A stretch of 64,000 bases of DNA from Cordylochernes scorpioides (lineage: Eukaryota; Arthropoda; Arachnida; Pseudoscorpiones; Chernetidae). The notes below the pieces were generated by a model, which saw only the letters and a program-made list of their open reading frames with translations, made no database searches and was not told the DNA's origin. The DNA lies in the NCBI GenBank assembly GCA_030710605.1, contig CP092877.1:44500406-44564405 (forward strand), read 5' to 3'. The position numbers and the translations under genes were made by a program. This document shows, one piece after another, positions 1-64,000 of this stretch (the first letter of the stretch is position 1; every line of letters starts with the position of its first letter).

Positions 1-470
1 ACGCGGCTCATGGCTACATATACCAATTGCTGTGGTTGTTTTGAGGAGTACTTGTAAACAATTGTAGTAAACGTCCCACCCTGGGCCTTGTGGATCGTAA
101 TTGCACAAGCAGGCACGCAAGGAAATTGTTTTCGCTTGCACTTCACTGTTTTTGTCAACGAAATGTTTACCACTTTCTTGTGCACTGGCACCCAATCGAC
201 GGATAAGGTGTTTGGTTTGCTGTGCACATGTGGTCGACATTTGATTTTTGCTTTGGTACCCGTATTTTTGTCTTCAAACTGGAACCATAGAGTGGCGATT
301 TCATCTTCAGCTGGCGGCAAACTTGTGCTGGTCGATGGTCCTCCTGGAGCAGAACGGTCATCTGCATTGGCTGGCTGACGTTCGATGTATAGCAAAACTC
401 CAATAGCCCCATTTACCAATCCATCGGCGACGTCTATGTTAGATGTAATCATGTACGGATATCCTACTGC
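1..470 (-). pseudogene. Helitron helicase C-terminal domain (PIF1-like), fragment
   Basis: Translating the minus strand from about 470 to 1 gives a continuous frame with landmarks of the last part of a Helitron PIF1-like helicase: MITSNIDVADGLVNGA near the start, then AITIHKAQGGTF and QQLVYVAMSR at the window edge (motif V/VI region). The frame differs by one from that of the upstream N-terminal piece, so a frameshift lies at about 465-475, close to the deletion junction. It continues beyond base 1. It cannot encode a working helicase because the Walker motifs are gone. Confidence 0.7.
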
Positions 471-999
471 TAATGGCAATTAAATCGTTATCCAGGAAAG
501 TAGATTGAAATCTCCGTATTGACGATGACCATTTGGTATACCAGGTGGATTGTTCCAGTTGTATTGCTGTTTGGCTTGAAGAAGTAGTCGGTTGTACATC
601 AGTCCGAGAAGATGCTGCTCTACGTTGTCGGAATGCACGTTGCCGTTGAGCGTTAGTTAGGGGAACGCTCGTTCTCTCCGCCACGACAGGAACGCTTGTT
701 CTCTCCACCACAGAACAAGACGTTGAAGCAGGTGACTCTGACGTACCGCTGGTGAGGGCTATGTTAGCAGATTTACGTAGCTTGAACCTGCGTTGCCTCT
801 CCGCAGCCGCTTTTGCAAAGGCTCTTACTTGTTCAGGAGTTCTGGTCAATGCTTTTCGTAGTCTGTACTCACGTTGTCGCTGAGCATTCGTTCTGGCGGT
901 AGAGGTGGTGTGTGGAACAACGAAAGGTACTGCAGACGTTGACGGCACGATATCCTCCGTCTCCATTGAAGTACTGGAAGTTGAAGGCACCGTTTCCAT
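439..999 (-). CDS. Helitron protein N-terminal region (broken)
   Basis: A 186-residue frame beginning at an ATG (997-999). It has a Ser/Thr/Pro-rich start, then two copies of a basic motif, TNAQRQREYRLRK and TNAQRQRAFRQRR, with a related AAERQRRFKLRK between them. This repeated NAQRQR-type basic motif is the usual opening of arthropod Helitron proteins; it has no assigned catalytic role. The last 15 or so residues are out of frame with the helicase piece that follows on the minus strand. It is a relic rather than a host gene. Confidence 0.6.
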   Translation of the reverse strand: METVPSTSSTSMETEDIVPSTSAVPFVVPHTTSTARTNAQRQREYRLRKALTRTPEQVRAFAKAAAERQRRFKLRKSANIALTSGTSESPASTSCSVVERTSVPVVAERTSVPLTNAQRQRAFRQRRAASSRTDVQPTTSSSQTAIQLEQSTWYTKWSSSIRRFQSTFLDNDLIAISSRISVHDYI

Positions 1000-1009
1000 T
1001 GTTTTGAGA

Positions 1010-1865
1010 GTGGTGATTCCTGTTGAACATTTGAAATTGAATGGATGAATTTTTAATTTAAAAGAATCAATTTGAAAATCAAAACACTTATTCAGATCGA
1101 AGGTTCAAATTTTTGCTAAATAAATTTGAAATTAAATAAAATTTGTAATTGTAAATGATGAAGTTGAAAATTAAAACATTTACTTATATTAGATGTTAAA
1201 ATTCTTGCTCAACACAGTTTAAATAAAGTTTTCTTATATCTGCCACTTTTTCTTAATATTTGTAATTTTAAATAATCAATTCGAAAATCAAAACATTTAT
1301 TCAGATCGAAGGTTCAAATTTTTGCTAAATAAATTTGAAACTATTTAAAATTTGTAAAATAATAATTAATTAATTAATTAATTTTAAACTAATAATTTAC
1401 TTAACACTATCAACATTTATCAATAGTATGACATAACCTATAAACTCAGTTTCTCAACTTTTGTGTCAATCTAACAATTAATCAATCAATCATAGTTTAC
1501 GATAATGAAATATCAGTGTACAATTATTTACCTTTATTGTTGTAGTTGTTGTAAATGACGAATCTAAGCACTCCACATTTTCACTACAGACACAGCTGAC
1601 GATACTTTAACCACACGTGTGAACTTGTATTATGACGCTTTCTTGTTTTTCCAACGCCAAGAACGTTCGAGAAAGACAAAGACAGAGACAAGCATGCGCC
1701 GATTCAATGCGCCTAATTCTCTAGCGCTGCGCGCGCAGCACTCTCGTTCGGTGACTCATCGTAACGTTACCGGGCGTTACACTTTTTCATAAGTGACTCC
1801 CAGCCGCAACCTAATTTAAGACGTTGTCACGTCAAAAAATCAAGACGTATTTTGGTACAATTGAG
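1010..1865. other. AT-rich stretch without a gene
   Basis: No coding potential. The first half contains degenerate repeats of about 100 bp (listed separately). The 1640-1800 part is less AT-rich and contains GCGC runs near 1720-1740. It may be the leader of the Helitron on the minus strand or older flanking DNA. I see no reliable Helitron 5' terminus here. Confidence 0.4.
1065..1356. repeat. Three degenerate tandem units of about 100 bp
   Basis: Units begin near 1065, 1161 and 1274. The first and third are nearly identical over about 70 bases (both contain CAGATCGAAGGTTCAAATTT); the middle one is clearly related but diverged. They lie just upstream of the Helitron reading frame. Confidence 0.6.
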
Positions 1866-1883
1866 TGTTAAATTCCATCCATT

Positions 1884-3035
1884 GTGATAAACTGCTCATC
1901 ATTAACCAAACTGAAATGTATCATAGCTTGGTGCTTAAGATTTGTCAACAGTCGAATGCCTTCACATTCAAGGAACAGGGAGCCCTTAACATTAAGAGAG
2001 TTGAATGATGCCCTGTTGACAGTTGTTAAGTGTGTTCAATCTATTGAATTTTCCAAAGAAAAGCATTGCCTGTTAAGCAACAAGCCAATCCCGAATAAGA
2101 GTAGAATATACAATCTATGTCCCTTTTTGGATTCAAGGGGAATCATTAGAGTTGGAGGACGATTAAAAAATGTAAATGTTTATGGTGATCCGATTAATCA
2201 AGTTTTACTTCCAAGATCACATCATCTTACCACTCTTATTGTAAACAATGTTCATGTCCATAATCTTCACTCATCAACTCAAGCTACGCTTGCAGCAATA
2301 AGAAATATATTCTGGATACCTTCTGGAAGAAATGTTGTACAGATAATTTTAAGAACATGCATGAAATGTGCTAGATTTCGTAAAGAAGCTCCTTTTCAAT
2401 TAATGGGAAATCTACCTTTTGCAAGGATCAACAGATCAAGGCCGTTTTTGGTAACTGGAATAGATTTTGCAGGACCTTTTCTGATTAAACATGGGACGTA
2501 CAACTTCAACCATGAATGCTTACGTTGCCTTGTTCATATGTTTCAGCACTCGGGCCATTCATCTAGAATTAATCAGCAGTCTGACCACAGATGCTCTCAT
2601 ATCCACAATAAGAAGGTTCATTGCTCGAAGAGGTAAACCAGCAACAATTCATATTGACAACGCTACTAATTTTGTTGGTGCGCATAAGATTATTGGGAAA
2701 CTATGTCACAATGCCAGTAAAGTTCTTACGAATTCAGAGGGAATTCAGTGGAAATTTATTCCACCATCAGCTCCACATTTTGGTGGACTTTGGGAAGCCG
2801 GAGTTAAGTCCATGAAATATCATCTTAGAAGAACAATGGGCAGTGCTTTGCTAAATTTTGAAGAACTAACAACATTGTTAGCACAAATTGAAGCTTGCCT
2901 GAATTCGCGACCTCTTTGTCCTCTTTCTGAGGACCCTGAAGATCTACAGGCATTGACTCCTGGTCACTTCTTAATAGGTGGTTCTTTAACAGCGCTTCCC
3001 GATGAAGATGACATCATAGCAATGAGTTTGCCAAA
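1884..3035 (+). pseudogene. Pao polyprotein: integrase region (frameshifted)
   Basis: Residues at 1884-2500 give the region before the integrase zinc site (PLTLRELNDALLTVVK, IIRVGGRLKN) and its Cys pair (CMKCARF). Then VTGIDFAGPF opens the DDE core with its first Asp. The frame shifts by one near 2500-2515 and resumes in the 2491 frame with [12 protein letters not shown] (second Asp) and [19 protein letters not shown] (third acidic position region), then the Pao-typical [15 protein letters not shown] block (here [16 protein letters not shown]). It ends where the transposon entered at 3036-3037. One frameshift and one insertion make it non-functional. Confidence 0.8.
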
Positions 3036-3037
3036 TA

Positions 3038-4073
3038 CAGTATAACCTCGTTAATTCGACACACCCCAATTCGACACTTGGCGATAATTCTACCATGTTC
3101 TGATGTCCCGACCTCCGGCCTATCAAATAACAAACCGTAATTCGACATATCGATAATACGACACTTCCGATAGTTCGCGCGCGCGCACTTTTGGTTCCTG
3201 ATTAGTTTAAGTTTCACTTTGCAGTGCTGTTGCGCAATGTCGCGAGTGTTATTGTTTTTTTTTTTACGCCAGGATTTAGGCTTCGTGCGCTAATTAACAA
3301 TAATATTTATTTTTTAATTTCAGCATTAAAATATTTTAGTTATTTTAAAATTACAAATAATTTCCTTTTAAATAAATATATCTTTATAAAATGTAGCCAC
3401 AATGATTATGATAACATTTTATTTCAATATTCCATTTCTGTGTTATTATAAAAGATTTAAACACAAAATCAATAACACCTGCAGCAGCCGTGGATGACTT
3501 TAATACATTAAAATTTATTTATTAAAAGACATTTCAGAGGAAGAAAGGCATGCATGTTTTTTTCAAAATGACCATCTGGAATACATCCTGAATAGGATTT
3601 CAGTGCAAAAACAGACATCTATAAAGGAATTTTTTAAAAGATCTTCATGATTATTTTAAAATAATATTTTAAAATTTTCTTTTAATTTACCATATTTATT
3701 TCCTTTCAACTGCTATATTTTTCAATTAGAATAAAATATTATTTAATATTTTAATGTTGTAGAGTTAATATTTGATTATATTACTGAAAAGAAACACAAT
3801 ACCAGTAAATTTATTTGTTATAATTATTTATGTTTCTAAAATATGTATTAATGCCATTTTGTCACTGATACTAAAAGTTAATAATGAAAATAAAATAAAA
3901 ACACACAATGGTTTCAATTAATATAATTAATTTATATTACAAGGCTATTTTAAAAAAAATATTATTTTAGCGAGTTAGATGATTACCTAATCATCTAACC
4001 TTAATTCAACACTTCCTTTAATTCAACCGAAAGCTCTGATCCCTTGGGGTGTTGAATTAAAGAGGTTCGACTG
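3038..4073. mobile_element. Non-autonomous pogo/Tigger-like element (copy 1)
   Basis: Imperfect terminal inverted repeats start CAGTATAACCTCGTTAATTC on the left and end GAATTAAAGAGGTTCGACTG on the right, with TA on both sides (3036-3037 and 4074-4075). The 1036-bp interior is AT-rich with no transposase. The same element occurs at 10088-11630. The interior phrase about Ts, Gs and 'GCGCGCGCACTTTTGG' (about 3178-3193) is shared with that copy. The host reading frame before the left TA continues in phase after the right TA, which supports a clean insertion. Confidence 0.85.
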
Positions 4074-4075
4074 TA

Positions 4076-4362
4076 GATGGCAATTAATTCAAAAATCAAT
4101 GAATCATTTTTGGACAAAATGGTCCCAAGAATATGTGTCACAACTTCAACAAAGATCCAAATGGTGTAAGCCCCAACCCAACATTAAGGAAGGGTCCCTG
4201 GTGTTGATAAAGAATGAACAACAACCTCCACTAGCATGGAAGATTGGAAGAATTTCAAAGGGGTTTCCAGGAGATGACGCTAAAATCAGAGTGGTAGAAG
4301 TCAAGACTGCTAATGGGACTTACAGAAGACCTATTGTAAAATTATGTTTGTTACCTATATAA
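4076..4362 (+). pseudogene. Pao polyprotein C-terminus (DUF5641)
   Basis: The frame resumes directly after the transposon. It contains the DUF5641 landmarks WTKWSQEYVSQLQQR, GSLVLIKNEQQPP, WKIGRI, and RVVEVKTANGTYRRPI, and ends with a TAA at 4360-4362. DUF5641 is the usual C-terminal module of BEL/Pao integrases. It is 20 bp from the purine-rich tract and the LTR. Confidence 0.8.
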
Positions 4363-4402
4363 TGTTTTTTGATGGTCCCCCATCAAGTTGGTGGCGGGAG
4401 AA

Positions 4403-4619
4403 TGTTTAATTTAGTTAGAATATTTATGTTTATATAAAGGTTTAATATAATTTTTCTATGATTGTGTAAATATTCATTGAATTTATCATCATCACCTTTT
4501 TTGTTTACAAAAATGTTATATGAAAAATAAAGTAATGTAATTGATCGAAGTGGTTGCCCTCATGTTTACTGATCCAATGTTTTAATAAACTAAGGTTTTT
4601 GTTGTAAGAAAATTATACA
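4403..4619 (+). repeat. Candidate BEL/Pao 3' LTR
   Basis: Begins TGTTTAATTTAG directly after the purine tract and could end at ...AATTATACA, giving TG...CA termini and 217 bp. It contains AATAAA-type signals near 4527 and 4582. There is no second LTR in the window to fix the ends, so the boundaries are tentative. Confidence 0.45.
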
Positions 4620-5374
4620 TATGCCTTTTTATTTAAAGATTTATTTATGGATTGCTCTATTTTCAATACATATGTATGTACCTCTACAGACCTATAAGCT
4701 TATGTTCATATGTTCATTAAACACCCCTAAGCTACCTTCCATAGAAAATGCAGGATATATCCCAAAACCAATCCAATACAATAGTAGAGTGGACAAGAAA
4801 TTAATTTGGCAAAACCGCTGAGAGGGTTCACTAGACTTCAGTTTCTCCCCTCTAGTAGGATGGCTGGCTATATATAGTGAAATCTCTTGTTATACTGTAG
4901 AACCTCTCTTAGAGGACACCTCTAAACAATGGACAATTTTCGTCAACAAAATTGCCCTCTCATTGAAAATATGTTTGCGCTAGTGGATATCTACAAACAA
5001 CGGATGCTTTCCCAAATGCATCATTTATAGATTTTATATATGATAGGCATTTGCACTATCAGACAAACGTAAAACAGGCCATGATAATCGTGGTGGGTTG
5101 AGGTTGGCAACTAGTTTTACTCTAAATGCACCACATGTGAAAAACAGTTCAACTTTTGCGCTTACAAGTATCCCAGAGCCCTGTTTGATTACTTATATTC
5201 GTTGGTGAGGTTGAACTTATGCAAGAATCGGAGGCTATTGGAGCATTTTTTTTAATCAGAAAAAAAGAGCCCAATAAGGGATTCAATCTCGGGTCATAGC
5301 AGATGAAAAAAACCAATTGTTTAGACTACTCATCCATTGACTCCCGATTTTAAAAATAAAAGGTTATAATGATA
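4620..5374. other. Intergenic, with MITE and repeat fragments
   Basis: No gene. The text near 4808-4835 (AAAACCGCTGAGAGGGTTCAC) belongs to a dispersed repeat also seen near 17068, 35800 and 59258. A diverged piece of the CAGTAGAACC MITE family starts near 4894. A stretch near 5270-5300 resembles a degenerate tRNA-derived B-box on the minus strand. Confidence 0.4.
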
Positions 5375-5656
5375 AGGCACAATTTGGATTATAAATTATA
5401 ACCACAAGATAATAAGACCAAATCCAAATAGATAAATAGTCTGGCGTTTCGGTAACAGCGTTGTTACCATCTTAAGTATTTTTATCTGAAGATGGTAACA
5501 ACACTAAAAAGGGAGATCAAGAGGAAAGTGGTGAGTTTCTCACCACTTTCCTCTTGATCTCCCTTTTTACACTTCAAACGTGGCTATATCTCTTCTACCA
5601 TGGTAACAACACTGTTACCCAAATATACACACTATCTATTTATGGTTATACCTTAT
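5375..5656. mobile_element. Hammerhead-motif element, family ii, inverted dimer with extra insert
   Basis: Flanked by a perfect 13-bp direct repeat, GGTTATAATGATA, at 5362-5374 and 5657-5669. The left arm reads AGGCACAATTTGGATTATAA and AAGACCAAATCCAAATAGAT and then the antisense of a hammerhead-like block (minus strand: CUUAAGA, a hairpin from GGUAACA/UGUUACC, GAAAC, GCC). The right arm restarts at CTGAAGATGGTAACAACAC, is interrupted by a 30-bp perfect hairpin sequence, and resumes with family sequence. The family recurs at 9514, 9968, 10851, 13748, 40795 and 61783. Confidence 0.6.
5506..5568. repeat. Perfect 30-bp inverted repeat with a 3-base loop
   Basis: The arm 5506-5535 (starts AAAAAGGGAGATCAAGAGG) is exactly complementary to 5539-5568, separated only by TTT. 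It lies inside the hammerhead-motif element and interrupts its right arm. Confidence 0.85.
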
Positions 5657-5823
5657 GGTTATAATGATAAAGAGAAATTGAGTTGAAAAAGGTAGTAATT
5701 CTTATACTATAAGAATGCTTGCTCTACAAACAGCCAGTCCTACATTTTATTGAGTTTTACCATAATTTATATTACTTTGTGATTTTCAGGAAAGATATTA
5801 GTAAATACATTTAGAATCAAATA

Positions 5824-5985
5824 CTGTTAAACCTGTCTATAGTGCCCCCCTCTTGGGACTCACCAAAAAAGGGTGCTATAGAGAGGTCACTTTTAATGTA
5901 AATCGCATCGTACTACGTATTTAAAATCGGGCGCTATAGAGAGGGAGGTGCTATTTAGAGGGGGTGTTATAGACAGGTTTAACTG
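5824..5985. mobile_element. 162-bp MITE, AAACCTGTCTATAG family
   Basis: Inverted termini TTAAACCTGTCTATAG and its complement at the right end, TA on both sides (5822-5823 and 5986-5987). Mostly GC-rich interior about a conserved CTATAGAGAGG. A second copy is at 59330-59474. Confidence 0.75.
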
Positions 5986-6150
5986 TACATCGTTAATTTC
6001 CTGTTTAGATTCACCATGCACAGTTTGAAAAGGTAAAAACCTCCTCTTTGTAGAACAATTTTAAATGTTTATATGATGCTCCCCATCTGTTATAAGAAAT
6101 TTGAACTATTTTTGACGAGTATGATTCTTTTTAAAAATAAATCAAAAACA

Positions 6151-6280
6151 TTTTTTTTTTTCTTATCCTTTTATTAGTCTAAATTGACAAGATCTTGGAG
6201 GTCGTGCTCATAAAGAAGTTCAAGAACTCTTCTTGGTTCTCTGTACAGGGATCCTTTGTCCTTTCCAATACAATTTAGTA
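6151..6280 (-). repeat. LINE C-terminus/3' end fragment
   Basis: About 130 bp matching, in inverse orientation, 14432-14565. On the minus strand one frame reads REPRRVLELLYEHDLQDLV and then a stop, followed by a poly-A-like run. This looks like the last codons and tail of a non-LTR element, although no domain is left to prove it. 6281-6550 has no gene. Confidence 0.45.
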
Positions 6281-6549
6281 TATGTTGGGGAGTGGCCTCT
6301 TCGGTTTTGCACCTAGTGCACATGTGGGGAATCAAATTTTTAAAAGTCTTTAATTATTATGGAGAAAAGTATTTATTATTTTATGAACAGATTATGTTAA
6401 TTTCAATATTTATATTTTTGTTACTATGTAAAATTGTCTTATTGCCTCTCTGGTATTTTATAAATGTTGATTTGTTCTTGTCTTAAATAAATTGCTGTCA
6501 TCCTGAAGTTTGTCTTTCCTAATTTTGTATGTAACAATTCATATTATCA

Positions 6550-7150
6550 CTAGCCAAATAACTCCGCCTTTGCCGGTCCCAATCCGGGATGAAAAAGGAG
6601 GGGGGGGGGGGGAGCAGTAACATGCAATATATTTAGTGAAACGAAGAAAGAAGACTTTTCTTGTTACATATATATTTAAATAATTAATTAAAAGAAATAA
6701 ACACAAACATTTTAAATTAAATGAATGCAAAACAAAATGAAATAATAGAATTATATATATTCAAAACAACTATGATGATAACAACATTGAGAATTGCAGA
6801 AGCAATAAAATGTTCACAGAACATTTCACGCTGATATATTACATAACAAGCTCACTAAAAAACATGGGCTCAGCTGGCAAGGCTGATAGTACCCTGTAAG
6901 GACTCCTAATCCAGAGATACAGGATGAGTCTGTACTCCATGTTAGAAGCGACTGCACATGGTGTCTGTTCCTCATGTCAGAGGCGGCCATTTCTTTTGGA
7001 GCTAAGTTGGCCTGCTACTGAGTAGTGCTCCCAGTCTTAATGATAAAGGCAGACGCATTCTACTTCACCCAGTCATGATGGTTGTCAAACAGACACCATC
7101 AAGGGTCAGAACTTGATACCCTAATATGATTGAGTGGAGATAAGAAAGAA
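6550..7150 (-). repeat. Dispersed repeat (copy A), interrupted
   Basis: Shares long blocks with 17676-18030, for example CTCCGCCTTTGCCGGTCCCA, GGCTGATAGTACCCTGTAAG and GCGGCCATTTCTTTTGGAGC. This copy has an extra AT-rich segment at about 6615-6845. In the other copy the minus strand is open for 96 codons (KTGSTTQWQADLAPKE). It is probably part of a non-LTR element, but I cannot assign a domain. Confidence 0.5.
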
Positions 7151-7347
7151 GACTAGCCAAATGCTTTATAACTCTAAGATATGTGCAAAACAGTTTGTTA
7201 TTTAAGAAAAAGGCATCTCCTTATCGTGCAACTGAAAGTTGCTGATGGCTTGCGCCATCTATCGGAATAAATATCAACTATTCTGGTTGATTTTTAATTA
7301 TTCCAGAATTGGCCAAATACCCATTCTTGATTAATCAAGAAAAGCTA

Positions 7348-7389
7348 ACCACGGACGCGTTTCGGGCTGTTGGCCCTCATCAGCGTGGT
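7348..7389 (-). ncRNA. Hammerhead ribozyme motif, copy A
   Basis: Reading the minus strand: ACCACG, then CUGAUGA, then GGGC-CAACA-GCCC, then GAAAC, then GCGUC, then CGUGGU. Stem I is six perfect pairs (ACCACG with CGUGGU). Stem II is four GC pairs with a five-base loop. Stem III is only AC/GU with a two-base loop, the minimal form reported for Penelope-like elements and newt satellites, where dimers cleave better. All core bases (CUGAUGA, GAAA, UC) are present. The expected cut is between complement positions 7354 and 7353. Confidence 0.8.
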
Positions 7390-7685
7390 GCAAGCTGTAC
7401 CTCAACGACCAAAAAATTGGTCATTAAGGCATCCTGAAAAATCATGAAACGGGTAGTTAAGGCCAGATTTGCGTGAGAACGCTACACAATGTGAAAAAAT
7501 AGTACAAATGTGACATTGTACTGGGATAAGGTGCATAAATTAAGAAAAAGGCATCTCCTTATCGTGCAACTGAAAGTTGCTGATGGCTTGCGCCATCTAT
7601 CGGAATAAATATCAACTATTCTCGTTGATTTTTAATTATTCCAGAATTGGCCAAATACCCATTCTTGATTAATCAAGAAAAACTA

Positions 7686-7727
7686 ACCACGGACGCGTTT
7701 CGGGCTGTTGGCCCTCATCAGCGTGGT
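7686..7727 (-). ncRNA. Hammerhead ribozyme motif, copy B
   Basis: Identical over 42 nt to copy A and exactly 338 bp from it on the same strand. Cutting at both sites (here between complement positions 7692 and 7691) would release a 338-nt RNA with ends suited to circularisation. Confidence 0.8.
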
Positions 7728-7990
7728 GCAAGCTGTACCTCAACGACCAAAAAATTGGTCATTAAGGCATCCTGAAAAATCATGAAATGGGTAGTTAAGG
7801 CCAGATTTGCGTGAGAACGCTATAGATGCCTTTTTCTTAATTTATGCACCTTATCCCAGTACAATGTCACATTTGTACTATTTTTTCACATTGTTTAGCG
7901 TTCTCACGCAAATCTGGCCTTAACTACCCGTTTCATGATTTTTCAGGATGCCTTAATGACCAATTTTTTGGTCGTTGAGGTACAGCTTGC

Positions 7991-8032
7991 ACCACGCTGA
8001 TGAGGGCCAACAGCCCGAAACGCGTCCGTGGT
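7991..8032 (+). ncRNA. Hammerhead ribozyme motif, copy C (inverted)
   Basis: Same 42 nt on the plus strand, inside the inverted copy. CTGATGA starts at 7997, GAAAC spans 8017-8021 and the GTC triplet ends at 8026, so the expected cut is between 8026 and 8027. Confidence 0.8.
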
Positions 8033-8487
8033 TAGCTTTTCTTGATTAATCAAGAATGGGTATTTGGCCAATTCTGGAATAATTAAAAATCAACGAGAAT
8101 AGTTGATATTTATTCCGATAGATGGCGCAAGCCATCAGCAACTTTCAGTTGCACGATAAGGAGATGCCTTTTTCTTAATTTATGAACCTTATCCCAGTAC
8201 AATGTCACATTTGTACTATTTTTTCAGTTTGTTATTTGTTTAATTTTAGGCTTTGAATAGCTTATATGTTCATCTATAGATTCAGCTACCTATACATGCC
8301 AAATTTTCCAATGGTTTATTAAGTAGTTTCGGTGTAGAAGATTAACAAAGATCAATTGATCTTGACAAGAATAGATTCAGTAAGGGAGTGGATGTTTACC
8401 CAGAAAAAATGGTTTAAATAAATGTTTGTTAGGAAAACTTTCACTCAGATAAAAACTGGGCAAAGCCGGGTACATTCGTTAGATATA

Positions 8488-8573
8488 CAGTAGAACCTCC
8501 CTGTAAAGGATACCTAATTGCAGAGTCCAAGTGTCCTTTAGGGAGAGGTGTCTGCTAAAGAGAGGTTCTACTG
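8488..8573. mobile_element. 86-bp MITE, CAGTAGAACC family (short form)
   Basis: Begins CAGTAGAACCTCCCTGTAAA and ends with the complementary GGTTCTACTG, with TA on both sides. It is a shortened relative of the 156-175-bp copies at 8601, 42368 and 47315. 8238-8487 holds no gene. Confidence 0.7.
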
Positions 8574-8600
8574 TATATAAAGATTTTATACATGGTGATA

Positions 8601-8756
8601 CAGTAGAACCTCCCTGTAAAGGACACCTAATTGCAGAATCAAAGTGTCCTTTAGGGAGAGGTGTCCTCTTACCAGAGAGTTGCAAACTAGTAAAAATGGT
8701 AATTTTGCAAATGAAACTGTCCTTTGTAGAGGTGTCCTCTCATGAAGGTTCTACTG
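8601..8756. mobile_element. 156-bp MITE, CAGTAGAACC family
   Basis: Inverted termini CAGTAGAACCTC and its right-end complement, TA at 8599-8600 and 8757-8758. The termini suggest mobilisation by a pogo/Tigger-type transposase. It lies 27 bp after the shorter copy. Confidence 0.75.
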
Positions 8757-8817
8757 TATTTGAAATATTAATAAATGATGATAATTGATAGATAATAGAA
8801 AAATCTAAAAATAAGTT

Positions 8818-9401
8818 TGTGGCGACTACACTTTGACAAAGCTCCACTACACACAAGGGGCAGTGGACGGCATCGGCAACCGCGAGCGTCAACCTGACTA
8901 AGCATGCGCGCGGGACATCATCAGAGACTCTGGCCACTCAGCAGTAAACATCTAGGCTTGCTCCAACGGCCGTTACTTCAACCGTTGTTTCTTTTCTCTT
9001 TATATATTTCTGGCTTTAAATAAATTAATTTTAATTATAATTTTATCAGCAGCCTTTCCACAAGCCACACCAACACATCACGCAACAATCCTACAAAAAT
9101 GGTGAGCCGGACGTGATATTTTTGTAGGATTGTTGCGTGATGTGTTGGTGTGGCTTGTGGAAAGGCTGCTGATAAAATTATAATTAAATTAATTTATTTA
9201 AAGCCAGAGAAATATATAAAGAGAAAAGAAACAACGGTTGAAGTAACGGCCGTTGGAGCAAGCCTAGATGTTTACCGCTGAGTGGCCAGAGTCTCTGATG
9301 ACATCCTGCGCGCATGCGTAGTCAGGTTGACGCTCGCGGTTGCCGATGCCGTCCACTGCCCCCTGTGTGTAGTGGAGCTTTGTCAAAGTGTAGTCGCCAC
9401 A
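8818..9401. mobile_element. Head-to-head pair of LTRs sharing one primer-binding site
   Basis: The left arm (8818 to about 9094-9099) starts TGTGGCGACTACAC and ends near CAATCCTACA. The right arm (about 9118-9401) is its inverse. Only about 18 bases separate them, TGGTGAGCCGGACGTGAT (9100-9117), which looks like a tRNA primer-binding site beginning with the usual TGG. A TATATA-like box and AAATAAA lie inside each arm near 9000-9020. AGTT flanks the structure on both sides (8814-8817 and 9402-9405). The arms differ at a few percent of positions, for example in the GCATGCGCGC region. Confidence 0.7.
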
Positions 9402-9513
9402 AGTTTATCCAAAGAGGCAAAAATTGACCAATGCAGGATTTGTTCGCAGGTCATGGCTGTAGAAAAATGATGGTTCATATTACCCATCCACTAACCCCCA
9501 AGGAATATTTTAT

Positions 9514-9711
9514 GAAAAAGCACAACTTGGATTATAGATACAAGGTAATAAGACCTAATCCAAATAAATTAATAGTGTGTGACATTTCAGTAACAGCATT
9601 GTTACCATCATTAGACAAAAGAATAAATTGATTACCAAAACAGCACACAATATTAATTTATTTGGATTAAGTCTTATTTTTCTTGCATTTATAATCCAAA
9701 TTGTGCTTTAT
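9514..9711. mobile_element. Hammerhead-motif element, family ii, palindromic copy
   Basis: Left arm AAGCACAACTTGGATTATAG, AAGACCTAATCCAAATAAAT, then a decayed motif (minus strand CUAAUGA ... GAAAU GUC). The right arm repeats it inversely and ends CCAAATTGTGCTTTATC. Flanks share an imperfect ATATTTTAT/ATATTTTTA direct repeat. The motif has lost core bases and should be inactive. Confidence 0.55.
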
Positions 9712-9757
9712 CATATTTTTAACCTACAATTTTTTTTTTTTTTTTAATAGTACACTA

Positions 9758-9929
9758 CAGTAAAACCCCTCTATAGCACACCCCAATGGGACAGAACTGT
9801 GGTTCACTATAGCCATAGTTCATTATAGCCATAGGTCACTGTATTATAAAATATAAATGGGGATTATTTCTGGTTCGCTATAAAGGAAGGTTTGCTATAT
9901 CCCAGGTTGGTTTTGGCAAGGTTTTACTG
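9758..9929. mobile_element. 172-bp MITE, CAGTAAAACCCC family
   Basis: Starts CAGTAAAACCCCTCTATAGC and ends with GGTTTTACTG, with TA on both sides (9756-9757 and 9930-9931). The end of a related, longer element is at about 29020-29242. Confidence 0.75.
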
Positions 9930-10480
9930 TATTTGTCAACTAGGTGAAAATAAAGAAAAAATATCACAACTATATTCTATTATGATAAGGCACAATTTGT
10001 ATTATAGATTATAAACAAAAGGCAATAAGACCAAATCCAAATAAATAGATGTTTCGGTAACAACGCTGTTACCAAAACATCTATTTACAGTATAACCTCG
10101 TTAATTCGACACATGCAAATTCGACACTCTACCTTAATTCGACCATATTCTGATGTCCCGACCTCCGGCCTATCAAATAACAAACCGTAATTCAACAGTA
10201 TCGATAATACGACAGTTCCGATAGTTCGACCATTTTAAAATTCGAATTTCGACAGTTGAATGTTTTTTTACATACAACTTTACCACTAAATGGTATTACG
10301 CCGGTGGCAAGCGGCGACGACGGCAGGCGCCGATAGGATCACGCATGCGCACTTTTGATTTCTGTTAGTTTAAGTTTCACTTTGCAGTGCCGTTGCGCAA
10401 TGTCGCGAGTGTTATTGTTTTTTTTTTTTTACGCGGTAATTTAGGAATCGCACGCTAATTAATAATATTATTCTCTTTTT

Positions 10481-10738
10481 TGAAGACATGTTGAATATGC
10501 CCACTTCCGCCGGGGAGGACCTACGTCACCACTACGTCACGGCCAGCCAATCACCGAGCTGCCCAGCGGGCAGTCCATCCTCCCTCCCCCATTAGTCAAA
10601 ATAAAGACACTTGCCTGTTGTTCGCGTCGCCTCCGCGTGCTTCTATATATCCACTTCAATCAGCAGATGTAGTGGGATAATTGACTACTTCCTTATACTA
10701 TTACATAATCTAGTCCAGCTTCAACTTATAGCCCAACA
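10481..10738. repeat. Solo LTR, 258 bp
   Basis: Comparison with the other copy of the host element shows this block as an insertion. It starts TGAAGACATGTTG and ends CCCAACA (TG...CA), is flanked by TTTTT on both sides (10476-10480 and 10739-10743), is much more GC-rich than its surroundings at its 5' half, and has AATAAA near 10600. No internal region remains. Because the flanking repeat is homopolymeric, the exact ends are uncertain by a base or two. Confidence 0.6.
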
Positions 10739-10850
10739 TTTTTAAATTTCAGAATTGAAATATTTAAGTTATTTTAAAATTTACAAATAATTTCCTTTCA
10801 AATAAATAAATCTTCATAAAATGTAGCCACAATGATTATGATAACATTTT

Positions 10851-11044
10851 AAAAGAAAATAAGACCTAATCCAAATAATTTATTAGTGTGTGACGTTTCG
10901 GCAACAACATTGTCACCATCATCAGACATTCTTTTGTCTGATGATGGTGACAATATTGTTGCCGAAACGTCACACACTAATAAATTATTTGGATTAGGTC
11001 TTATTTTCTTTTATTATAATCTATTATCCAAATTGTGCTTTATC
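10851..11044. mobile_element. Hammerhead-motif element, family ii, near-perfect palindrome
   Basis: Flanked by a perfect 13-bp direct repeat, ATGATAACATTTT (10838-10850 and 11045-11057); the other host-element copy has a single unbroken site. Arms of about 76 bp (10852-10927 and 10936-11012) are complementary around an 8-base centre. Each arm, read outward, carries CTGATGA, a GGTGACAAT/ATTGTTGCC hairpin, GAAAC and GTC. The right arm continues to the family 3' end, CCAAATTGTGCTTTATC. Confidence 0.75.
10936..10976 (+). ncRNA. Hammerhead-like motif, family ii
   Basis: CUGAUGA at 10938-10944, then UGGUGACAAUAUUGUUGCC (a nine-pair hairpin), GAAAC at 10964-10968 and GUC before ACACAC. Core bases match a hammerhead. 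Stem I is only three pairs (UGU with ACA) and stem III would be ACGU with no loop, so a monomer is unlikely to cleave; a dimer might. The mirror copy is on the minus strand at 10887-10927. Confidence 0.45.
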
Positions 11045-11663
11045 ATGATAACATTTTATTTTAATATTCCATTTCCATATTATTATAAAAGATTTAAACA
11101 CAAAATCAAGAACGCCTGCAGCAGCAGTGGATGTCTTTAATACAATAGTTATTTAAAACACATTCCAGAGGAAGAAAGACATGCATGTTTTTTTTTTAAA
11201 TAGACCATCTGGAATATATCCTGAATAGGATTTAAGTGCAAAAACATCTTTAAAAAGATCTCTCTTCATGATTATTTTTGAATATTATTTTTAAATTTTC
11301 ATTTTATTTTCCATATTTATTTCCTTTCAACTGCTATATTCTTCAATTAGAGTAAAATATTATTTGTAATTATTTTCCGTTTCAAAAATATTTATTATTG
11401 CCATTTTGTCCCTGGTACTAAAGTTAATCATGAAAATTAAAAATAATACAAAAAAGGACACAAACAATAGTTTCAATTAATATGATCAATTTATATTACA
11501 AAGAAATTTTAAAAAATATTATTTTAGCGAGTTAGATGATTAGTTAATCATCTAACCTTAATTCAACACTTCCTTTAATTCAACTGAAAGCTCTGATCCC
11601 TTGGGGTGTTGAATTAAAGAGGTTCGACTGTATTTGGTCTTATTACCTTTTGTTTATATTCTA

Positions 11664-12475
11664 CTAGCGAACCCGGCCACGCGTTGCAGTGGCTAAATTG
11701 AAATATGTCGAATTAACATTATACTAAACTATTCAGTACAGTAAAGTTAATATTCACTAATAAAGATTAAAATGTTTTAGCCGATCTAAAGCCCAACGGG
11801 ATTGAGAATGGAACGTTACGTTAAAATTTGAAAGTGATTTTTATATATATAGACAATAGATATAGCCCTTCATTGTAATCATTGATTATAATCACTGCAT
11901 TAATAAATGTCAGTCTTCCCAGTATTCTTTTACCTATGTATGGAAATTTTGGTTTGAATTAGTGAACTACTGCGAATTTGTAGACGAATGACCCGGGCAA
12001 CGCCCGGGTTCACACGATTAAATGTATATTACATATGGAAGATGGACGTAGTTCCCGGAGGGCACCCGCGAGGTCACTCTGCCCCCGCGCAACTGTCCAA
12101 CCGGGAGCGCCCCGCGCCGTCAAAATCGTCACGCGTTCTAGAGGGCGCTGCTCGGCCGTCAGCCGGGAGATCTCATTTACTCGGCGGGGGGGGGCAGGGA
12201 AGTCACGTGCTGCGCCGGCAGCCAATCGTCGCGCGCCGCCATCGCCCGTCTGCCACGAGGGGGCGCAGATTGCGAGTGAATTCACGTTTTATTGTAAATA
12301 AAAATGCAACGAAAGGTTATTTCTAAAGAGTAATTAGCCAGAAACCATCCCTGTAGTATACTAAACATCTTCCCAAAGTTTCGTCACGATTGGTTGAGCG
12401 ATGTAGAAGATTATCACTCACGGACGGACCAACCAACGGACCAACCAACAAACATCCATTTTTATATATATAGAT
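11664..12475 (-). mobile_element. Composite of Helitron-like ends, a GC-rich block and a LINE/SINE-type tail
   Basis: Starts at ACTAGCGAACCCGG, whose complement ends in a GC-rich hairpin plus CTAG followed by T, like other Helitron-like ends in the window. A second similar start with the CCCGGGCAACGCCCGGG palindrome is at about 11979-12008. From 12050 to 12290 the DNA is strikingly GC-rich without a convincing gene. The end (about 12340-12475) has ATTGGTTGAGCGATG and short repeats (GGACCAACCAAC) running into TATATATATAGAT, a style of tail seen in RTE-type LINEs and their SINEs. Boundaries of the pieces are not resolved. Confidence 0.4.
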
Positions 12476-12636
12476 TACCTTCTTTTTATTGTTTAAATAC
12501 GTTGAATGTGTGAATAAATAATTAAAAAATAGAAAAAAGGTCAGGTGTGTATATCTTATTTTATTGTTTATAAGACACAATTTGGATTATACATTCAATA
12601 CTTTTGTCTGAAGATTGTAATAACGTGATGATAAAT

Positions 12637-12774
12637 GCCTGCAACGTCCCACAATCAATGTCCCATATACTAGATGACTGCCCGCTGTACAAATTCAATG
12701 GAGGAATCTCCAATCTCCACTCTGTCACCCCGGGTGCCCTGAACTGGCTGAAGGCCTTGCCTCTCAGACTTTAA
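12637..12774 (+). pseudogene. LINE ORF2 C-terminal fragment
   Basis: The last 45 codons of a non-LTR element protein: HILDDCPLYKFNGG, then LHSVTPGALNWLKALPLRL and a TAA. The His/Cys pair followed by a terminal WLxxLxLRL is the usual end of many APE-type LINE ORF2 proteins. The following AT-rich part to about 12885 has AATAAATAAATA and looks like the element's 3' UTR. Everything upstream of the fragment is missing. Confidence 0.55.
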
Positions 12775-12987
12775 TGACCGATATGTCCTCACTTCTTTTT
12801 TCTAGATTTAATTCATTTTGTCTCCTCTCTAATTGTAAATACGTTGCTGTATCACCTCATAAGCATAAATAAATAAATACGTGATAATGCACAATTTGGA
12901 TTATTAATATAGACAGTTATCAGCGTCATGCACAATTCTGTCACGTGTCAAGTTACGGTAAGTAAAAATTTAAAAATTAAAAAAAGA

Positions 12988-13060
12988 TGCCGAAACCCGG
13001 GATCGAACCAGGGACCTTTAGATCTTCAGTCTAACGCTCTCCCAACTGAGCTATTTCGGC
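12988..13060 (-). tRNA. tRNA-Phe (GAA)
   Basis: 73 nt on the minus strand starting GCCGAAATAGCTCAGTTGGG, anticodon loop CTGAAGA, T-arm GGTTCGATCCC, ending TTTCGGCA. Acceptor, D, anticodon and T stems all pair, and it is the standard animal tRNA-Phe sequence. A run of T-rich sequence follows the gene on its own strand. It looks functional. Confidence 0.95.
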
Positions 13061-13272
13061 TTATTTTAGTTATTTCTATAGAAGCTTCTATCTTTATAAT
13101 TATGTATATTTTCAAAAAGTCAATTCACACCTCTTCGCTGGAGACCATGGGAATACAGACTAATTCATTATGCTAACATAATTATAAATACAAGTATCAG
13201 AGTCATCAAAAATTCTGTTATCGTTTGCTTTTGTGAATGGAATAAATACCCAAATAGGGTCATTTCTTATAA

Positions 13273-13343
13273 GCATCGGTGGTTCTGTGGTAGAATGCTC
13301 GCCTGCCACGCGGGCGGCCCAGGTTTGATTCCCGGCCGATGCA
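13273..13343 (+). tRNA. tRNA-Gly (GCC)-like, probably degenerate
   Basis: 71 nt with acceptor GCATCGG/CCGATGC, anticodon stem CGCCTGCCACGCGGGCG and a poly-T terminator directly after it. Relative to the usual tRNA-Gly, the T arm reads CCAGG-TTTGATT-CCCGG, so the third stem pair is A-C and the invariant C56 of the T loop is T. The D loop has TCT for the usual TCA. These changes suggest a pseudogene or a tRNA-derived repeat head. Confidence 0.75.
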
Positions 13344-13389
13344 TTTTTATTTATTTTTTATTTTTAAAACTCATTTATATTATTATCCC

Positions 13390-13746
13390 TATATATATAA
13401 AAGTCAGCGTATGTATGTATGTCAACTATACACGTCCACAATACGTAACTAATCTGACTGAAATTTTAACAGTATATAAAGTAGAATCTGGAAAAACTCT
13501 TAGTGAAAATTTCAGGTCTCTATCCCGAATATCTGTCGTGTTATTTGCAAATTTGCTCTTTCGCTCGCGCCTCTAGCGGTGAAAATGGGGGGTAATACCA
13601 GCTGACCTAATGTACATGTAAAGTTTGGAGCGGGACGTTTCACAAGAGTGACATCCACGGCTCCAATTTATAATTGTAACGAATAGTATTTGAATAAAAA
13701 CATTTAATCGGGTAAAACCCAGGCAACACCCGGGTCATTCGGCTAG
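13390..13746 (+). mobile_element. Helitron-like non-autonomous element, copy 1
   Basis: Starts in TATATATATAAAAGTCAG, runs about 355 bp and ends with a GC hairpin (CCCAGGCAACACCCGGG) followed by TCATTCGGCTAG and then T. The 3' hairpin plus CTAG before T is the Helitron rule. A nearly full-length copy is at 29243-29606, and inverse 3' ends are at 11664 and 61444. The 5' end is not the usual TC, so the class is not certain. Confidence 0.45.
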
Positions 13747-13747
13747 T

Positions 13748-13862
13748 AGATTATAAACACAAGGTAATAAGACACCAAATCCCGGTCTTATTACCTTGTG
13801 ATGGCAATAACGTTACCGAAATGTCATACATTATTTATTTATTTGGTCTTGTTATGTATGTT
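13748..13862. mobile_element. Hammerhead-motif element, family ii, fragment
   Basis: GATTATAAACACAAGGTAAT, AAGACACCAAATCCC, then the inverse, then GATGGCAATAACGTTACCGAAATGTC. The motif is decayed (GAAAU; CUGANGA lost). Confidence 0.5.
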
Positions 13863-16500
13863 TACTATGTTGAAAATCAACATTTTAGTATTTAAAAACA
13901 TACCTTTATATTACATTTATATAGCATATTCATCATTATTTTTAAAACTATTCATATTGAAAGATAATGCCATAAATTATTACAAAAATATTTCAATGAA
14001 CAATATTGGTTAACTAAAATTTTACAAGTTGGGCGATTTTTGCGCCTATGTAAACAAATAATGCCCAAATTTGTCATATTTAGATCAAGGTAATAAAATT
14101 TGGGCAACATAACTCATTTCTGCAGACTGTGAAAACATACTGGCAATTTTATTATTATGTCTAGACCTACTAGCAGTATAAAAATAATAGTTCAAATATT
14201 TTCCAACAATCTAACCTAGCATATTGATATAATATAAAGAACACCTTGATAAAGGTTGCGTTCAGCCAACTGAAATATTGGTAAAATAAATGCTATTTTG
14301 ATCCAATATATTTGTGGCATTTTACCAACAGTAGTCCATAGAAATGAGTATTTCATCAGTTTATAATGTATATAAAGAGAAGAGAGAGGAAAAAAAAGCA
14401 ATATATTAAGATTTTTTATTATAGATTATTATTATATAAGAGTTTGTATTGGAAAGGACAAAGGATCCCTGTACAGAGAACCAAGAAGAGTTCTTGAACT
14501 TCTTTATGAGCACGACCTCCAAGATCTTGTCTAATTTAGACTAAAAGGATAAGTGAAAAAAAAAAATTATATAAGAATATAGGAATTTTTAAAAGTTTAA
14601 ATCTACTCTGATTTTTGTAAAAAAAATTCTAAGGTAATGAAAACTATAAATAATAAATGTGTCTTTAAAAGTTTGGAAAAAGGATGTCATACAAGGGGCT
14701 CAAATCAACTGGACTTCATTTGTATCTGCTATATTTACTTCTTGTGTACTCCTGTTCTATTTGTCTATTTCTTGTTTACTTTGGTAAACTTCATTTCTTA
14801 TATACTTAGTCACTGACATCAAATGATGTGACAGCATTTATATTATATATATCTTTTAAATATAACATTTTTTTGATCACAACTTGATATATTTTCAATA
14901 ATTCTAATTTAAAGTGTATTAGTTATAATAAATATCTAGAGTTAAACATTATAATAAATCCAAAGGATCAAATTTAAAGGTAAACATTTCATTTGTTACA
15001 ATATTTTTTTCAAGTTACTAAATTTTGGTAAAACTACTTTTATGTTGACAGAGATTTTAGGTAAATCCTAAAAAGTCAAAATTTCTAAATCTAAAATGTA
15101 TATAACAATTAATATTGATTATTAACGAAAATTAGTTAAAATATACACTCACAAATATGCCTTTTATTCTACATTATTACGATTGCTTATGAAACTATCG
15201 GTTGGTATTAAAATGTCAAAAATTAACATACCAATTTGCATGTAGCTCATTTATAATAATACTGTGGTGTAAAAAAATAGCAATTGAAATTAAATTGTCA
15301 TTTAAAATTGATTACAAATGATTTAAAAATATCAAAACAAATATTCTCTCAAATAAAAGCTACGTATGGTTGTGTGGAAAGCATAACAATATTTATAAAG
15401 CCACCTTTTTTTAATATTCAGTTTTAACACACTACTTCATATTAAACAGCTTTAAAAAAATTAAATATTTATATATATATATACATATTATTACAGTGAG
15501 GGAAATGAGACACTATTGCTTTATTAATATTCAGCAAATTTTACCAATGAGCTATGATAATTTTAGGCCTAAAATAACCGAACACGTTTCCAACAAAATA
15601 TGTGAAGTTAATTATCGTTTCTATTATTTAGGTTTAATAGTCTTTATTTTACAGTTTTTATTTTTTAGATATAAATAAAATTTGAACATTACTTTGTATT
15701 TTGTATCCATGTTTATCGAGTGACAATTAAAAAAATAGAGAACACTTTGAAATAGCAGGCCAATCAGGTGAGAGTAAAAATAAAAGGTCTTCTTCCAATA
15801 GTTATTAGCCTAAATTAGAACCCAACGGATTTTGCAACCGCCCACTAACGTCCAGGACGGGATTGGATGGCCTAAAACCAACGAAAGCGCAAGTTGTTCA
15901 TGGCCGACCAATGGCAGATTTAATATTTTCTAATGCCCAAAATAATTTACTTACTCGGCCGGCGAGCGGTGACAAGTCCGGTTGTGTTAGAAATATGGTA
16001 AAATAATCTGTTGGATCAAACTTTAAGTAAAATACTTATTCATACTTTTCTATAAATAATGGCGACCTTTGTTACGAGACAGATGGGGAAATTTTTCTAG
16101 GTGAACGACAACAGCGACCGAATAAAAAATAAAGAGCGCCATCTATTGAGAAATTTTATAAATGTTTATAAAATATACACTTTTAATTGGATTTTTCTTT
16201 TTAACATTTCATAAATTGTACGCTTTCTCACTTTCGTTTTTTTTTATTTAAAAAATATTAATTATAAAATTAAATTATTTGTTATAAACTATATACAATA
16301 CTTTTTTTTAGAATAAAAATTTTAACTGAATATATAATTTAAAGCCTTTTGTTACTATATACTAATATAAATGATTAAATAATATAATAATTGATATTTT
16401 TCGTGCATATATGGACACATTTTTAAAAGTAAATCTGAAACAGAAATAGATTGTTGTTGTGGAGCAGACGATATTTAGTACTGGTGCTGCCACACTGTGA
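13863..16500. other. AT-rich sequence without a recognisable gene
   Basis: Mostly AT-rich, with only short chance frames. It includes the repeat at 14432-14565. 15820-15990 is more GC-rich, with two CCAAT/ATTGG elements and CGGCCGGCGAG, which could be an old promoter or repeat; no coding exon follows that I can defend. Confidence 0.5.
14432..14565 (+). repeat. LINE C-terminus/3' end fragment (inverse partner of 6151-6280)
   Basis: Contains GGACAAAGGATCCCTGTACA and the frame REPRRVLELLYEHDLQDLV followed by a stop and a poly-A-like run. It is nearly identical to the other copy in opposite orientation. Confidence 0.5.
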
Positions 16501-16640
16501 CTGGGAAGTATGCAAACATTTCGGGTAGGGGGCAGCAATGATTACCAATACTGGCAAGAGATTGAAACACTTTTTATTGGCATCTTGTCAATTAGGTTTT
16601 ACAAGAAGAATAAAAAAAAAGAGATTATAAACAATGGATT

Positions 16641-16854
16641 ATGAGTAAAGAGGGCTCCACCATCTTGATAGGGTCTTCTTCCAGACCAGGAGGGGTTCTT
16701 CTCGGGCCCCCCGCAACTCCAGGGTCAGGAAGTGTCTATATATTCGCGCCTTTGCAGACGCCAGGATGGCCAGGGCGTCGTCTTCCAGGTCATGCCCGAA
16801 GATCCAATACTGGCAAGAGGTGGAAGGGCATGAAAATATATTTTGACAAAACAT
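16641..16854 (-). pseudogene. LINE C-terminal fragment (L1/Tx1-like)
   Basis: The minus strand encodes GHDLEDDALAILASAKARIYRH, FLTLELRGAREEPLLVWKK and TLSRWW. This resembles the end of the long GC-rich LINE frame at 62239-63554 (AKATIYKYHLGLELG, TLWERTLAVHRWRSL). About 70 codons remain. The phrase CCAATACTGGCAAGAG occurs both at 16534 and 16804, inside or near this fragment; I cannot tell whether it is a duplication. Confidence 0.5.
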
Positions 16855-16964
16855 TATAAGAATGCCTGAAACGAGTCAATATTTACAGTACTACAATGGA
16901 TATGAAAAAAAAAATCCATTTAGTACGATTTATTTATATATATATTTAAAATATTGTAGCAAAG

Positions 16965-17212
16965 TATTTATTATTTTTGTAACACTCATTTTTACTGGCA
17001 ATGTGTTTCTTTTCAATGGCAACATCAAATATTGTCTCTACATATCTTACTTCAATGATAAAATTGGCGAAACCGCTGAGAGGGTTCACTACTGATAAGC
17101 CAAGCCCTATCATTCAATAACTCATATCATTGTAGTAAGGTCTGTAGAGATAATATTTGATGATATTATTGTAAAAGAAACACATTGCCAGTAAATTATT
17201 GTTACAAATTTT
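16965..17212. repeat. Palindromic foldback element
   Basis: The left arm (about 16965-17065: TTTACTGGCAATGTGTTTCT ...) is the inverse of the right arm (about 17115-17212) with some changes. The centre carries CGCTGAGAGGGTTCACTACT, which links it to repeats near 4808, 35725-35860 and 59258. 17213-17675 has no gene. Confidence 0.6.
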
Positions 17213-17675
17213 ATCGATGGATGGCAATTAAATTTTTAATTTTTAAAATATTTATTTTATTAACAGATTATTAATTTTGAAGTTTATGTATTTTATTACT
17301 CTGAGTAAACTTCCTTCATTGCTTCTCTTGTATTTTTAACAATTTTAACTTGTGTTTGTGCCTTAAATAATTTGCTGTGTCATACTGAAGTTTGTCTTTC
17401 CTAATTTTCCACGCTGCAATATACTGTCGTTACTGTGCGATGACAAAGCATATTAGGATTGTCATGATTGGTGTAAACCCTCCCATCGATTTCATCAGTT
17501 TAAATTACCAGGCTATTCTAATATTGTATTAATCTGCTGCAATAATTTATTGTAATTAACGATATATTCTCTTTCCCCAAAGTCTTTTCTCTATCTCTCT
17601 TATCTAACAGCATCTTTACGCCTAACTACATCTTCACATCTAACAGCAATTTTATGCCTATATAACATCATATCT

Positions 17676-18030
17676 TTACATATAACATTTGAACTCCGCC
17701 TTTGCCGGTCCCAAGCCCGGATGAAAAAGGAGGAGGGGGAGCAGTAACAAGCTCGCTAAAAACCCTGGGCTCAGCTGGCCCGGCTGATAGTACCCTGTAA
17801 GGGCTCCTAATCCAGAGATACAGGATGAACAGCGTTTGTACTCCATGTTAGGAGTGGCAGCACAGTTCCTCATGTCAGAGGCGGCCATTTCTTTTGGAGC
17901 TAAGTCTGCCTGCCACTGAGTAGTGCTCCCAGTCTTAATGACAAAGGCAGACGCATTATACTTCACCCAGTCATGATGGTTTCAAGCTTTACAGGTTTGA
18001 TACCTTAATATGATTGAGTGGAGATAAGAA
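17676..18030 (-). repeat. Dispersed repeat (copy B)
   Basis: Uninterrupted relative of 6550-7150. The minus strand is open for 96 codons (YNASAFVIKTGSTTQWQADL...), which suggests a decayed coding region. No recognised domain. 18031-18500 has no gene that I can support. Confidence 0.5.
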
Positions 18031-18826
18031 AGAAGAAGAAGAGAAGACATATAACATATTTTCATATAACAACATCTTTACATCTAGCCACATCTTACAT
18101 TTAGCAAAATCTTACATCTTTGCATATAACAACATAAAGAAGGTGTACCTTTCATACCAGCGACACCTTTTCGGCATCCAAACCGTCAATTTAGCAATAA
18201 AAGAAGTTGAGAAGAAGCGGAACACCAAAAGTAGTAGTTATGTTCCAATATTACATATTTGGTTTCCTTACTCCTCACAGGTGAACTTCTAATATTCCCT
18301 GCAGGAGACTGGAGATGGATCCCCAAATATATGGAGATTGGATTTTTTTTATATTAAAAGAGAGTGAATGCTGCGGAAAGACAAATCTATAAAGAAGGGA
18401 CTCGGTGACGTGAGGAGGGAGCTTAAAGAAAGACATTTACCTAAATGCTAACTAGACATGGTGAGGGCTCCACTGTAATATCTAGATACATAACACAGAG
18501 GGGAGTTAGAGGCTGTCTGTCTTCTCTTACCCCATCAGTCTCTTACACCTTTGAGCCCAACTTCCCTTTCCGACAGCTCGCTGTGAACTCGTAGAGTTCT
18601 CTATTGGCAACAAAGTGGAATGGAGCGGACTAGAGACTGACCACAGCCCTGCTGATACTGACAACGCTGAAAGCCGGACTTACGTCATCACGCGAGGCCT
18701 CCCATCGGAGTTTTGCGCCAGAACCAGCAATCTAGTAATCAGTACCTAGTCCTGGGTCTGTGGAGCGAGCAAGCTATCGGAGGAGGGAAGCTGAGTTCCA
18801 GTCCACGTGCACACAGCCGCCGTGGA

Positions 18827-18900
18827 ATGGACAGTAACGACATTCGCCTGACCGACCCGAAGGAAAGGACATATTATGACTTTATCATTACCTCAGAGGT
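18827..18900 (+). CDS. Possible first coding exon of a host gene
   Basis: An ATG in good context (CCGCCGTGGAATGG) opens 24 codons, MDSNDIRLTDPKERTYYDFI..., directly followed by GTAAGTAAC, a strong 5' splice donor at 18901. The preceding 300 bases are the least AT-rich and least repetitive part of the region and hold TTACGTCA (about 18680), a CRE-like site. No repeat in the window matches this stretch. The downstream exons are not identified; an intron longer than the following 2 kb would be needed. I do not recognise the peptide. Confidence 0.35.
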
Positions 18901-18906
18901 GTAAGT

Positions 18907-20989
18907 AACTGAATCTGTAACCCCAACCCATTGTCCCAGTACTGTACAGTCACTGGATAGATCCTCGCAACAACGCCGTTAGTAGAACTGGAACGAAGGC
19001 AAGTCCGTGGCTCCCCATCTGGAACATCTGTTACACACAGCAGCCTAGAATTCAGACTTTATGATCAACAGATTGCTATTGTCACCGAGTCCCTTTTTAT
19101 CTTTTGTCTTCACCAAGGTTTGGAACATTTTAAAAATAATTTTTTAATTGACATTTTATTAATAAATACATTTTCTGATTTCAACCTAATTAAATAAGTT
19201 TCTATGATAATCTAATCTTCAGGATCCACCTCACGTCTCCATTTTTCAGAAGAACCCTCAGATTGTCCACAAATGCCATCCCACTCATATTTCCTTTAAC
19301 CCACCAGCTTTTCTTTTAATTCTTCTTTTGTTCCCCAATTGTTCTCTTTGTATATTTTCTTTTTAGAAAATACAAGTTGTGTAAGTACTTGTAATTCTTA
19401 TAAATATTTATATTAGTTTTTTTTTTTATAAACTGTGAAAATTATTTTTTATTTAATAACATACTACTGTGATGGTGTCCAGTTTTGCCGGTTATTTTGA
19501 TGGAAGAGTCAACTTTTATTTTTATAGATTATATCCTTCCAGAAAAATGTCCATTTATATTCATAGAACGACATTTGAAAATTATCCCGCATGTGTTTCT
19601 TTTGAACGAAAAATCGAAATTTATTCCAAGGAGAAATAACGATTATTTCTAACCTTAAGGATGAGGTATGAAAGGATGAATTGTGAAGAGTAATGATGAA
19701 CGGAAAAATAAAGTGTCCAGGGATGGGAATTTATATCATATTAATTTCAGAATTTTCGGAATAATGTTCGTAAAAAATATATTTTTATGACTATCGGGCC
19801 TTGGTACCCCGATATTCTAGTTAGAAAGTTGGAAGTGAATTATGAAATGTCGAATGTAAAGAGGCGGAAAGTAAAGAAGTAAATGAAACGGTCGTCGTTG
19901 TAATATTGAGCAGAAGAAACCGCTTCTTTCTCCAGATCGCCATTAAACTTTCATTCTGCATACTACTGTAATAGTTTTGTCGTGTATATGCTCATCTTTT
20001 CATATAAACCTTTGATATTGTCAAGTAGCTCTGCAACTCCGGTCACGAGAAGCCCCATGGGACACCTGTCACTCATCACTGGACTCCATTGGGGGACCAC
20101 AGGTGTGAGAGGTTCTCGGAATCTTATCGGTAAATAAGGAAAACGGGACGCCTCGGTGGCTGACGCCGCTCATTATTATTATTACCTTGGGATAAGTTGT
20201 TATATTATCTGACTCTCTCTCCCTATAAATACCGCTTGTAAATAATTTTATTGGATAACTAAAAGGTAAATACCCTTTATAATAAATTAATTATTCCCAA
20301 ATTTGCCCTTGCTTTGTTTATCTCCGCGACAATATAATATAAGCGCTGGACTCTCGACTACTTCTAAAGAAGGATATAATCACGGGTGTCAGAGCCCTTC
20401 TTTATATATGTGATGAAAGATTATCTTCTCATCTAGATTGAGTTACAACAAGAATACGTTTCAGAGAATCCTAAAATTGCTTTGAATCTGTTAAAAACAT
20501 TAATCTAGGTTGACTTGTGGATTTATCAAGTCCAGCGATGACTCAGATAGTATTCCAAAGTTAGTGTTTATTTGTATTTGTTTATTTCTTGAAATCTTCT
20601 TTGGTATTTTTTTCAATCACGTCCAGCTCACCAATGTGGTGTGTCGAATTATTATGACCACCGTGGCGCGGCAGATTGGCGGAAGTCAATCAGAACCCAA
20701 GAGACATTCTAGGGTGTTGTCCTTTTGTCTTCCTTTATCGACTGCCTCTAAAAATGTAGCTAAGGCGCAATCCCTATATATATAATATATATAAAATTCT
20801 CCGCTAGGTGGCCAACGGATGCGCAGCAAGAATCGTCGGCTCCAGCTAAGTACTTTCTATCTTTGTATTTTTATCTTTTTTTTTTTTCTAACTTTACACT
20901 TGAAGTAAACTAAGATAGAAATTTAAATTAACTTTGAAAATAGGAATAGGGAAAATAAATGATGAAATTTACTATAATTTTGATATTAC
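18907..20989. other. Intergenic or intronic sequence, no gene seen
   Basis: Moderately AT-rich and mostly not repeated elsewhere in the window. Short frames only. If the 18.8-kb exon is real this would be its first intron, later invaded by the LINE. Confidence 0.4.
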
Positions 20990-21017
20990 TTAATTTATAC
21001 TTGATTAAGAAAAGGCT

Positions 21018-21693
21018 ATGTGCCCGACTTCTAACTATGGAAATTGTGTCAGTAACGATAAATATGCAAATCGGACTATTGAAATTGATCTAACTTACAT
21101 CAAAAATACAATTACTAAGAAAGATACTTGTTCTAGAAAATTTTATCTTAGACGAATAATACATATTCTCCTACTTATCTCGGGTATTGAACAAAATCCT
21201 GGACCTAAATAAACGAAGCAGACAACACTTGATTCCAGCCCGGATAAGAATATCCGAGAACTAATTGTTGCTCTCTCTGACAAGATGGAAGATTGGCATG
21301 GGAAACTAGAGACAAAGTTATCTTCTGTTGGACAAGGAATAGAGAAATTGGATCGTCGCATACAACAGTTAGAAACAATGATGGATAACTGCGAAATCAG
21401 TCTCGATGAACTCGGAGAAAATACGAGAAATGGATATTCGAATAGAATTTTTGGAAATGAAAATGAGAAAAAATAACCTAATTTTCCATGGAGTAGAAGG
21501 AAATGAGGGTGAGGATCCCGAAGAATCCTACTCCACTATAAAACAGATAATTGCCGACAAGATGCAGATACCGGAGAAAATTAATATCTTACAATGCCGT
21601 CGGCTGTCCAAAAGGGCTAGGGCTCCACTCCTTGTTAGCATTCCTGACCACAATGAAAGAATAAAACTATTTAAGAATGCATTTAAGCTTTGA
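21018..21693 (+). pseudogene. LINE ORF1 with N-terminal 2A-like sequence
   Basis: ATG at 21018 opens a 64-codon leader ending ILLLISGIEQNPGPK. The final GIEQNPGP matches the 2A 'ribosome skipping' motif (E-x-NPGP), and the preceding residues are hydrophobic as in 2A leaders of other non-LTR elements. A TAA (21210-21212) follows immediately, but the same frame continues open beyond it into KMEDWHGKLETKL and a heptad-like stretch (KLDRRIQQLETMM), the coiled coil of ORF1. Near 21470 the frame shifts by one and continues with KNNLIFHGVEGNEGE, an RRM/transposase_22-type ORF1 domain. Separation of leader from ORF1 product is the presumed role; this copy is broken. Confidence 0.75.
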
Positions 21694-22236
21694 AACTTTA
21701 AAATATACATAAGTAAAGACTACACTCTTGGGATCAGAGAACAACGTAGAATATATTAATCGCCAAAAGAAAATAACTTTTAACAAGTGGAACTTTTGCG
21801 AAATTAAGAGACAACAAGTTGATTGTCGCAGGCATAAAGTACCAAGTCGTAAATGGAAAAAGTGTCAGTCCAAATGGGGCTGAATTATAGCAAATAAACA
21901 AAAATAATCTAGAGAAAAAATGTAATTATTTAAAAATAAATAAATCTAACCAACATATACCTTTTGATGGAAATCAAAACAAAGCCTGTCCACCCAATAA
22001 AACACTTAAATCTAATATAAACTTTACAATTACACAGCCACGAATCGATGTTGACAGCTCAGAAACTTTACAGCCATTGCAAAATAAAATACATACAAAT
22101 AATCAAGAATACAAATAAATGTTCACAAAAAAGTTCTGAGAACAAAAAGATAAAAGATTTCACTATAAAAGCTAAAAAACCCTATACATGTAATTCTAAT
22201 TATGTAAATCTAAAAATAAGGAAATCAAATCCTAAA

Positions 22237-23091
22237 ATGAACAACATTGAAATAATGTGTTGGAATATAAATGGTTTAAATAGAATTTGTTCCTCGTTTC
22301 CGGTTGTTAATTATCTAAAAAACTTCAAAATTATTGTTTTGTTGGAAACCTGGTGTGACCATCCGATTGACTTTCCACTGGGAACATTTTGTATTTATGA
22401 ATCATTGGCTTTGAGGACTGCAAACCGTGGAAGATGTTCGGGTGGAATTATTGTTGGTTTAGGAAACGAGGTTCAAGCTTTGACCCATAAGGTGGAAGTT
22501 GAAAGATTTTGGATAGCAATATTCCTGAAACAGAATTCAATTCCAGAATTTCCATCTGCTTGTTTGATTTTCGTGTATATTCCACCAGACAATTCGCAAA
22601 TGGAAAATCTTAACAAACTATTCAGATATATAGAAACTCAAATACAGGATGGTTACGGGATACTCCTGGGTGGTGATCTGAACGTCCGTACCGGTAGCCT
22701 GGGAGGGTTCCACAACCTAATGGAAAATCTGACAGTACTTTCAACCGGGCGTCTGTCTAAAAACACGCTAATACACCCTCTTGCTGAGACTCTAATCAAC
22801 TTTTTAGACAATAATCTATTAACCATAGTTAACGGCAGATCGAAAAGTGATAATTGCGGAAACTATACATTTATTTCTGATCGAGGATCCTCGGTTATTG
22901 ATCTAGTGATAGTTTCGCCGGCCATGCTTGAATTCATTGTCGATTTTTACGTCGACGACATGCCTTATTCTGACCATCTCCCAATTATAACGAAGATAGG
23001 CCTAATGACTAAAACTGACCAAGATAAGAGAAGGAGATTGAATAGTATTAAAAATATATTACTGGTCCCCAGACAAAGCTACAACTTTTAG
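22237..23091 (+). pseudogene. LINE ORF2: AP endonuclease domain
   Basis: ATG at 22237 opens MNNIEIMCWNINGL, the start of an exonuclease/endonuclease/phosphatase fold. Further landmarks are VLLETWCDHPID (catalytic Glu), LLGGDLNVRTGSL (GGDxN), NCGNYTFISDRGSSVIDLVI and, at the end, PYSDHLPIIT (SDH). All the key motifs are present. This domain nicks target DNA. The frame closes at 23091, one frame off from the next part, so a frameshift separates it from the reverse transcriptase. Confidence 0.85.
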
Positions 23092-23098
23092 ACGCAGT

Positions 23099-25446
23099 AT
23101 GGACGAGCTGGATACTACTCAGATTACCCTGAGTGATACTATAGATTCTCAGATAAACTGGCTCTCCAACAAAATTACGACAGCAATGTCACAATCAGGA
23201 ATGCTGCGCACTTCAAAACTGGGTGACGAGAGGTCAAAACCATGGTTTGATGGGGAATGTTACCTTGCAAAAAAGACAATGAAGGAGAGTTTAAAAAGGT
23301 TTATGACAAAAAAATGAAGCTGAAGACAGGGATTATTATGTGAATAAAAGGAAAAAGAAAGAAAAAGAAAAAATTCTATGAAGATATATGCCTAGCCCTT
23401 CAGAAGTCCAAAGATTCTGCCGGATTTTGGAAGGCAGTATCTCTGTTTAGAAAACGGAGCAGCATAACAGGCAAAATATCGATTGCAGAATGGCAAACTT
23501 TTTATGCTAAACTTCTCTCTACAACCTCAAATCCAGAGATTAATATATCACTTTATATTAGATATTCTGATCCTCTACTAGACGGTGAAATCACTGATGC
23601 GGAAATAGAGACAGAAATCTTTAAACTAAAAAACGGTAAAGCTCCTGGAATAGACCATATTCCCAATGAGGCGATCAAGGCCCTCCATAAAGATCAACTA
23701 AAAAGGCTAGTATGCATATTCAACCAAATTTTAGAAAACGGTTCTTTTCCATCGTTATGGTCCAAATCAATTATTCACCCTATCTTTAAAAACGGAGATA
23801 TGGAAAACCCCTCAAATTACCGCGGCATTGCACTTGTTAGCAACCTCTCCAAGCTTTTTTCATCAATTCTTAAAAACAGAATGACTAAATGGATAAAAGA
23901 CAAGGGAATATTATTTGAAAACCAGGCTGGGTTTAGAAGGGGACACTCTTGTCTGGATCACATATTTACTTTGACTTCTTTGATACAACTTACATTAAGA
24001 AAGAAGAGAAGGAAACTTTTTGCTTTCTTCGTTGACCTGATGAAAGCGTTTGATACAGTCGCACATTCACTCTTATGGAGGAAATTGACCGAATTGGGCA
24101 TAAGTAGCCGTTTTATTACCGTGATACGGAGTTTCTATGAAAAAATGGAAGCGGTTGTGAGATGGGAAGGCTCTTTTACACAACCAATTAGGATTCGATC
24201 TGGAGTGCTGCAGGGAGAGCCGTTGTCTCCATATCTTTTTATCTTATTTATTAACGATCTAATCAGCACGTATAACGGCTCTGAGTTACCGGGTATTTGC
24301 CTTCCGTGTTTTGGAGAGGTCCACTTGCTTTTGTATGCTGATGACATCGTTCTCTTGGGGGAGTCCAAAATAAATCTACAAACCAAGATTAATATACTAA
24401 AGAAATACCTCGAAACGAACTATTTAATACTTAATGAAAATAAGTCTAAAATAATGGTTTTTCGCAATGGAGGTCGACTCGCAATATCTGACAAATGGTT
24501 CTGGGGCGAAAGACCACTGGCTATTTCAACAAAGTACAATTATCTTGGCTATCCTTTGTCAACAACGACTTCATAAACACAAGTTGCCAAGCATTTTCAG
24601 GGCAAGGCACTGTCTGCAATAAGTGCGGTGTGGACAATCATGACTAAGACTAAAGTTAACTCCCTTCAGGCACCTTTAAGACTATTGGACTCAATGGTTG
24701 TAGCGGTACTCCTATACGCAGCTCCGATCTGGGCTTGTGATCAAAAGGAGTTACTGGACAAGACTCAGGATGTTTTCCTGCGTCGGCTTTTAAACCTGCC
24801 CAGGTATACCCCAGGATATATCCTTCGAATGGAGTGTGGACGAACTTCTCTTGCAGTCACCTTCATAAAACTTACAATGAAATACTGGATCAGAATCCTC
24901 AATATGGAAGCTAATCGATTACCATTTATATGCTTAACTGAACTAATGAATTTGTCCCGAAATTCAAATATCCACATAGGTCTTGCTAAAACCATTAATG
25001 ACATTCTGAATTCCACTGGTTTTTCTTATCTGATTAATTGCATCGATAAGGACTTTCTTCAACATGAACTGCCACTGATTATTAGAACAGCAATAGACCA
25101 ATCCATACAAGGTGACTGGGCGAGAATCAATAATACAAAACTATATCCTCACTATAGAAACCTGAAGAAAACATCCCTTCCTGAAGGATATCTGTCGGAC
25201 AATCTTCCATTCATTGTTAAACGACACATTGCCCAACTGCGAGTACTTTACACATTCTTCCGGGAAAATCACAAGAACATTTTCGGAGAAGCGGAACTGT
25301 TATGTAAGTTCTGTAAGCAGAAAATGAACTCCGAAATATCTCACTATTTTTTCCACTGTACAAGTATTTCAGATGAAAGAAAAACATTTATTTCGAAACA
25401 GGATAATAGATTCCCGGACACAGTTGAGGATATCTTAACAAACTAG
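23099..25446 (+). pseudogene. LINE ORF2: reverse transcriptase and C-terminal zinc region
   Basis: 23099-23317 is the linker (KPWFDGECYLAKK). After a frameshift near 23310-23370 comes the reverse transcriptase: NGKAPGIDHIPNEAIK, NPSNYRGIALVSNLSKLF, FAFFVDLMKAFDTV, SGVLQGEPLSPYLFILF and the catalytic LLYADDIVLL. A TAA at 24574-24576 interrupts, and the same frame continues from there with ALSAISAVWTIMTKTK to the C-terminal CKFCKQKMNSEISHYFFHC zinc region (C-x2-C...H...C) and ends at 25446. The related copy at 53073-54218 lacks that stop. Confidence 0.85.
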
Positions 25447-25562
25447 ATAACAGATAGAAAGTTTTCACTGGATCTATGTGGGTTTTCCAAGGCAGTGAAC
25501 AAAAAGGCATCGTTACTGTTACCTTGAATTGAGTGAATGTGTATATGTGTATATATATATAT

Positions 25563-25686
25563 TGTGCTGAGAAGATGTAAGAAAACATCTACCTATGTTT
25601 CCCCACGTGACGAAGCGGAGCGTGACCTCGGCTGCACGGGTGAGTCAGTTGTTGTTTGGCACTCTGTATAGATGGACATTAAAACA
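25563..25686 (+). repeat. Gypsy 1 5' LTR and primer-binding site
   Basis: TGTGCTGAGAAGATG ... TTAAAACA, followed directly by TGGTGGCAGCGATAACTGG, which fits a tRNA primer-binding site. Confidence 0.9.
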
Positions 25687-25768
25687 TGGTGGCAGCGATA
25701 ACTGGATAAAATACGAACCCGTATATTGCAAAATATCGATTTTTGCGTACCTTGGAAGATAATTCAAC

Positions 25769-26530
25769 ATGGCTCAGATTCAACCTCCAGAAACTTTCGA
25801 CTTCTCGACTCCCAACGAATGGCCCAAATGGAGGAAAAGATTCGAACGATACCTCGTGGTCAGTGGAATGAAGAAGAAAGAGGAGGCGGACAAGATCGAT
25901 TTGTTCATGTACTTGATGGGCGACCGCGCGGATGATATATTCAGGACCTTCAAGTTCGAAAAGGAGGAAGAGGCAACGAAAATTGATTCAGTCCTCAAGG
26001 CGTTCGACAGCCACTTCTGTGTCAGAAAGAATATTATCTACGAACGTGCGAAATTTAATTCAAGAATCCAAGAGGATCGGGAGCCAGTGGACGAATTCAT
26101 CACTTCATTGTACAAATTGGCTGATAGTTGCGAATTTGAGGGTCTTCATGAGCAGTTGATCCGTGACCGAATAGTGGTTGGAGTGAGGGACAAAGCTTTA
26201 TCTGAAAGAATGCAGTTGGACAGCGAACTGACTTTGGAAAAGGCGGTGAAAATGGTTCGACAGCAGGAAGCCGTTCGACAGCAGCAAGTCGACCTGCAGC
26301 GTCCCTCAACAAGCCAAAAGGTCAATCAGGTGAAGTTCAACTCGAAGAAACAATCACCGAAACAACAACAGCAACCTTCGAGGAAGAAGGAGAAGTCAGT
26401 CAAAACAAGATCACGATGTCCAAAATGCGGAGGTTTCACCCACAGGGAAGGACAGGCTTGCCGTGCTGAAGGACAAAAATGTAACCTGTGTTCAAAAACA
26501 GGCCATTTGCAAATTGCTGCCCAGATAAGC
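25769..26530 (+). CDS. Gypsy 1 gag
   Basis: Starts MAQIQPPETFDFSTP at an ATG 82 bp after the LTR. The retrotransposon gag region (WPKWRKRFERYL, RDRIVVGVRDK) is followed by a basic Gln-rich linker and two zinc knuckles: CPKCGGFTHREGQAC and CNLCSKTGH. Within the second knuckle (about 26505-26515) the frame is lost and the sequence continues in the pol frame, one base apart; a single lost T explains it. Confidence 0.85.
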
Positions 26531-28254
26531 AGGCGAAGACTGCGGAAGTCAAAGCTGTTTCTGAACTTGATGAAGAAATTGGTGTTCTCCTGGAGGTCTC
26601 AGCTGTGGAGGTTTCATCTAATCTCGATGATGATGAAGGCGAGTGCAGGAGGCGATGGACAGCAGAAATCCAAGTGAACGGGAAACAGCTGAAGTTCAAG
26701 CTCGACTCCCAGGCGGATGTTACATGTGTTCCTCTGTGTCTCTTCAAGAAGATAATGGGACAGCAACGACTAGTGAAAAGTGATATCAACATTAGAGCTG
26801 CTGAATTTTCCGAACTTCAGACTGTGGGTATGTTTATATCAACGCTGCGAAATGGCAGTTATGAAATCAAGGAGAAGATTTATGTCATTCGTCGTTTGAG
26901 TGAACCTCTTCTGAGTCGCCGGGCATGTGAGCTCTTGAACCTGGCGAGGCGGATTGAAGTGGTTGCGACGAGAATTAACCCGATCAAGGAATTCCCTGAA
27001 GTATTTGAAGGACTGGGACAGATCGGAAACCCTTACGAAATCAAATTGAAACCTGGAGCAAAACCATATGCTGTGCATACTCCTCGACGGGTACCAATAC
27101 CTCTGATGGAAAAGCTCAAAACAAGATTGGAAGAGCTCGAGAAGGCGGGAATCATAGCACAAGTTAACGTTGCGACTGAATGGTGTGCACCGACTGTGAT
27201 TGCTGGTAAACCGAATGGCGACATACGACTCTGTGTGGATCTCTCAAGGCTGAACGAACATGTACAGCGCGAAGTGCATCCCATGCCAGTGGTGGAGCAC
27301 ATGCTGGGGCAACTGGGGGAAGCAAGATTCTTTTCGAAACTGGACGCGAACAGTGGCTTTCACCAGATTCCGTTGAGCCCGGACTGCCAGCATTTAACGA
27401 CCTTCATCACTCCTTTTGGGAGATACAAATACTGCAGAATGCCATTTGGAATCTCACTCGCCCCAGAGTATTTTCAGAAAGTTATGTCAATAATCTTGCA
27501 AGGCATGGACGGTGTAATGTGTTACCTGGACGATATCCTGATATTTGCCTCCGACTCCAAGACTCACGATCGAATTCTTCGTTTAGTGCTCCGAAAACTG
27601 AAAGAGGCGAAAGTTACACTAAACAAGGCCAAGTGTGTCTTCGGCGTGCCAAGAATTAATTTTCTTGGGCACATACTGGATGAAGACGGTATCCGACCAG
27701 ATCCAGCGAAAATCGAAGCGGTGGCGAAGATGCCTGCTCCGACAGATGTTCATGGCGTAAGAAGATTTCTTGGCATGGTGAACCATCTAGGACGTAAGCT
27801 CCGAACGACCTTGCCAATTGCACCAGAGAATCTTAATCCAAAGTTGGTGGACTCTCAGACCCTGAAAAGAAAGGAGGGGAGAAGGAGAAAGGATATGAAA
27901 TCCAGATATGATCGACGCTGCGGAGCTACGGACATGGAGGAGCTATCCGAAGGTGACACTGTTTGGATTACAGATATGCGAACCTGGGGGATTGTAAAGC
28001 AGAAGGCATCGACACCAAGGTCATATTTGGTTGATACTCCAGTTGGGACTTTACGTCGAAACAGGTTCCATCTACGAAAAGGAGTTACAGTGCAATATCC
28101 AGCCGACCCATCGACGCCGACCTTTTCGGGGGAGGAACTGGTTGAAAATGAAAAGACCCCAGTTGTGGATTATCCCTCTAACGACTCAGAAGACGGCCAG
28201 ATAAGAACCCGGAGTGGACGAATTGTTAAACCTGTGGATCGCCTTCATTATTAA
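26488..28254 (+). CDS. Gypsy 1 pol, RT fused to integrase tail by an in-frame deletion
   Basis: After the rest of the zinc knuckle, a protease region with LDSQADVTCVP (the usual D-S/T-G is altered to D-S-Q), then reverse transcriptase: LCVDLSRLNEHV, FSKLDANSGFHQIPL, RMPFGISLAPEYFQK, VMCYLDDILIFA and NFLGHILDEDGI. At FLGMVNHLGRKLRTTLP the RT connection jumps straight to the piece that normally follows the integrase core. The C-terminal part (EGDTVWITD, NRFHLRK, TRSGRIVKP) stays in frame to a stop at 28252-28254. RNase H, the zinc site and the DDE core are missing. Confidence 0.85.
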   Translation: MFKNRPFANCCPDKQAKTAEVKAVSELDEEIGVLLEVSAVEVSSNLDDDEGECRRRWTAEIQVNGKQLKFKLDSQADVTCVPLCLFKKIMGQQRLVKSDINIRAAEFSELQTVGMFISTLRNGSYEIKEKIYVIRRLSEPLLSRRACELLNLARRIEVVATRINPIKEFPEVFEGLGQIGNPYEIKLKPGAKPYAVHTPRRVPIPLMEKLKTRLEELEKAGIIAQVNVATEWCAPTVIAGKPNGDIRLCVDLSRLNEHVQREVHPMPVVEHMLGQLGEARFFSKLDANSGFHQIPLSPDCQHLTTFITPFGRYKYCRMPFGISLAPEYFQKVMSIILQGMDGVMCYLDDILIFASDSKTHDRILRLVLRKLKEAKVTLNKAKCVFGVPRINFLGHILDEDGIRPDPAKIEAVAKMPAPTDVHGVRRFLGMVNHLGRKLRTTLPIAPENLNPKLVDSQTLKRKEGRRRKDMKSRYDRRCGATDMEELSEGDTVWITDMRTWGIVKQKASTPRSYLVDTPVGTLRRNRFHLRKGVTVQYPADPSTPTFSGEELVENEKTPVVDYPSNDSEDGQIRTRSGRIVKPVDRLHY

Positions 28255-28314
28255 TTATATTATGCATTTAAAGTTTGTAATGTATATATATATTTCAAGT
28301 CTTAAAAAGGGGGA

Positions 28315-28438
28315 TGTGCTGAGAAGATGTAAGAAAACATCTACCTATGTTTCCCCACGTGACGCAGCGGAGCGTGACCTCGGCTGCACGGGTGAGTCAG
28401 TTGTTGTTTGGCACTCTGTATAGATGGACATTAAAACA
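28315..28438 (+). repeat. Gypsy 1 3' LTR
   Basis: Copy of 25563-25686, preceded by the purine tract AAAAAGGGGGA. Confidence 0.9.
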
Positions 28439-28706
28439 TATATTTTTTTCAAATTACTTTTTTTGTTCACTTCTTTATCTCTTTGCTTCTTGGATCCTGC
28501 AGTCGAGTCTTTTGTAAGACTTTGGGTCTTAATGGGGGCTTTTGTTGTTATGTTGTATATATATGTGTGTATGTATATATCATACTTACGTAATCTTTTT
28601 CTTCTTCTGTATATTCCCCACTTTCACAGGCCTATCTCTCTTGTAATCTCGGGGAGAATCCTCTATAAGACCAGTGTGTCTCAATAAAGGCTTTTGTGTG
28701 TGTGTG

Positions 28707-29242
28707 ACGGTTAAACATACTTTAATGTTCATATAAAATTATATATAGTTAAATGCAGAAAAAAAAAAAAGGTCTTTTCAGCCGGTGATGTCTTCCTCCA
28801 TTGGGAGTTGTTTTTTCCTGGTCGACGAGCTCGGCCCAGTTGGTAGAAGGTTTGCCTGTTCCAGGCCCAGGTTGCTTTTGTGTGTGTGTGTGTATATATA
28901 TAAACGTCAGTGTATGTATGTATGTATGTATGTATGTCGGCTATACACATTCTGTTTTTTTTTTTAAATCGCGATCCATAAGTTGACACATGCTCAAATT
29001 TTTGTTGTTTTAAAATTTTTTTGAATCACAATTTTAAGTTCGTTATAACCCTAGTATTTTAAATAGATTTTATCATTTTGGGACCGAAAATAAGTTCGTT
29101 ATAGGGGTAGTACGTTATTTTAAAAATCGCAAAGTTCGTTATAACGATGGCATTTTCAATGGAGTGGAATTGGGAATCGCCGTAGGTTCGTTATAAGGGA
29201 AGGTTCACTATATCCAGGGTTCGTATTAGCGGGGTTTTACTG
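28707..29242. other. Repeat debris
   Basis: Includes a T/G simple repeat, a poly-A run at about 28757, a short GTAT microsatellite (28911-28936) and, from about 29020, one end of a CAGTAAAACCCC-type element (TTCGTTATAA repeats, ending GGGGTTTTACTG at about 29241). No gene. Confidence 0.5.
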
Positions 29243-29606
29243 TATATAAAAGTCAGTGTATGTATTTTTGTTTGTTGGCTATACACGTCCACAAAACGTA
29301 ACTAATCTGACTGAAATTTTAACAGTATATAAAGTAGAATCTGGAAAAACTTATAGTGAGAATTTCAGGTCTCTATCCCGAATATTCGTCGAGCTATTTG
29401 CAAATTTGCCCTTTCGCTCGCGAGCAGCGCCTATAGTGGTGAAGATGGAAGGTAATATCAGCTGCCCTAATGTACATGTAAAGTTTGGAGCGGAACGTTT
29501 CACAAGAGTAACATCCAAGGCGCCAATTTATAATTGTAACGAATAGTATTTGAATAAAAACATTTAATCGGGTAAAACCCGGGCGTTGCCCGGGTCATTC
29601 AGCTAG
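29243..29606 (+). mobile_element. Helitron-like non-autonomous element, copy 2
   Basis: Close match to 13390-13746 over its whole length. The 3' hairpin is better preserved here (CCCGGGCGTTGCCCGGG) and is followed by TCATTCAGCTAG and T. Confidence 0.5.
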
Positions 29607-29769
29607 TACTAACTTTGAAATACTTTTCTGGGCCATCGCTGGACTTAATAGATCGACACACCACAGACTTTCCATGCAGTCTAATGACCAAATATATCCA
29701 TTGAGTCAGGTCACATTATGTGTTTATATCCAATATCTGGTTGGTAGCTGCTGCAAAACCACAGAAGTA

Positions 29770-29836
29770 GGGACGAGTGGGTAACACCCTCGATTCCCAA
29801 CAGCCATGAACCGGGATCGAATCCCGCGTTAGCATT
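29770..29836 (+). repeat. Degenerate tRNA-like (SINE-head) sequence
   Basis: GACGAGTGGGTAACACC resembles an A box and GGGATCGAATCCCG a T arm/B box, with T54 changed to A and no acceptor stem. 29837-30760 is AT-rich without genes. Confidence 0.3.
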
Positions 29837-30760
29837 TTATTTAATATGTGAATAACCTTCACATATTATTCATTGTTGCAAATATCATAAACTATGTTGC
29901 TCTTATTGAGCGGTACCTAATGAAGTGATTTTGGAACCGAATAGCTGCTGTAATAGATATTGGTAGAATAAACCCAACTTCAGATTGGTTCAATTGGACA
30001 GTAGATTGTGGCCCTCATCAGTAGAGAAGTTTCTGGAAAGAGGCGATTCTATTTGAGTTTGATGTTTAAAAATTTTAATGGGAATAAATGTTTAGTGTTT
30101 ATAGAGAAACTCTTACCTGACATCTTCGATATTTACTCTCACTTTAGCTCTTTGTTTATATTATTTAGTTTCTTTACCATGATATTCTTCAAAATTATAA
30201 CTGGTGTTTTTTCTTTTTGACATCATTAAACATTTAACTTCGGGAAATTTCTGAACACGTAGAATTTTGAAGGCACATTTCTTTATTTCTTCATAAAGCA
30301 TTTTTATTGCCTCTTTGCCTGAGATCAAATCAATCACCTTTATCTTCAAAAAATAGCTTTTTGGTGAAGTTTCGCTTTTTTTTTTTTGTCTTCGTTAACT
30401 TTTATGATTGGTGGAGAGAGATTGTAAATCATTGGTGTGCAATTTATAATATATATATTTTGATAGAGAATAGAATATTCAAATAAAAGTATAACTATAT
30501 TTTGAAAAAAATGTTTCTTAAATAGAAATGAATTATCAACCATTGTTATTTTAACAAACATAACTTTGATTTAATTAGTGTCCAGGATAAATCAACTTTC
30601 GAATAATTAATTATTCATGTAAAAACACAAATGGAATTGATTTCTCGAATGATTTTATTTTTGGAAGATTTATTTTTAATCAACGATGTTTTGAGTTTTA
30701 GCATGAATTGTCTCACTAAATATCATTTGGCATTTCTTTTGTATAAAAAAAATAGTAAAA

Positions 30761-30830
30761 ACGTGATATTGTACTGGGATAAGATGCATAAGGGATAAGG
30801 AGATGCCTTTTTTTCTTAATTTCTTTAATA
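30761..30830. repeat. Fragment of the family i retrozyme-like repeat
   Basis: GTGATATTGTACTGGGATAA and GGATAAGGAGATGCC match the ends of the 7204-8224 units. The ribozyme part is not present. Confidence 0.55.
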
Positions 30831-30863
30831 ATTTTCAAATTTAAATAATACTCGAACTATGTG

Positions 30864-31048
30864 TGTTGTGTTGTTTATCTTTTATAAACTACAACTTATA
30901 TATTTATTATTTAATTATAATTATTTATTTATCACACACATTTAAATTTAGTAAAGATTAATTCTCTATTTACAAAACACAGTCAGTCTATTGTTCTTAA
31001 TTCCTCTTCTTAAATTCACATCACTTATATATTTCACACTATTCTACA
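30864..31048 (-). repeat. Gypsy 2 3' LTR
   Basis: Plus strand TGTTGTGTTGTTTATC ... TTCTACA. The adjacent purine tract on the minus strand is AAGGGAGGAATA (31049-31062). Confidence 0.95.
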
Positions 31049-31066
31049 TATTCCTCCCTTGTTTAG

Positions 31067-34000
31067 TTAGTATCTAATCATGTCCTTAAATCTAGAAGGA
31101 ACATGTATTTGTCTTCCACTTCTAGTGATGACAGTCTTGTTTTCATTCTCATTAGGTGATTCATTTGGGTATAAACAGTCCATATCAGATATAGCAATCT
31201 GCTCTTCTGGTACAATATCTTCTAAGGTTGCTTCTTGTTCTGGTAGATACCTTGAAGTACTAGGAAGTTCCATTCTAATTTCTGGAGTCTTAATCAAAGT
31301 GGTATTCAAATCAATTCCTTTGTTAAAATCTTGTAAGACATTGGCATGTCTTAAATGCTTTGCATTCCTAATGATAAAGCTACCTGTCTCAGTATTGACT
31401 AACTTGAATGAATTTGGAGATATAGTCTCTAGAATGATAAATCTTTGGTTGTCATAATTTGGTGTCAACTTGCTTTTCATTTCAGTGTTTGCGACATAAA
31501 CAATATTACCTTTCTTGAAGTCATGAGGCAAGGCCTTATTCTTGCTATCAGCATATTTCTTCATTCTTTCTTTATAGGCTTGATTATGCTCCATCACTTC
31601 TTTATCCATAAGAGAATCATTGTCATTTATATCATTGAGCTTATTTCTAATTTCCCTGGAAAAAAGCAATAATGCTGGTGTTTTCCCAGTAGAAGGGTGT
31701 GGAGTCGACCTGTATGCCATTAGAACACATTGAAGTTCTTCTTTCCAATCCTTTCCTTGCAATTTTACTGAAATAAGTTGCTTTTTTAAATATCTGTGGA
31801 AACGTTCAATTTTTCCATTACTTTTAGGATAATATGGTGACACTCTTATATGTTTTATACCTGATTTCATAAAAAATTGCTCAGTATCTTTGCTTACAAA
31901 TTGAAGACCATTATCTGAAACTATTTCAATGGGAAATCCATATCTTGCAAAAATTTCTTTTAATTTTGAAATTATAGTTTTCGAAGAAATATCATTTATT
32001 ATAATCGCTTCCGGGAACGATGAATAATAATCAATAAGTGTCAAAATATATTTTGAATCAATTGGTCCAACTAAGTCTACTCCTACTTTATACCATGGTC
32101 TAGGTGGTATTGGTATGGTTGTTAAAGGTTGGTCATGCCTTAAAAGTTGATTGACTTCACAAATGTAACAATTCTTTATACGTCTTTCTATATCTTTGTC
32201 CATATTGGGCCAATAGTATTTTTCTCTTAAAATTTGTTTAGTTCTAGCAATCCCTTGATGAGTTTCATGAGCTAAGTCTAAAATATTTCTTCTAAGATCT
32301 GTTGGTATAACAATTCTCTTTCCTTTTAAAATGAGATTATCATAAACTGAAAGTTCTTCCTTAAATTTGTGCAAAATTTTAAGTTCATCATCATCAATTT
32401 GATATGGCCAATTTCCAGTTTGAATTATTTTAGTTAGAAATTTGAAAAATGGATCTGCTTCACTTTGCTTCTTGATATCATTGAGGGAAATTGCCTTCAT
32501 TTCTTCTGAAAATATGGAAAGTACTTTTTCCACATAATCATCAACAATATTTTCACATGAAATATTTGTTAAAGGTTTTCTTGAAAATATATCTGCAATA
32601 TTTTGTTTGCCCTTAAGATACTCTATTTCATAATCATAAGGTTGAAGTCTCCAACTAAGTCTTTCAATTCTTGGTGGCAAGACTGTTGCCTTCTTGGGAT
32701 TAAGCATATAAATCAATGGTTTATGATCTGTCTTAAGTACAAATTTATTTCCCCATAAATAGTCATTGAAATGCTCAACAGCCCACACACACCCAAGAGC
32801 TTCTTTCTCTATTTGTGAGTATCTTCTCTCAACATTAGTCAATGATCTACTTGCATAGGCCACTGGCTTTTTGCTTCCATCATTTTGTCTTTGTAGTAAA
32901 ACAGCTCCTAAACCTACAGGACTAGCATCAGCAATTACTTCGGTAGGTGCATTCATGTCAAAATAGGCTAAACATGGATTTTTTGTAAGAGCTTCTTTCA
33001 ATTTTCTGAATGAGTCCTCTTCTTTCTTGCTCCACTTCCATTTTATGTCCTTTCTTGTCAAATTATTAAGTGGTTCGGCTAACTTTGAAAAGTCTGGAAT
33101 GAATTTTCTTAAAAATCCGCATGTACCTAAAAATGATTTTAGAGAATCTACATTTTCAGGTTTTGAAAAACTTAGAACACTTTCTATTTTCTTTGGATCA
33201 GGTCTAATTCCATCTTTACTAACAATATGGCCTAATATTTCCAATTCATTTAGAGCAAATTTACATTTACTTTTGTTTAGTTTGAGTCCAACTTGTTGAA
33301 ATCTTTCAAATACTTTTTTCAGTCTTTGATCCAATTGTTCTATAGATTGCGCATATACAATCACATCATCTATGTAGCATAACACTCCTTCTAAATGAGA
33401 CAATATTGAGTTCATAGCTTTTTGAAAAGCTTCAGGTGCGCTGCAAAGTCCAAAAGGAATTTTGCAAAATCTGTAGCATCCTCTGGGTGTAATAAAGGTG
33501 GTCAATGGCCTGGACTTTTCATCAAGTTCAATTTGCCAAAAGCCTTTCTTCGCATCAAGTTTAGCAAAAAATTTTGCTCCCTGCAATGCTTGCAAAATAT
33601 TGTCAACTGTTGGTATAGGATATCTCTCTCTAACTATGGCTTTATTCACTTCTCTCAGATCAACACATAGTCTGATTTCTTCAGTACCCTTTTTTGGAAC
33701 TGCCACAATGTTTGAGATCCATTCAGAAGCTTCATGGACTTCCTCAATAATGCCATCTTCTATCATTTTGTCTAGCTCTTGATTGATGGCTTCTACCATT
33801 TTATATGGAAAATGTCTGCATCTCTGAGCTACAGGAGTAACATTTTCTTTTAGAGTTATTTTTTGACTATAACCCTTCACATTTCCTTGACCTTGAAAAA
33901 GGTTCATGTTTTCTTGTATCAAATTATATATATCCTTCGGAATAACTTCCTGTTGAATATTCCTTATTTTTGTTCCACGCTTTATAATTTCTAATTCGAA

Positions 34001-34732
34001 ACTTGCTTTCTTTCCTAAAATAGGTTCTGCTTTACCTTCAATCACAAAAATCTGTTCCTTTATAGACCTTTCACCCCATGAAACATCTGCAAAGAAATAT
34101 CCACAACATGGAAGAGGTGAAGTTTGTCCATAGGCATAAAATTTCCTTTCTGTACCATTTAAAGTTGGCATTTGAGATTTAGGAAAAATATTTTTCAAAT
34201 TTTCAAGTCCTATGAATGTTGTATCACTACCTGTATCAATAGTCATTTTTATTTCCTTTCCATCTATATAGATACTTTCTTTGTTATCAGAGCCTAAAAA
34301 GAAAGTGTATTCATCTGAGTCTTCATTATTTTCTGAAATATTTTGAATATTTCTTTTCTTTCCTTCAATATTTTTATATTTATTTTTATTTCTACAAACT
34401 CTTTTAAGATGACCCATCTTGTTACAAAATGTGCATTTCATATTTCTAGCTCCACATTTATATGGAGGATGTGTAGTTAAGCCACATCTATAGCATTCTT
34501 CCAAATTAGGTGCACTTACCTTGGAGGTGCTTCCTTTTTGATGGTACACATTATGAGCTTTTGGTCCTTTAACAGTTGATTCATTAGCTGCTTGGAAATT
34601 ATTTTTATAGTTTACTCTATTTATTGAGGTCATATCTTCATTTGTCAATACTCTAAATTCTTCTTTGGCTGTTTCAAACATTCTTGATATCTCAATTGTT
34701 CTTTGAAGATTCAAATTATCTTGTTGCAACAA
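31067..34732 (-). CDS. Gypsy 2 pol polyprotein
   Basis: About 1220 codons, open throughout. In order: the end of gag with two zinc knuckles (CYRCGLTTHPPYKC and CTFCNKMGHLKRVC); protease (MTIDTGSDTTFIG, with the DTG triad); reverse transcriptase (LCVDLREVNKAIV, FAKLDAKKGFWQIEL, VLCYIDDVIVYA); RNase H (VIADASPVGLGAVLL, KTDHKPLIYM); integrase with an HHCC site (HQGIARTKQI ... CYICEV), DDE core (VGVDLVGPIDS, IVSDNGLQFVS, YYPKSNGKIERFHRYL) and a C-terminal region. It ends just before the purine tract. The reading frame has no ATG at its upstream end because it continues gag in another frame. All catalytic motifs I can check are intact. Confidence 0.9.
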   Translation of the reverse strand: MLQQDNLNLQRTIEISRMFETAKEEFRVLTNEDMTSINRVNYKNNFQAANESTVKGPKAHNVYHQKGSTSKVSAPNLEECYRCGLTTHPPYKCGARNMKCTFCNKMGHLKRVCRNKNKYKNIEGKKRNIQNISENNEDSDEYTFFLGSDNKESIYIDGKEIKMTIDTGSDTTFIGLENLKNIFPKSQMPTLNGTERKFYAYGQTSPLPCCGYFFADVSWGERSIKEQIFVIEGKAEPILGKKASFELEIIKRGTKIRNIQQEVIPKDIYNLIQENMNLFQGQGNVKGYSQKITLKENVTPVAQRCRHFPYKMVEAINQELDKMIEDGIIEEVHEASEWISNIVAVPKKGTEEIRLCVDLREVNKAIVRERYPIPTVDNILQALQGAKFFAKLDAKKGFWQIELDEKSRPLTTFITPRGCYRFCKIPFGLCSAPEAFQKAMNSILSHLEGVLCYIDDVIVYAQSIEQLDQRLKKVFERFQQVGLKLNKSKCKFALNELEILGHIVSKDGIRPDPKKIESVLSFSKPENVDSLKSFLGTCGFLRKFIPDFSKLAEPLNNLTRKDIKWKWSKKEEDSFRKLKEALTKNPCLAYFDMNAPTEVIADASPVGLGAVLLQRQNDGSKKPVAYASRSLTNVERRYSQIEKEALGCVWAVEHFNDYLWGNKFVLKTDHKPLIYMLNPKKATVLPPRIERLSWRLQPYDYEIEYLKGKQNIADIFSRKPLTNISCENIVDDYVEKVLSIFSEEMKAISLNDIKKQSEADPFFKFLTKIIQTGNWPYQIDDDELKILHKFKEELSVYDNLILKGKRIVIPTDLRRNILDLAHETHQGIARTKQILREKYYWPNMDKDIERRIKNCYICEVNQLLRHDQPLTTIPIPPRPWYKVGVDLVGPIDSKYILTLIDYYSSFPEAIIINDISSKTIISKLKEIFARYGFPIEIVSDNGLQFVSKDTEQFFMKSGIKHIRVSPYYPKSNGKIERFHRYLKKQLISVKLQGKDWKEELQCVLMAYRSTPHPSTGKTPALLLFSREIRNKLNDINDNDSLMDKEVMEHNQAYKERMKKYADSKNKALPHDFKKGNIVYVANTEMKSKLTPNYDNQRFIILETISPNSFKLVNTETGSFIIRNAKHLRHANVLQDFNKGIDLNTTLIKTPEIRMELPSTSRYLPEQEATLEDIVPEEQIAISDMDCLYPNESPNENENKTVITRSGRQIHVPSRFKDMIRY

Positions 34733-35172
34733 CTTTTCTTTAATTGCCTATTATAGCATTTTTCTATTATCTGATCTCTGATCATGTCTTCTTCTAAATT
34801 TCCAAATTCACAGGATTTGACTAATTCTCTTAGGGCAATGACATATGAATCAATATTTTCATCTGTATTTTGTTTTCTTTGCCTAAATTTAAATCGTTCT
34901 GATACAATATTTTTTTGTGGTGTGAAATATTTAGTTAAAGCTTCTTTTGCTTTTTCATACGTATCTTTTTCTTCTGGCAAATTAAAGAAAATTCTTTGGA
35001 CTTGTGGTCCAAGGCAATGCAAAAGTGTTGCCCTTTTAACGTCATCTTTCTTTGTTGAAACACCGCTTGCTAATTCATAAATTAAATATGAATTCATCCA
35101 ATGTTTGTACTCGGAATACAAATCTGTAGCATTAAGGTTCAACGGTAATGGAGACGTCAAATTATTTGCCAT
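34711..35172 (-). CDS. Gypsy 2 gag (N-terminal part)
   Basis: Starts MANNLTSPLPLNLNATD at an ATG 56 bp inside the right LTR. It contains the retrotransposon gag region (FTPQKNIVSERFKFRQRKQ, DENIDSYVIALRELVKS, EDMIRDQIIEKCYNR). The frame closes at 34711, overlapping pol, which lies one base back. The zinc knuckles are in the pol frame. In Gypsy 1 the same boundary lies in one frame, so this is more likely a one-base deletion near 34735 than programmed shifting, but -1 frameshifting is not excluded. Confidence 0.85.
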   Translation of the reverse strand: MANNLTSPLPLNLNATDLYSEYKHWMNSYLIYELASGVSTKKDDVKRATLLHCLGPQVQRIFFNLPEEKDTYEKAKEALTKYFTPQKNIVSERFKFRQRKQNTDENIDSYVIALRELVKSCEFGNLEEDMIRDQIIEKCYNRQLKKSCCNKII

Positions 35173-35228
35173 CTTCTGTTACGCTTATTTAATTATTATT
35201 TTCTTTTTTTAATCCTCGTCGCCAAATA

Positions 35229-35413
35229 TGTTGTGTTGTTTATCTTTTATAAACTACAACTTATATATTTATTATTTAATTATAATTATTTATTTATCAC
35301 ACACATTTAAATTTAGTAAAGATTAATTCTCTATTTACAAAACACAGTCAGTCTATTGTTCTTAATTCCTCTTCTTAAATTCACATCACTTATATATTTC
35401 ACACTATTCTACA
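35229..35413 (-). repeat. Gypsy 2 5' LTR and primer-binding site
   Basis: Same 185 bases as 30864-31048. On the minus strand it is followed within four bases by TGGCGACGAGGATT (35211-35224), a plausible tRNA primer-binding site. Confidence 0.95.
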
Positions 35414-35627
35414 ATGTGTATTTACTTTTCGTATGAAAATATCAAAACCAAAATGGATTTCTATAGAAATTTTAAGACAAAAATTCCTTTTATTGAAATA
35501 TCACTCAACTTATTCTTAATGGTGTTTATATGCAATATTTTGGCTGTGTAAATTAAAGCACGTTAGCCCTTCATACATGCTATGGTGAAACTCGAGATAT
35601 CTAAACAGAATCTAAACATCACTCTGA

Positions 35628-35945
35628 AGTGAAATTCGAAACTATTATAGACGCTATGATTCTTTTGAAAATTAAACAATTTTCTATTGTCCTTACTGCA
35701 ATGGAAAAATTAATGGGAGGGCCTGGCTCATCAGTGGTGAACCCTTCCAGCGGTTTCGCTAGTTTAATCTACCATACTGCTGTTATATTGAATTTTTCGA
35801 TTAAACTGGCGAAACGGCTGCGAGGTTCACCACTGATGAGCCAGGCCCTCCCATTAATTTTTTTTCATTGCAGTAGGGGGGGGCAGTAGAAATTGTTTTA
35901 TTTCAAAAAGAATCTTACGCGTCTATAATAATTTCGAATTTTCAT
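35628..35945. repeat. Palindromic foldback element
   Basis: Outer arms: GAAATTCGAAACTATTATAG (from 35628) and its inverse ending near 35942. Inner arms: TTAATGGGAGGGCCTGGCTC (35711) and its inverse (about 35835-35860), around a centre with GGTTTCGCTAG. Pieces of the outer arm recur at 51300-51360 and 52298-52320, where a mariner inserted into it. Confidence 0.7.
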
Positions 35946-36475
35946 AACAGATGGCGCGCTAATGCATCATAATATAATTACTCTGAAGTGTTAGAGCGAG
36001 GAAATCTCACTTTTATAATGTGACACCGTATATAAGCATTGAGGTGTGTATAGGTGATTTGTGATTTTTAATACCAATCTATACGTATATTTTATTCATA
36101 AATATACATATATTTAAATGTATAAATTTTTAATGTAAATTACTCATTACCCCCAAAACTTGTATATATGTAATATATTAAGCGTTTAAATTATTCATAA
36201 ATTTCTGTTGTTTGTGTATAAATAATTCAAGGATCTTGATTATAATTTGAATCATCTACATGAGTGTCTTCTATGACACAAACAAATATGTTGACATACA
36301 TATGACACTTATATCATCATGGTAATATATTTTGGTGTGGTAAAACAAATATTTAAACTTTTCATGAGCGAATTAACATAGTTTCTATCTTAAATTTATA
36401 AATAAGTCGCCAAATATTCCTCTAACATCAAATAGAATAATTTTTAACGCTTTGCTAAATGTTCTCATTTTTGTT
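35946..36475. other. AT-rich sequence, nothing recognised
   Basis: No coding frame or repeat that I can identify, apart from the short phrase AGATGGCGCGC. Confidence 0.5.
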
Positions 36476-36477
36476 CG

Positions 36478-36730
36478 CTTCTGACGAGGACAAAAGATTT
36501 TTGTCGAAATGTTGAGGTGATAAAATGATATACTGGCCGAAGTATCTTTAATTTGAAGAGCTATGAATGCTGGCCAGGCGGCCTCTATCTTTACGATAAT
36601 CAAGACCAATTTTGGTCCCGAGGTATTCAAGATGGCAAGGCAACTAGAGTGAGATAATAAAAAGATTTATTGGTCGAAGTATCTTCAATTTGAAGAGCTA
36701 TGAATGCCGGCCAGGCAGCTTCTATCTTTA
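36478..36730 (+). mobile_element. Hammerhead-motif element, family iii, tandem copy
   Basis: Starts with CTGACGA (36481-36487), a GACAAAA/TTTTGTC hairpin, GAAAT and GTT. Then AAGTATCTTTAATTTGAAGA and CTATGAATGCTGGCCAGGC, and, after GGCAACTAGAG, a second partial unit with the same two phrases (AAGTATCTTCAATTTGAAGA at about 36678). The second unit lacks the hammerhead block. The motif here has changed core bases (GAAAU) and should be inactive. The better copy is at 59890-60112. Confidence 0.6.
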
Positions 36731-36802
36731 GGATAATCAAATAGAAAGATATAAGAAACGGAGGAGAGTACAGCTATATTAGCGGACGAGAAGACTAACC
36801 TA

Positions 36803-38122
36803 CGAGGTTTGTTCAAAAAGTATCGCGACTTTTGAATTTTCGCGGGTTACGTATATTCGAATTTCGATCTTTTTGTGGCTTTATGTTGGTACTCATGTCT
36901 CTCACTTATGCCGACAAGCTCGGCCATTTTGAATGTTCACTTAATTGTTGACAGCTGCTTTGCTTGCAGGTGTTTTGGATCGTCTTCGATTTTTACCCAT
37001 AAAAAAAATGGATCAAAGAACCTGTATCAAATTTTGTGTGAAAAACGAAATTAAGTGCGCGGATGCATTCCGAATGTTGACTGTGGCATACGGAGAAGCT
37101 ACCTTGGACCGAAGCAACGTTTATCGGTAGTACAAAATGTTCTCAGAAGGCCGAGAAGATGTGAACGACGAAGAGCGTGCCGGACGCCCGTGCACTTCAA
37201 CAACAGACGAAAAAATTAATGAAGTGGAGAAAATGATATTGGCCAATCGTCGAATCACCGTTAGAGAAGTTGCTGAGGACCTAAACATATCGATTGGCTC
37301 GTGCCATTCGATTTTTATCAATGATTTGGGCATGAGACGGTCGCCGCGAAATTCGTACCAAAATTGCTCAATTGCGACCAAAAACAGCATCGCATGAACA
37401 TTGCTAATGAGATGTTGGACTCTGTCCGCGACGACCCAAATTTGCTCCAGAGGGTCATAACTGGTGACGAAGCGTGGGTTTATGGTTATGACGTGGAAAC
37501 CAAAGCTCAATCATCTCAATGGAAGCTGCCGCACGAACCAAGACCGAAAAAAGCGCGCCAAGTTCGGTCGAATATGAAAGTTTTGCTGACAGTTTTCTTC
37601 GATTGCAGGGGCGTGGTGCATCATGAGTTCTTGCCACAGGGTAGAACGGTCAATAAGGAATATTATCTGCAAGTTATGCGCAATTTGCGCGAAGCAATCC
37701 GCCAGAAACCCCCGGATTTGTGAAAGAACAAAAATTGGCTTTTGCACCACGATAACGCCCCTGCTCACACATCGTTACTTGTGCGCGACTTTTTGGCCAA
37801 AAACAACACACTAATGATGCCGCAGCCACTGTATTCCCCAGATCTGGCCCCCTGTGACTTTTTCTTGTTCCCTAAACTGAAGAGGCCCATGAAAGGACGA
37901 CGTTACGCTACGCTTGACGAGATAAAGACGGCATCGAAGGAGGAGCTGAAAAAGATTTTTTTTTAAAGATTTTTGAAGTGCTTCGAAGATTGGAAAAACC
38001 GTTGGCACAAGTGTATAATATCTCATGGGGATTACTTTGAAGGGGACAAAATAGGTATTCATGAATAAATAAATAATTTTTGAAAAAACGCAAAAGTCGC
38101 CATACTTTTTTAACACACCTCG
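36803..38122 (+). mobile_element. mariner element, copy 1
   Basis: 1320 bp, termini CGAGGTTTGTTCAAAAAGTA on the left and TTTTTTAACACACCTCG on the right, TA on both sides. Same family as 42942-44265, opposite orientation. Confidence 0.95.
37008..38068 (+). pseudogene. mariner transposase, copy 1 (dead)
   Basis: ATG at 37008 opens MDQRTCIKFCVKNEIK, the paired helix-turn-helix DNA-binding region. A TAG at 37128-37130 replaces the Trp codon of the other copy. There is a frameshift near 37340, a TGA at 37721-37723 again in place of Trp, and one more shift near 37960. The catalytic triad of a D,D34D transposase is still readable in pieces: ITGDEAWVYGYD, LHHDNAPAHTS and YSPDLAPCDFF, with 34 residues between the second and third Asp. 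Confidence 0.9.
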
Positions 38123-38124
38123 TA

Positions 38125-39345
38125 TAGCAGGTGGTTGAGTTAGGTTAGCGTCTACTTGAAGTTACGTGGCTAGAACACGGGAGGGGGGGGGGGGCATCAC
38201 TGCTAAGAGACGCTGAACGCCCAGAGATGAAAGTTGTAGGAGAGATCATGAGGTAAACAGTTTGTGTGAGAGAACACAACGTTGCTACTCACGGACTGAA
38301 GTCCACGTAAACACCAAGAGATCTAGACAGGTAGCCGAGGTAAGCTCAGCTTTTGTTCCGTCCATCTATGTTCTCGGTGTCAAGAGATCCAGTGGGGTGA
38401 GTGGAGGCTCCATAACTTGTCCGACAATCCAGGTCCGAGGTTGTGGGGAGTCCAGCGGGATGTAGCGTAGATTATTTCCATGTTCTAAAGGTCCAGGTAG
38501 TCAATATTGGCTGTAGACACACCCAGACACACCTACATTGTTGCTGCTGTCAATAACTAGGAATGCCAAGTAAAAATATATAAATTTCTCTTTCACTTTC
38601 TGCTGATAAAAACGAGTTTCATAGTTCTCTGTGATTCCGTTGGACGGATTAACGATAACGGGTTATTTTGAAAAAGGAACTTTGATTATAATATTAGCTT
38701 AAAACTTTACATTTAAAAATAAATAACAACTTATTTTACCACATTATTTCGAGATTCTTCATATGACAGTTCGGACAACCCCAGGTCTTTGACATAGCTT
38801 CAACAGAGTCCTATCATGCAAATAAGAATGTCATTAACTCCTGAATTCTTCAATGTCTTCAGAAATGGTTCCAGCATCTAGATTCCACATTTTCTCAACC
38901 ACCTCAGAATTCCTTGAATTAGACCATACTTCAATTTTGAGCCTTAATATATGGACTTATTATGAACTTATTCAAGTATTTCTTTAGGGGATCTTAGATT
39001 CTTCAATAGTCTTCATTAAGTCTTCTTGTTATTGGTTTCATATTTGATACTTTATATGAGCGTATCAATACAGAAATGTTTAGAAAACTATATAGTAAAT
39101 CTCTGAAAACCTTTCTGAATTTCTTCTAATCTTTTAGGGAAAAATTACCTTTTTTATGATGATATTTCTCCACTTTAGATAATTGTGTTTGATACATTTT
39201 TAATCTTAGATTTCTTTTGTGTTTGTTTGTTTAAAGTGAGCTTAGCAACCCTGTAAATATATGTTTATTCATAGAATACTCTTGCTATGTATAAAATTAT
39301 GTACGCTCTAAGCGAGAACCTCTGGGTTAAAAAAAAATAATAATA
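38125..39345. other. No gene recognised
   Basis: A run of Gs at about 38182-38194. 38200-38470 is less AT-rich and includes CCGAGGTAAGCTCAG, a splice-donor-like sequence, but without an open frame or repeat match. The remainder is AT-rich. Confidence 0.4.
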
Positions 39346-39347
39346 TA

Positions 39348-40649
39348 CAGGGTGTACCAGGTAAATTGGGAATTTCAACAATGGTATTTTAACTGAAATT
39401 TTTTGCAAGTAAAAATTAAAATATCCGAATGAAATTTGACACAGTAGTAGATAAAAGGATATAGTTTTTATTTATTCAATGTAGTTTCCATTATTAGCTA
39501 CAACAGTCCTCGAGGCGAGTGCGGAATGAAGCACAGGCCTTGGCGACGATGACCTTGTCCATTTGGGTCATCACCGTGTGAACTGCTTTCTTGACAGACT
39601 GGATGGTGGTATGAGGAGCTTTGTTGACATCTCTCTCAACAACGCCCCATACATAGTAGTCGAGGGGATTGCAAACTGGAGAATTAGGGGGCCAAATATC
39701 AGGACCCCAGTGACTAGGAACGTTAAGTGTCAGCCACGATTGTGTCTTTTTTGCCTTATGGGCTGGAGCTGAGTCCTGTTGGAAGACATACTTCCTTCCT
39801 GCGGCCACCATGTCCATCCAAGGCTTCACAACGGTCTCCAGAACATTGATGTAGGTGTCAGCGTTCATCCTAAGGCCCTTCTCAAAGAAATGGGGAGGCA
39901 TGACATCACCTTCACTGCTGATAACGCCAAGGACCATTACGGAGGCAGGAAATTTCGTGTGCATCACGACAGGTATCTCTGAGGGGTCTTTACAGATCCA
40001 GCGATCATTCCTGGGATTTACCTTTTGGTCCACGTCAAAGTTCTTTTCGTCAGAGAAGAACCTTAGCATGCCAAAAGAGTCGTGTTTCAGGTTGTTGAGG
40101 AGGGCAGCAGCCTTTCCTTTTCTGTTATTCTCCATATCTCAGTCAGCAAATGACCTTTCCGAAGGGCATAAGACTTGAGACCAAGGTCCTCATGGATAGT
40201 TCTGACAATTGTGATAGAGCCAACGTCCATTTCCTTGGCTATGGCCCTCATGCTCTTCCCAGGGTTTCCATCAATCTTCTCCTTGACATTTTTGACAAAT
40301 TCTTCGCCTCTTACCCTGTCCGATCGACGCGAGTGCTTTTTCCTTGTAGCTATCCCCTCTTTGTTACTGTCGGCCTCATCAAACTGCTTCTTGACACGAT
40401 AATAGTGGTTTTGGGCAACTTAAGAAAATCCACTATCTCTTTGGGGCTCCTTCCGGCGCGCAGAGCAACGATGATGGCAGCTCGATTTTCAAATTCTCGG
40501 TTACTCTTCATCACTACACTGCGCACACATGTACTGTTGCATTTTACATGAATATGGCTACGTAATGAAAAAAAAACAAGTTTTTAATCTCAAGTAGTTT
40601 TTGTTTTATGGACTGTCAAAGTTAGTCCCAATTTACCTGGTACACCCTG
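39348..40649 (-). mobile_element. Tc1/mariner-superfamily element with 24-bp perfect ends
   Basis: 1302 bp with perfect inverted termini CAGGGTGTACCAGGTAAATT (24-25 bp in all) and TA on both sides (39346-39347 and 40650-40651). The transposase lies on the minus strand. Confidence 0.95.
39494..40511 (-). pseudogene. Tc1/mariner transposase, DD37D type (maT-like), frameshifted
   Basis: Start codon at 40509-40511 gives MKSNREFENRAAIIVALRAG, a helix-turn-helix. The frame shifts near 40410 and again near 40140. The last 213 codons are open: LRFFSDEKNFDVDQK (first Asp), YVFQQDSAPAHKAKK (second Asp) and WPPNSPVCNPLDYYVWG (third Asp). By my count 37 residues separate the second and third Asp, which is the DD37D spacing known from maT elements. 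Confidence 0.8.
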
Positions 40650-40794
40650 TATATTAAAATCACAGAAAACATTTCTGTCTACGCATATAAATAAAAATAT
40701 ATAATCTACAGATAACTTTTTTTATAAATAAAGTAAAAACAAATCTTAAAAAATATATATCTTAAATATAATAAAAATATAAAAACTCTCTTAT

Positions 40795-40925
40795 TGTAGA
40801 AACATAAGATAACAAGACCAAATCCAAATTCATCGCGTTGTTACCAACTTCAGACAAATCTGAATCAGAAAAGTATCCAAAAACATACAGTGATTTTTTC
40901 CTCATTCTGTACTTTTGTCTGAAGA
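40795..40925. mobile_element. Hammerhead-motif element, family ii, decayed
   Basis: CATAAGATAACAAGACCAAA, ATCGCGTTGTTACCAACTTC and TTTTGTCTGAAGATAG. Motif no longer complete. Confidence 0.45.
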
Positions 40926-41069
40926 TAGTTAAATGTTACTTGAACATCACGCGCGATATATTGAATTTAGTTTGGGTTTGTTAACTCATGTTTCTAACCT
41001 GTAATATCTTAATTGTACCCTATATCGTCTCTCCCATTTCAAAATGTTATAGCAAAATGTATACATACG

Positions 41070-41225
41070 GAGTATAACCTCCTATTTTGAGCGACTTCTA
41101 TGATCACCTCTGTAAGTCAAACACATGATTTAAACTAAGCAGTCTCCAATAAGAGACCACCTCCATGAGAGACCTGGATAGCCTTGGTTTAAGGGTAGTC
41201 TCTCATTGTAGGTTCTACTTTTTAT
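41070..41225. repeat. MITE-like repeat, GAGAGACC family
   Basis: Begins GTATAACCTCCTATTTTGAG and ends TCTCATTGTAGGTTCTAC. The interior (AGAGACCACCTCCATGAGAG) is shared with the repeats at 47757-48635. Confidence 0.5.
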
Positions 41226-41269
41226 AGCGTCAACAGAAGGTGGTCAGTAACTCTTGAGATCTAGCTTAC

Positions 41270-41456
41270 CTGGTCAGTGATACGCTAACCTTGACGTATG
41301 CACGGTGGAATCGGTGACCACTGGACATGCGTCGGACCTAAAGGCTGTTGTTGGGTGCTGTGCTGTCTGGAGTACAGGAGCTCCATCTATGCTTCCTTTC
41401 TTCCTGTGATGAATCTGTATAAGACCGGTGGTCTTAATAAAGCTGTATGTGTGTGA
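41270..41456 (+). repeat. LINE 3' end fragment with terminal hairpin
   Basis: Ends TGTATAAGACCGGTGGTCTT AATAAA followed by GTGTGTG. The AAGACC/GGTCTT hairpin just before AATAAA is shared with the ends of both LINE copies in the window. 41457-42365 has no gene I can recognise; a frame at 41871-42113 has no known domain. Confidence 0.55.
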
Positions 41457-42367
41457 TGTATCTTACCAACTCCACCACGTACTTGTGGAGCCTTTACCAA
41501 AAACAGCGCTTGCCTCCATAAAAGTTTTGTACCGTTTTCTTATTGACGTATGAGAAGGTGATTCTTTGCTAAATTGTGTTCTGGAGTTTCTCTGGACCTG
41601 AGAGTTAGATTTGGTCTCAATAAACCATTTCATAGGTTGTCCTTTTTATTGTTGATTATTCAAAATTTCCGTGTGTTATGTGAATAACAAACACAAAACA
41701 TTTTTTTAGAGTTGTAAATTTTTGGAAGTTTTGAAATGTGGTGATCACAACGCGGCAGAAAATACCATGAATTGAACATGTACAAATGGTGAGGTTTTAT
41801 TTACACAAATGGGAGAGAAATTAAAACACTAAGAAAACGGAAACTGAATTGTAGACATACTAAGGCATGATTGTGCCTAGTGGTGGTGGTGTCTTGTCCA
41901 TGGAGCAGATCAGATAGGTCCATGCACCCTGATCACAATACTGGCCAACAAAGGTGCCTTGTTCGTATGGAGGAATGGGGGTGCCATTGCCCTGTTAGTC
42001 AGCCACATTTCAGAGTTCCCTGTTCACAGAAGGGGTTGGGCTTCTGGGCCGGTTATTGTGGGCAGGGATTGTGCCTACTAAAAATATTGATTCAAGGCAT
42101 CAGATCAAGATGATGCCCCCGTACAACATTTGTGGATTAGCTGAAGAGAGAACCCAAGACAATGTCTTACCACCATTTGGAACCAATGGCCATGGATCGC
42201 ATATTTGATAAAGCTTGATTGAGGAGGTACACCAGAGCCTCAAATACTGCAAGTACCCGACCACAGTTTGACTACAAGATGTCCGAAAGAGCTCCATTCA
42301 TTTTTGAAAATACTGCCAGAATCGTGCAAGAATTGGAAGTCCTTAAAACCATTTTTTTTTTCAAATA

Positions 42368-42527
42368 CAGTAGAACCCCTCTTTAGCGGAAACCTCTCCA
42401 CAAAGAACAGTTTTCATTTGCAAAATTACCATTTTTATAATTTAGCAACTCTCCAGTAAGAGGACGCCTCTCTCTAAAGGATATTTTGGCTATGCAATTA
42501 GGTGTCCTTTACAGGTAGGTTCTACTG
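42368..42527. mobile_element. 160-bp MITE, CAGTAGAACC family
   Basis: CAGTAGAACCCCTCTTTAGC to GGTTCTACTG with TA on both sides. Interior matches 47315-47489 (ACAGTTTTCATTTGCAAAAT). Confidence 0.8.
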
Positions 42528-42529
42528 TA

Positions 42530-42939
42530 CTTCAAAATTGCTGTTTAGATTTTGTCATGTTGCGTTTCTATCTGTGATACAATTTGTACGGATACATCTC
42601 TCTTGAGCCGAAAAAAAATCGACTTTATTTTTTTCCTAATCATAACGAGAGCAGTTTCAACATTGGCCTGATTGCGAGAACAGACACCGTGCCCTCCTTT
42701 TGAAGCGTGCACTGATCCCTCGTCTGCCCGACATCTACGCCCCAATCAGAGTCAAGGTCAGCGGCCATCACGTGACCCAGCAACAGCTGACTTCGATGGC
42801 CAAAAGGTAGGAAGAACCCTCTTGCTATTCTCGCTAACCTCATATCTTTTTGAGATCGTTAGAATTGTTGAAACGTTTGTAAAACAAATACACTCATAGC
42901 TGATAAATTAAATGTTTCTTTATTTATCCAGTACAGAGC
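42530..42939. other. Less AT-rich stretch, possible 5' exon
   Basis: 42660-42810 is GC-rich for this window and contains ATCACGTGACCC (E-box) and, at about 42796, ATGGCCAAAAGGTAGGAAG, an ATG shortly before a splice-donor-like GTAGGA. Only four codons would be coding. Too little to call a gene. Confidence 0.25.
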
Positions 42940-42941
42940 TA

Positions 42942-44265
42942 CGAGGTGTGTTCAAAAAGTATCGCGACCTTTGTGTTTTTTCAAAAATTATTTATTTATT
43001 CATGAATACCTATTTTGTCCCCTTCAAAGTAATCCCCATGAGATATTATACACTTGTGCCAACGGCTTTTACAATCTTCGAAGCACTTCAAAAAATCTTT
43101 TTTTTAAAATCTTTTTCAGCTCCTCCTTCGATGCCGTCTTTATCTCGTCAAGCGTAGCGTAACGTCGTCCTTTCATGGGCCTCTTCAGTTTAGGGAACAA
43201 GAAAAAGTCACAGGGTGCCAGATCTGGGGAATACGGTGGCTGCGGCATCATTAGTGTGTTGTTTTTGGCCAAAAAGTCTCGCACAAGCAACGATGTGTGA
43301 GCAGGGGGCGTTATCGTGGTGCAAAAGCCAATTTTTGTTCTTCCACAAATCCGGGCGTTTCTGGCGGATTGCTTCGCGCAAATTGCGCATAACTTGCAGG
43401 TAATATTCCTTATTGACCGTTCTACCCTGTGGCAAGAACTCATGATGCACCACGCCCCTGCAATCGAAGAAACTGTCAGCAAAACTTTCACATTCGACCG
43501 AACTTGGCGCGCTTTTTTCGGTCTTGGTTCGTGCGGCAGCTTCCATTGAGATGATTGAGCTTTGGTTTCCACGTCATAACCATAAACCCACGCTTCGTCA
43601 CCAGTTATGACCCTCTGGAGCAAATTTGGGTCGTCGCGGACAGAGTCCAACATCTCATTAGCAATGTTCATGCGATGCTGTTTTTGGTCGCAATTGAGCA
43701 ATTTTGGTACGAATTTCGCGGCGACCCGTCTCATGCCCAAATCATTGATAAAAATCGAATGGCACGAGCCAATCGATATGTTTAGGTCCTCCGCAACTTC
43801 TCTAACGATGATTCGACGATTGACCAATATCATTTTCTCCACTTCACTAATTTTTTCGTTTGTTGTTGAAGTGCTCGGGCGTCCGGCACGCTCTTCGTCG
43901 TTCACATCTTCTCGGCCTTCTGAGAACATTTTGTACCACCGATAAACGTTGCTTCGGTCCAAGGTAGCTTCTCCGTATGCCACAGTCAACATTCGGAATG
44001 CATCCGCGCACTTAATTTCGTTTTTCACACAAAATTTGATACAGGTTCTTTGATCCATTTTTTTAATAGGTAAAAATCGAAGACAATCCAAAACCCCTGC
44101 AAGCAAAGCAGCTGTCAACAATTAAGTGAACATTCAAAATGGCCGAGCTTGTCGGCATAAGTGAGAGACATGAGTACCAACATAAAGTCACAAAAAGATC
44201 GAAATTCGAATATACGTAACCCGCGAAAATTCAAAATTCGCGATACTTTTTTTTAACACACCTCG
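42942..44265 (-). mobile_element. mariner element, copy 2
   Basis: 1324 bp, CGAGGTGTGTTCAAAAAGTA to TTTTAACACACCTCG, TA on both sides (42940-42941 and 44266-44267). It inserted at the very tip of a LINE 3' tail. Confidence 0.95.
42996..44058 (-). pseudogene. mariner transposase, copy 2 (two offsetting frameshifts)
   Basis: ATG at 44056-44058. The first 180 or so codons are clean (MDQRTCIKFCVKNE, SNVYRWYKMFSEGR, ITGDEAWVYGYD). Near 43490 one T is lost from a TTTT run relative to copy 1, and near 43305 one C is gained, so the frame is open over more than 330 codons, but about 60 residues in between are read out of frame. That segment should hold HHDNAPAH with the second catalytic Asp, so the long open frame cannot encode an active enzyme. 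The third Asp (YSPDLAPCDFF) is in frame. A further shift lies near 43100. Confidence 0.9.
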
Positions 44266-44267
44266 TA

Positions 44268-44345
44268 TATACAACACACAAAGCCTTTATTTAAACACCA
44301 GTCTTATACATATTCTCCTCTCTCATTGCCGGCTTGCAACGATAT
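44268..44345 (-). repeat. LINE 3' tail (minus strand)
   Basis: The minus strand reads ATGTATAAGACTGGTGTTTA AATAAAGGC followed by TGTG repeats: the hairpin-plus-AATAAA end again. Confidence 0.55.
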
Positions 44346-45440
44346 TCTCACGATGAACAATCACCATCATGTAGTGGAGGAGAAAACGATGACTCTAAGT
44401 TCTTTTCCCTGCTTACTGCTATATAAGAGTTGTATAGGGACAGAGCAACCATTCGACTTGATATGGCGCTGGTTGAAATACTTTGTACTGAGGTAAGTTG
44501 ACTGTCGTTTACTTTTGAGAAGAACGTCTCTCTCTCTCTTCGCTAATATATTGTTACTCAAAGATGCAATGAGATATTTCAATTTCTATTTTTTCTTTGC
44601 AACGATGGCATACTGTATCCTTCTTACTGGATATTTTGGTATTATTTTCCTGAAAAAAAGTAATGGAGTATTCTCTGTTGTGAAATATAGCATTAGTACA
44701 GAGCTATATGTACTTAGTTAGCTATATGTACTTGGCTGAATGCAATTTAAAAATATCTTTTATCAACAAAAAAAAAAAAACTATGCTAAGGACACTCGTC
44801 CCATACAGGATTCTCCTAGATGGATAAACAGAAGTAACAATGACAGTTATCTATAGAAAGTGAAAAATAACACCAATCTTTTCCTCAAGTTGGGTCTTTC
44901 TTCTGTTATAGGCCTTTTGACTGTACTGTTCTCCAGAATTTGTAAAAAATCAATTTTGGCCTTGCTTTCCACTAATTTTGCCAAAAAAAAAAATCGTTTA
45001 TCAACTAAGTGGATTTGGCTTTCATACACGTATTTGTAAAGTCAAATTGTGTCAATTTGTATAATGGGGTAAAAATCACCTACGCAGTTAATAATTCTGA
45101 CGTTAGACTATTTTAACTAAAAACGAAATATATTACTTTTTATTTCGACTTAGAGCGCTATGTCGCCCTAGGGACATTTGCACTTTAAAGGCAAACAAAA
45201 CATTGAAAGAAAAGAAAGAAATATATTTGAAATTTGTACAAGAATTAGTATACAAGTTAGTTATATGAAATGAGAAAAAATATCAGCACAATTGAAATAT
45301 TTATAAAGGTTTGGTATGCAAATTTAGTTTAAATGAAATCAAATTGTAAAGTATTGTGTGTATTCGAGGAAAACAATTTACAGATCGAAGAAAGTTTCAA
45401 GGAATATTTTAAAATGAAAATATGCAAGATATTAGAGGGA
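44346..45440. other. No gene; one repeated phrase
   Basis: AT-rich. 45155-45185 (AGAGCGCTATGTCGCCCTAG) matches, in inverse orientation, 49600-49630 just upstream of the unknown reading frame at 49714. Confidence 0.4.
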
Positions 45441-45443
45441 ATA

Positions 45444-46863
45444 CACTGCGTGACATTGAAAATGGAACACCAAGAAATAGTGGCCAGAAAGTGATGAAAC
45501 TCGGCAGACAGAGAGAGACAGGGACGAACAATAAGTGATCTTTATTTCAAAATGATAGTCATAATACAGAGCGAGAACGGCGTCGGCTTAGTAGCAAGTA
45601 GGACCACCGCGGACGGCGATGCACGCAGCAACACGTCTAGGTAGAGAGTCAATCAGAGTACGGATGGCGTCCTGAGGGATGGCTCTCCATTCCCTCTCAA
45701 CCATTTGCCACAGTTCGTCTTCTGAACGCGGCTGTGGCAAGGCATGCAAACGGCGTCCAATGATGTCCCAGACGTGCTCGATTGGTGAGAGATCAGGAGA
45801 GTACGGTGGCCAGGGAAGCATCTGTACATCTTGCAGAGCTTGTTGGCTAATGCGAGCAGTGTGCGGTCGGGCGTTATCCTGCTGATAAAGGGCATTGGGT
45901 ACCCCCTGAAGGTAGGGGAGTGTCACCGGTCGCAGCACATCATCAACGTATCGTTGGGCCGTCATAGTGCCCTGAATACGAAGTAAAGGTGACCTGGAAT
46001 CATACGCGATTGCGCCCCAAACCATGATTCCACGTTGTCGCACGGTGGGGCGTTCCACAATTGCTGCCGGATTGGACCTTTCTCCACGTCGACGCCACAC
46101 GCGTACACGGCGACTATCACTGGACAAGCAGAAACGCGACTCATCTGAGAACAAGACCCTGTGCCATTCCGTCATCCACGTCGATCTAGCCCGGCACCAT
46201 TCCAAACGTTGGCGCCTATTCGGTGGGGTCAATGGCAGTCTTCTTAGCGGACGGCATGAGTGCAAGCCATTTGCAACCAATCGACGGGAAATGGTTCTGG
46301 TCGAGATGGAATGATCTAGGGTGTCTTGCACATGTTGCAGGATGGCGGTACAAGTGGCTTGTGGGGCCGCCACTGCTTGTCGAAGGATACGCCGATCCAC
46401 ACGTGCTGACGTCACTCTGGTTGCACCGACATTCCTATAAATTGCCACATTTCCTTGTTCCAACCATCTTCTCCACAGTCGGTGTACCGTGGACGCACCA
46501 AGGTGTGTATCAGCTGCGATTTGACGTATGGACCAACCTGCCCTTTTCAGTCCGATCACCATGCCCCTCGTAAAAGCGTCTGTCTGCTTGAACTGCCTCC
46601 GTTTACGATGTCCTGGCATTCTCTGTTATTACACGTGTCTTTTGACACAAGAACAAAATTTCTACAATGATTTTTCCTTGAAGAAATAACGACACGAATA
46701 CTGTCCTTTCTGCAAGTTCCTTCCCTTATTTCTTACTCCATGTGCGCTCGAGAGCTGCGCATTTTACATCATTTGCATAACTCGGTTAGGCGCGTCTACC
46801 CTGAAATTTGCATAATTTTCTGGCCACTATTTCTTGGTGTTCCATTTTCAATGTCACGCAGTG
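45444..46863 (-). mobile_element. Tc1-type transposon, apparently intact
   Basis: 1420 bp with perfect inverted termini of about 46 bp, starting CACTGCGTGACATTGAAAAT, and TA on both sides (45442-45443 and 46864-46865). It encodes an uninterrupted transposase. It is visibly more GC-rich than its surroundings. Confidence 0.97.
45588..46619 (-). CDS. Tc1-like transposase, complete
   Basis: 343 codons from an ATG at 46617-46619. Residues 10-60 give the first helix-turn-helix (GMVIGLKRAGWSIRQIAAD) and 60-125 the second. DDE core: WHRVLFSDESRFCLSSD (first Asp), ALYQQDNARPHTARIS (second Asp) and PYSPDLSPIEHVWD (Glu). I count 32 residues between the second Asp and the Glu, where most Tc1 enzymes have 34. 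There are no stops or frameshifts, and the length is as expected, so this copy could be active. It catalyses cut-and-paste transposition into TA. Confidence 0.95.
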   Translation of the reverse strand: MPGHRKRRQFKQTDAFTRGMVIGLKRAGWSIRQIAADTHLGASTVHRLWRRWLEQGNVAIYRNVGATRVTSARVDRRILRQAVAAPQATCTAILQHVQDTLDHSISTRTISRRLVANGLHSCRPLRRLPLTPPNRRQRLEWCRARSTWMTEWHRVLFSDESRFCLSSDSRRVRVWRRRGERSNPAAIVERPTVRQRGIMVWGAIAYDSRSPLLRIQGTMTAQRYVDDVLRPVTLPYLQGVPNALYQQDNARPHTARISQQALQDVQMLPWPPYSPDLSPIEHVWDIIGRRLHALPQPRSEDELWQMVEREWRAIPQDAIRTLIDSLPRRVAACIAVRGGPTCY

Positions 46864-46884
46864 TATATTACAGATAAACATATA

Positions 46885-47096
46885 CACTCATAGACAAAAC
46901 TTAAGGAAGTTGTACCTTTTAGCATGTATATCGGGATTCAGACAATAACTCTGAAAGATATTACAGTGACCTTTATTGAAATCACACGAGATAACCAAGT
47001 ATGAACAAAATTGCCTCTGTCTCCTCAAAAAAAAAAAAAAACCCACATCCGACGACACAAAGACTTTTCACTTCCTTTAAGCTTTATCCATGAGTG
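46885..47096. mobile_element. 212-bp MITE, Tc1-type ends
   Basis: Starts CACTCATAGACAAAACTTAA and ends with the inverse, CTTTAAGCTTTATCCATGAGTG, TA on both sides. A partial copy is at 49225-49365. Confidence 0.75.
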
Positions 47097-47179
47097 TATA
47101 TATATTTAACTCTGTTCTTTAAGAAAAGGAACTGCTTGTTCTCGATTGCTTGTATATAAGTTTATGCCAAGTCCTTTCT

Positions 47180-47306
47180 TTCTTCTTTCCCTTTATAATA
47201 TACATTGTAAATACCATTGCTGATTATTGTTTTATTCTTGTTTATACCCTGTTCTACTCGGAGATTCTGTATAAGACCAAAATGTCTTAATAAAGCCTTT
47301 TGTTGT
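47180..47306 (+). repeat. LINE 3' end fragment with terminal hairpin
   Basis: Ends TGTATAAGACCAAAATGTCTT AATAAAGCC and TTG repeats. It directly precedes a MITE. Confidence 0.55.
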
Positions 47307-47314
47307 TGTATATA

Positions 47315-47489
47315 CAGTAGAACCTCCATGAGAGGACACTCGCGCTAGAGGACACCTCTCTATAAAGGACAGTTTTCATTTACAAAATTACTATTTTTAA
47401 TATTTAGTAGCTCTCCGGTAAGAGGATACCTCTCCCTAAAAGACACTTTGGCTCTGCAATTAGGTGTCCTTTACAGGGAGGTTCTATTG
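47315..47489. mobile_element. 175-bp MITE, CAGTAGAACC family
   Basis: Fullest copy in the window: CAGTAGAACCTCCATGAGAG to GGTTCTATTG, TA on both sides. Confidence 0.8.
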
Positions 47490-47756
47490 TATATATTTAA
47501 CTCTCTTTTTCCTAAAACATATCTTTTTTTTTATACTTACATACACACAAGAAAACAGTGGCGAGATTCCCAGCACTAGTTTCAATGGAGCGGCTATTCT
47601 CCAAATAGTTTCTAATAGCTGGTTACAAGTAACACGTGGTTTTTTTTATTGCCAACTTAGATACGAAATTTAGAAAACAAAAAAAAAAAGACATTTTTGT
47701 TCTTAAAAGATACGACCAATTTAAAAATTCAATTGAATTTAGAAATTTAAAATATA

Positions 47757-48215
47757 GAGTAGAGTCTATCCCAAGAGTGATCATTTGAGACCTTAGTCAC
47801 TCCTAGAGCTGGTCTCTTATCAGAGACTGTCAGGTCAAGCCTAGTGTATTGAGAAGACTTTTCTATAGAAAAAGAGTCTCTTATAAGCGACCACCTCCAG
47901 GAGAGACTGGGTTTGGCCATGTTTTTTAGGCTATGGTCTCTCAAGTATTGTATTTTCTTGAGTACAATTAGGTCTTAAATGCGAGAGGTTCGTTTACGAT
48001 TAATTATGATACACGAGAGTCCGTATACATAGTCTACAACACGAGCAAACCCGGTCTTTCACTTAAAATTTCCACCATTTCAATCAGAATCACGAGAAGA
48101 CTTTTCTATAGAAACGTAGTCTCTGATAAGAGACCACCTACAGAGAAACTGGGTTCAGACATGTTTTTAGGCTATGGTCTCTCATGGGAGACTCTACCGT
48201 ATTTTTATTGAGTAA
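47757..48215. repeat. Two copies of the GAGAGACC repeat
   Basis: About 47757-47965 and 48090-48215 share GAGAAGACTTTTCTATAGAA and GTCTCTGATAAGAGACCACC-type phrases. Internally foldback-like. No gene. Confidence 0.5.
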
Positions 48216-48264
48216 GATTATGTCTTAAATGCGATTGGTTTGTTTTCCATTAATTATTATACAG

Positions 48265-48635
48265 CAGAGTCTACCAGAGAACTTAGATCCCAAATACAAT
48301 TCTGGTACACTAGAGTTTCCTATGAAGACCACCATTAAACCTTGTCTCTCCTAGAGGTTGTCTCTTATCAGAAACTCTGTTTTGATCGAACCTCCTTAAT
48401 ACTTGGATTGAAATAGCAGTATCTTTGAAATGAGAAACTGAGTTTAGCCATGTTAAAACAGTTTCTCATTTCAAAGATTCTGCTATTTCAAACCAAGTCA
48501 TGAGAAGTGTTTTCGATCAAAAACAGAGTCTCTGATAAGAGACCACCTCTAGGAGAGACAAGCCTTAATGGTGGTCTCTCATGGGAAACTTTAGTGTATC
48601 ATAACTGTATTTGGGATCTAAGTACTCCGGTAAGG
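48265..48635. repeat. Long palindrome, about 185-bp arms
   Basis: Left arm from AGTCTACCAGAGAACTTAG to the TTTAGCCATG centre (about 48452); right arm is the inverse through to TGGGATCTAAGTACTCCGG. Same family as the repeats before it. 48636-48976 holds no gene. Confidence 0.65.
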
Positions 48636-48976
48636 ACACGAGAGAAGTGTGGGTACATGTAGCGAACAGTATCACTACCCGTTTTACCAACACCTACCCT
48701 AAGGAGCTGAAATAAAAATCAACAATAAATGTTATTTGTAATAGAATGATTTCTGCGTCACAAATCTCTTGATGCCATTTCCATGGATTATTTGGGCTTG
48801 GGATATCAGCGTCTGCTGAAAGCTAAACTGGATGATGCTTGACAGAAGCTGCAGACAATTGACATCATTTTATTGTCATCTTGTCAAGGCATGCAAAGTG
48901 CACAGTCCTCACCAATTATATGGAGTTGTGATAATGAATAATCTACAATATGATTAATTTAAGCTAATTAGATATA

Positions 48977-49089
48977 CAGTAGAACCTCTATGAGAGGACA
49001 TTCACGCTAGAAGACACCTCTCTATAAATGACAGTTTTCATTTGTAAAATTATCATATTTACTCTTTAACAACTCTCTGGTAAGAGGTT
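48977..49089. mobile_element. MITE fragments
   Basis: A CAGTAGAACC-family copy truncated on the right at GGTAAGAGG. A GAGAGACC-family piece follows (49090-49215), then a partial copy of the 46885 MITE (49225-49365). Confidence 0.6.
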
Positions 49090-49713
49090 TTGACCATGAG
49101 GGACTATAGTTTAAAAACATGGCAACTTCAGTTTCTCCTGGGGATGGTCTCTTATTAGAGACATTGCCATGTCAGGACAAGTCATAAGGAGTTCTTTAAA
49201 CGAACCAGTCTATGCTAAAAACTACACTCACATGGTCAAAACTTAAGGAAGTTGAAAGCCTTTGATGTCATCGGTTGTCTATTTTTCTTTCAAGAAGATA
49301 AAGGCAGTATTGTTCACACTTGGTTATCTCGTGTCTTCAATAAAGGTCACTGTGTATCGTTTAAAATGTAGTCGCAGTCATTAGCTAACACTTGTTTGCC
49401 TAATTTCCATGTGCTATTTTATTTTTTACAGAAAAATATTTACATGCTAGTGTTTTATAAATTCGAAAATAATAATATCAAAAATAGTGTATAAAAAGTT
49501 ACATTTATTCTCTAAAAATACTTCTATTATTTTTTTGAGAGAAGCAACTATAAATATTTCCATGTTGAATATTTTCTTTGTTATATTTGTATGTACATTT
49601 AGCGCAAGTGTCCCTAGGGGGACATAGCGTTTTGAATTGAAATAAATAAAACTATAAAGATAAATTATTTAAGAAAAGAGAATGAATTCCAGTCTTTAAA
49701 TAATTCTTTCAAG

Positions 49714-50751
49714 ATGTGCAAAGAAGAAACGAAGAAAAATTCAAAAAAGTTCGAACTGCCAAATCTAGAAAGTCCTCTAAAACCTGAATATGTATCCAAG
49801 ACTGTTCATAATCAGAAGGCTTCAGAGGCCCTGAAGAAATGTGGACAAGATATTCAAGTAGAATCCAAACAAGCGATTCCGTTTTCATTCAACAATATTT
49901 TGAAAAGCCAGACTAATGTAAAAAACGAAGTACAATAAAAAATTGACTTGAAATCTTTGAATTTGAGTCGAATTCATAAAATTCCACAGAAGTTCAACAA
50001 CCGAGAAAATATAAAACGGCAAAGAGACGAGAAAGAAGGCGAAAAAATTAATTTACTAGAAGGTCTTCAGACTAGCTCAAAATTTTCAGATTTGATGAAG
50101 TGCGTTAAAAAGGCGCCTCCATCCAGACCTTTACAATTCAAAGCCTCCCAAGGCATGGTGAAGAATCTTGAAGAAAATGAGAATCCACAACGCTTCAAGA
50201 AATTGAAGACCAACATAGAGAATCCTCTGGAGAAGAGACAGGACGAATTCTACGGGAAATTCAATCTTGAACATTGTCTGATCAAAGAACAGAAGAAGAC
50301 AAATGGATCTATACAGGAGACAAATGCAGCGTTAGAAAACCTTCGCCTTCAACCAGAAGAACCGATGGAAGTTGAAAACGAGGAAGAAGAATCAATGCCC
50401 ATAAAATCTCCCAGCGGCTTCAGCATGGTATTTGCAACAAAATGGACGTCTACAAAGTCCGTAGAACCGTCTGTTCCTGATTTTTGGAGTTTTGTTCAGA
50501 GAAGTTACATCGAATTTGATCCTACAGTTCCGACAGAGTATGAACGTCTACATAAGCGGGAAAAGCTGATGTTTTCAAAGAATTGGAAGCGTGTAAATCC
50601 CAGTACCAAGATGGTAAAATCTACTCCTGTTATGACAGAAACACCACCGTGGACCAGGAAGGGGAAGTTCAGGTTCAACTTCTATGATAGAGATTCAACA
50701 GTAAAGAATCAAAAGATTTCTCGTAAACGGAAAAATTGCAACAACAACTAA
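49714..50751 (+). CDS. Unrecognised lysine-rich protein frame, one internal stop
   Basis: About 345 codons in a single frame from an ATG at 49714 to TAA at 50749-50751, broken only by a TAA at 49936-49938. Two-thirds is charged and low in hydrophobic residues (KREKEGEKINLLEG-like stretches, an acidic EVENEEEESM). The C-terminal third is more structured-looking and aromatic: PDFWSFVQRSYIEFD, YERLHKREKLMFSKNWKR and PPWTRKGKFRFNFYDRD. It ends with a basic RKRKN tail, suggesting a nuclear protein. I recognise no domain. Intronless, with AATAAA at about 50921. It may be a decayed retrocopy or a single-exon host gene with a sequencing error; a second ATG after the stop does not fall at a natural position. 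Confidence 0.45.
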
Positions 50752-51359
50752 CTTTTAGAGAATCCCTAAATTAATTTTTTTGTTATTTTAAAAATGTAAT
50801 GTATATATTTTTTCGATATTTTGTGTAAAACGAACAAATGTAGATAACTAATTCGATAAAATGATCCATTGAATCATTTTTTTTTTTAAGTGAAAACATT
50901 AGGCCTACATAGACAACTGTGCAATAAATTGATAAAGAGGGAGCAATCTCTCGAAATATTTTAAGAAAAAAATTGTTTTTTTTTTTTCTTTACAGATCCA
51001 GGTACGTCCTTTTATATAATCTACATAGAAAAGTTTATTTTTAATATTAATTATATTTATTTTTCACAAATTTTTGCTCCTCTCTAAATTTATTTTTAAT
51101 TAAACAAGTCAGTGTTTGTGTGTTTTTACATAATCAAGTTTTTAATTAAAAAGACATATATTGGTAAAATAAATGATATTTTGATCCAATATATGCCTTT
51201 TAAATTAAATATTTATGGATTGTTCTATTTTCAAAAAAAATAATCAAGTTTATAAACATTATAAAGTGATAGAACTAATATTCCCTTTAATTTTTCCATT
51301 GTGCAGTAAGGGCAGTAGAAATTGTTCAATTTCAAAAAGAATCTTATGCGTCTAAAATA

Positions 51360-52297
51360 CAAGGTGCGTTCATTAATTTCCAGGACTGCTCTGTATCTTT
51401 GAAAAAATAAAACAAATAAAAAAACTAATTTAATATTTTTCAAAATATGCCCCTCCTGCCTCAATACACCCGTTCCATCTTTTTTTCCAATTGTCGAAGC
51501 AGGATTTAAAATCACTTTTTGAGAGGTTCCTCAAGGTTGCCTTCGATTCAGCTTGTATCATATCAACGTTGTCAAATTTCCGTCCTTTCAAGTTCATTTT
51601 CAATTTAGGATAGAGGAAAAAGTCATTGGGGGCTAAGTCGGGGGAATAGGGTGGATGAGGGATCTGTATGGTTGAATGCTTGGCCAAGAACTGCAAAACA
51701 ACATGGGCGGTGTGCGGCCGCGCATTACCGACGTGAAGTATCCAGTCATTGTTTTGCCATCTTTCAGGTCTTTTAAGGCGCACTGCCTCCCTTAAGCACC
51801 TCATTATCCCCATATAAACAGATAGTCCAGTCTCTGAAGATAATTCTTCTGTTAGATTTAATTAACTCCTTTATTTTGAGCTTGTTTTCCTCGCAACGAA
51901 ATGATCTTGGACGCCCAGTATGCTGATCATCGTTTACCTTTTCCCGACCTTTTTGGAAGCGTGAAAATCATTCAAAAGTTCTTAAAGGGATAAAGCTGCA
52001 TCGCCAAAAGCTTCTTTAATCAATTCATACGTCTCAGTAGCACTTTTTTTTCAATTTAAAACAAAACTTAATGCAGATTCTCTGCTCTTCGAAAATGGCC
52101 ATTTTAAAATTAGAAATGCGAACCTTACAAGGAAGTTGTTTTGTTCTATTTTTAGATCGGCGCGTGCGCCACGAGACTCGTGCTTTCAGTCAGGTGTGGT
52201 CGAATGTCCAATATTCAACTCTGTAAAAAATATTTTCTCTAGCTTTTTTATTTATTTTATTTTTTAACCAGTCCTGGAAATTAATGAACGCACCTTG
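51360..52297 (-). mobile_element. mariner element 3, internally deleted
   Basis: 938 bp, termini CAAGGTGCGTTCATTAATTT and the right-end inverse, TA on both sides. It inserted into a foldback repeat whose other copy is at 35628-35945. Confidence 0.9.
51430..52102 (-). pseudogene. mariner transposase 3 (dead)
   Basis: The start (52100-52102) gives the helix-turn-helix region in broken frames. A deletion then removes the part with the first catalytic Asp. The last 127 codons are open, but the second motif reads WILHVGNARPHTAH: the Asp is replaced by Gly. The third is normal (YSPDLAPNDFF), 34 residues on. Confidence 0.8.
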
Positions 52298-52299
52298 TA

Positions 52300-53072
52300 G
52301 TTTCGAATTTTCATAATATCTGTTATAAACCCAGATTACTGGTGCTTACATCTGTCGCCATGATAGAACTGGAAAATTTTCATATAATGGAAAAATTGCC
52401 GACTGTGTTATTATTTTAAAATATATATTTTTTTAATATAAAAAGGAGAGAAATATTAGGAAAGCCAAACATCAAGATAATATTGCCACGTGGAAAATTA
52501 GGGAAGACAAAAACTTCAGGAGGGGACAGCAATTTATTTCAGGGAAGGACAAACTAAGAAAGGTAAACAAAAGATAAGCCAAGAGGGAAATTTACAGAGT
52601 CGCAAGATATAAAAATAAAAATGACCACTCTGTTAATAAAAAAAATAATAAAATTGATAAATACTATGCTACATAAATAAAATTAATAAATACTATGTTA
52701 CAATATTACAAGAGAAGAAATCGCCAGACAACATCTTGAAGAAGGAATCAAAGTTTATGGCGACCAATTTCTTTTATTTGTGCTGTATAATCGGCAAGCT
52801 TTCGGAATATGACGTCCTTCAGGCAACGTAGAAACGTGTCACGTAGAAAATTACGAAAGACAAACTTCAGGATGACACGACAATTTATTTATTTAGTTAA
52901 CACAGTAGGTTCCACGAACAGAAGTCACCAACTACCCGGGCTGACACCTTGGTTTTATTTACAATGTCAGTGGAAGTCCAATTACTGGGGTTGTGCCAAC
53001 AATTGTAAGATACAAAATAAGCAATGAGGGAAGTTTCCAGAGTAGAAAATATAAAAAATTAATAATCTGTAT
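52300..53072. other. Intergenic with dispersed repeat pieces
   Basis: Phrases such as GGAAAATTAGGGAAGAC and the CAATTTATTT block (52490-52545 and 52835-52890) match, inversely, 6490-6540 and 17375-17420. No gene. Confidence 0.4.
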
Positions 53073-54218
53073 AACCTAGGCATAAGTTACCAATTCATAA
53101 GTACGACCAGAAGTTACTACGAACAAGCAACTATAGCTATCAGATGGAAGGGATCATTTACGGAAAGTATTAAGATAAACTCGGGAGTCCTCCAGGGAGA
53201 ACCACTTTCCCCACTGCTCTTTATATTATTTATCACGGACTTAATCGAAATTTATAACAATTCAGACCTGATGAGTGTAAATTTGCCAGAATTTGGAGAT
53301 ATCCATTTATTGCTGTACGCCGACGACATAGCAATTATAGGTGAGTCCAGGATGAACCTCCAAAAGAAGATCAAAATACTGAAAGAATATATCGATGAGA
53401 ACTTAATGACACTAAATGAGTCCAAGTCAAAGATTATGGTGTTCCGTAATGGAGGTAAACCCTCAATAAGGATAGATGGTTCTGGAATGATAAACCCATA
53501 ACAATAACTTCAAGATATACATACTTGGGATTCCCTCTGACACCAACAATAACAACTACTCACCCGGCAAATTACTTTAATGGAAAAGCACTTACAGCAA
53601 TTAACGTCACACACCCAATATTAATAAAATCAAAAACAAAGTCAATAAATTTATCAATCAAACTCTTTGATACAATAGTGAGAGCAGTCCTGATGTATGC
53701 CGCTCCATTGTGGGCAACAGAGCATAAAGACTTACTGGACAGTATACAAGAAATATTTATCCGTAGGTTCCTGAATCTGCCCAGATACACTCCAGGCTAC
53801 ATAATCAGATTAGAAACCGGTCGTATCTCATTGAGTGTAACAGCTTTAAAATTAACCCTGAAGTATTGGCTGCGGGTGCTGAATATGAGCAGTGACAGAT
53901 TGCCGCGTATATGTTTTAATAGAACACGGGAACTGTCTAATGCTTCGGGCACACCCATCGGTTTCATTAAAAAGCTCACCAATCTGCTTAACAATAATGG
54001 ATCCCCTGCACTTGTTTCCTGTGATGATCCTGAAACGCTGAGGAGCGCGATTACAGGGCTCTTAAAAACAGCGGCAGACCAATCTATACAAAACGACCTT
54101 ACAAGAATGGATAAATCTAAGCTATACTCTCACTACAAAGACATTCACAGATCTTTCATGACGGAGGGATACCTTTTAGGGTATTTTCCTTTCCCGGTTG
54201 TGAGACTACTTGCACAAG
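53073..54218 (+). pseudogene. LINE copy B reverse transcriptase, second half
   Basis: NLGISYQFISTTRSYYEQ, SGVLQGEPLSPLLFILF and the catalytic LLYADDIAIIGE, then a stop/frameshift near 53500, then YLGFPLTPT-like region and SIKLFDTIVRAVLMYAAPLW, LNLPRYTPGYIIRLETGR. Clearly the same family as 23800-25446 but well diverged at DNA level. Confidence 0.85.
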
Positions 54219-54447
54219 TGTTGGAGAGTGACTCGCACATCGGCTGTTGCCATAGCAACGCCAGCTTCCTACCAGACATCACGTGACCTGGCTCCACGAC
54301 CGGCCGTACCAGTATAGGTTTCAGTTTGCTTTGTTGTCTGCCCCTACGCTTGCCTTTTGTTTGACTCTCTTTGTTCCTTGTCATCTTAATATAATATAAT
54401 TGTTAATTAAACATACTTTCTGAGATCCAGCCTCTGATTCTCTTACA
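54219..54447 (+). repeat. Copia 5' LTR and primer-binding site
   Basis: TGTTGGAGAGTGACTC ... TCTCTTACA, then TGGCAGCAGAGCTTGG, close to a Met-tRNA primer-binding site. Confidence 0.95.
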
Positions 54448-54517
54448 TGGCAGCAGAGCTTGGTTGGTATCAAATATTTTTTGTTTATCTAAGCTGAAAT
54501 TCGTTTGCTTGCTCAAG

Positions 54518-55402
54518 ATGACAACTGAACTTCCACAAATTCAAAAATTCAACGGCGATAATTTTCATCTATGGAAATTTCAAATGAAGATTATTCTAGA
54601 AGCAAAAGATCTTCTCAGTATAACTGATGGCTCTGAAGTAAAACCTGAAATTGAGGATATTGCAAAATTCTCTGAATAGAAAAAGAAAGATGCAAAATCC
54701 AAAATGCTGATCACTACTGCTCTAGAGTTTAAATATCTTCAACAGATTGTTAATTGCCAGACTTCAGCAGAAATGTGGAAGAAATTATCAACAATATATG
54801 AACTGAAATCTGAAACAAACAAATATTTGCTGCAACAAAGATTTTTCGAATATAAAATGAATCCAAATGATAACATTGCTTCTCACATTTCCAAAGTTGA
54901 AACTCAGGCAGAACAAATGAAAGATCTAGGTGAGCCAATCTCTGATGTTACCCTAATTACAAAGATAATTTGCAGCTTGCCTGATAAATACAAGAATTTC
55001 ATAACAGCGTGGGATTCAGTTTCATCAGAAGAAAAGACTCTAGAAAACTTGACAGCAAGATTACTGAAAGAAGAAAGCTTACAGGATCATTGGGATTCTT
55101 CAGGAAATTTTAAACCAGATAATGCCTTGATGACTTTTTCAAAGTTCAACAGAAATTCAACAGCTTCCAACAAACAACAGAAGCATCAACAATACATTAA
55201 AGATAAAAAGAAGAACACACACTGTGCAAGAAGAAATGACATTGGTGGAAAGAATGCTATAAAAGAAAGGAAGAACAAAAAGGACAACAGCCAAGTTCTT
55301 CAGCCAGAGATGATAGCTGTGCTTTTTCAGCTGAGACAAGTGCCTTCCTCGCTGAAACAAAGGATTCCTGGATTGCAGATTCTGGAGCAACGGATCACAT
55401 AA
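54518..55402 (+). pseudogene. Copia gag
   Basis: ATG at 54518 gives MTTELPQIQKFNGDNFHLWK, the usual Copia gag opening (UBN2 family). A TAG at 54677-54679 interrupts. The same type of sequence continues with LKSETNKYLLQQRFFEYKM and ISDVTLITKIICSLP. The zinc knuckle expected near 55210-55250 is disrupted by a frameshift. Protease remnants (IADSGATDHIT) are in a different frame at 55370-55400. Confidence 0.8.
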
Positions 55403-56640
55403 CTTTCAGAAGAGAATGGTTCTCTACGTTCGAAGAAATACCAGAAGGTGTTCATCCTGTGTGCCTTGGAGATGGAAAGAAGATCTATGCAAAAGGTAAG
55501 GGAAATATTGATATTTTCTCTTATGTTGATAGTCAGGAAATTAATGCAACTCTTTTGGATGTTCTCTATATACCTGAATTGGAGACCAATCTTTTTTCAA
55601 TATCTACTGCAACAAAACATGGTTTGACGCTCATTTGTAAAGGAAATCAGATAAAATTGACAAAAAAATCGAAAGTGCTAGTTACTGGAATAAAGGACAA
55701 TTCAAATCTTTATAGAATTTTTATTAAAGCAAAGCAATCTTCACAAACTCATGTTGCTCAGTTAAGTCTAGATATATGGCATCAAAGAATGGGTCATGTA
55801 AATCCTATAAAATTAACCCAAATGTTTGAAAATAATGTTTTTGAAGAAAACATTAAAATTAGAGAAAAGCCTGATTCTTTACTATGTGAAGCATGCATCT
55901 ATGGAAAACAAAATAGAAAGGTTTTTCACGCGTCAACAAGTCCAAATTCGACCTATCCAGGAGAGCTGATCTATTCAGATGTTTGTGGACCAATGAGTAA
56001 AAGATCACCAGGTGGATCATTATATTTTGTATCATTCAAGGATGATTTTTCAAGATTTAGAGTGGCCTACTTCATTAGGCATAAATCAGATGTACTTGAG
56101 AAATTTAAAGAATTTGTAAAAATAGTTAGGACTGAAACTGGAAATAAAATAAAAAGATTCAGAACAGATAATGGCACAGAATTCTTAAATAAGAATGTTT
56201 CTGATTATCTAAAATCTCTAGGAATTGTTCATGAACTCACTGCTCCATATACCCCAGAACAGAATGGAATTTCTGAAAGAGATAACAGAACAATAGTTGA
56301 ATCAGCTAGATGCTTGTTACATGGAAGAAAAATGCCGCTTGAACTGTGGGCTGAAGCCGTAAACTCAGCAGTCTATCTCTTAAATAGATGTACTACTAAA
56401 GTATTGGGAAATTCTACACCTTATGAAATATGGTACAAGAGAAAAACCCTCCATCTTACATTTGAAAACTTTTGGATGTAACGCTTATGTGCATATACCA
56501 AAAGATAACAGAAAGAAATTAGACAAAATGAGTATTCGTACATTTTTTGTTGGATATACTGAAACTAACAAAAATTATAGAATGTGGGATCCTATTGCTA
56601 AAAAAAAATATCATAAGCAGAGATGTAATATTTACTGAAG
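55403..56640 (+). pseudogene. Copia integrase
   Basis: GAG-pre-integrase region (LDIWHQRMGHVNPIK, CEACIYGKQNRK), then the DDE core: ELIYSDVCGPMSK, RTDNGTEFLNK and APYTPEQNGISERDNRT, with all three acidic residues. The frame shifts near 56450 and again near 56625. Confidence 0.85.
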
Positions 56641-56759
56641 CTAATACATCAGAAAATATTCAGGATAACCAACAAGAGCAGGTAACTATATATAGTGAAG
56701 AAAGTGTTGATAGCACAAATACCAGTTCCAAACCAGAAGAATCATGTCGATACCCTCTC

Positions 56760-57955
56760 AGGAATAGAATCAGAGAAAATGAACAAACATCAACCAGCTG
56801 TACAAGAGCTATTTCATATGCTTGTTATGTCCATGACCAAGAACCATTGAACTATGAAGATGCAATTGTAGGACAAAACTCAAAATAGTGGAAACTAGCT
56901 ATGGACGATGAATTCAATTCCTTGATGAAAAATCAAACATGGACTTATGTGACACTACCATCAGACAGAAAAGCTATTGCATGCAAGTGGGTATACAAAA
57001 TAAAGCAAAATGCAGATGGATCAAATAAAATGTTTAAGGCTAGACTAGTTGCGAAAGGTTATTCACAAAAATCAGGACTTGATTATGGTGAAACATTTTC
57101 TCCAGTAGTAAAATTCGATTCAATTAGAACAATCTTATCACTTTGTGCATCACTTGATATGGAAATGATTCAATTAGATGTAAAATCTGTACCTTCTGAT
57201 CCTTACTCAAAATTAACAAAAGAGATGTGCCCAAAGGATAATCAGGAAATTGAAGAAATGAACAAGATTCCATACAGACAGACAATTGGTAGTTTAATGT
57301 ACCTCATGACTGAAACTAGACCTGATATTGCCTACGCAGTCAGCAGGGTTAGCCAATTTATGAACAACCCAGGACCTTCACATTGGACCGCAGTAAAGAA
57401 AATATTTGGATACTTAAAAGCTACGAAAAACATCGGTATTTGTTTTGGTGGGAGTTCCTGCACTACATCTCTGATAGGTTTTTCCGATGCTGATTTTGCT
57501 GGAGACCTAGACACAAAAAAATCAACCACAGGATATGTGTTCATGTTGAATAATGGACCTATTTCTTGGTGCAGTGAAAAACAAATTGTGTGTCTCTGTC
57601 AACAACAGAATCAGAATATATTGCGGCTTCCAAAGCAACGAAAGAAGCAATTTGGCTGAGACAACTTCTACGCGAGCTACATCAAGAACAAGTGAAGCCT
57701 ACAACAATTTTTTGCGACAATCAAAGCTGCATAAGACTTGTTCACAACCAGAATACCACAAAAGAACTAAACATATTGATATTTCGTATCACTTTATCAG
57801 AGATCATTTTCAAAAACATGCAATTGACCTTCTTTATGTCTGCTCCAGTGATCAAGCTGCAGACATATTTACGAAAGCTCTACTTCCAGAAAGGTATAGA
57901 AGACTAAGAAGCCAACTTGGACTGTACGAAACAACAAAGTGCTCGTCAGGTGGGA
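56760..57955 (+). pseudogene. Copia reverse transcriptase/RNase H, catalytic core deleted
   Basis: NQTWTYVTLPSDRKAI and KARLVAKGYSQKSGLDYGET start the reverse transcriptase. After MEMIQLDVKS the sequence jumps in frame to VPSDPYSKLTKEMCPK, a part that normally follows much later; the YVDD active site is lost. RNase H continues (GFSDADFAGDLDTKKSTTGY, TTESEYIAASKATKEAIWL), with frameshifts near 57580 and 57770. The end is CSSGGSVGE before the LTR. Confidence 0.85.
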
Positions 57956-57956
57956 G

Positions 57957-58185
57957 TGTTGGAGAGTGACTCGCACATCGGCTGTTGCCATAACAACGCC
58001 AGCTTCCTACCAGACATCACGTGACCTGGCGCCACGACCGGCCGTACCAGTATAGGTTTCAGTTTGCTTTGTTGTCTGCCCCTACGCTTGCCTTTTGTTT
58101 GACTCTCTTTGTTCCTTGTCATCTTAATATAATATAATTGTTAATTAAACATACTTTCTGAGATCCAGCCTCTGATTCTCTTACA
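57957..58185 (+). repeat. Copia 3' LTR
   Basis: Same as 54219-54447 with two differences (CATAACAACG, TGGCGCCACG). Preceded by the purine tract GGTGGGAG. Confidence 0.95.
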
Positions 58186-58190
58186 ACAAG

Positions 58191-58380
58191 TTAGAATACT
58201 TTCAAGTTTTTTTTAGAGAAAACCACACCAAGATGCTCTGCGGCGAGGACCCGATTTGTACTTTCTGTAATTCAAAACTAAAAAATGATATCACCCACTA
58301 TATTTTTGATTGCTCTGCTCTGAAAGAAGAACCCTTATGCTCAAAACTGGGCAACTCTGTGCTTCACTTCCATCAATAAT
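58191..58380 (+). pseudogene. LINE copy B C-terminal zinc region
   Basis: Continues the LINE after the Copia insertion. ICTFCNSKLKNDITHYIFDC carries the same C-x2-C...H...C pattern as copy A. A frameshift near 58230 precedes it. Confidence 0.7.
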
Positions 58381-58645
58381 TGACAATATGACCCAGAATA
58401 AGTATATTGATACGGCGTTTTATGGTTTCCACAAGTCCATATCTCAGAAGAAGGCAAGTGACACTCACTCCTCACTTTCTTACTGCTACTCTTTTTGTGT
58501 TGTTTTTTTCTTGCTTCCCTCTTTCTCTTTCTTTTTTTTTTCTTCTGTTTATATTGTTGTTTCCTTTGTTTCACTGCTTTGTTCTTATGCATACCTCTGG
58601 TGAATCCTGTATAGGGTCAGTGATCCTAAATAAAGGCTTTTGTTG

Positions 58646-59329
58646 TTTGTTTTTGTTTAATAATCTGTATATAAAATTGATGTATATAATTGTTTTGTTT
58701 AATATTTCATTTATAAATTAATCTCATAATTTAGTCTGTGAAAATAAAAATATTGGACTGGTGACAAAAAAACAAAACTGAAAATAGATGGCTTAATGTT
58801 ATATAGTTATGATATATAATTAAATGTGATGGTTATGTAATTTTGATCTTCATTGAATAAAATATATAAAGTTTAAATGTGTTTTAAACTTTAATATAAC
58901 AAGCGCAAAACCAAAATATAATAATAAATACTTTGCTACAATAAATATAAGTCAAATTCTTGATCCTCCTCTACATCCCGGCTCTCCTGGCGATGATCCC
59001 CTGGCCACCTATCCCCAGGCCCCTCCAACAGTGCAATGTACATAGTGCTTTGTATATATTCCGCTCTATGCGTCCATCGGGGCTTAAAATCATCCATTCT
59101 GGTTAGCAGCCCCGTAAATAAAGATATTTCCAGCCAAACTATTCTAATCTAAGCAATTCATTCTCTATTATAAAAATGAAGTCATCAAGCAAGATAATTT
59201 TTATTTTCTAAATAAAACAAAATTTTTACTGTGATGAAAAAATATGGCTTATTAGTGACAAACCCTCTCAGCAGTTTCGCCCAATCCACCATACCGTTTT
59301 TAAATATTTATTTTTGTATAGGATTATAC
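58646..59329. other. Intergenic, repeat ends
   Basis: AT-rich. 58960-59130 is GC-richer and ends AGCCCCGTAAATAAAGATAT, probably another LINE 3' end. 59245-59300 has the GACAAACCCTCTCAGCAGTT phrase of the foldback family. Confidence 0.4.
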
Positions 59330-59474
59330 AGTTAAACCTGTCTATAGCGCCCACTCTTGGGACTCACCAGAGAGGGGGGGTGCTATAGAGAGGTCACTTT
59401 AATGTAAACCACATCGTATTACGTATTTAAAATCGGGCGCTATTCAGAGAGGGCGCTATAGACAGGTTTAACTG
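59330..59474. mobile_element. 145-bp MITE, AAACCTGTCTATAG family
   Basis: CAGTTAAACCTGTCTATAGC to GACAGGTTTAACTG, TA on both sides. Second copy of the element at 5824-5985. 59475-59889 has no gene. Confidence 0.8.
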
Positions 59475-59889
59475 TATGTTGTTTGCTTTCATTAAAATAT
59501 TCACACCAAGCGAATTTATAAATTCCAAACATAACAACAAACATCAGTAAGTATAGATATGGCTTATTACCCGGGCTTTCTTTATTATTATTATTATTAT
59601 TTTACCTACAATGTATGCAGTGTCCCAAGTTATTGGTGGTACATACAAATTGGACTTAGTTCTAATATTTTCCAGTGATGATATATTAGGAATACTAGAA
59701 AAGTGGCCGTTTGATTTCTTTGGTGTTGGAAATCTGAACAGATATGAAGATTGGATTGTTCATATTCTGGTATTGAGGTGGTGAAAATATACTGGTTATA
59801 ACATTTGTTGAGAAATAATATTCGTCGAATAAACGTTCACTTGAATTGATCCTGAATGTTTCGACAAGAAAATATAACATAATATTTAA

Positions 59890-60112
59890 ATATTCAAATT
59901 AAAAATACTTCAGCCATCTTTTTATTATCTCGACGTTTCGACAAAAATCTTTTGTCCTCGTCAGGAGCGACTTGATCATAGTCTTCTCTAGTTGCCTTGC
60001 CATCTTGAGAACCCTGGGACCAAAATTGGTCTTGATTATCGTAAAGATACTTCAAAGAATCTTTAATTTAAAGAACTATGAATGCCGGCCAGGCAGCCTC
60101 TATCTTTAAGAA
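59890..60112 (-). mobile_element. Hammerhead-motif element, family iii
   Basis: On the minus strand: the block with GCCTGGCCGGCATTCATAG, then CAATTTTGGTCCCAGGGTTC and CAAGATGGCAAGGCAACTAG, then a hammerhead-like motif, then GAGATAATAAAAAGATGG and the start of the next unit. Same order as 36478-36730 if the unit is read as a tandem repeat. Non-coding. A MITE fragment (CAGTAGAACATC) follows at about 60207-60300. Confidence 0.6.
59929..59967 (-). ncRNA. Hammerhead-like motif, family iii
   Basis: Minus strand: CUC, CUGACGA, a hairpin of GGACAAAA with UUUUGUC, GAAAC, GUC, GAG. Core bases match (position 7 is free to vary). Stem I is three clear pairs (CUC/GAG); stem III is AC/GU with no loop, so any activity would need a dimer. 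Confidence 0.45.
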
Positions 60113-60354
60113 AATATTTAATTTTAAATTCCTTCATGAAAACCTGCTTTGAGAAGCCAGTTAGTCATGAAACTAATATGACTGAGATTATAGGTAAAAG
60201 TAATACAGTAGAACATCTATCTAAAGGACAACTAGTTTCAGAGACAAATTGGCTTGCAGAGATAAGTTTATTTGTAAAAATCTTCACTAGTATATTACAA
60301 GTTTACATTTTTATTTGAAACATTAAAATATTTAAAACATTCGTTCTCCAATTC

Positions 60355-61194
60355 TTATTCGGCTTTATAGGTTCTCCGGGGTCTTTTTGAATAAGGAGCT
60401 TGAAAGTCGTCGTCTCTTCTTCTCTTCTCCGGACGTCCCAGCCGTTCAGCGTAGACCTCCATCTGTTGTCCATCCAGAGTTTCTCCGTTGTAGCGTCTCA
60501 TAGCCTGGAGTCCAGCATCTCTACTTGCGAACACTACATCTGCCATGCCGAGGGATCTTCCAGATTCATTGTAGTGACCATTCCTGTAAAATCCCTCGTT
60601 TCTCTGAAAATCCCTAACAGGAGCTCTATTGTTTCGAAAATTTCTGTAAGAACCTTCGTTGTTATGAAAGTCCCTGACACGACCTATATTGTTTTGAAAA
60701 TTCCTGTAAGAACCCTCGTTTCTCTGAAAGTCCCTGACAGGAGCTCTGTCGTTTTGGAAATTTCTGTAGGAACCCTCGTTTCTCTGAAAGTCCCTGACAG
60801 GAGCTCTGTCGTTTTGGAAATTTCTGTAATAACACCCGTTGTTCTGAAAGTCTCTAACAGGAGTTCTATTGTTTTGAAAATTTCTATAAGAACCTTTGTT
60901 GCTCTGAAAGGCCCTGACAGGAGCTCTCTTGTATTGACCATTCCTGTGTGAACCGCCATTGTTTCTTGGAATTCTGTCAGAATCTATTCTATTAGGTCCT
61001 TTTCTAAAGGTTGTTTCATTGTTTTGAGGTTTTCTAGAGAATTTTTTATCGGACTCCTGAGTAAATACGTCATTATTTTTTCTTTCAAAAGGCTTCGATG
61101 ATTTAAGTGACTTTTCTTTTGCTTCTAAGGCTTTTTCCATCTCGACGATTTCATCCAGGGACATGTCAAGCTTATTCATGGTTGGTTTCTCCAT
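60355..61194 (-). CDS. ALYREF-like mRNA export factor with a 20-residue repeat array
   Basis: 279 codons from ATG at 61192-61194 to TAA at 60355-60357, no introns. Residues 6-20 (MNKLDMSLDEIVEMEKA) match the UAP56-binding motif at the N-terminus of ALYREF/Yra1. Residues about 211-250 (SGRSLGMADVVFASRD, AMRRYNGETLDGQQMEV) match the second half of the ALYREF RRM. A basic C-terminus (KRPRRTYKAE) follows, as in the family. The first half of the RRM is missing; in its place residues 79-198 are six tandem copies of a 20-residue unit (RNFQNDRAPVRDFQRNEG). ALYREF proteins couple the helicase UAP56 in TREX to nuclear mRNA export; whether this one does is inference. It could be a diverged paralogue or a retrogene. 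Confidence 0.75.
   Translation of the reverse strand: MEKPTMNKLDMSLDEIVEMEKALEAKEKSLKSSKPFERKNNDVFTQESDKKFSRKPQNNETTFRKGPNRIDSDRIPRNNGGSHRNGQYKRAPVRAFQSNKGSYRNFQNNRTPVRDFQNNGCYYRNFQNDRAPVRDFQRNEGSYRNFQNDRAPVRDFQRNEGSYRNFQNNIGRVRDFHNNEGSYRNFRNNRAPVRDFQRNEGFYRNGHYNESGRSLGMADVVFASRDAGLQAMRRYNGETLDGQQMEVYAERLGRPEKRRRDDDFQAPYSKRPRRTYKAE
60601..60960 (-). repeat. Six 60-bp tandem repeats inside the ALYREF-like gene
   Basis: Units begin at 60601, 60661, 60721, 60781, 60841 and 60901. The units at 60721 and 60781 are identical over their first 47 bases and nearly so throughout, which suggests recent unit exchange; the outer units are more diverged. The period is a multiple of three, so the frame is kept. 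Confidence 0.9.
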
Positions 61195-61443
61195 TTAAAC
61201 GGTTTATTATTTTTAATTTTATTGTGTAATATATTTCAGAAGAGTTAAAGATAGAGATTCAAAGGTCTAGAAAAATTATATTTTAAATAATGAATATAAC
61301 TAAATATATTCAGTAATGATGAATTTATTTTGCAGAGTTATATATAAATATTTAAATTAGCCTGAATATTTTAAAAATAAATGCAATTTTTCAGAATATT
61401 GTGCTATATTAGAATTATTTACACACACACACATATATATATA

Positions 61444-61590
61444 CTAGACGAATGGCCCGGGCAACGCCCGGGTTTTACCCGAGTGCGTATATATTTTAAA
61501 AATGTTTTAATTAAAATACTATTCGTTACAATTATAAATTGGCGCCGTGGATGTCTCTCTTGTGAAACGTCCCGCCCCAAACTGTGTGTG
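61444..61590 (-). mobile_element. Helitron-like element, 3' part (minus strand)
   Basis: The complement ends CCCGGGCGTTGCCCGGG, then CCATTCGTCTAG and T. It matches the last 150 or so bases of 13390-13746. A CA/TA microsatellite (61421-61443) adjoins. Confidence 0.5.
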
Positions 61591-61630
61591 TCTTGAAAAA
61601 ATAAAAATAAAAATGTGAACGGAAAAATAT

Positions 61631-61705
61631 GTCCAGGGATGCCTAGTGGTCATGGCATCTGCACGGTAAGCGGAAGGTCGTGGGTTCGATTCCCATCCCT
61701 TGACA
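61631..61705 (+). tRNA. tRNA-like sequence, anticodon GGT, atypical
   Basis: 75 nt, acceptor GTCCAGG/CCTTGAC with one mismatch, T arm GTGGGTTCGATTCCCAT intact, poly-T directly after it. The anticodon stem TCTGC/GCGGA closes the loop ACGGTAA: the base before the anticodon is C where T33 is nearly universal. Probably a pseudogene or SINE head rather than a working tRNA-Thr. Confidence 0.45.
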
Positions 61706-61782
61706 CTTTTTTTATTTTATCCATTCTGACCAAAATCTATCCGTGAACTTCACAGACAGAATAAGGCAATTATATAAGTAGA

Positions 61783-61850
61783 TAATCCAAATTGTGCCTT
61801 ATCACACACTATTTTTTTATTTGGTCTTATTACCTTGTGTTTATAATCTA
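61783..61850. mobile_element. Hammerhead-motif element, family ii, 3' fragment
   Basis: ATCCAAATTGTGCCTTATCA is followed directly by CACACTATTT and TTTGGTCTTATTACC, that is, the end of one unit joins the start of the next without the ribozyme block. Confidence 0.5.
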
Positions 61851-61908
61851 TGACGTAATGCCGGCGGCGCGCGCCCGTTGGCTCCCGGCGAGCACGTGAC
61901 CTCCCTGT

Positions 61909-62138
61909 GCGCGCGCATCCGTGACAGCGATGAGGAATTGAGGAAATACGGTCGTGACTATATATATTAATAATATAATAATAATAATTATTATTATCAT
62001 TAGATAATGATAATGATCATAATGATGATGCGCGCGCATCCGTGACAGCGATGAGGAAAGACGGTCGTGACTATATATGTTGATAATAATAATATAATAA
62101 TAATTATTATTATTATCATTAGATAATGATAATGATCA
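61909..62138. repeat. Two tandem units of about 122 bp, at the edge of an assembly gap
   Basis: Each unit has GCGCGCATCCGTGACAGCGA, a TATATAT block and an ATAATGATAATGATCA end. The array runs into the gap, so the copy number is unknown. Confidence 0.7.
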
Positions 62139-62238
62139 NNNNNNNNNNNNNNNNNNNNNNNNNNNNNNNNNNNNNNNNNNNNNNNNNNNNNNNNNNNNNN
62201 NNNNNNNNNNNNNNNNNNNNNNNNNNNNNNNNNNNNNN
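62139..62238. other. Assembly gap, 100 N
   Basis: Exactly 100 N, the usual placeholder for a gap of unknown size. The sequence on its two sides differs sharply in base composition. Confidence 0.99.
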
Positions 62239-63554
62239 ACAGAAACACCGTCGCCTCCCAGGCCTCACACCTGATGGGGCTGCTGGAGCGAGCCATCGCG
62301 AGGTGGTCGCCCTTCACCCGCGGCCTGTCGCTGGTGGGTCGTGCTCGCGCGGCCAACAGCCTGGTCCTGGGTTCCATCCTGCACCACCTCCATGGCTACC
62401 TTCCACCTGAAACCACCATCGGCCGGCTGCAGGCGCGGTTGGCGCGCTTCGTGTGGGGTACGAGCCGAGTCTCGTTGCTCCCCTGGCGCATCCTGGCTCG
62501 TCCAGACTCCGATGGTGGCGTCGGCCTGCTTGACATCGCAGGCCAGCTTCGGCTCGCCTGCCTGAAGGGGGTCCAGGCTTCTCTTCGCGGCGCCGCCAAC
62601 GGCTACTCTTGGCTGGTCCGCAGCCGGGCGTGGCTGACACCGCCGGCTCCTGACGTCTGGCACTCGCCTAGGAGGAGGAGACTACTGAGCCTGTGGGAGG
62701 CCGCGTCCAGCGTCCTCGAGCTTGACCACCGGATTCTTCATCCCGCCAGCCTGAGGTCCCTGCGTCTTCGAGGTGACAACAGGTTCCTGCGGCCGCCCGA
62801 CCTGCTGGCTCCCGAGCGCTGGCTACAGGCGACTGTCGGGGACTTCTCCGATGGCGCCCCTGCACTTGCGCACTCAACGCGGGCCGCGCTCCTAGACGCG
62901 CAGCATCTGGGGGCCTTCTGCCAACGTCTCCTGCGGGAAAACGCCAGCTGCAGCTATCATGCGGAGTACGAGGCGGAGACCTTCGTCCTGCGGGGATCGG
63001 CGACCCCCATCACCCGCCTACCCAGCCAGAGGGCGCGACGGGCATTGGACTCGGCACGGCTCCAGGCGTTTCCTACTGCAGAGCTGGCTGCTCGGTGGAC
63101 CCCCACCGTGGATGTGCCCCGCTCCATCCCCTGGGCCGACCTGCGTCGAAACTGCTTCTCGGGGCACGACGCAGATGTCGCCCTACGGCTGGCCCTCCAC
63201 GCCCTTCCACATCCTGACCATCCTGCCTCGAGGCGTGCCAACTGTGCCGCCAGTGGGTCCAGCGACGGGTCGCTGGCCCACAGATATTGGAGTTGCCGAG
63301 CCGTGCGACCCCTGCTCCGGGAGGTGTTCGCCTCCTGCGAAGTGCCCCTGGATCTGCAGGCCTGGCACTTCGGCGTCGGCCTCCATCCCGAGGCAGTGAA
63401 GCTAACAAGTGTGGCGAAGGCTACCATCTACAAGTACCATCTTGGTCTTGAGTTGGGTAATGCCAGCCAACACATCGACCTGCCCACTCTGTGGGAAAGA
63501 ACTCTCGCAGTCCATCGGTGGCGGAGTCTTTCTCGCGGTGGGCGCCACCAATGA
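62239..63554 (+). CDS. L1/Tx1-type LINE ORF2, C-terminal part, GC-rich
   Basis: Open from the gap edge to a TGA at 63552-63554, at least 426 codons. The region after the reverse transcriptase is recognisable: SLVGRARAANSLVLGSILHH, RLARFVWGTS, PDSDGGVGLLDIAGQL. Near the end CAASGSSDGSLAHRYWSC resembles the zf-RVT zinc site with its H...C pair. The catalytic part should lie in or beyond the gap. The open, GC-rich frame suggests a fairly young element. The product would be the C-terminal part of an endonuclease/reverse transcriptase. The 3' UTR runs to about 63735, with AATAAA at about 63709. Confidence 0.75.
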
Positions 63555-63800
63555 AGACCTTGTATATATTTTATATATATGTATATTTATCAATTACTTT
63601 ATATATTTATATCTATTTATTCAGGTTTTTTTTCACTATATATAATCTTATTTATTCGTATTTTTATTTATTCTGTATTTAACCTTATATAGTCTTATAT
63701 GGACGTTTAAATAAATCAGTTTCAATCTCAATCTCTCTCTCTCTCTGTGATTGAATATGTGTAACATTGTCTAGAAGACAAAAAATGATTTTTAATTGTC

Positions 63801-64000
63801 GTACACACATGGACAGCACAGACACACGTGCACACATGGACTGCACAGACACACGTACACACATGGACAGCACAGACACACGTACACACATGCACTGCAC
63901 AGACACACGTACACACATGGACAGCACAGACACACGTACACACATGGACAGCACAGACACACGTACACACATGGACAGCACAGACACACGTACACACATG
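63801..64000. repeat. 27-bp minisatellite, runs off the right edge
   Basis: Unit GTACACACATGGACAGCACA plus GACACAC, a little over seven copies, with small variants (TGGACTGC, TGCACTGC). Because 27 is a multiple of three it creates long spurious frames on the minus strand. Confidence 0.95.

What the first reader, a model, noticed from the sequence alone, without database searches (positions are those of the whole stretch)
7204..8224. A retrozyme-like element: tandem 338-bp units with complete hammerhead ribozymes, plus an inverted copy
Seen: three copies of an identical 42-nt motif with all hammerhead core bases, a perfect six-pair stem I, a four-pair stem II and a minimal stem III. Two lie exactly 338 bp apart on the minus strand, so one transcript would carry two cutting sites and could release a 338-nt unit. 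A perfect 13-bp direct repeat flanks the whole. Known: animal retrozymes are short tandem non-coding repeats with type I hammerheads, found as circular RNAs and attributed to Penelope-like mobilisation. Inference: this is such an element and may give rise to circular RNA.
Basis: partly seen in the sequence, partly recalled or inferred. Interest (0 to 1): 0.92.

Follow-up and report, generated by a model that had tools for sequence, protein, structure and literature searches.

The report
Ribozyme-bearing retrozyme inserted Penelope-style
A 1,021-bp non-coding jumping element built from 338-bp units, each with a self-cutting hammerhead ribozyme, belongs to a family of many thousands of copies in this animal genome, and its insertion scars resemble those left by Penelope-type retroelements, which suggests which enzyme moves it.

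Summary
In detail: 7204-8224 is one insertion flanked by a perfect 13-bp duplication, with 1.83 units of 338 bp on the minus strand meeting 1.19 units on the plus strand head to head, and three identical 42-nt type I hammerheads. It is not chance: the 40-nt ribozyme matches 22,086 places in the same genome (reversed control 0), and related families keep the stems through paired changes. By anatomy it is a metazoan non-LTR retrozyme (RNA not testable here). Stem III is palindromic, so it probably cuts as a dimer. Of 55 sampled insertions 35 are head to head, none tail to tail; of the 32 with both ends classified, 31 have one end at unit ~1-3 (site A) and the other at ~49-51 (site B), mostly with 13-bp duplications. 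Canonical Penelope-like elements (PLEs) of this genome, which carry minimal hammerheads, show a like signature: head to head, tail on one end, ~12-bp duplication. Best reading: a PLE enzyme cuts both target strands and copies retrozyme RNA from both, at two different internal sites. PLE mobilisation had been proposed; this makes it testable.

The parts
7191..7203 (.). left target-site duplication CAGTTTGTTATTT
   Evidence: exact 13-bp match to 8225-8237
7204..7823 (-). left arm: 620 nt copied from retrozyme RNA, 1.83 units of 338 nt; outer (3') end 7204 = unit position 1 (site A)
7824..8224 (+). right arm: 401 nt, 1.19 units, head to head with the left arm; outer (3') end 8224 = unit position 49 (site B)
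8225..8237 (.). right target-site duplication
7348..7389 (-). type I hammerhead, outer left copy; predicted cut 7354/7353
   Evidence: descriptor match; Rfam HH9 26.5 bits, below gathering score
7686..7727 (-). type I hammerhead, inner left copy; predicted cut 7692/7691
   Evidence: Rfam HH9 23.3 bits, below gathering score
7991..8032 (+). type I hammerhead, right copy; predicted cut 8026/8027
   Evidence: Rfam HH9 26.5 bits, below gathering score
8155..8193 (+). possible hairpin GATAAGG..CCTTATC whose loop holds site A
   Evidence: read from sequence; related family has GGTCAGG..CCTGACC at the same place
8177..8224 (+). tail: 48 nt between site A and site B, present on one outer end only; holds possible hairpin AGTACAA..TTGTACT (8196-8217)
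30745..30818 (.). second, older retrozyme insertion (74 bp), head to head: minus arm ends at site B (unit 49), plus arm at site A (unit 2)
30732..30744 (.). likely decayed left duplication of the second insertion (pairs with 30819-30831, 10 of 13 bases)
   Evidence: random local 13-mer pairs reach 10 of 13 at a rate of 0.0016
30819..30831 (.). likely decayed right duplication of the second insertion
59890..60111 (.). small head-to-head canonical PLE remnant with minimal hammerhead (core 59964, minus); left end near PLE site A, right end near PLE tail end; possible duplication 11 of 13
   Evidence: null of the same search reaches 11 or more in 9 of 1000
36433..36734 (+). internally deleted canonical PLE pieces with hammerhead-like core and tail/ORF start

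Best explanation
The locus is a recent insertion of a metazoan-type non-LTR retrozyme, moved in trans by a Penelope-like element. Steps. (1) Inferred: tandem copies are transcribed; neighbouring hammerheads pair through the self-complementary ACGCGU of stem III and cut as a dimer, giving 338-nt RNAs that a host ligase may close into circles. (2) Inferred from anatomy: the PLE protein (reverse transcriptase plus GIY-YIG nuclease) makes a staggered cut leaving 13-nt 3' overhangs, usually in AT-rich DNA. (3) Read from the ends of many copies: both target 3' ends are extended on retrozyme RNA, one starting at site A (unit ~1-3), the other at site B (unit ~49-51), on either side of a hairpin. (4) Read from arm lengths: copying often runs past one unit, so the template was circular or multimeric. 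(5) Inferred: the two cDNAs are joined in the middle, giving the head-to-head inverted copy between 13-bp duplications.
For: Family size: 22,086 ribozyme matches, control 0. Hammerhead structure: of 30 distinct sequences picked by the core letters alone, 279 of 300 stem I and II cells pair, and the 9 sequences of the other families or variants pair fully with changed letters; on A1 (16 sequences picked by a descriptor that demanded most pairs) 6 of 16 pairs change on both sides, 97.6% of cells pair against at most 39.9% when slid by 1-3 columns. Ends: of 55 distinct sampled insertions, 35 head to head, 17 single-orientation, 3 arrays cut by the fetched stretch, 0 tail to tail; of the 35, 31 are A/B, 1 B/B, 3 have one unclassified end; single copies end at A (10) or B (7) (after merging L088 and L089, which share both flanks). 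In the sample chosen by ribozyme only, 9 of 9 head-to-head insertions are A/B. Duplications match at 12-13 of 13 in 28 of 35; null 1 of 500. Arms: 44 of 61 exceed 338 nt (35 loci of the first set). PLE comparison in the same genome: ORFs with RVT_1 and C-terminal GIY-YIG, minimal hammerhead, 23,178 PLE-hammerhead matches, control 0; L074 is head to head with a tail on one end and a 12-bp duplication; L054 has one tailed and one untailed end; all 5 further loci matched in both orientations have one match through the tail and one stopping before it; window 59890-60111 likewise. Literature: a PLE protein cuts and extends both strands and starts at two adjacent internal sites (PMC11167929); PLE inserts carry inverted pLTRs, an optional 31-bp tail and 8-10 bp duplications (PMC3846280 passages). 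Left and right arms differ by 1.6%, units within an arm by 1.5%, different insertions by 3.5% (31 insertions), as if both arms copied one RNA species.
Against: No enzyme, RNA or cleavage assay could be run. Apart from short stretches that I read as nested insertions without checking each (L056, L064, L065; L074), the retrozyme matched none of the 23 GIY-YIG loci examined; the likeness at the start sites (CTATTTTTT against CTATCTTTA) is short and T-rich. Many targets are AT repeats, where a 13-bp match is cheap. The tail is 48 nt here, 31-32 nt in this genome's PLE. In one search the query itself ends at the tail, so the tailed matches are not shown to stop there. 38 of the 55 insertions came from a search with the head-to-head element itself (which is one of them) and may be biased. 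Exceptions: L027 (B/B, no duplication), L023, L043, L048; 7 of 35 lack a 12-13 bp match. Among the ribozyme places listed, opposite-strand neighbours within 1 kb are -/+ 6 times but +/- once (my count). In the Anolis PLE assay the hammerhead was not needed for insertion and RT starts did not differ between strands (PMC11167929).
Confidence: 0.8

Rival explanations
1. It is only a Penelope pseudo-LTR, a non-autonomous PLE stripped of its ORF, not a separate retrozyme lineage. It would move in the same way.
For: PLE-like head-to-head inserts, tail and hammerhead. Internally deleted PLEs exist in the window at 36433-36734. Stem III is minimal, as in PLEs. Short retrozyme-like stretches lie in 3 of the 20 GIY-YIG loci L053-L072, read by me as nested insertions.
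Against: No match between the unit and the PLE loci L073 and L075; two short matches in L074 lie outside the PLE copies. The hammerhead differs (4-bp stem II and a two-part stem I against a short stem I and long stem II in the PLE). No ORF in the unit; monomers stand alone in tandem arrays.
Confidence: 0.25
2. Foldback or MITE-type DNA transposon: an inverted repeat with duplications moved by a transposase.
For: Inverted arms of 364 nt and 13-bp duplications.
Against: The two outer ends are not inverted repeats of one another (unit 1 against unit 49); arms have different lengths; copies without an inverted arm and tandem arrays occur.
Confidence: 0.03
3. Retrozyme mobilised by a LINE by ordinary target-primed reverse transcription with twin priming.
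For: Twin priming by LINE-1 also yields inversions (recalled); LINE-like RT ORFs lie in the window.
Against: LINE duplications vary in length and synthesis starts at the RNA 3' end (recalled); here the duplications are mostly 12-13 bp with two fixed internal start sites and one tail per insert, which PLEs of the same genome share. No LINE copies were surveyed as a control.
Confidence: 0.1
4. Assembly artefact or later local duplication and inversion of a tandem satellite.
For: Tandem and inverted repeats are hard to assemble.
Against: The same architecture recurs at tens of sites with duplications immediately outside both ends.
Confidence: 0.02

Closest known systems
Metazoan non-LTR retrozymes (Cervera and de la Pena 2020, PMC7229834; parts 1-4 of 6 read)
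   Same: Type I hammerhead in 170-400 nt non-coding tandem units, low GC, long duplications, strongly self-paired predicted RNA, co-existence with PLEs.
   Different: Stem III is a bare palindrome, closer to the weak helix III described for axolotl, whereas most invertebrate type I motifs are said to form a stable helix III (PMC7761336 passages); copies here are mostly head to head with two fixed start sites, which the parts I read do not describe.
Canonical Penelope-like elements with minimal hammerheads (PMC11167929 parts 1-2 of 4 and passages; PMC3846280 passages)
   Same: Head-to-head inserts, duplications of about 8-13 bp, a tail on one end, internal start of reverse transcription, hammerhead upstream of the start site.
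   Different: PLEs encode RT and GIY-YIG; the 338-bp unit encodes nothing, shares no clear sequence with the PLEs examined, and has a 48-nt rather than 31-nt tail.
Amphibian hammerhead satellites/retrozymes (newt, axolotl; PMC7229834 read in part, PMC6155905 passages)
   Same: ~330-bp units; weak stem III needing a dimer to cut well.
   Different: Insertion architecture of the amphibian copies and their sequences were not compared here.
Rfam RF02275 Hammerhead_HH9
   Same: Best Rfam hammerhead match to all three sites.
   Different: 26.5 bits at most, gathering score 52; not a member by Rfam's threshold.

Membership tests
metazoan non-LTR retrozyme | type I hammerhead core with three stems | tested here: met
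   Rfam only below its gathering score
metazoan non-LTR retrozyme | short (150-450 bp) monomer, found in tandem | tested here: met
   338 bp; 5 to 7 ribozyme cores in the fetched stretches of L029, L034, L035 and L094
metazoan non-LTR retrozyme | non-coding, GC below 45-50% | tested here: met
   40.2% GC, longest open stretch 49 codons
metazoan non-LTR retrozyme | target duplications longer than 4 bp | tested here: met
   13 bp
metazoan non-LTR retrozyme | highly self-paired circular RNA | tested here: met
   predicted circular fold -111.5 kcal/mol against -69.9, SD 5.1, for 100 dinucleotide shuffles; prediction only
metazoan non-LTR retrozyme | canonical helix I/II tertiary contacts | tested here: inconclusive
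   internal loop UGC/U in stem I and loop CAACA are present and aligned across families; contacts not testable
metazoan non-LTR retrozyme | absence of LTR, PBS and PPT | not tested
   no search made for PBS or PPT
metazoan non-LTR retrozyme | expressed as linear and circular RNA | not testable with these tools
   no RNA data
Penelope-like element | ORF with RT and GIY-YIG | tested here: not met
   no ORF in the unit
Penelope-like element | insertion signature: inverted pLTR, one-sided tail, duplication | tested here: met
   (works like a PLE insert; not membership)
Penelope-like element | sequence homology of pLTR | tested here: not met
   no match in L073 and L075; short matches in L074 lie outside the PLE copies; short matches in 3 of 20 loci L053-L072 read as nested insertions; PLEs not inventoried
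foldback element/MITE | symmetric inverted termini | tested here: not met
   ends at unit 1 and unit 49

The most novel reading that the evidence does not exclude
A one-tail rule: each head-to-head insertion of this retrozyme, and of the PLE that moves it, is made by two reverse-transcription starts, one per target strand, at two different fixed sites on the same RNA. A dimeric PLE complex would hold one circular RNA asymmetrically, one subunit priming at site A and the other at site B, so insertion is a coupled two-strand reaction and the retrozyme is a minimal PLE substrate.
Probability: 0.5. Interest if true: 0.78.

Novelty: new variant of a known kind. Interest (0 to 1): 0.63.

Why it matters
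Metazoan retrozymes are reported as a class of non-coding circular-RNA elements whose mobilising enzyme has, in the papers I read, only been inferred, from shared hammerheads, tandem arrangement and co-occurrence with PLEs. Here the insertion scars of retrozyme and PLE in one genome agree in architecture (head to head, tail on one end, ~12-13 bp stagger, two start sites). That names the enzyme, the two start sites and the RNA hairpin to test in vitro, and explains the inverted copies. It also bears on how PLEs themselves insert, which is poorly understood.

Tried and rejected
Rfam at gathering thresholds misses the ribozyme; the microRNA hits over 7753-7965 fall on the palindrome of the inverted arms. 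A viral-contig scan for the ribozyme found 0; a prokaryote scan found 5 places (L001-L005) that I did not examine. No PLE ORF was found among the 20 window ORFs scanned with Pfam (20 of the 90 ORFs of at least 90 aa listed). My strict descriptor missed the PLE hammerhead; a looser motif found it. Energy folding of the isolated ribozyme keeps stems I and II but pairs part of the core, and the two-copy fold (-39.0 against twice -16.6 kcal/mol) does not show the proposed dimeric stem III, so the dimer model rests on the palindrome and on published relatives. A query meant to count tail use ranked only full-length matches and says nothing. A query with the second family returned nothing although its source lies in the genome, so that empty answer carries no weight; the count of that family by pattern did not complete. 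Circular against multimeric template could not be separated: units within one insertion are homogeneous, but a young tandem array would give the same.

Rows dropped before counting: L020 (duplicate of L018), L083, L090, L093, L095-L097, L102, L104, L105 (same insertions as neighbours), L076-L078 (old copy inside a duplicated block), L089 merged with L088. L006-L013 are the same places as later loci. L022 and L050 share one chimeric 5' junction but have different 3' ends and were kept as two. Other shared flanks are repeats, among them second-family copies beside L033, L038, L042, L088, L091 and L099.

Full report
OBSERVATION. The insert is 7204-8224, between perfect 13-bp copies of CAGTTTGTTATTT. 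Reading outward from the middle, the left arm (7823 to 7204, minus) is 620 nt and the right arm (7824 to 8224, plus) 401 nt of one 338-nt circularly read unit. The repeat finder gives direct copies 338 apart and inverted arms of 364 and 337 nt at 98-99%. Three hammerheads are found by a strict descriptor, mean 0 over 50 mononucleotide shuffles. The unit has 40.2% GC, no open stretch above 49 codons, and a predicted circular fold far below 100 dinucleotide shuffles (-111.5 against -69.9, SD 5.1). Rfam gives no hammerhead at gathering thresholds and only sub-threshold HH9 hits.

A SECOND COPY IN THE WINDOW. 30745-30818 is an older 74-bp head-to-head fragment. Its left arm ends at unit 49 and its right arm at unit 2, nearly the same two positions at which the main element ends (1 and 49), with a likely decayed 13-bp duplication (10 of 13).

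THE FAMILY. The window lies in a 2.62-Gb genome of 24 contigs. The 40-nt ribozyme with up to 3 mismatches occurs 11,011 + 11,075 times, the reversed pattern never. Two further families appear beside copies. Of 30 distinct sequences picked by the core letters alone in the fetched loci, 279 of 300 cells of stems I and II form standard pairs; the nine sequences of other families or variants pair fully with changed letters, one family-1 sequence is ruined and others miss one or two pairs. On A1 (16 sequences, picked by a descriptor that itself demands most pairs) 6 of 16 pairs have changes on both sides, 97.6% of cells pair, at most 39.9% when slid. Stem III is ACGCGU in most family 1 and 2 copies and ACCAUGGU in family 3, both self-complementary, so two copies could form a longer stem III than one. 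Dimeric cutting of weak-stem-III motifs is described for newt and axolotl (PMC7229834 read in part; PMC6155905 passages) and, as a cited possibility, for PLEs (PMC7761336 passages). My energy folds neither show nor exclude it.

INSERTION ENDS. I fetched 39 places merged from the matches listed (40 of 3,694 candidates had been scored there) and used the 30 loci of the ribozyme search, which are the first 30 exact matches on contig 1. After removing duplicates these are 55 distinct insertions (38, among them the window's own, and 17). One search lists 56; L088 and L089 share both flanks and are merged. 35 are head to head, 17 have one orientation, 3 are arrays longer than the fetched stretch, none is tail to tail. 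Of the 35, 31 have one end at site A and one at site B, one is B/B (L027, no duplication), and three have one end elsewhere (L023, L043, L048). If the two ends were independent and even, 31 or more discordant pairs among 32 would have a chance of about 8e-9 (my arithmetic). The first sample was found with the head-to-head element and is biased; the second was found by the ribozyme only and gives 9 of 9 A/B, plus four A and four B single copies. Duplications reach 12-13 of 13 bases in 28 of 35, 13 of 13 in 17, against 1 of 500 in a null of the same search. AT-repeat targets make some of these cheap, but duplications such as ATCTAATGATATG, CAACTTCATATCT, CTTTCGTAAAAAT and ATACAATAAGATG are not. 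Site A ends in ..GATGCCTTTTTCTT(A), site B in ..GTACTATTTTTT.

TEMPLATE. In 35 loci of the first set 44 of 61 arms are longer than one unit, the longest 1,330 nt, so the RNA copied was circular or multimeric. Units within one arm differ by 1.5% (34 pairs), left against right by 1.6% (45 pairs), different insertions by 3.5% (465 pairs of 31 insertions): both arms look copied from one RNA species. This fits a circle but does not exclude a transcript of a young array.

HAIRPIN AT SITE A. Family 1 has GATAAGG..CCTTATC around site A, family 2 GGTCAGG..CCTGACC (4 family-2 sequences, one with a wobble and one with a mismatch). The search patterns demanded most of these letters, so only the two paired differences between families carry weight. 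Between A and B lies a second possible hairpin, AGTACAA..TTGTACT. The Anolis PLE starts in a stem-loop too (PMC11167929). This is suggestive only.

PENELOPE ELEMENTS IN THE SAME GENOME. GIY-YIG matches 146 places (150 of 17,015 candidates scored). L074 and L075 encode RVT_1 plus C-terminal GIY-YIG; L073 has an N-terminal GIY-YIG and no RT hit in Pfam. Canonical copies carry a minimal hammerhead (CUGACGA..GAAACGU, palindromic ACGU) upstream of the start codon; the motif occurs 11,506 + 11,672 = 23,178 times, control 0. Among the places listed there, by my count, opposite-strand neighbours within 1 kb are -/+ 14 times and +/- never. L074 has two identical inverted PLE copies; the left end lacks and the right end has a 31-32 nt tail that is the ORF start, and a 12-bp GATTCAGGTAAT lies outside both ends. 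L054 has a tail on one end only; its duplication is 11 of 13 at best. With the PLE end as query, the 5 loci matched in both orientations have one match through the tail and one stopping before it (four at query 89-93, one at 68; the query ends at the tail, so that the tailed matches stop there is not shown). The window's own PLE remnant, 59890-60111, has one end of each kind. Head-to-head inserts with an optional one-sided tail are a published PLE hallmark (PMC3846280), and a PLE protein extends both strands from two adjacent internal sites (PMC11167929).

INTERPRETATION. What it is: by anatomy a metazoan non-LTR retrozyme. How it moves: like a PLE insert. PMC7229834 proposes PLEs as mobilisers from shared hammerheads, tandem arrangement and co-existence. 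I saw no report of retrozyme insertion ends matching PLE ends in seven library searches, read as listings except the papers named; most subscription journals and preprints are outside that library, and two key PLE-hammerhead papers (Cervera 2014, Lunse 2017) were not held, so this is not a claim of priority.

LIMITS. No RNA, enzyme or cleavage data. The species is not identified; the transposon content looks like an invertebrate to me (inference). No LINE control was surveyed. Sequence homology between retrozyme and PLE was not found. The locus itself would give a fold-back transcript and is unlikely to be a good source of circles.

Noticed in passing
window 17687-17741 (+): Twister-P1-like ribozyme, 47.8 bits (gathering 67.2), E 1.6e-7 over the window. 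Its 34-nt core with up to 3 mismatches occurs 17,761 + 17,932 times in the genome, reversed control 0.
   Followed up: partly
window 10868-11044: Head-to-head pair of another minimal hammerhead (cores 10925 minus, 10938 plus), about 70% like part of L073, which has an N-terminal GIY-YIG ORF; an Rfam microRNA hit there falls on the palindrome.
   Followed up: partly
window 36433-36734: Internally deleted canonical PLE pieces: ORF start fused to the 3' end with a hammerhead-like core and tail, a possible route from PLE to non-autonomous ribozyme element.
   Followed up: partly
L042:85-148 (-), L086 near 947 (-): Third hammerhead family with an 8-nt palindromic stem III, ACCAUGGU.
   Followed up: no
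L022:1480-1700 and L050:430-660: Two insertions share one chimeric 5' junction (unit 135 fused to the same foreign sequence, flanks 98.7% identical over 150 bp) but have different 3' ends, as if a chimeric RNA had been copied more than once.
   Followed up: no
L076-L078 (first 0.41 Mb of contig 1): An old retrozyme copy with an intact ribozyme sits in a block found three times at 95-97% identity.
   Followed up: partly
L033, L038, L042, L088, L091, L099: Family-1 retrozymes often sit beside second-family retrozyme copies at AT-repeat sites, as if both families share target preference.
   Followed up: no
window 22021-28254, 31067-35178, 54407-57969: LINE-like, Gypsy-like and Copia-like ORFs, plus mariner/Tc1-type transposase ORFs elsewhere in the window (element names partly recalled).
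   Followed up: no
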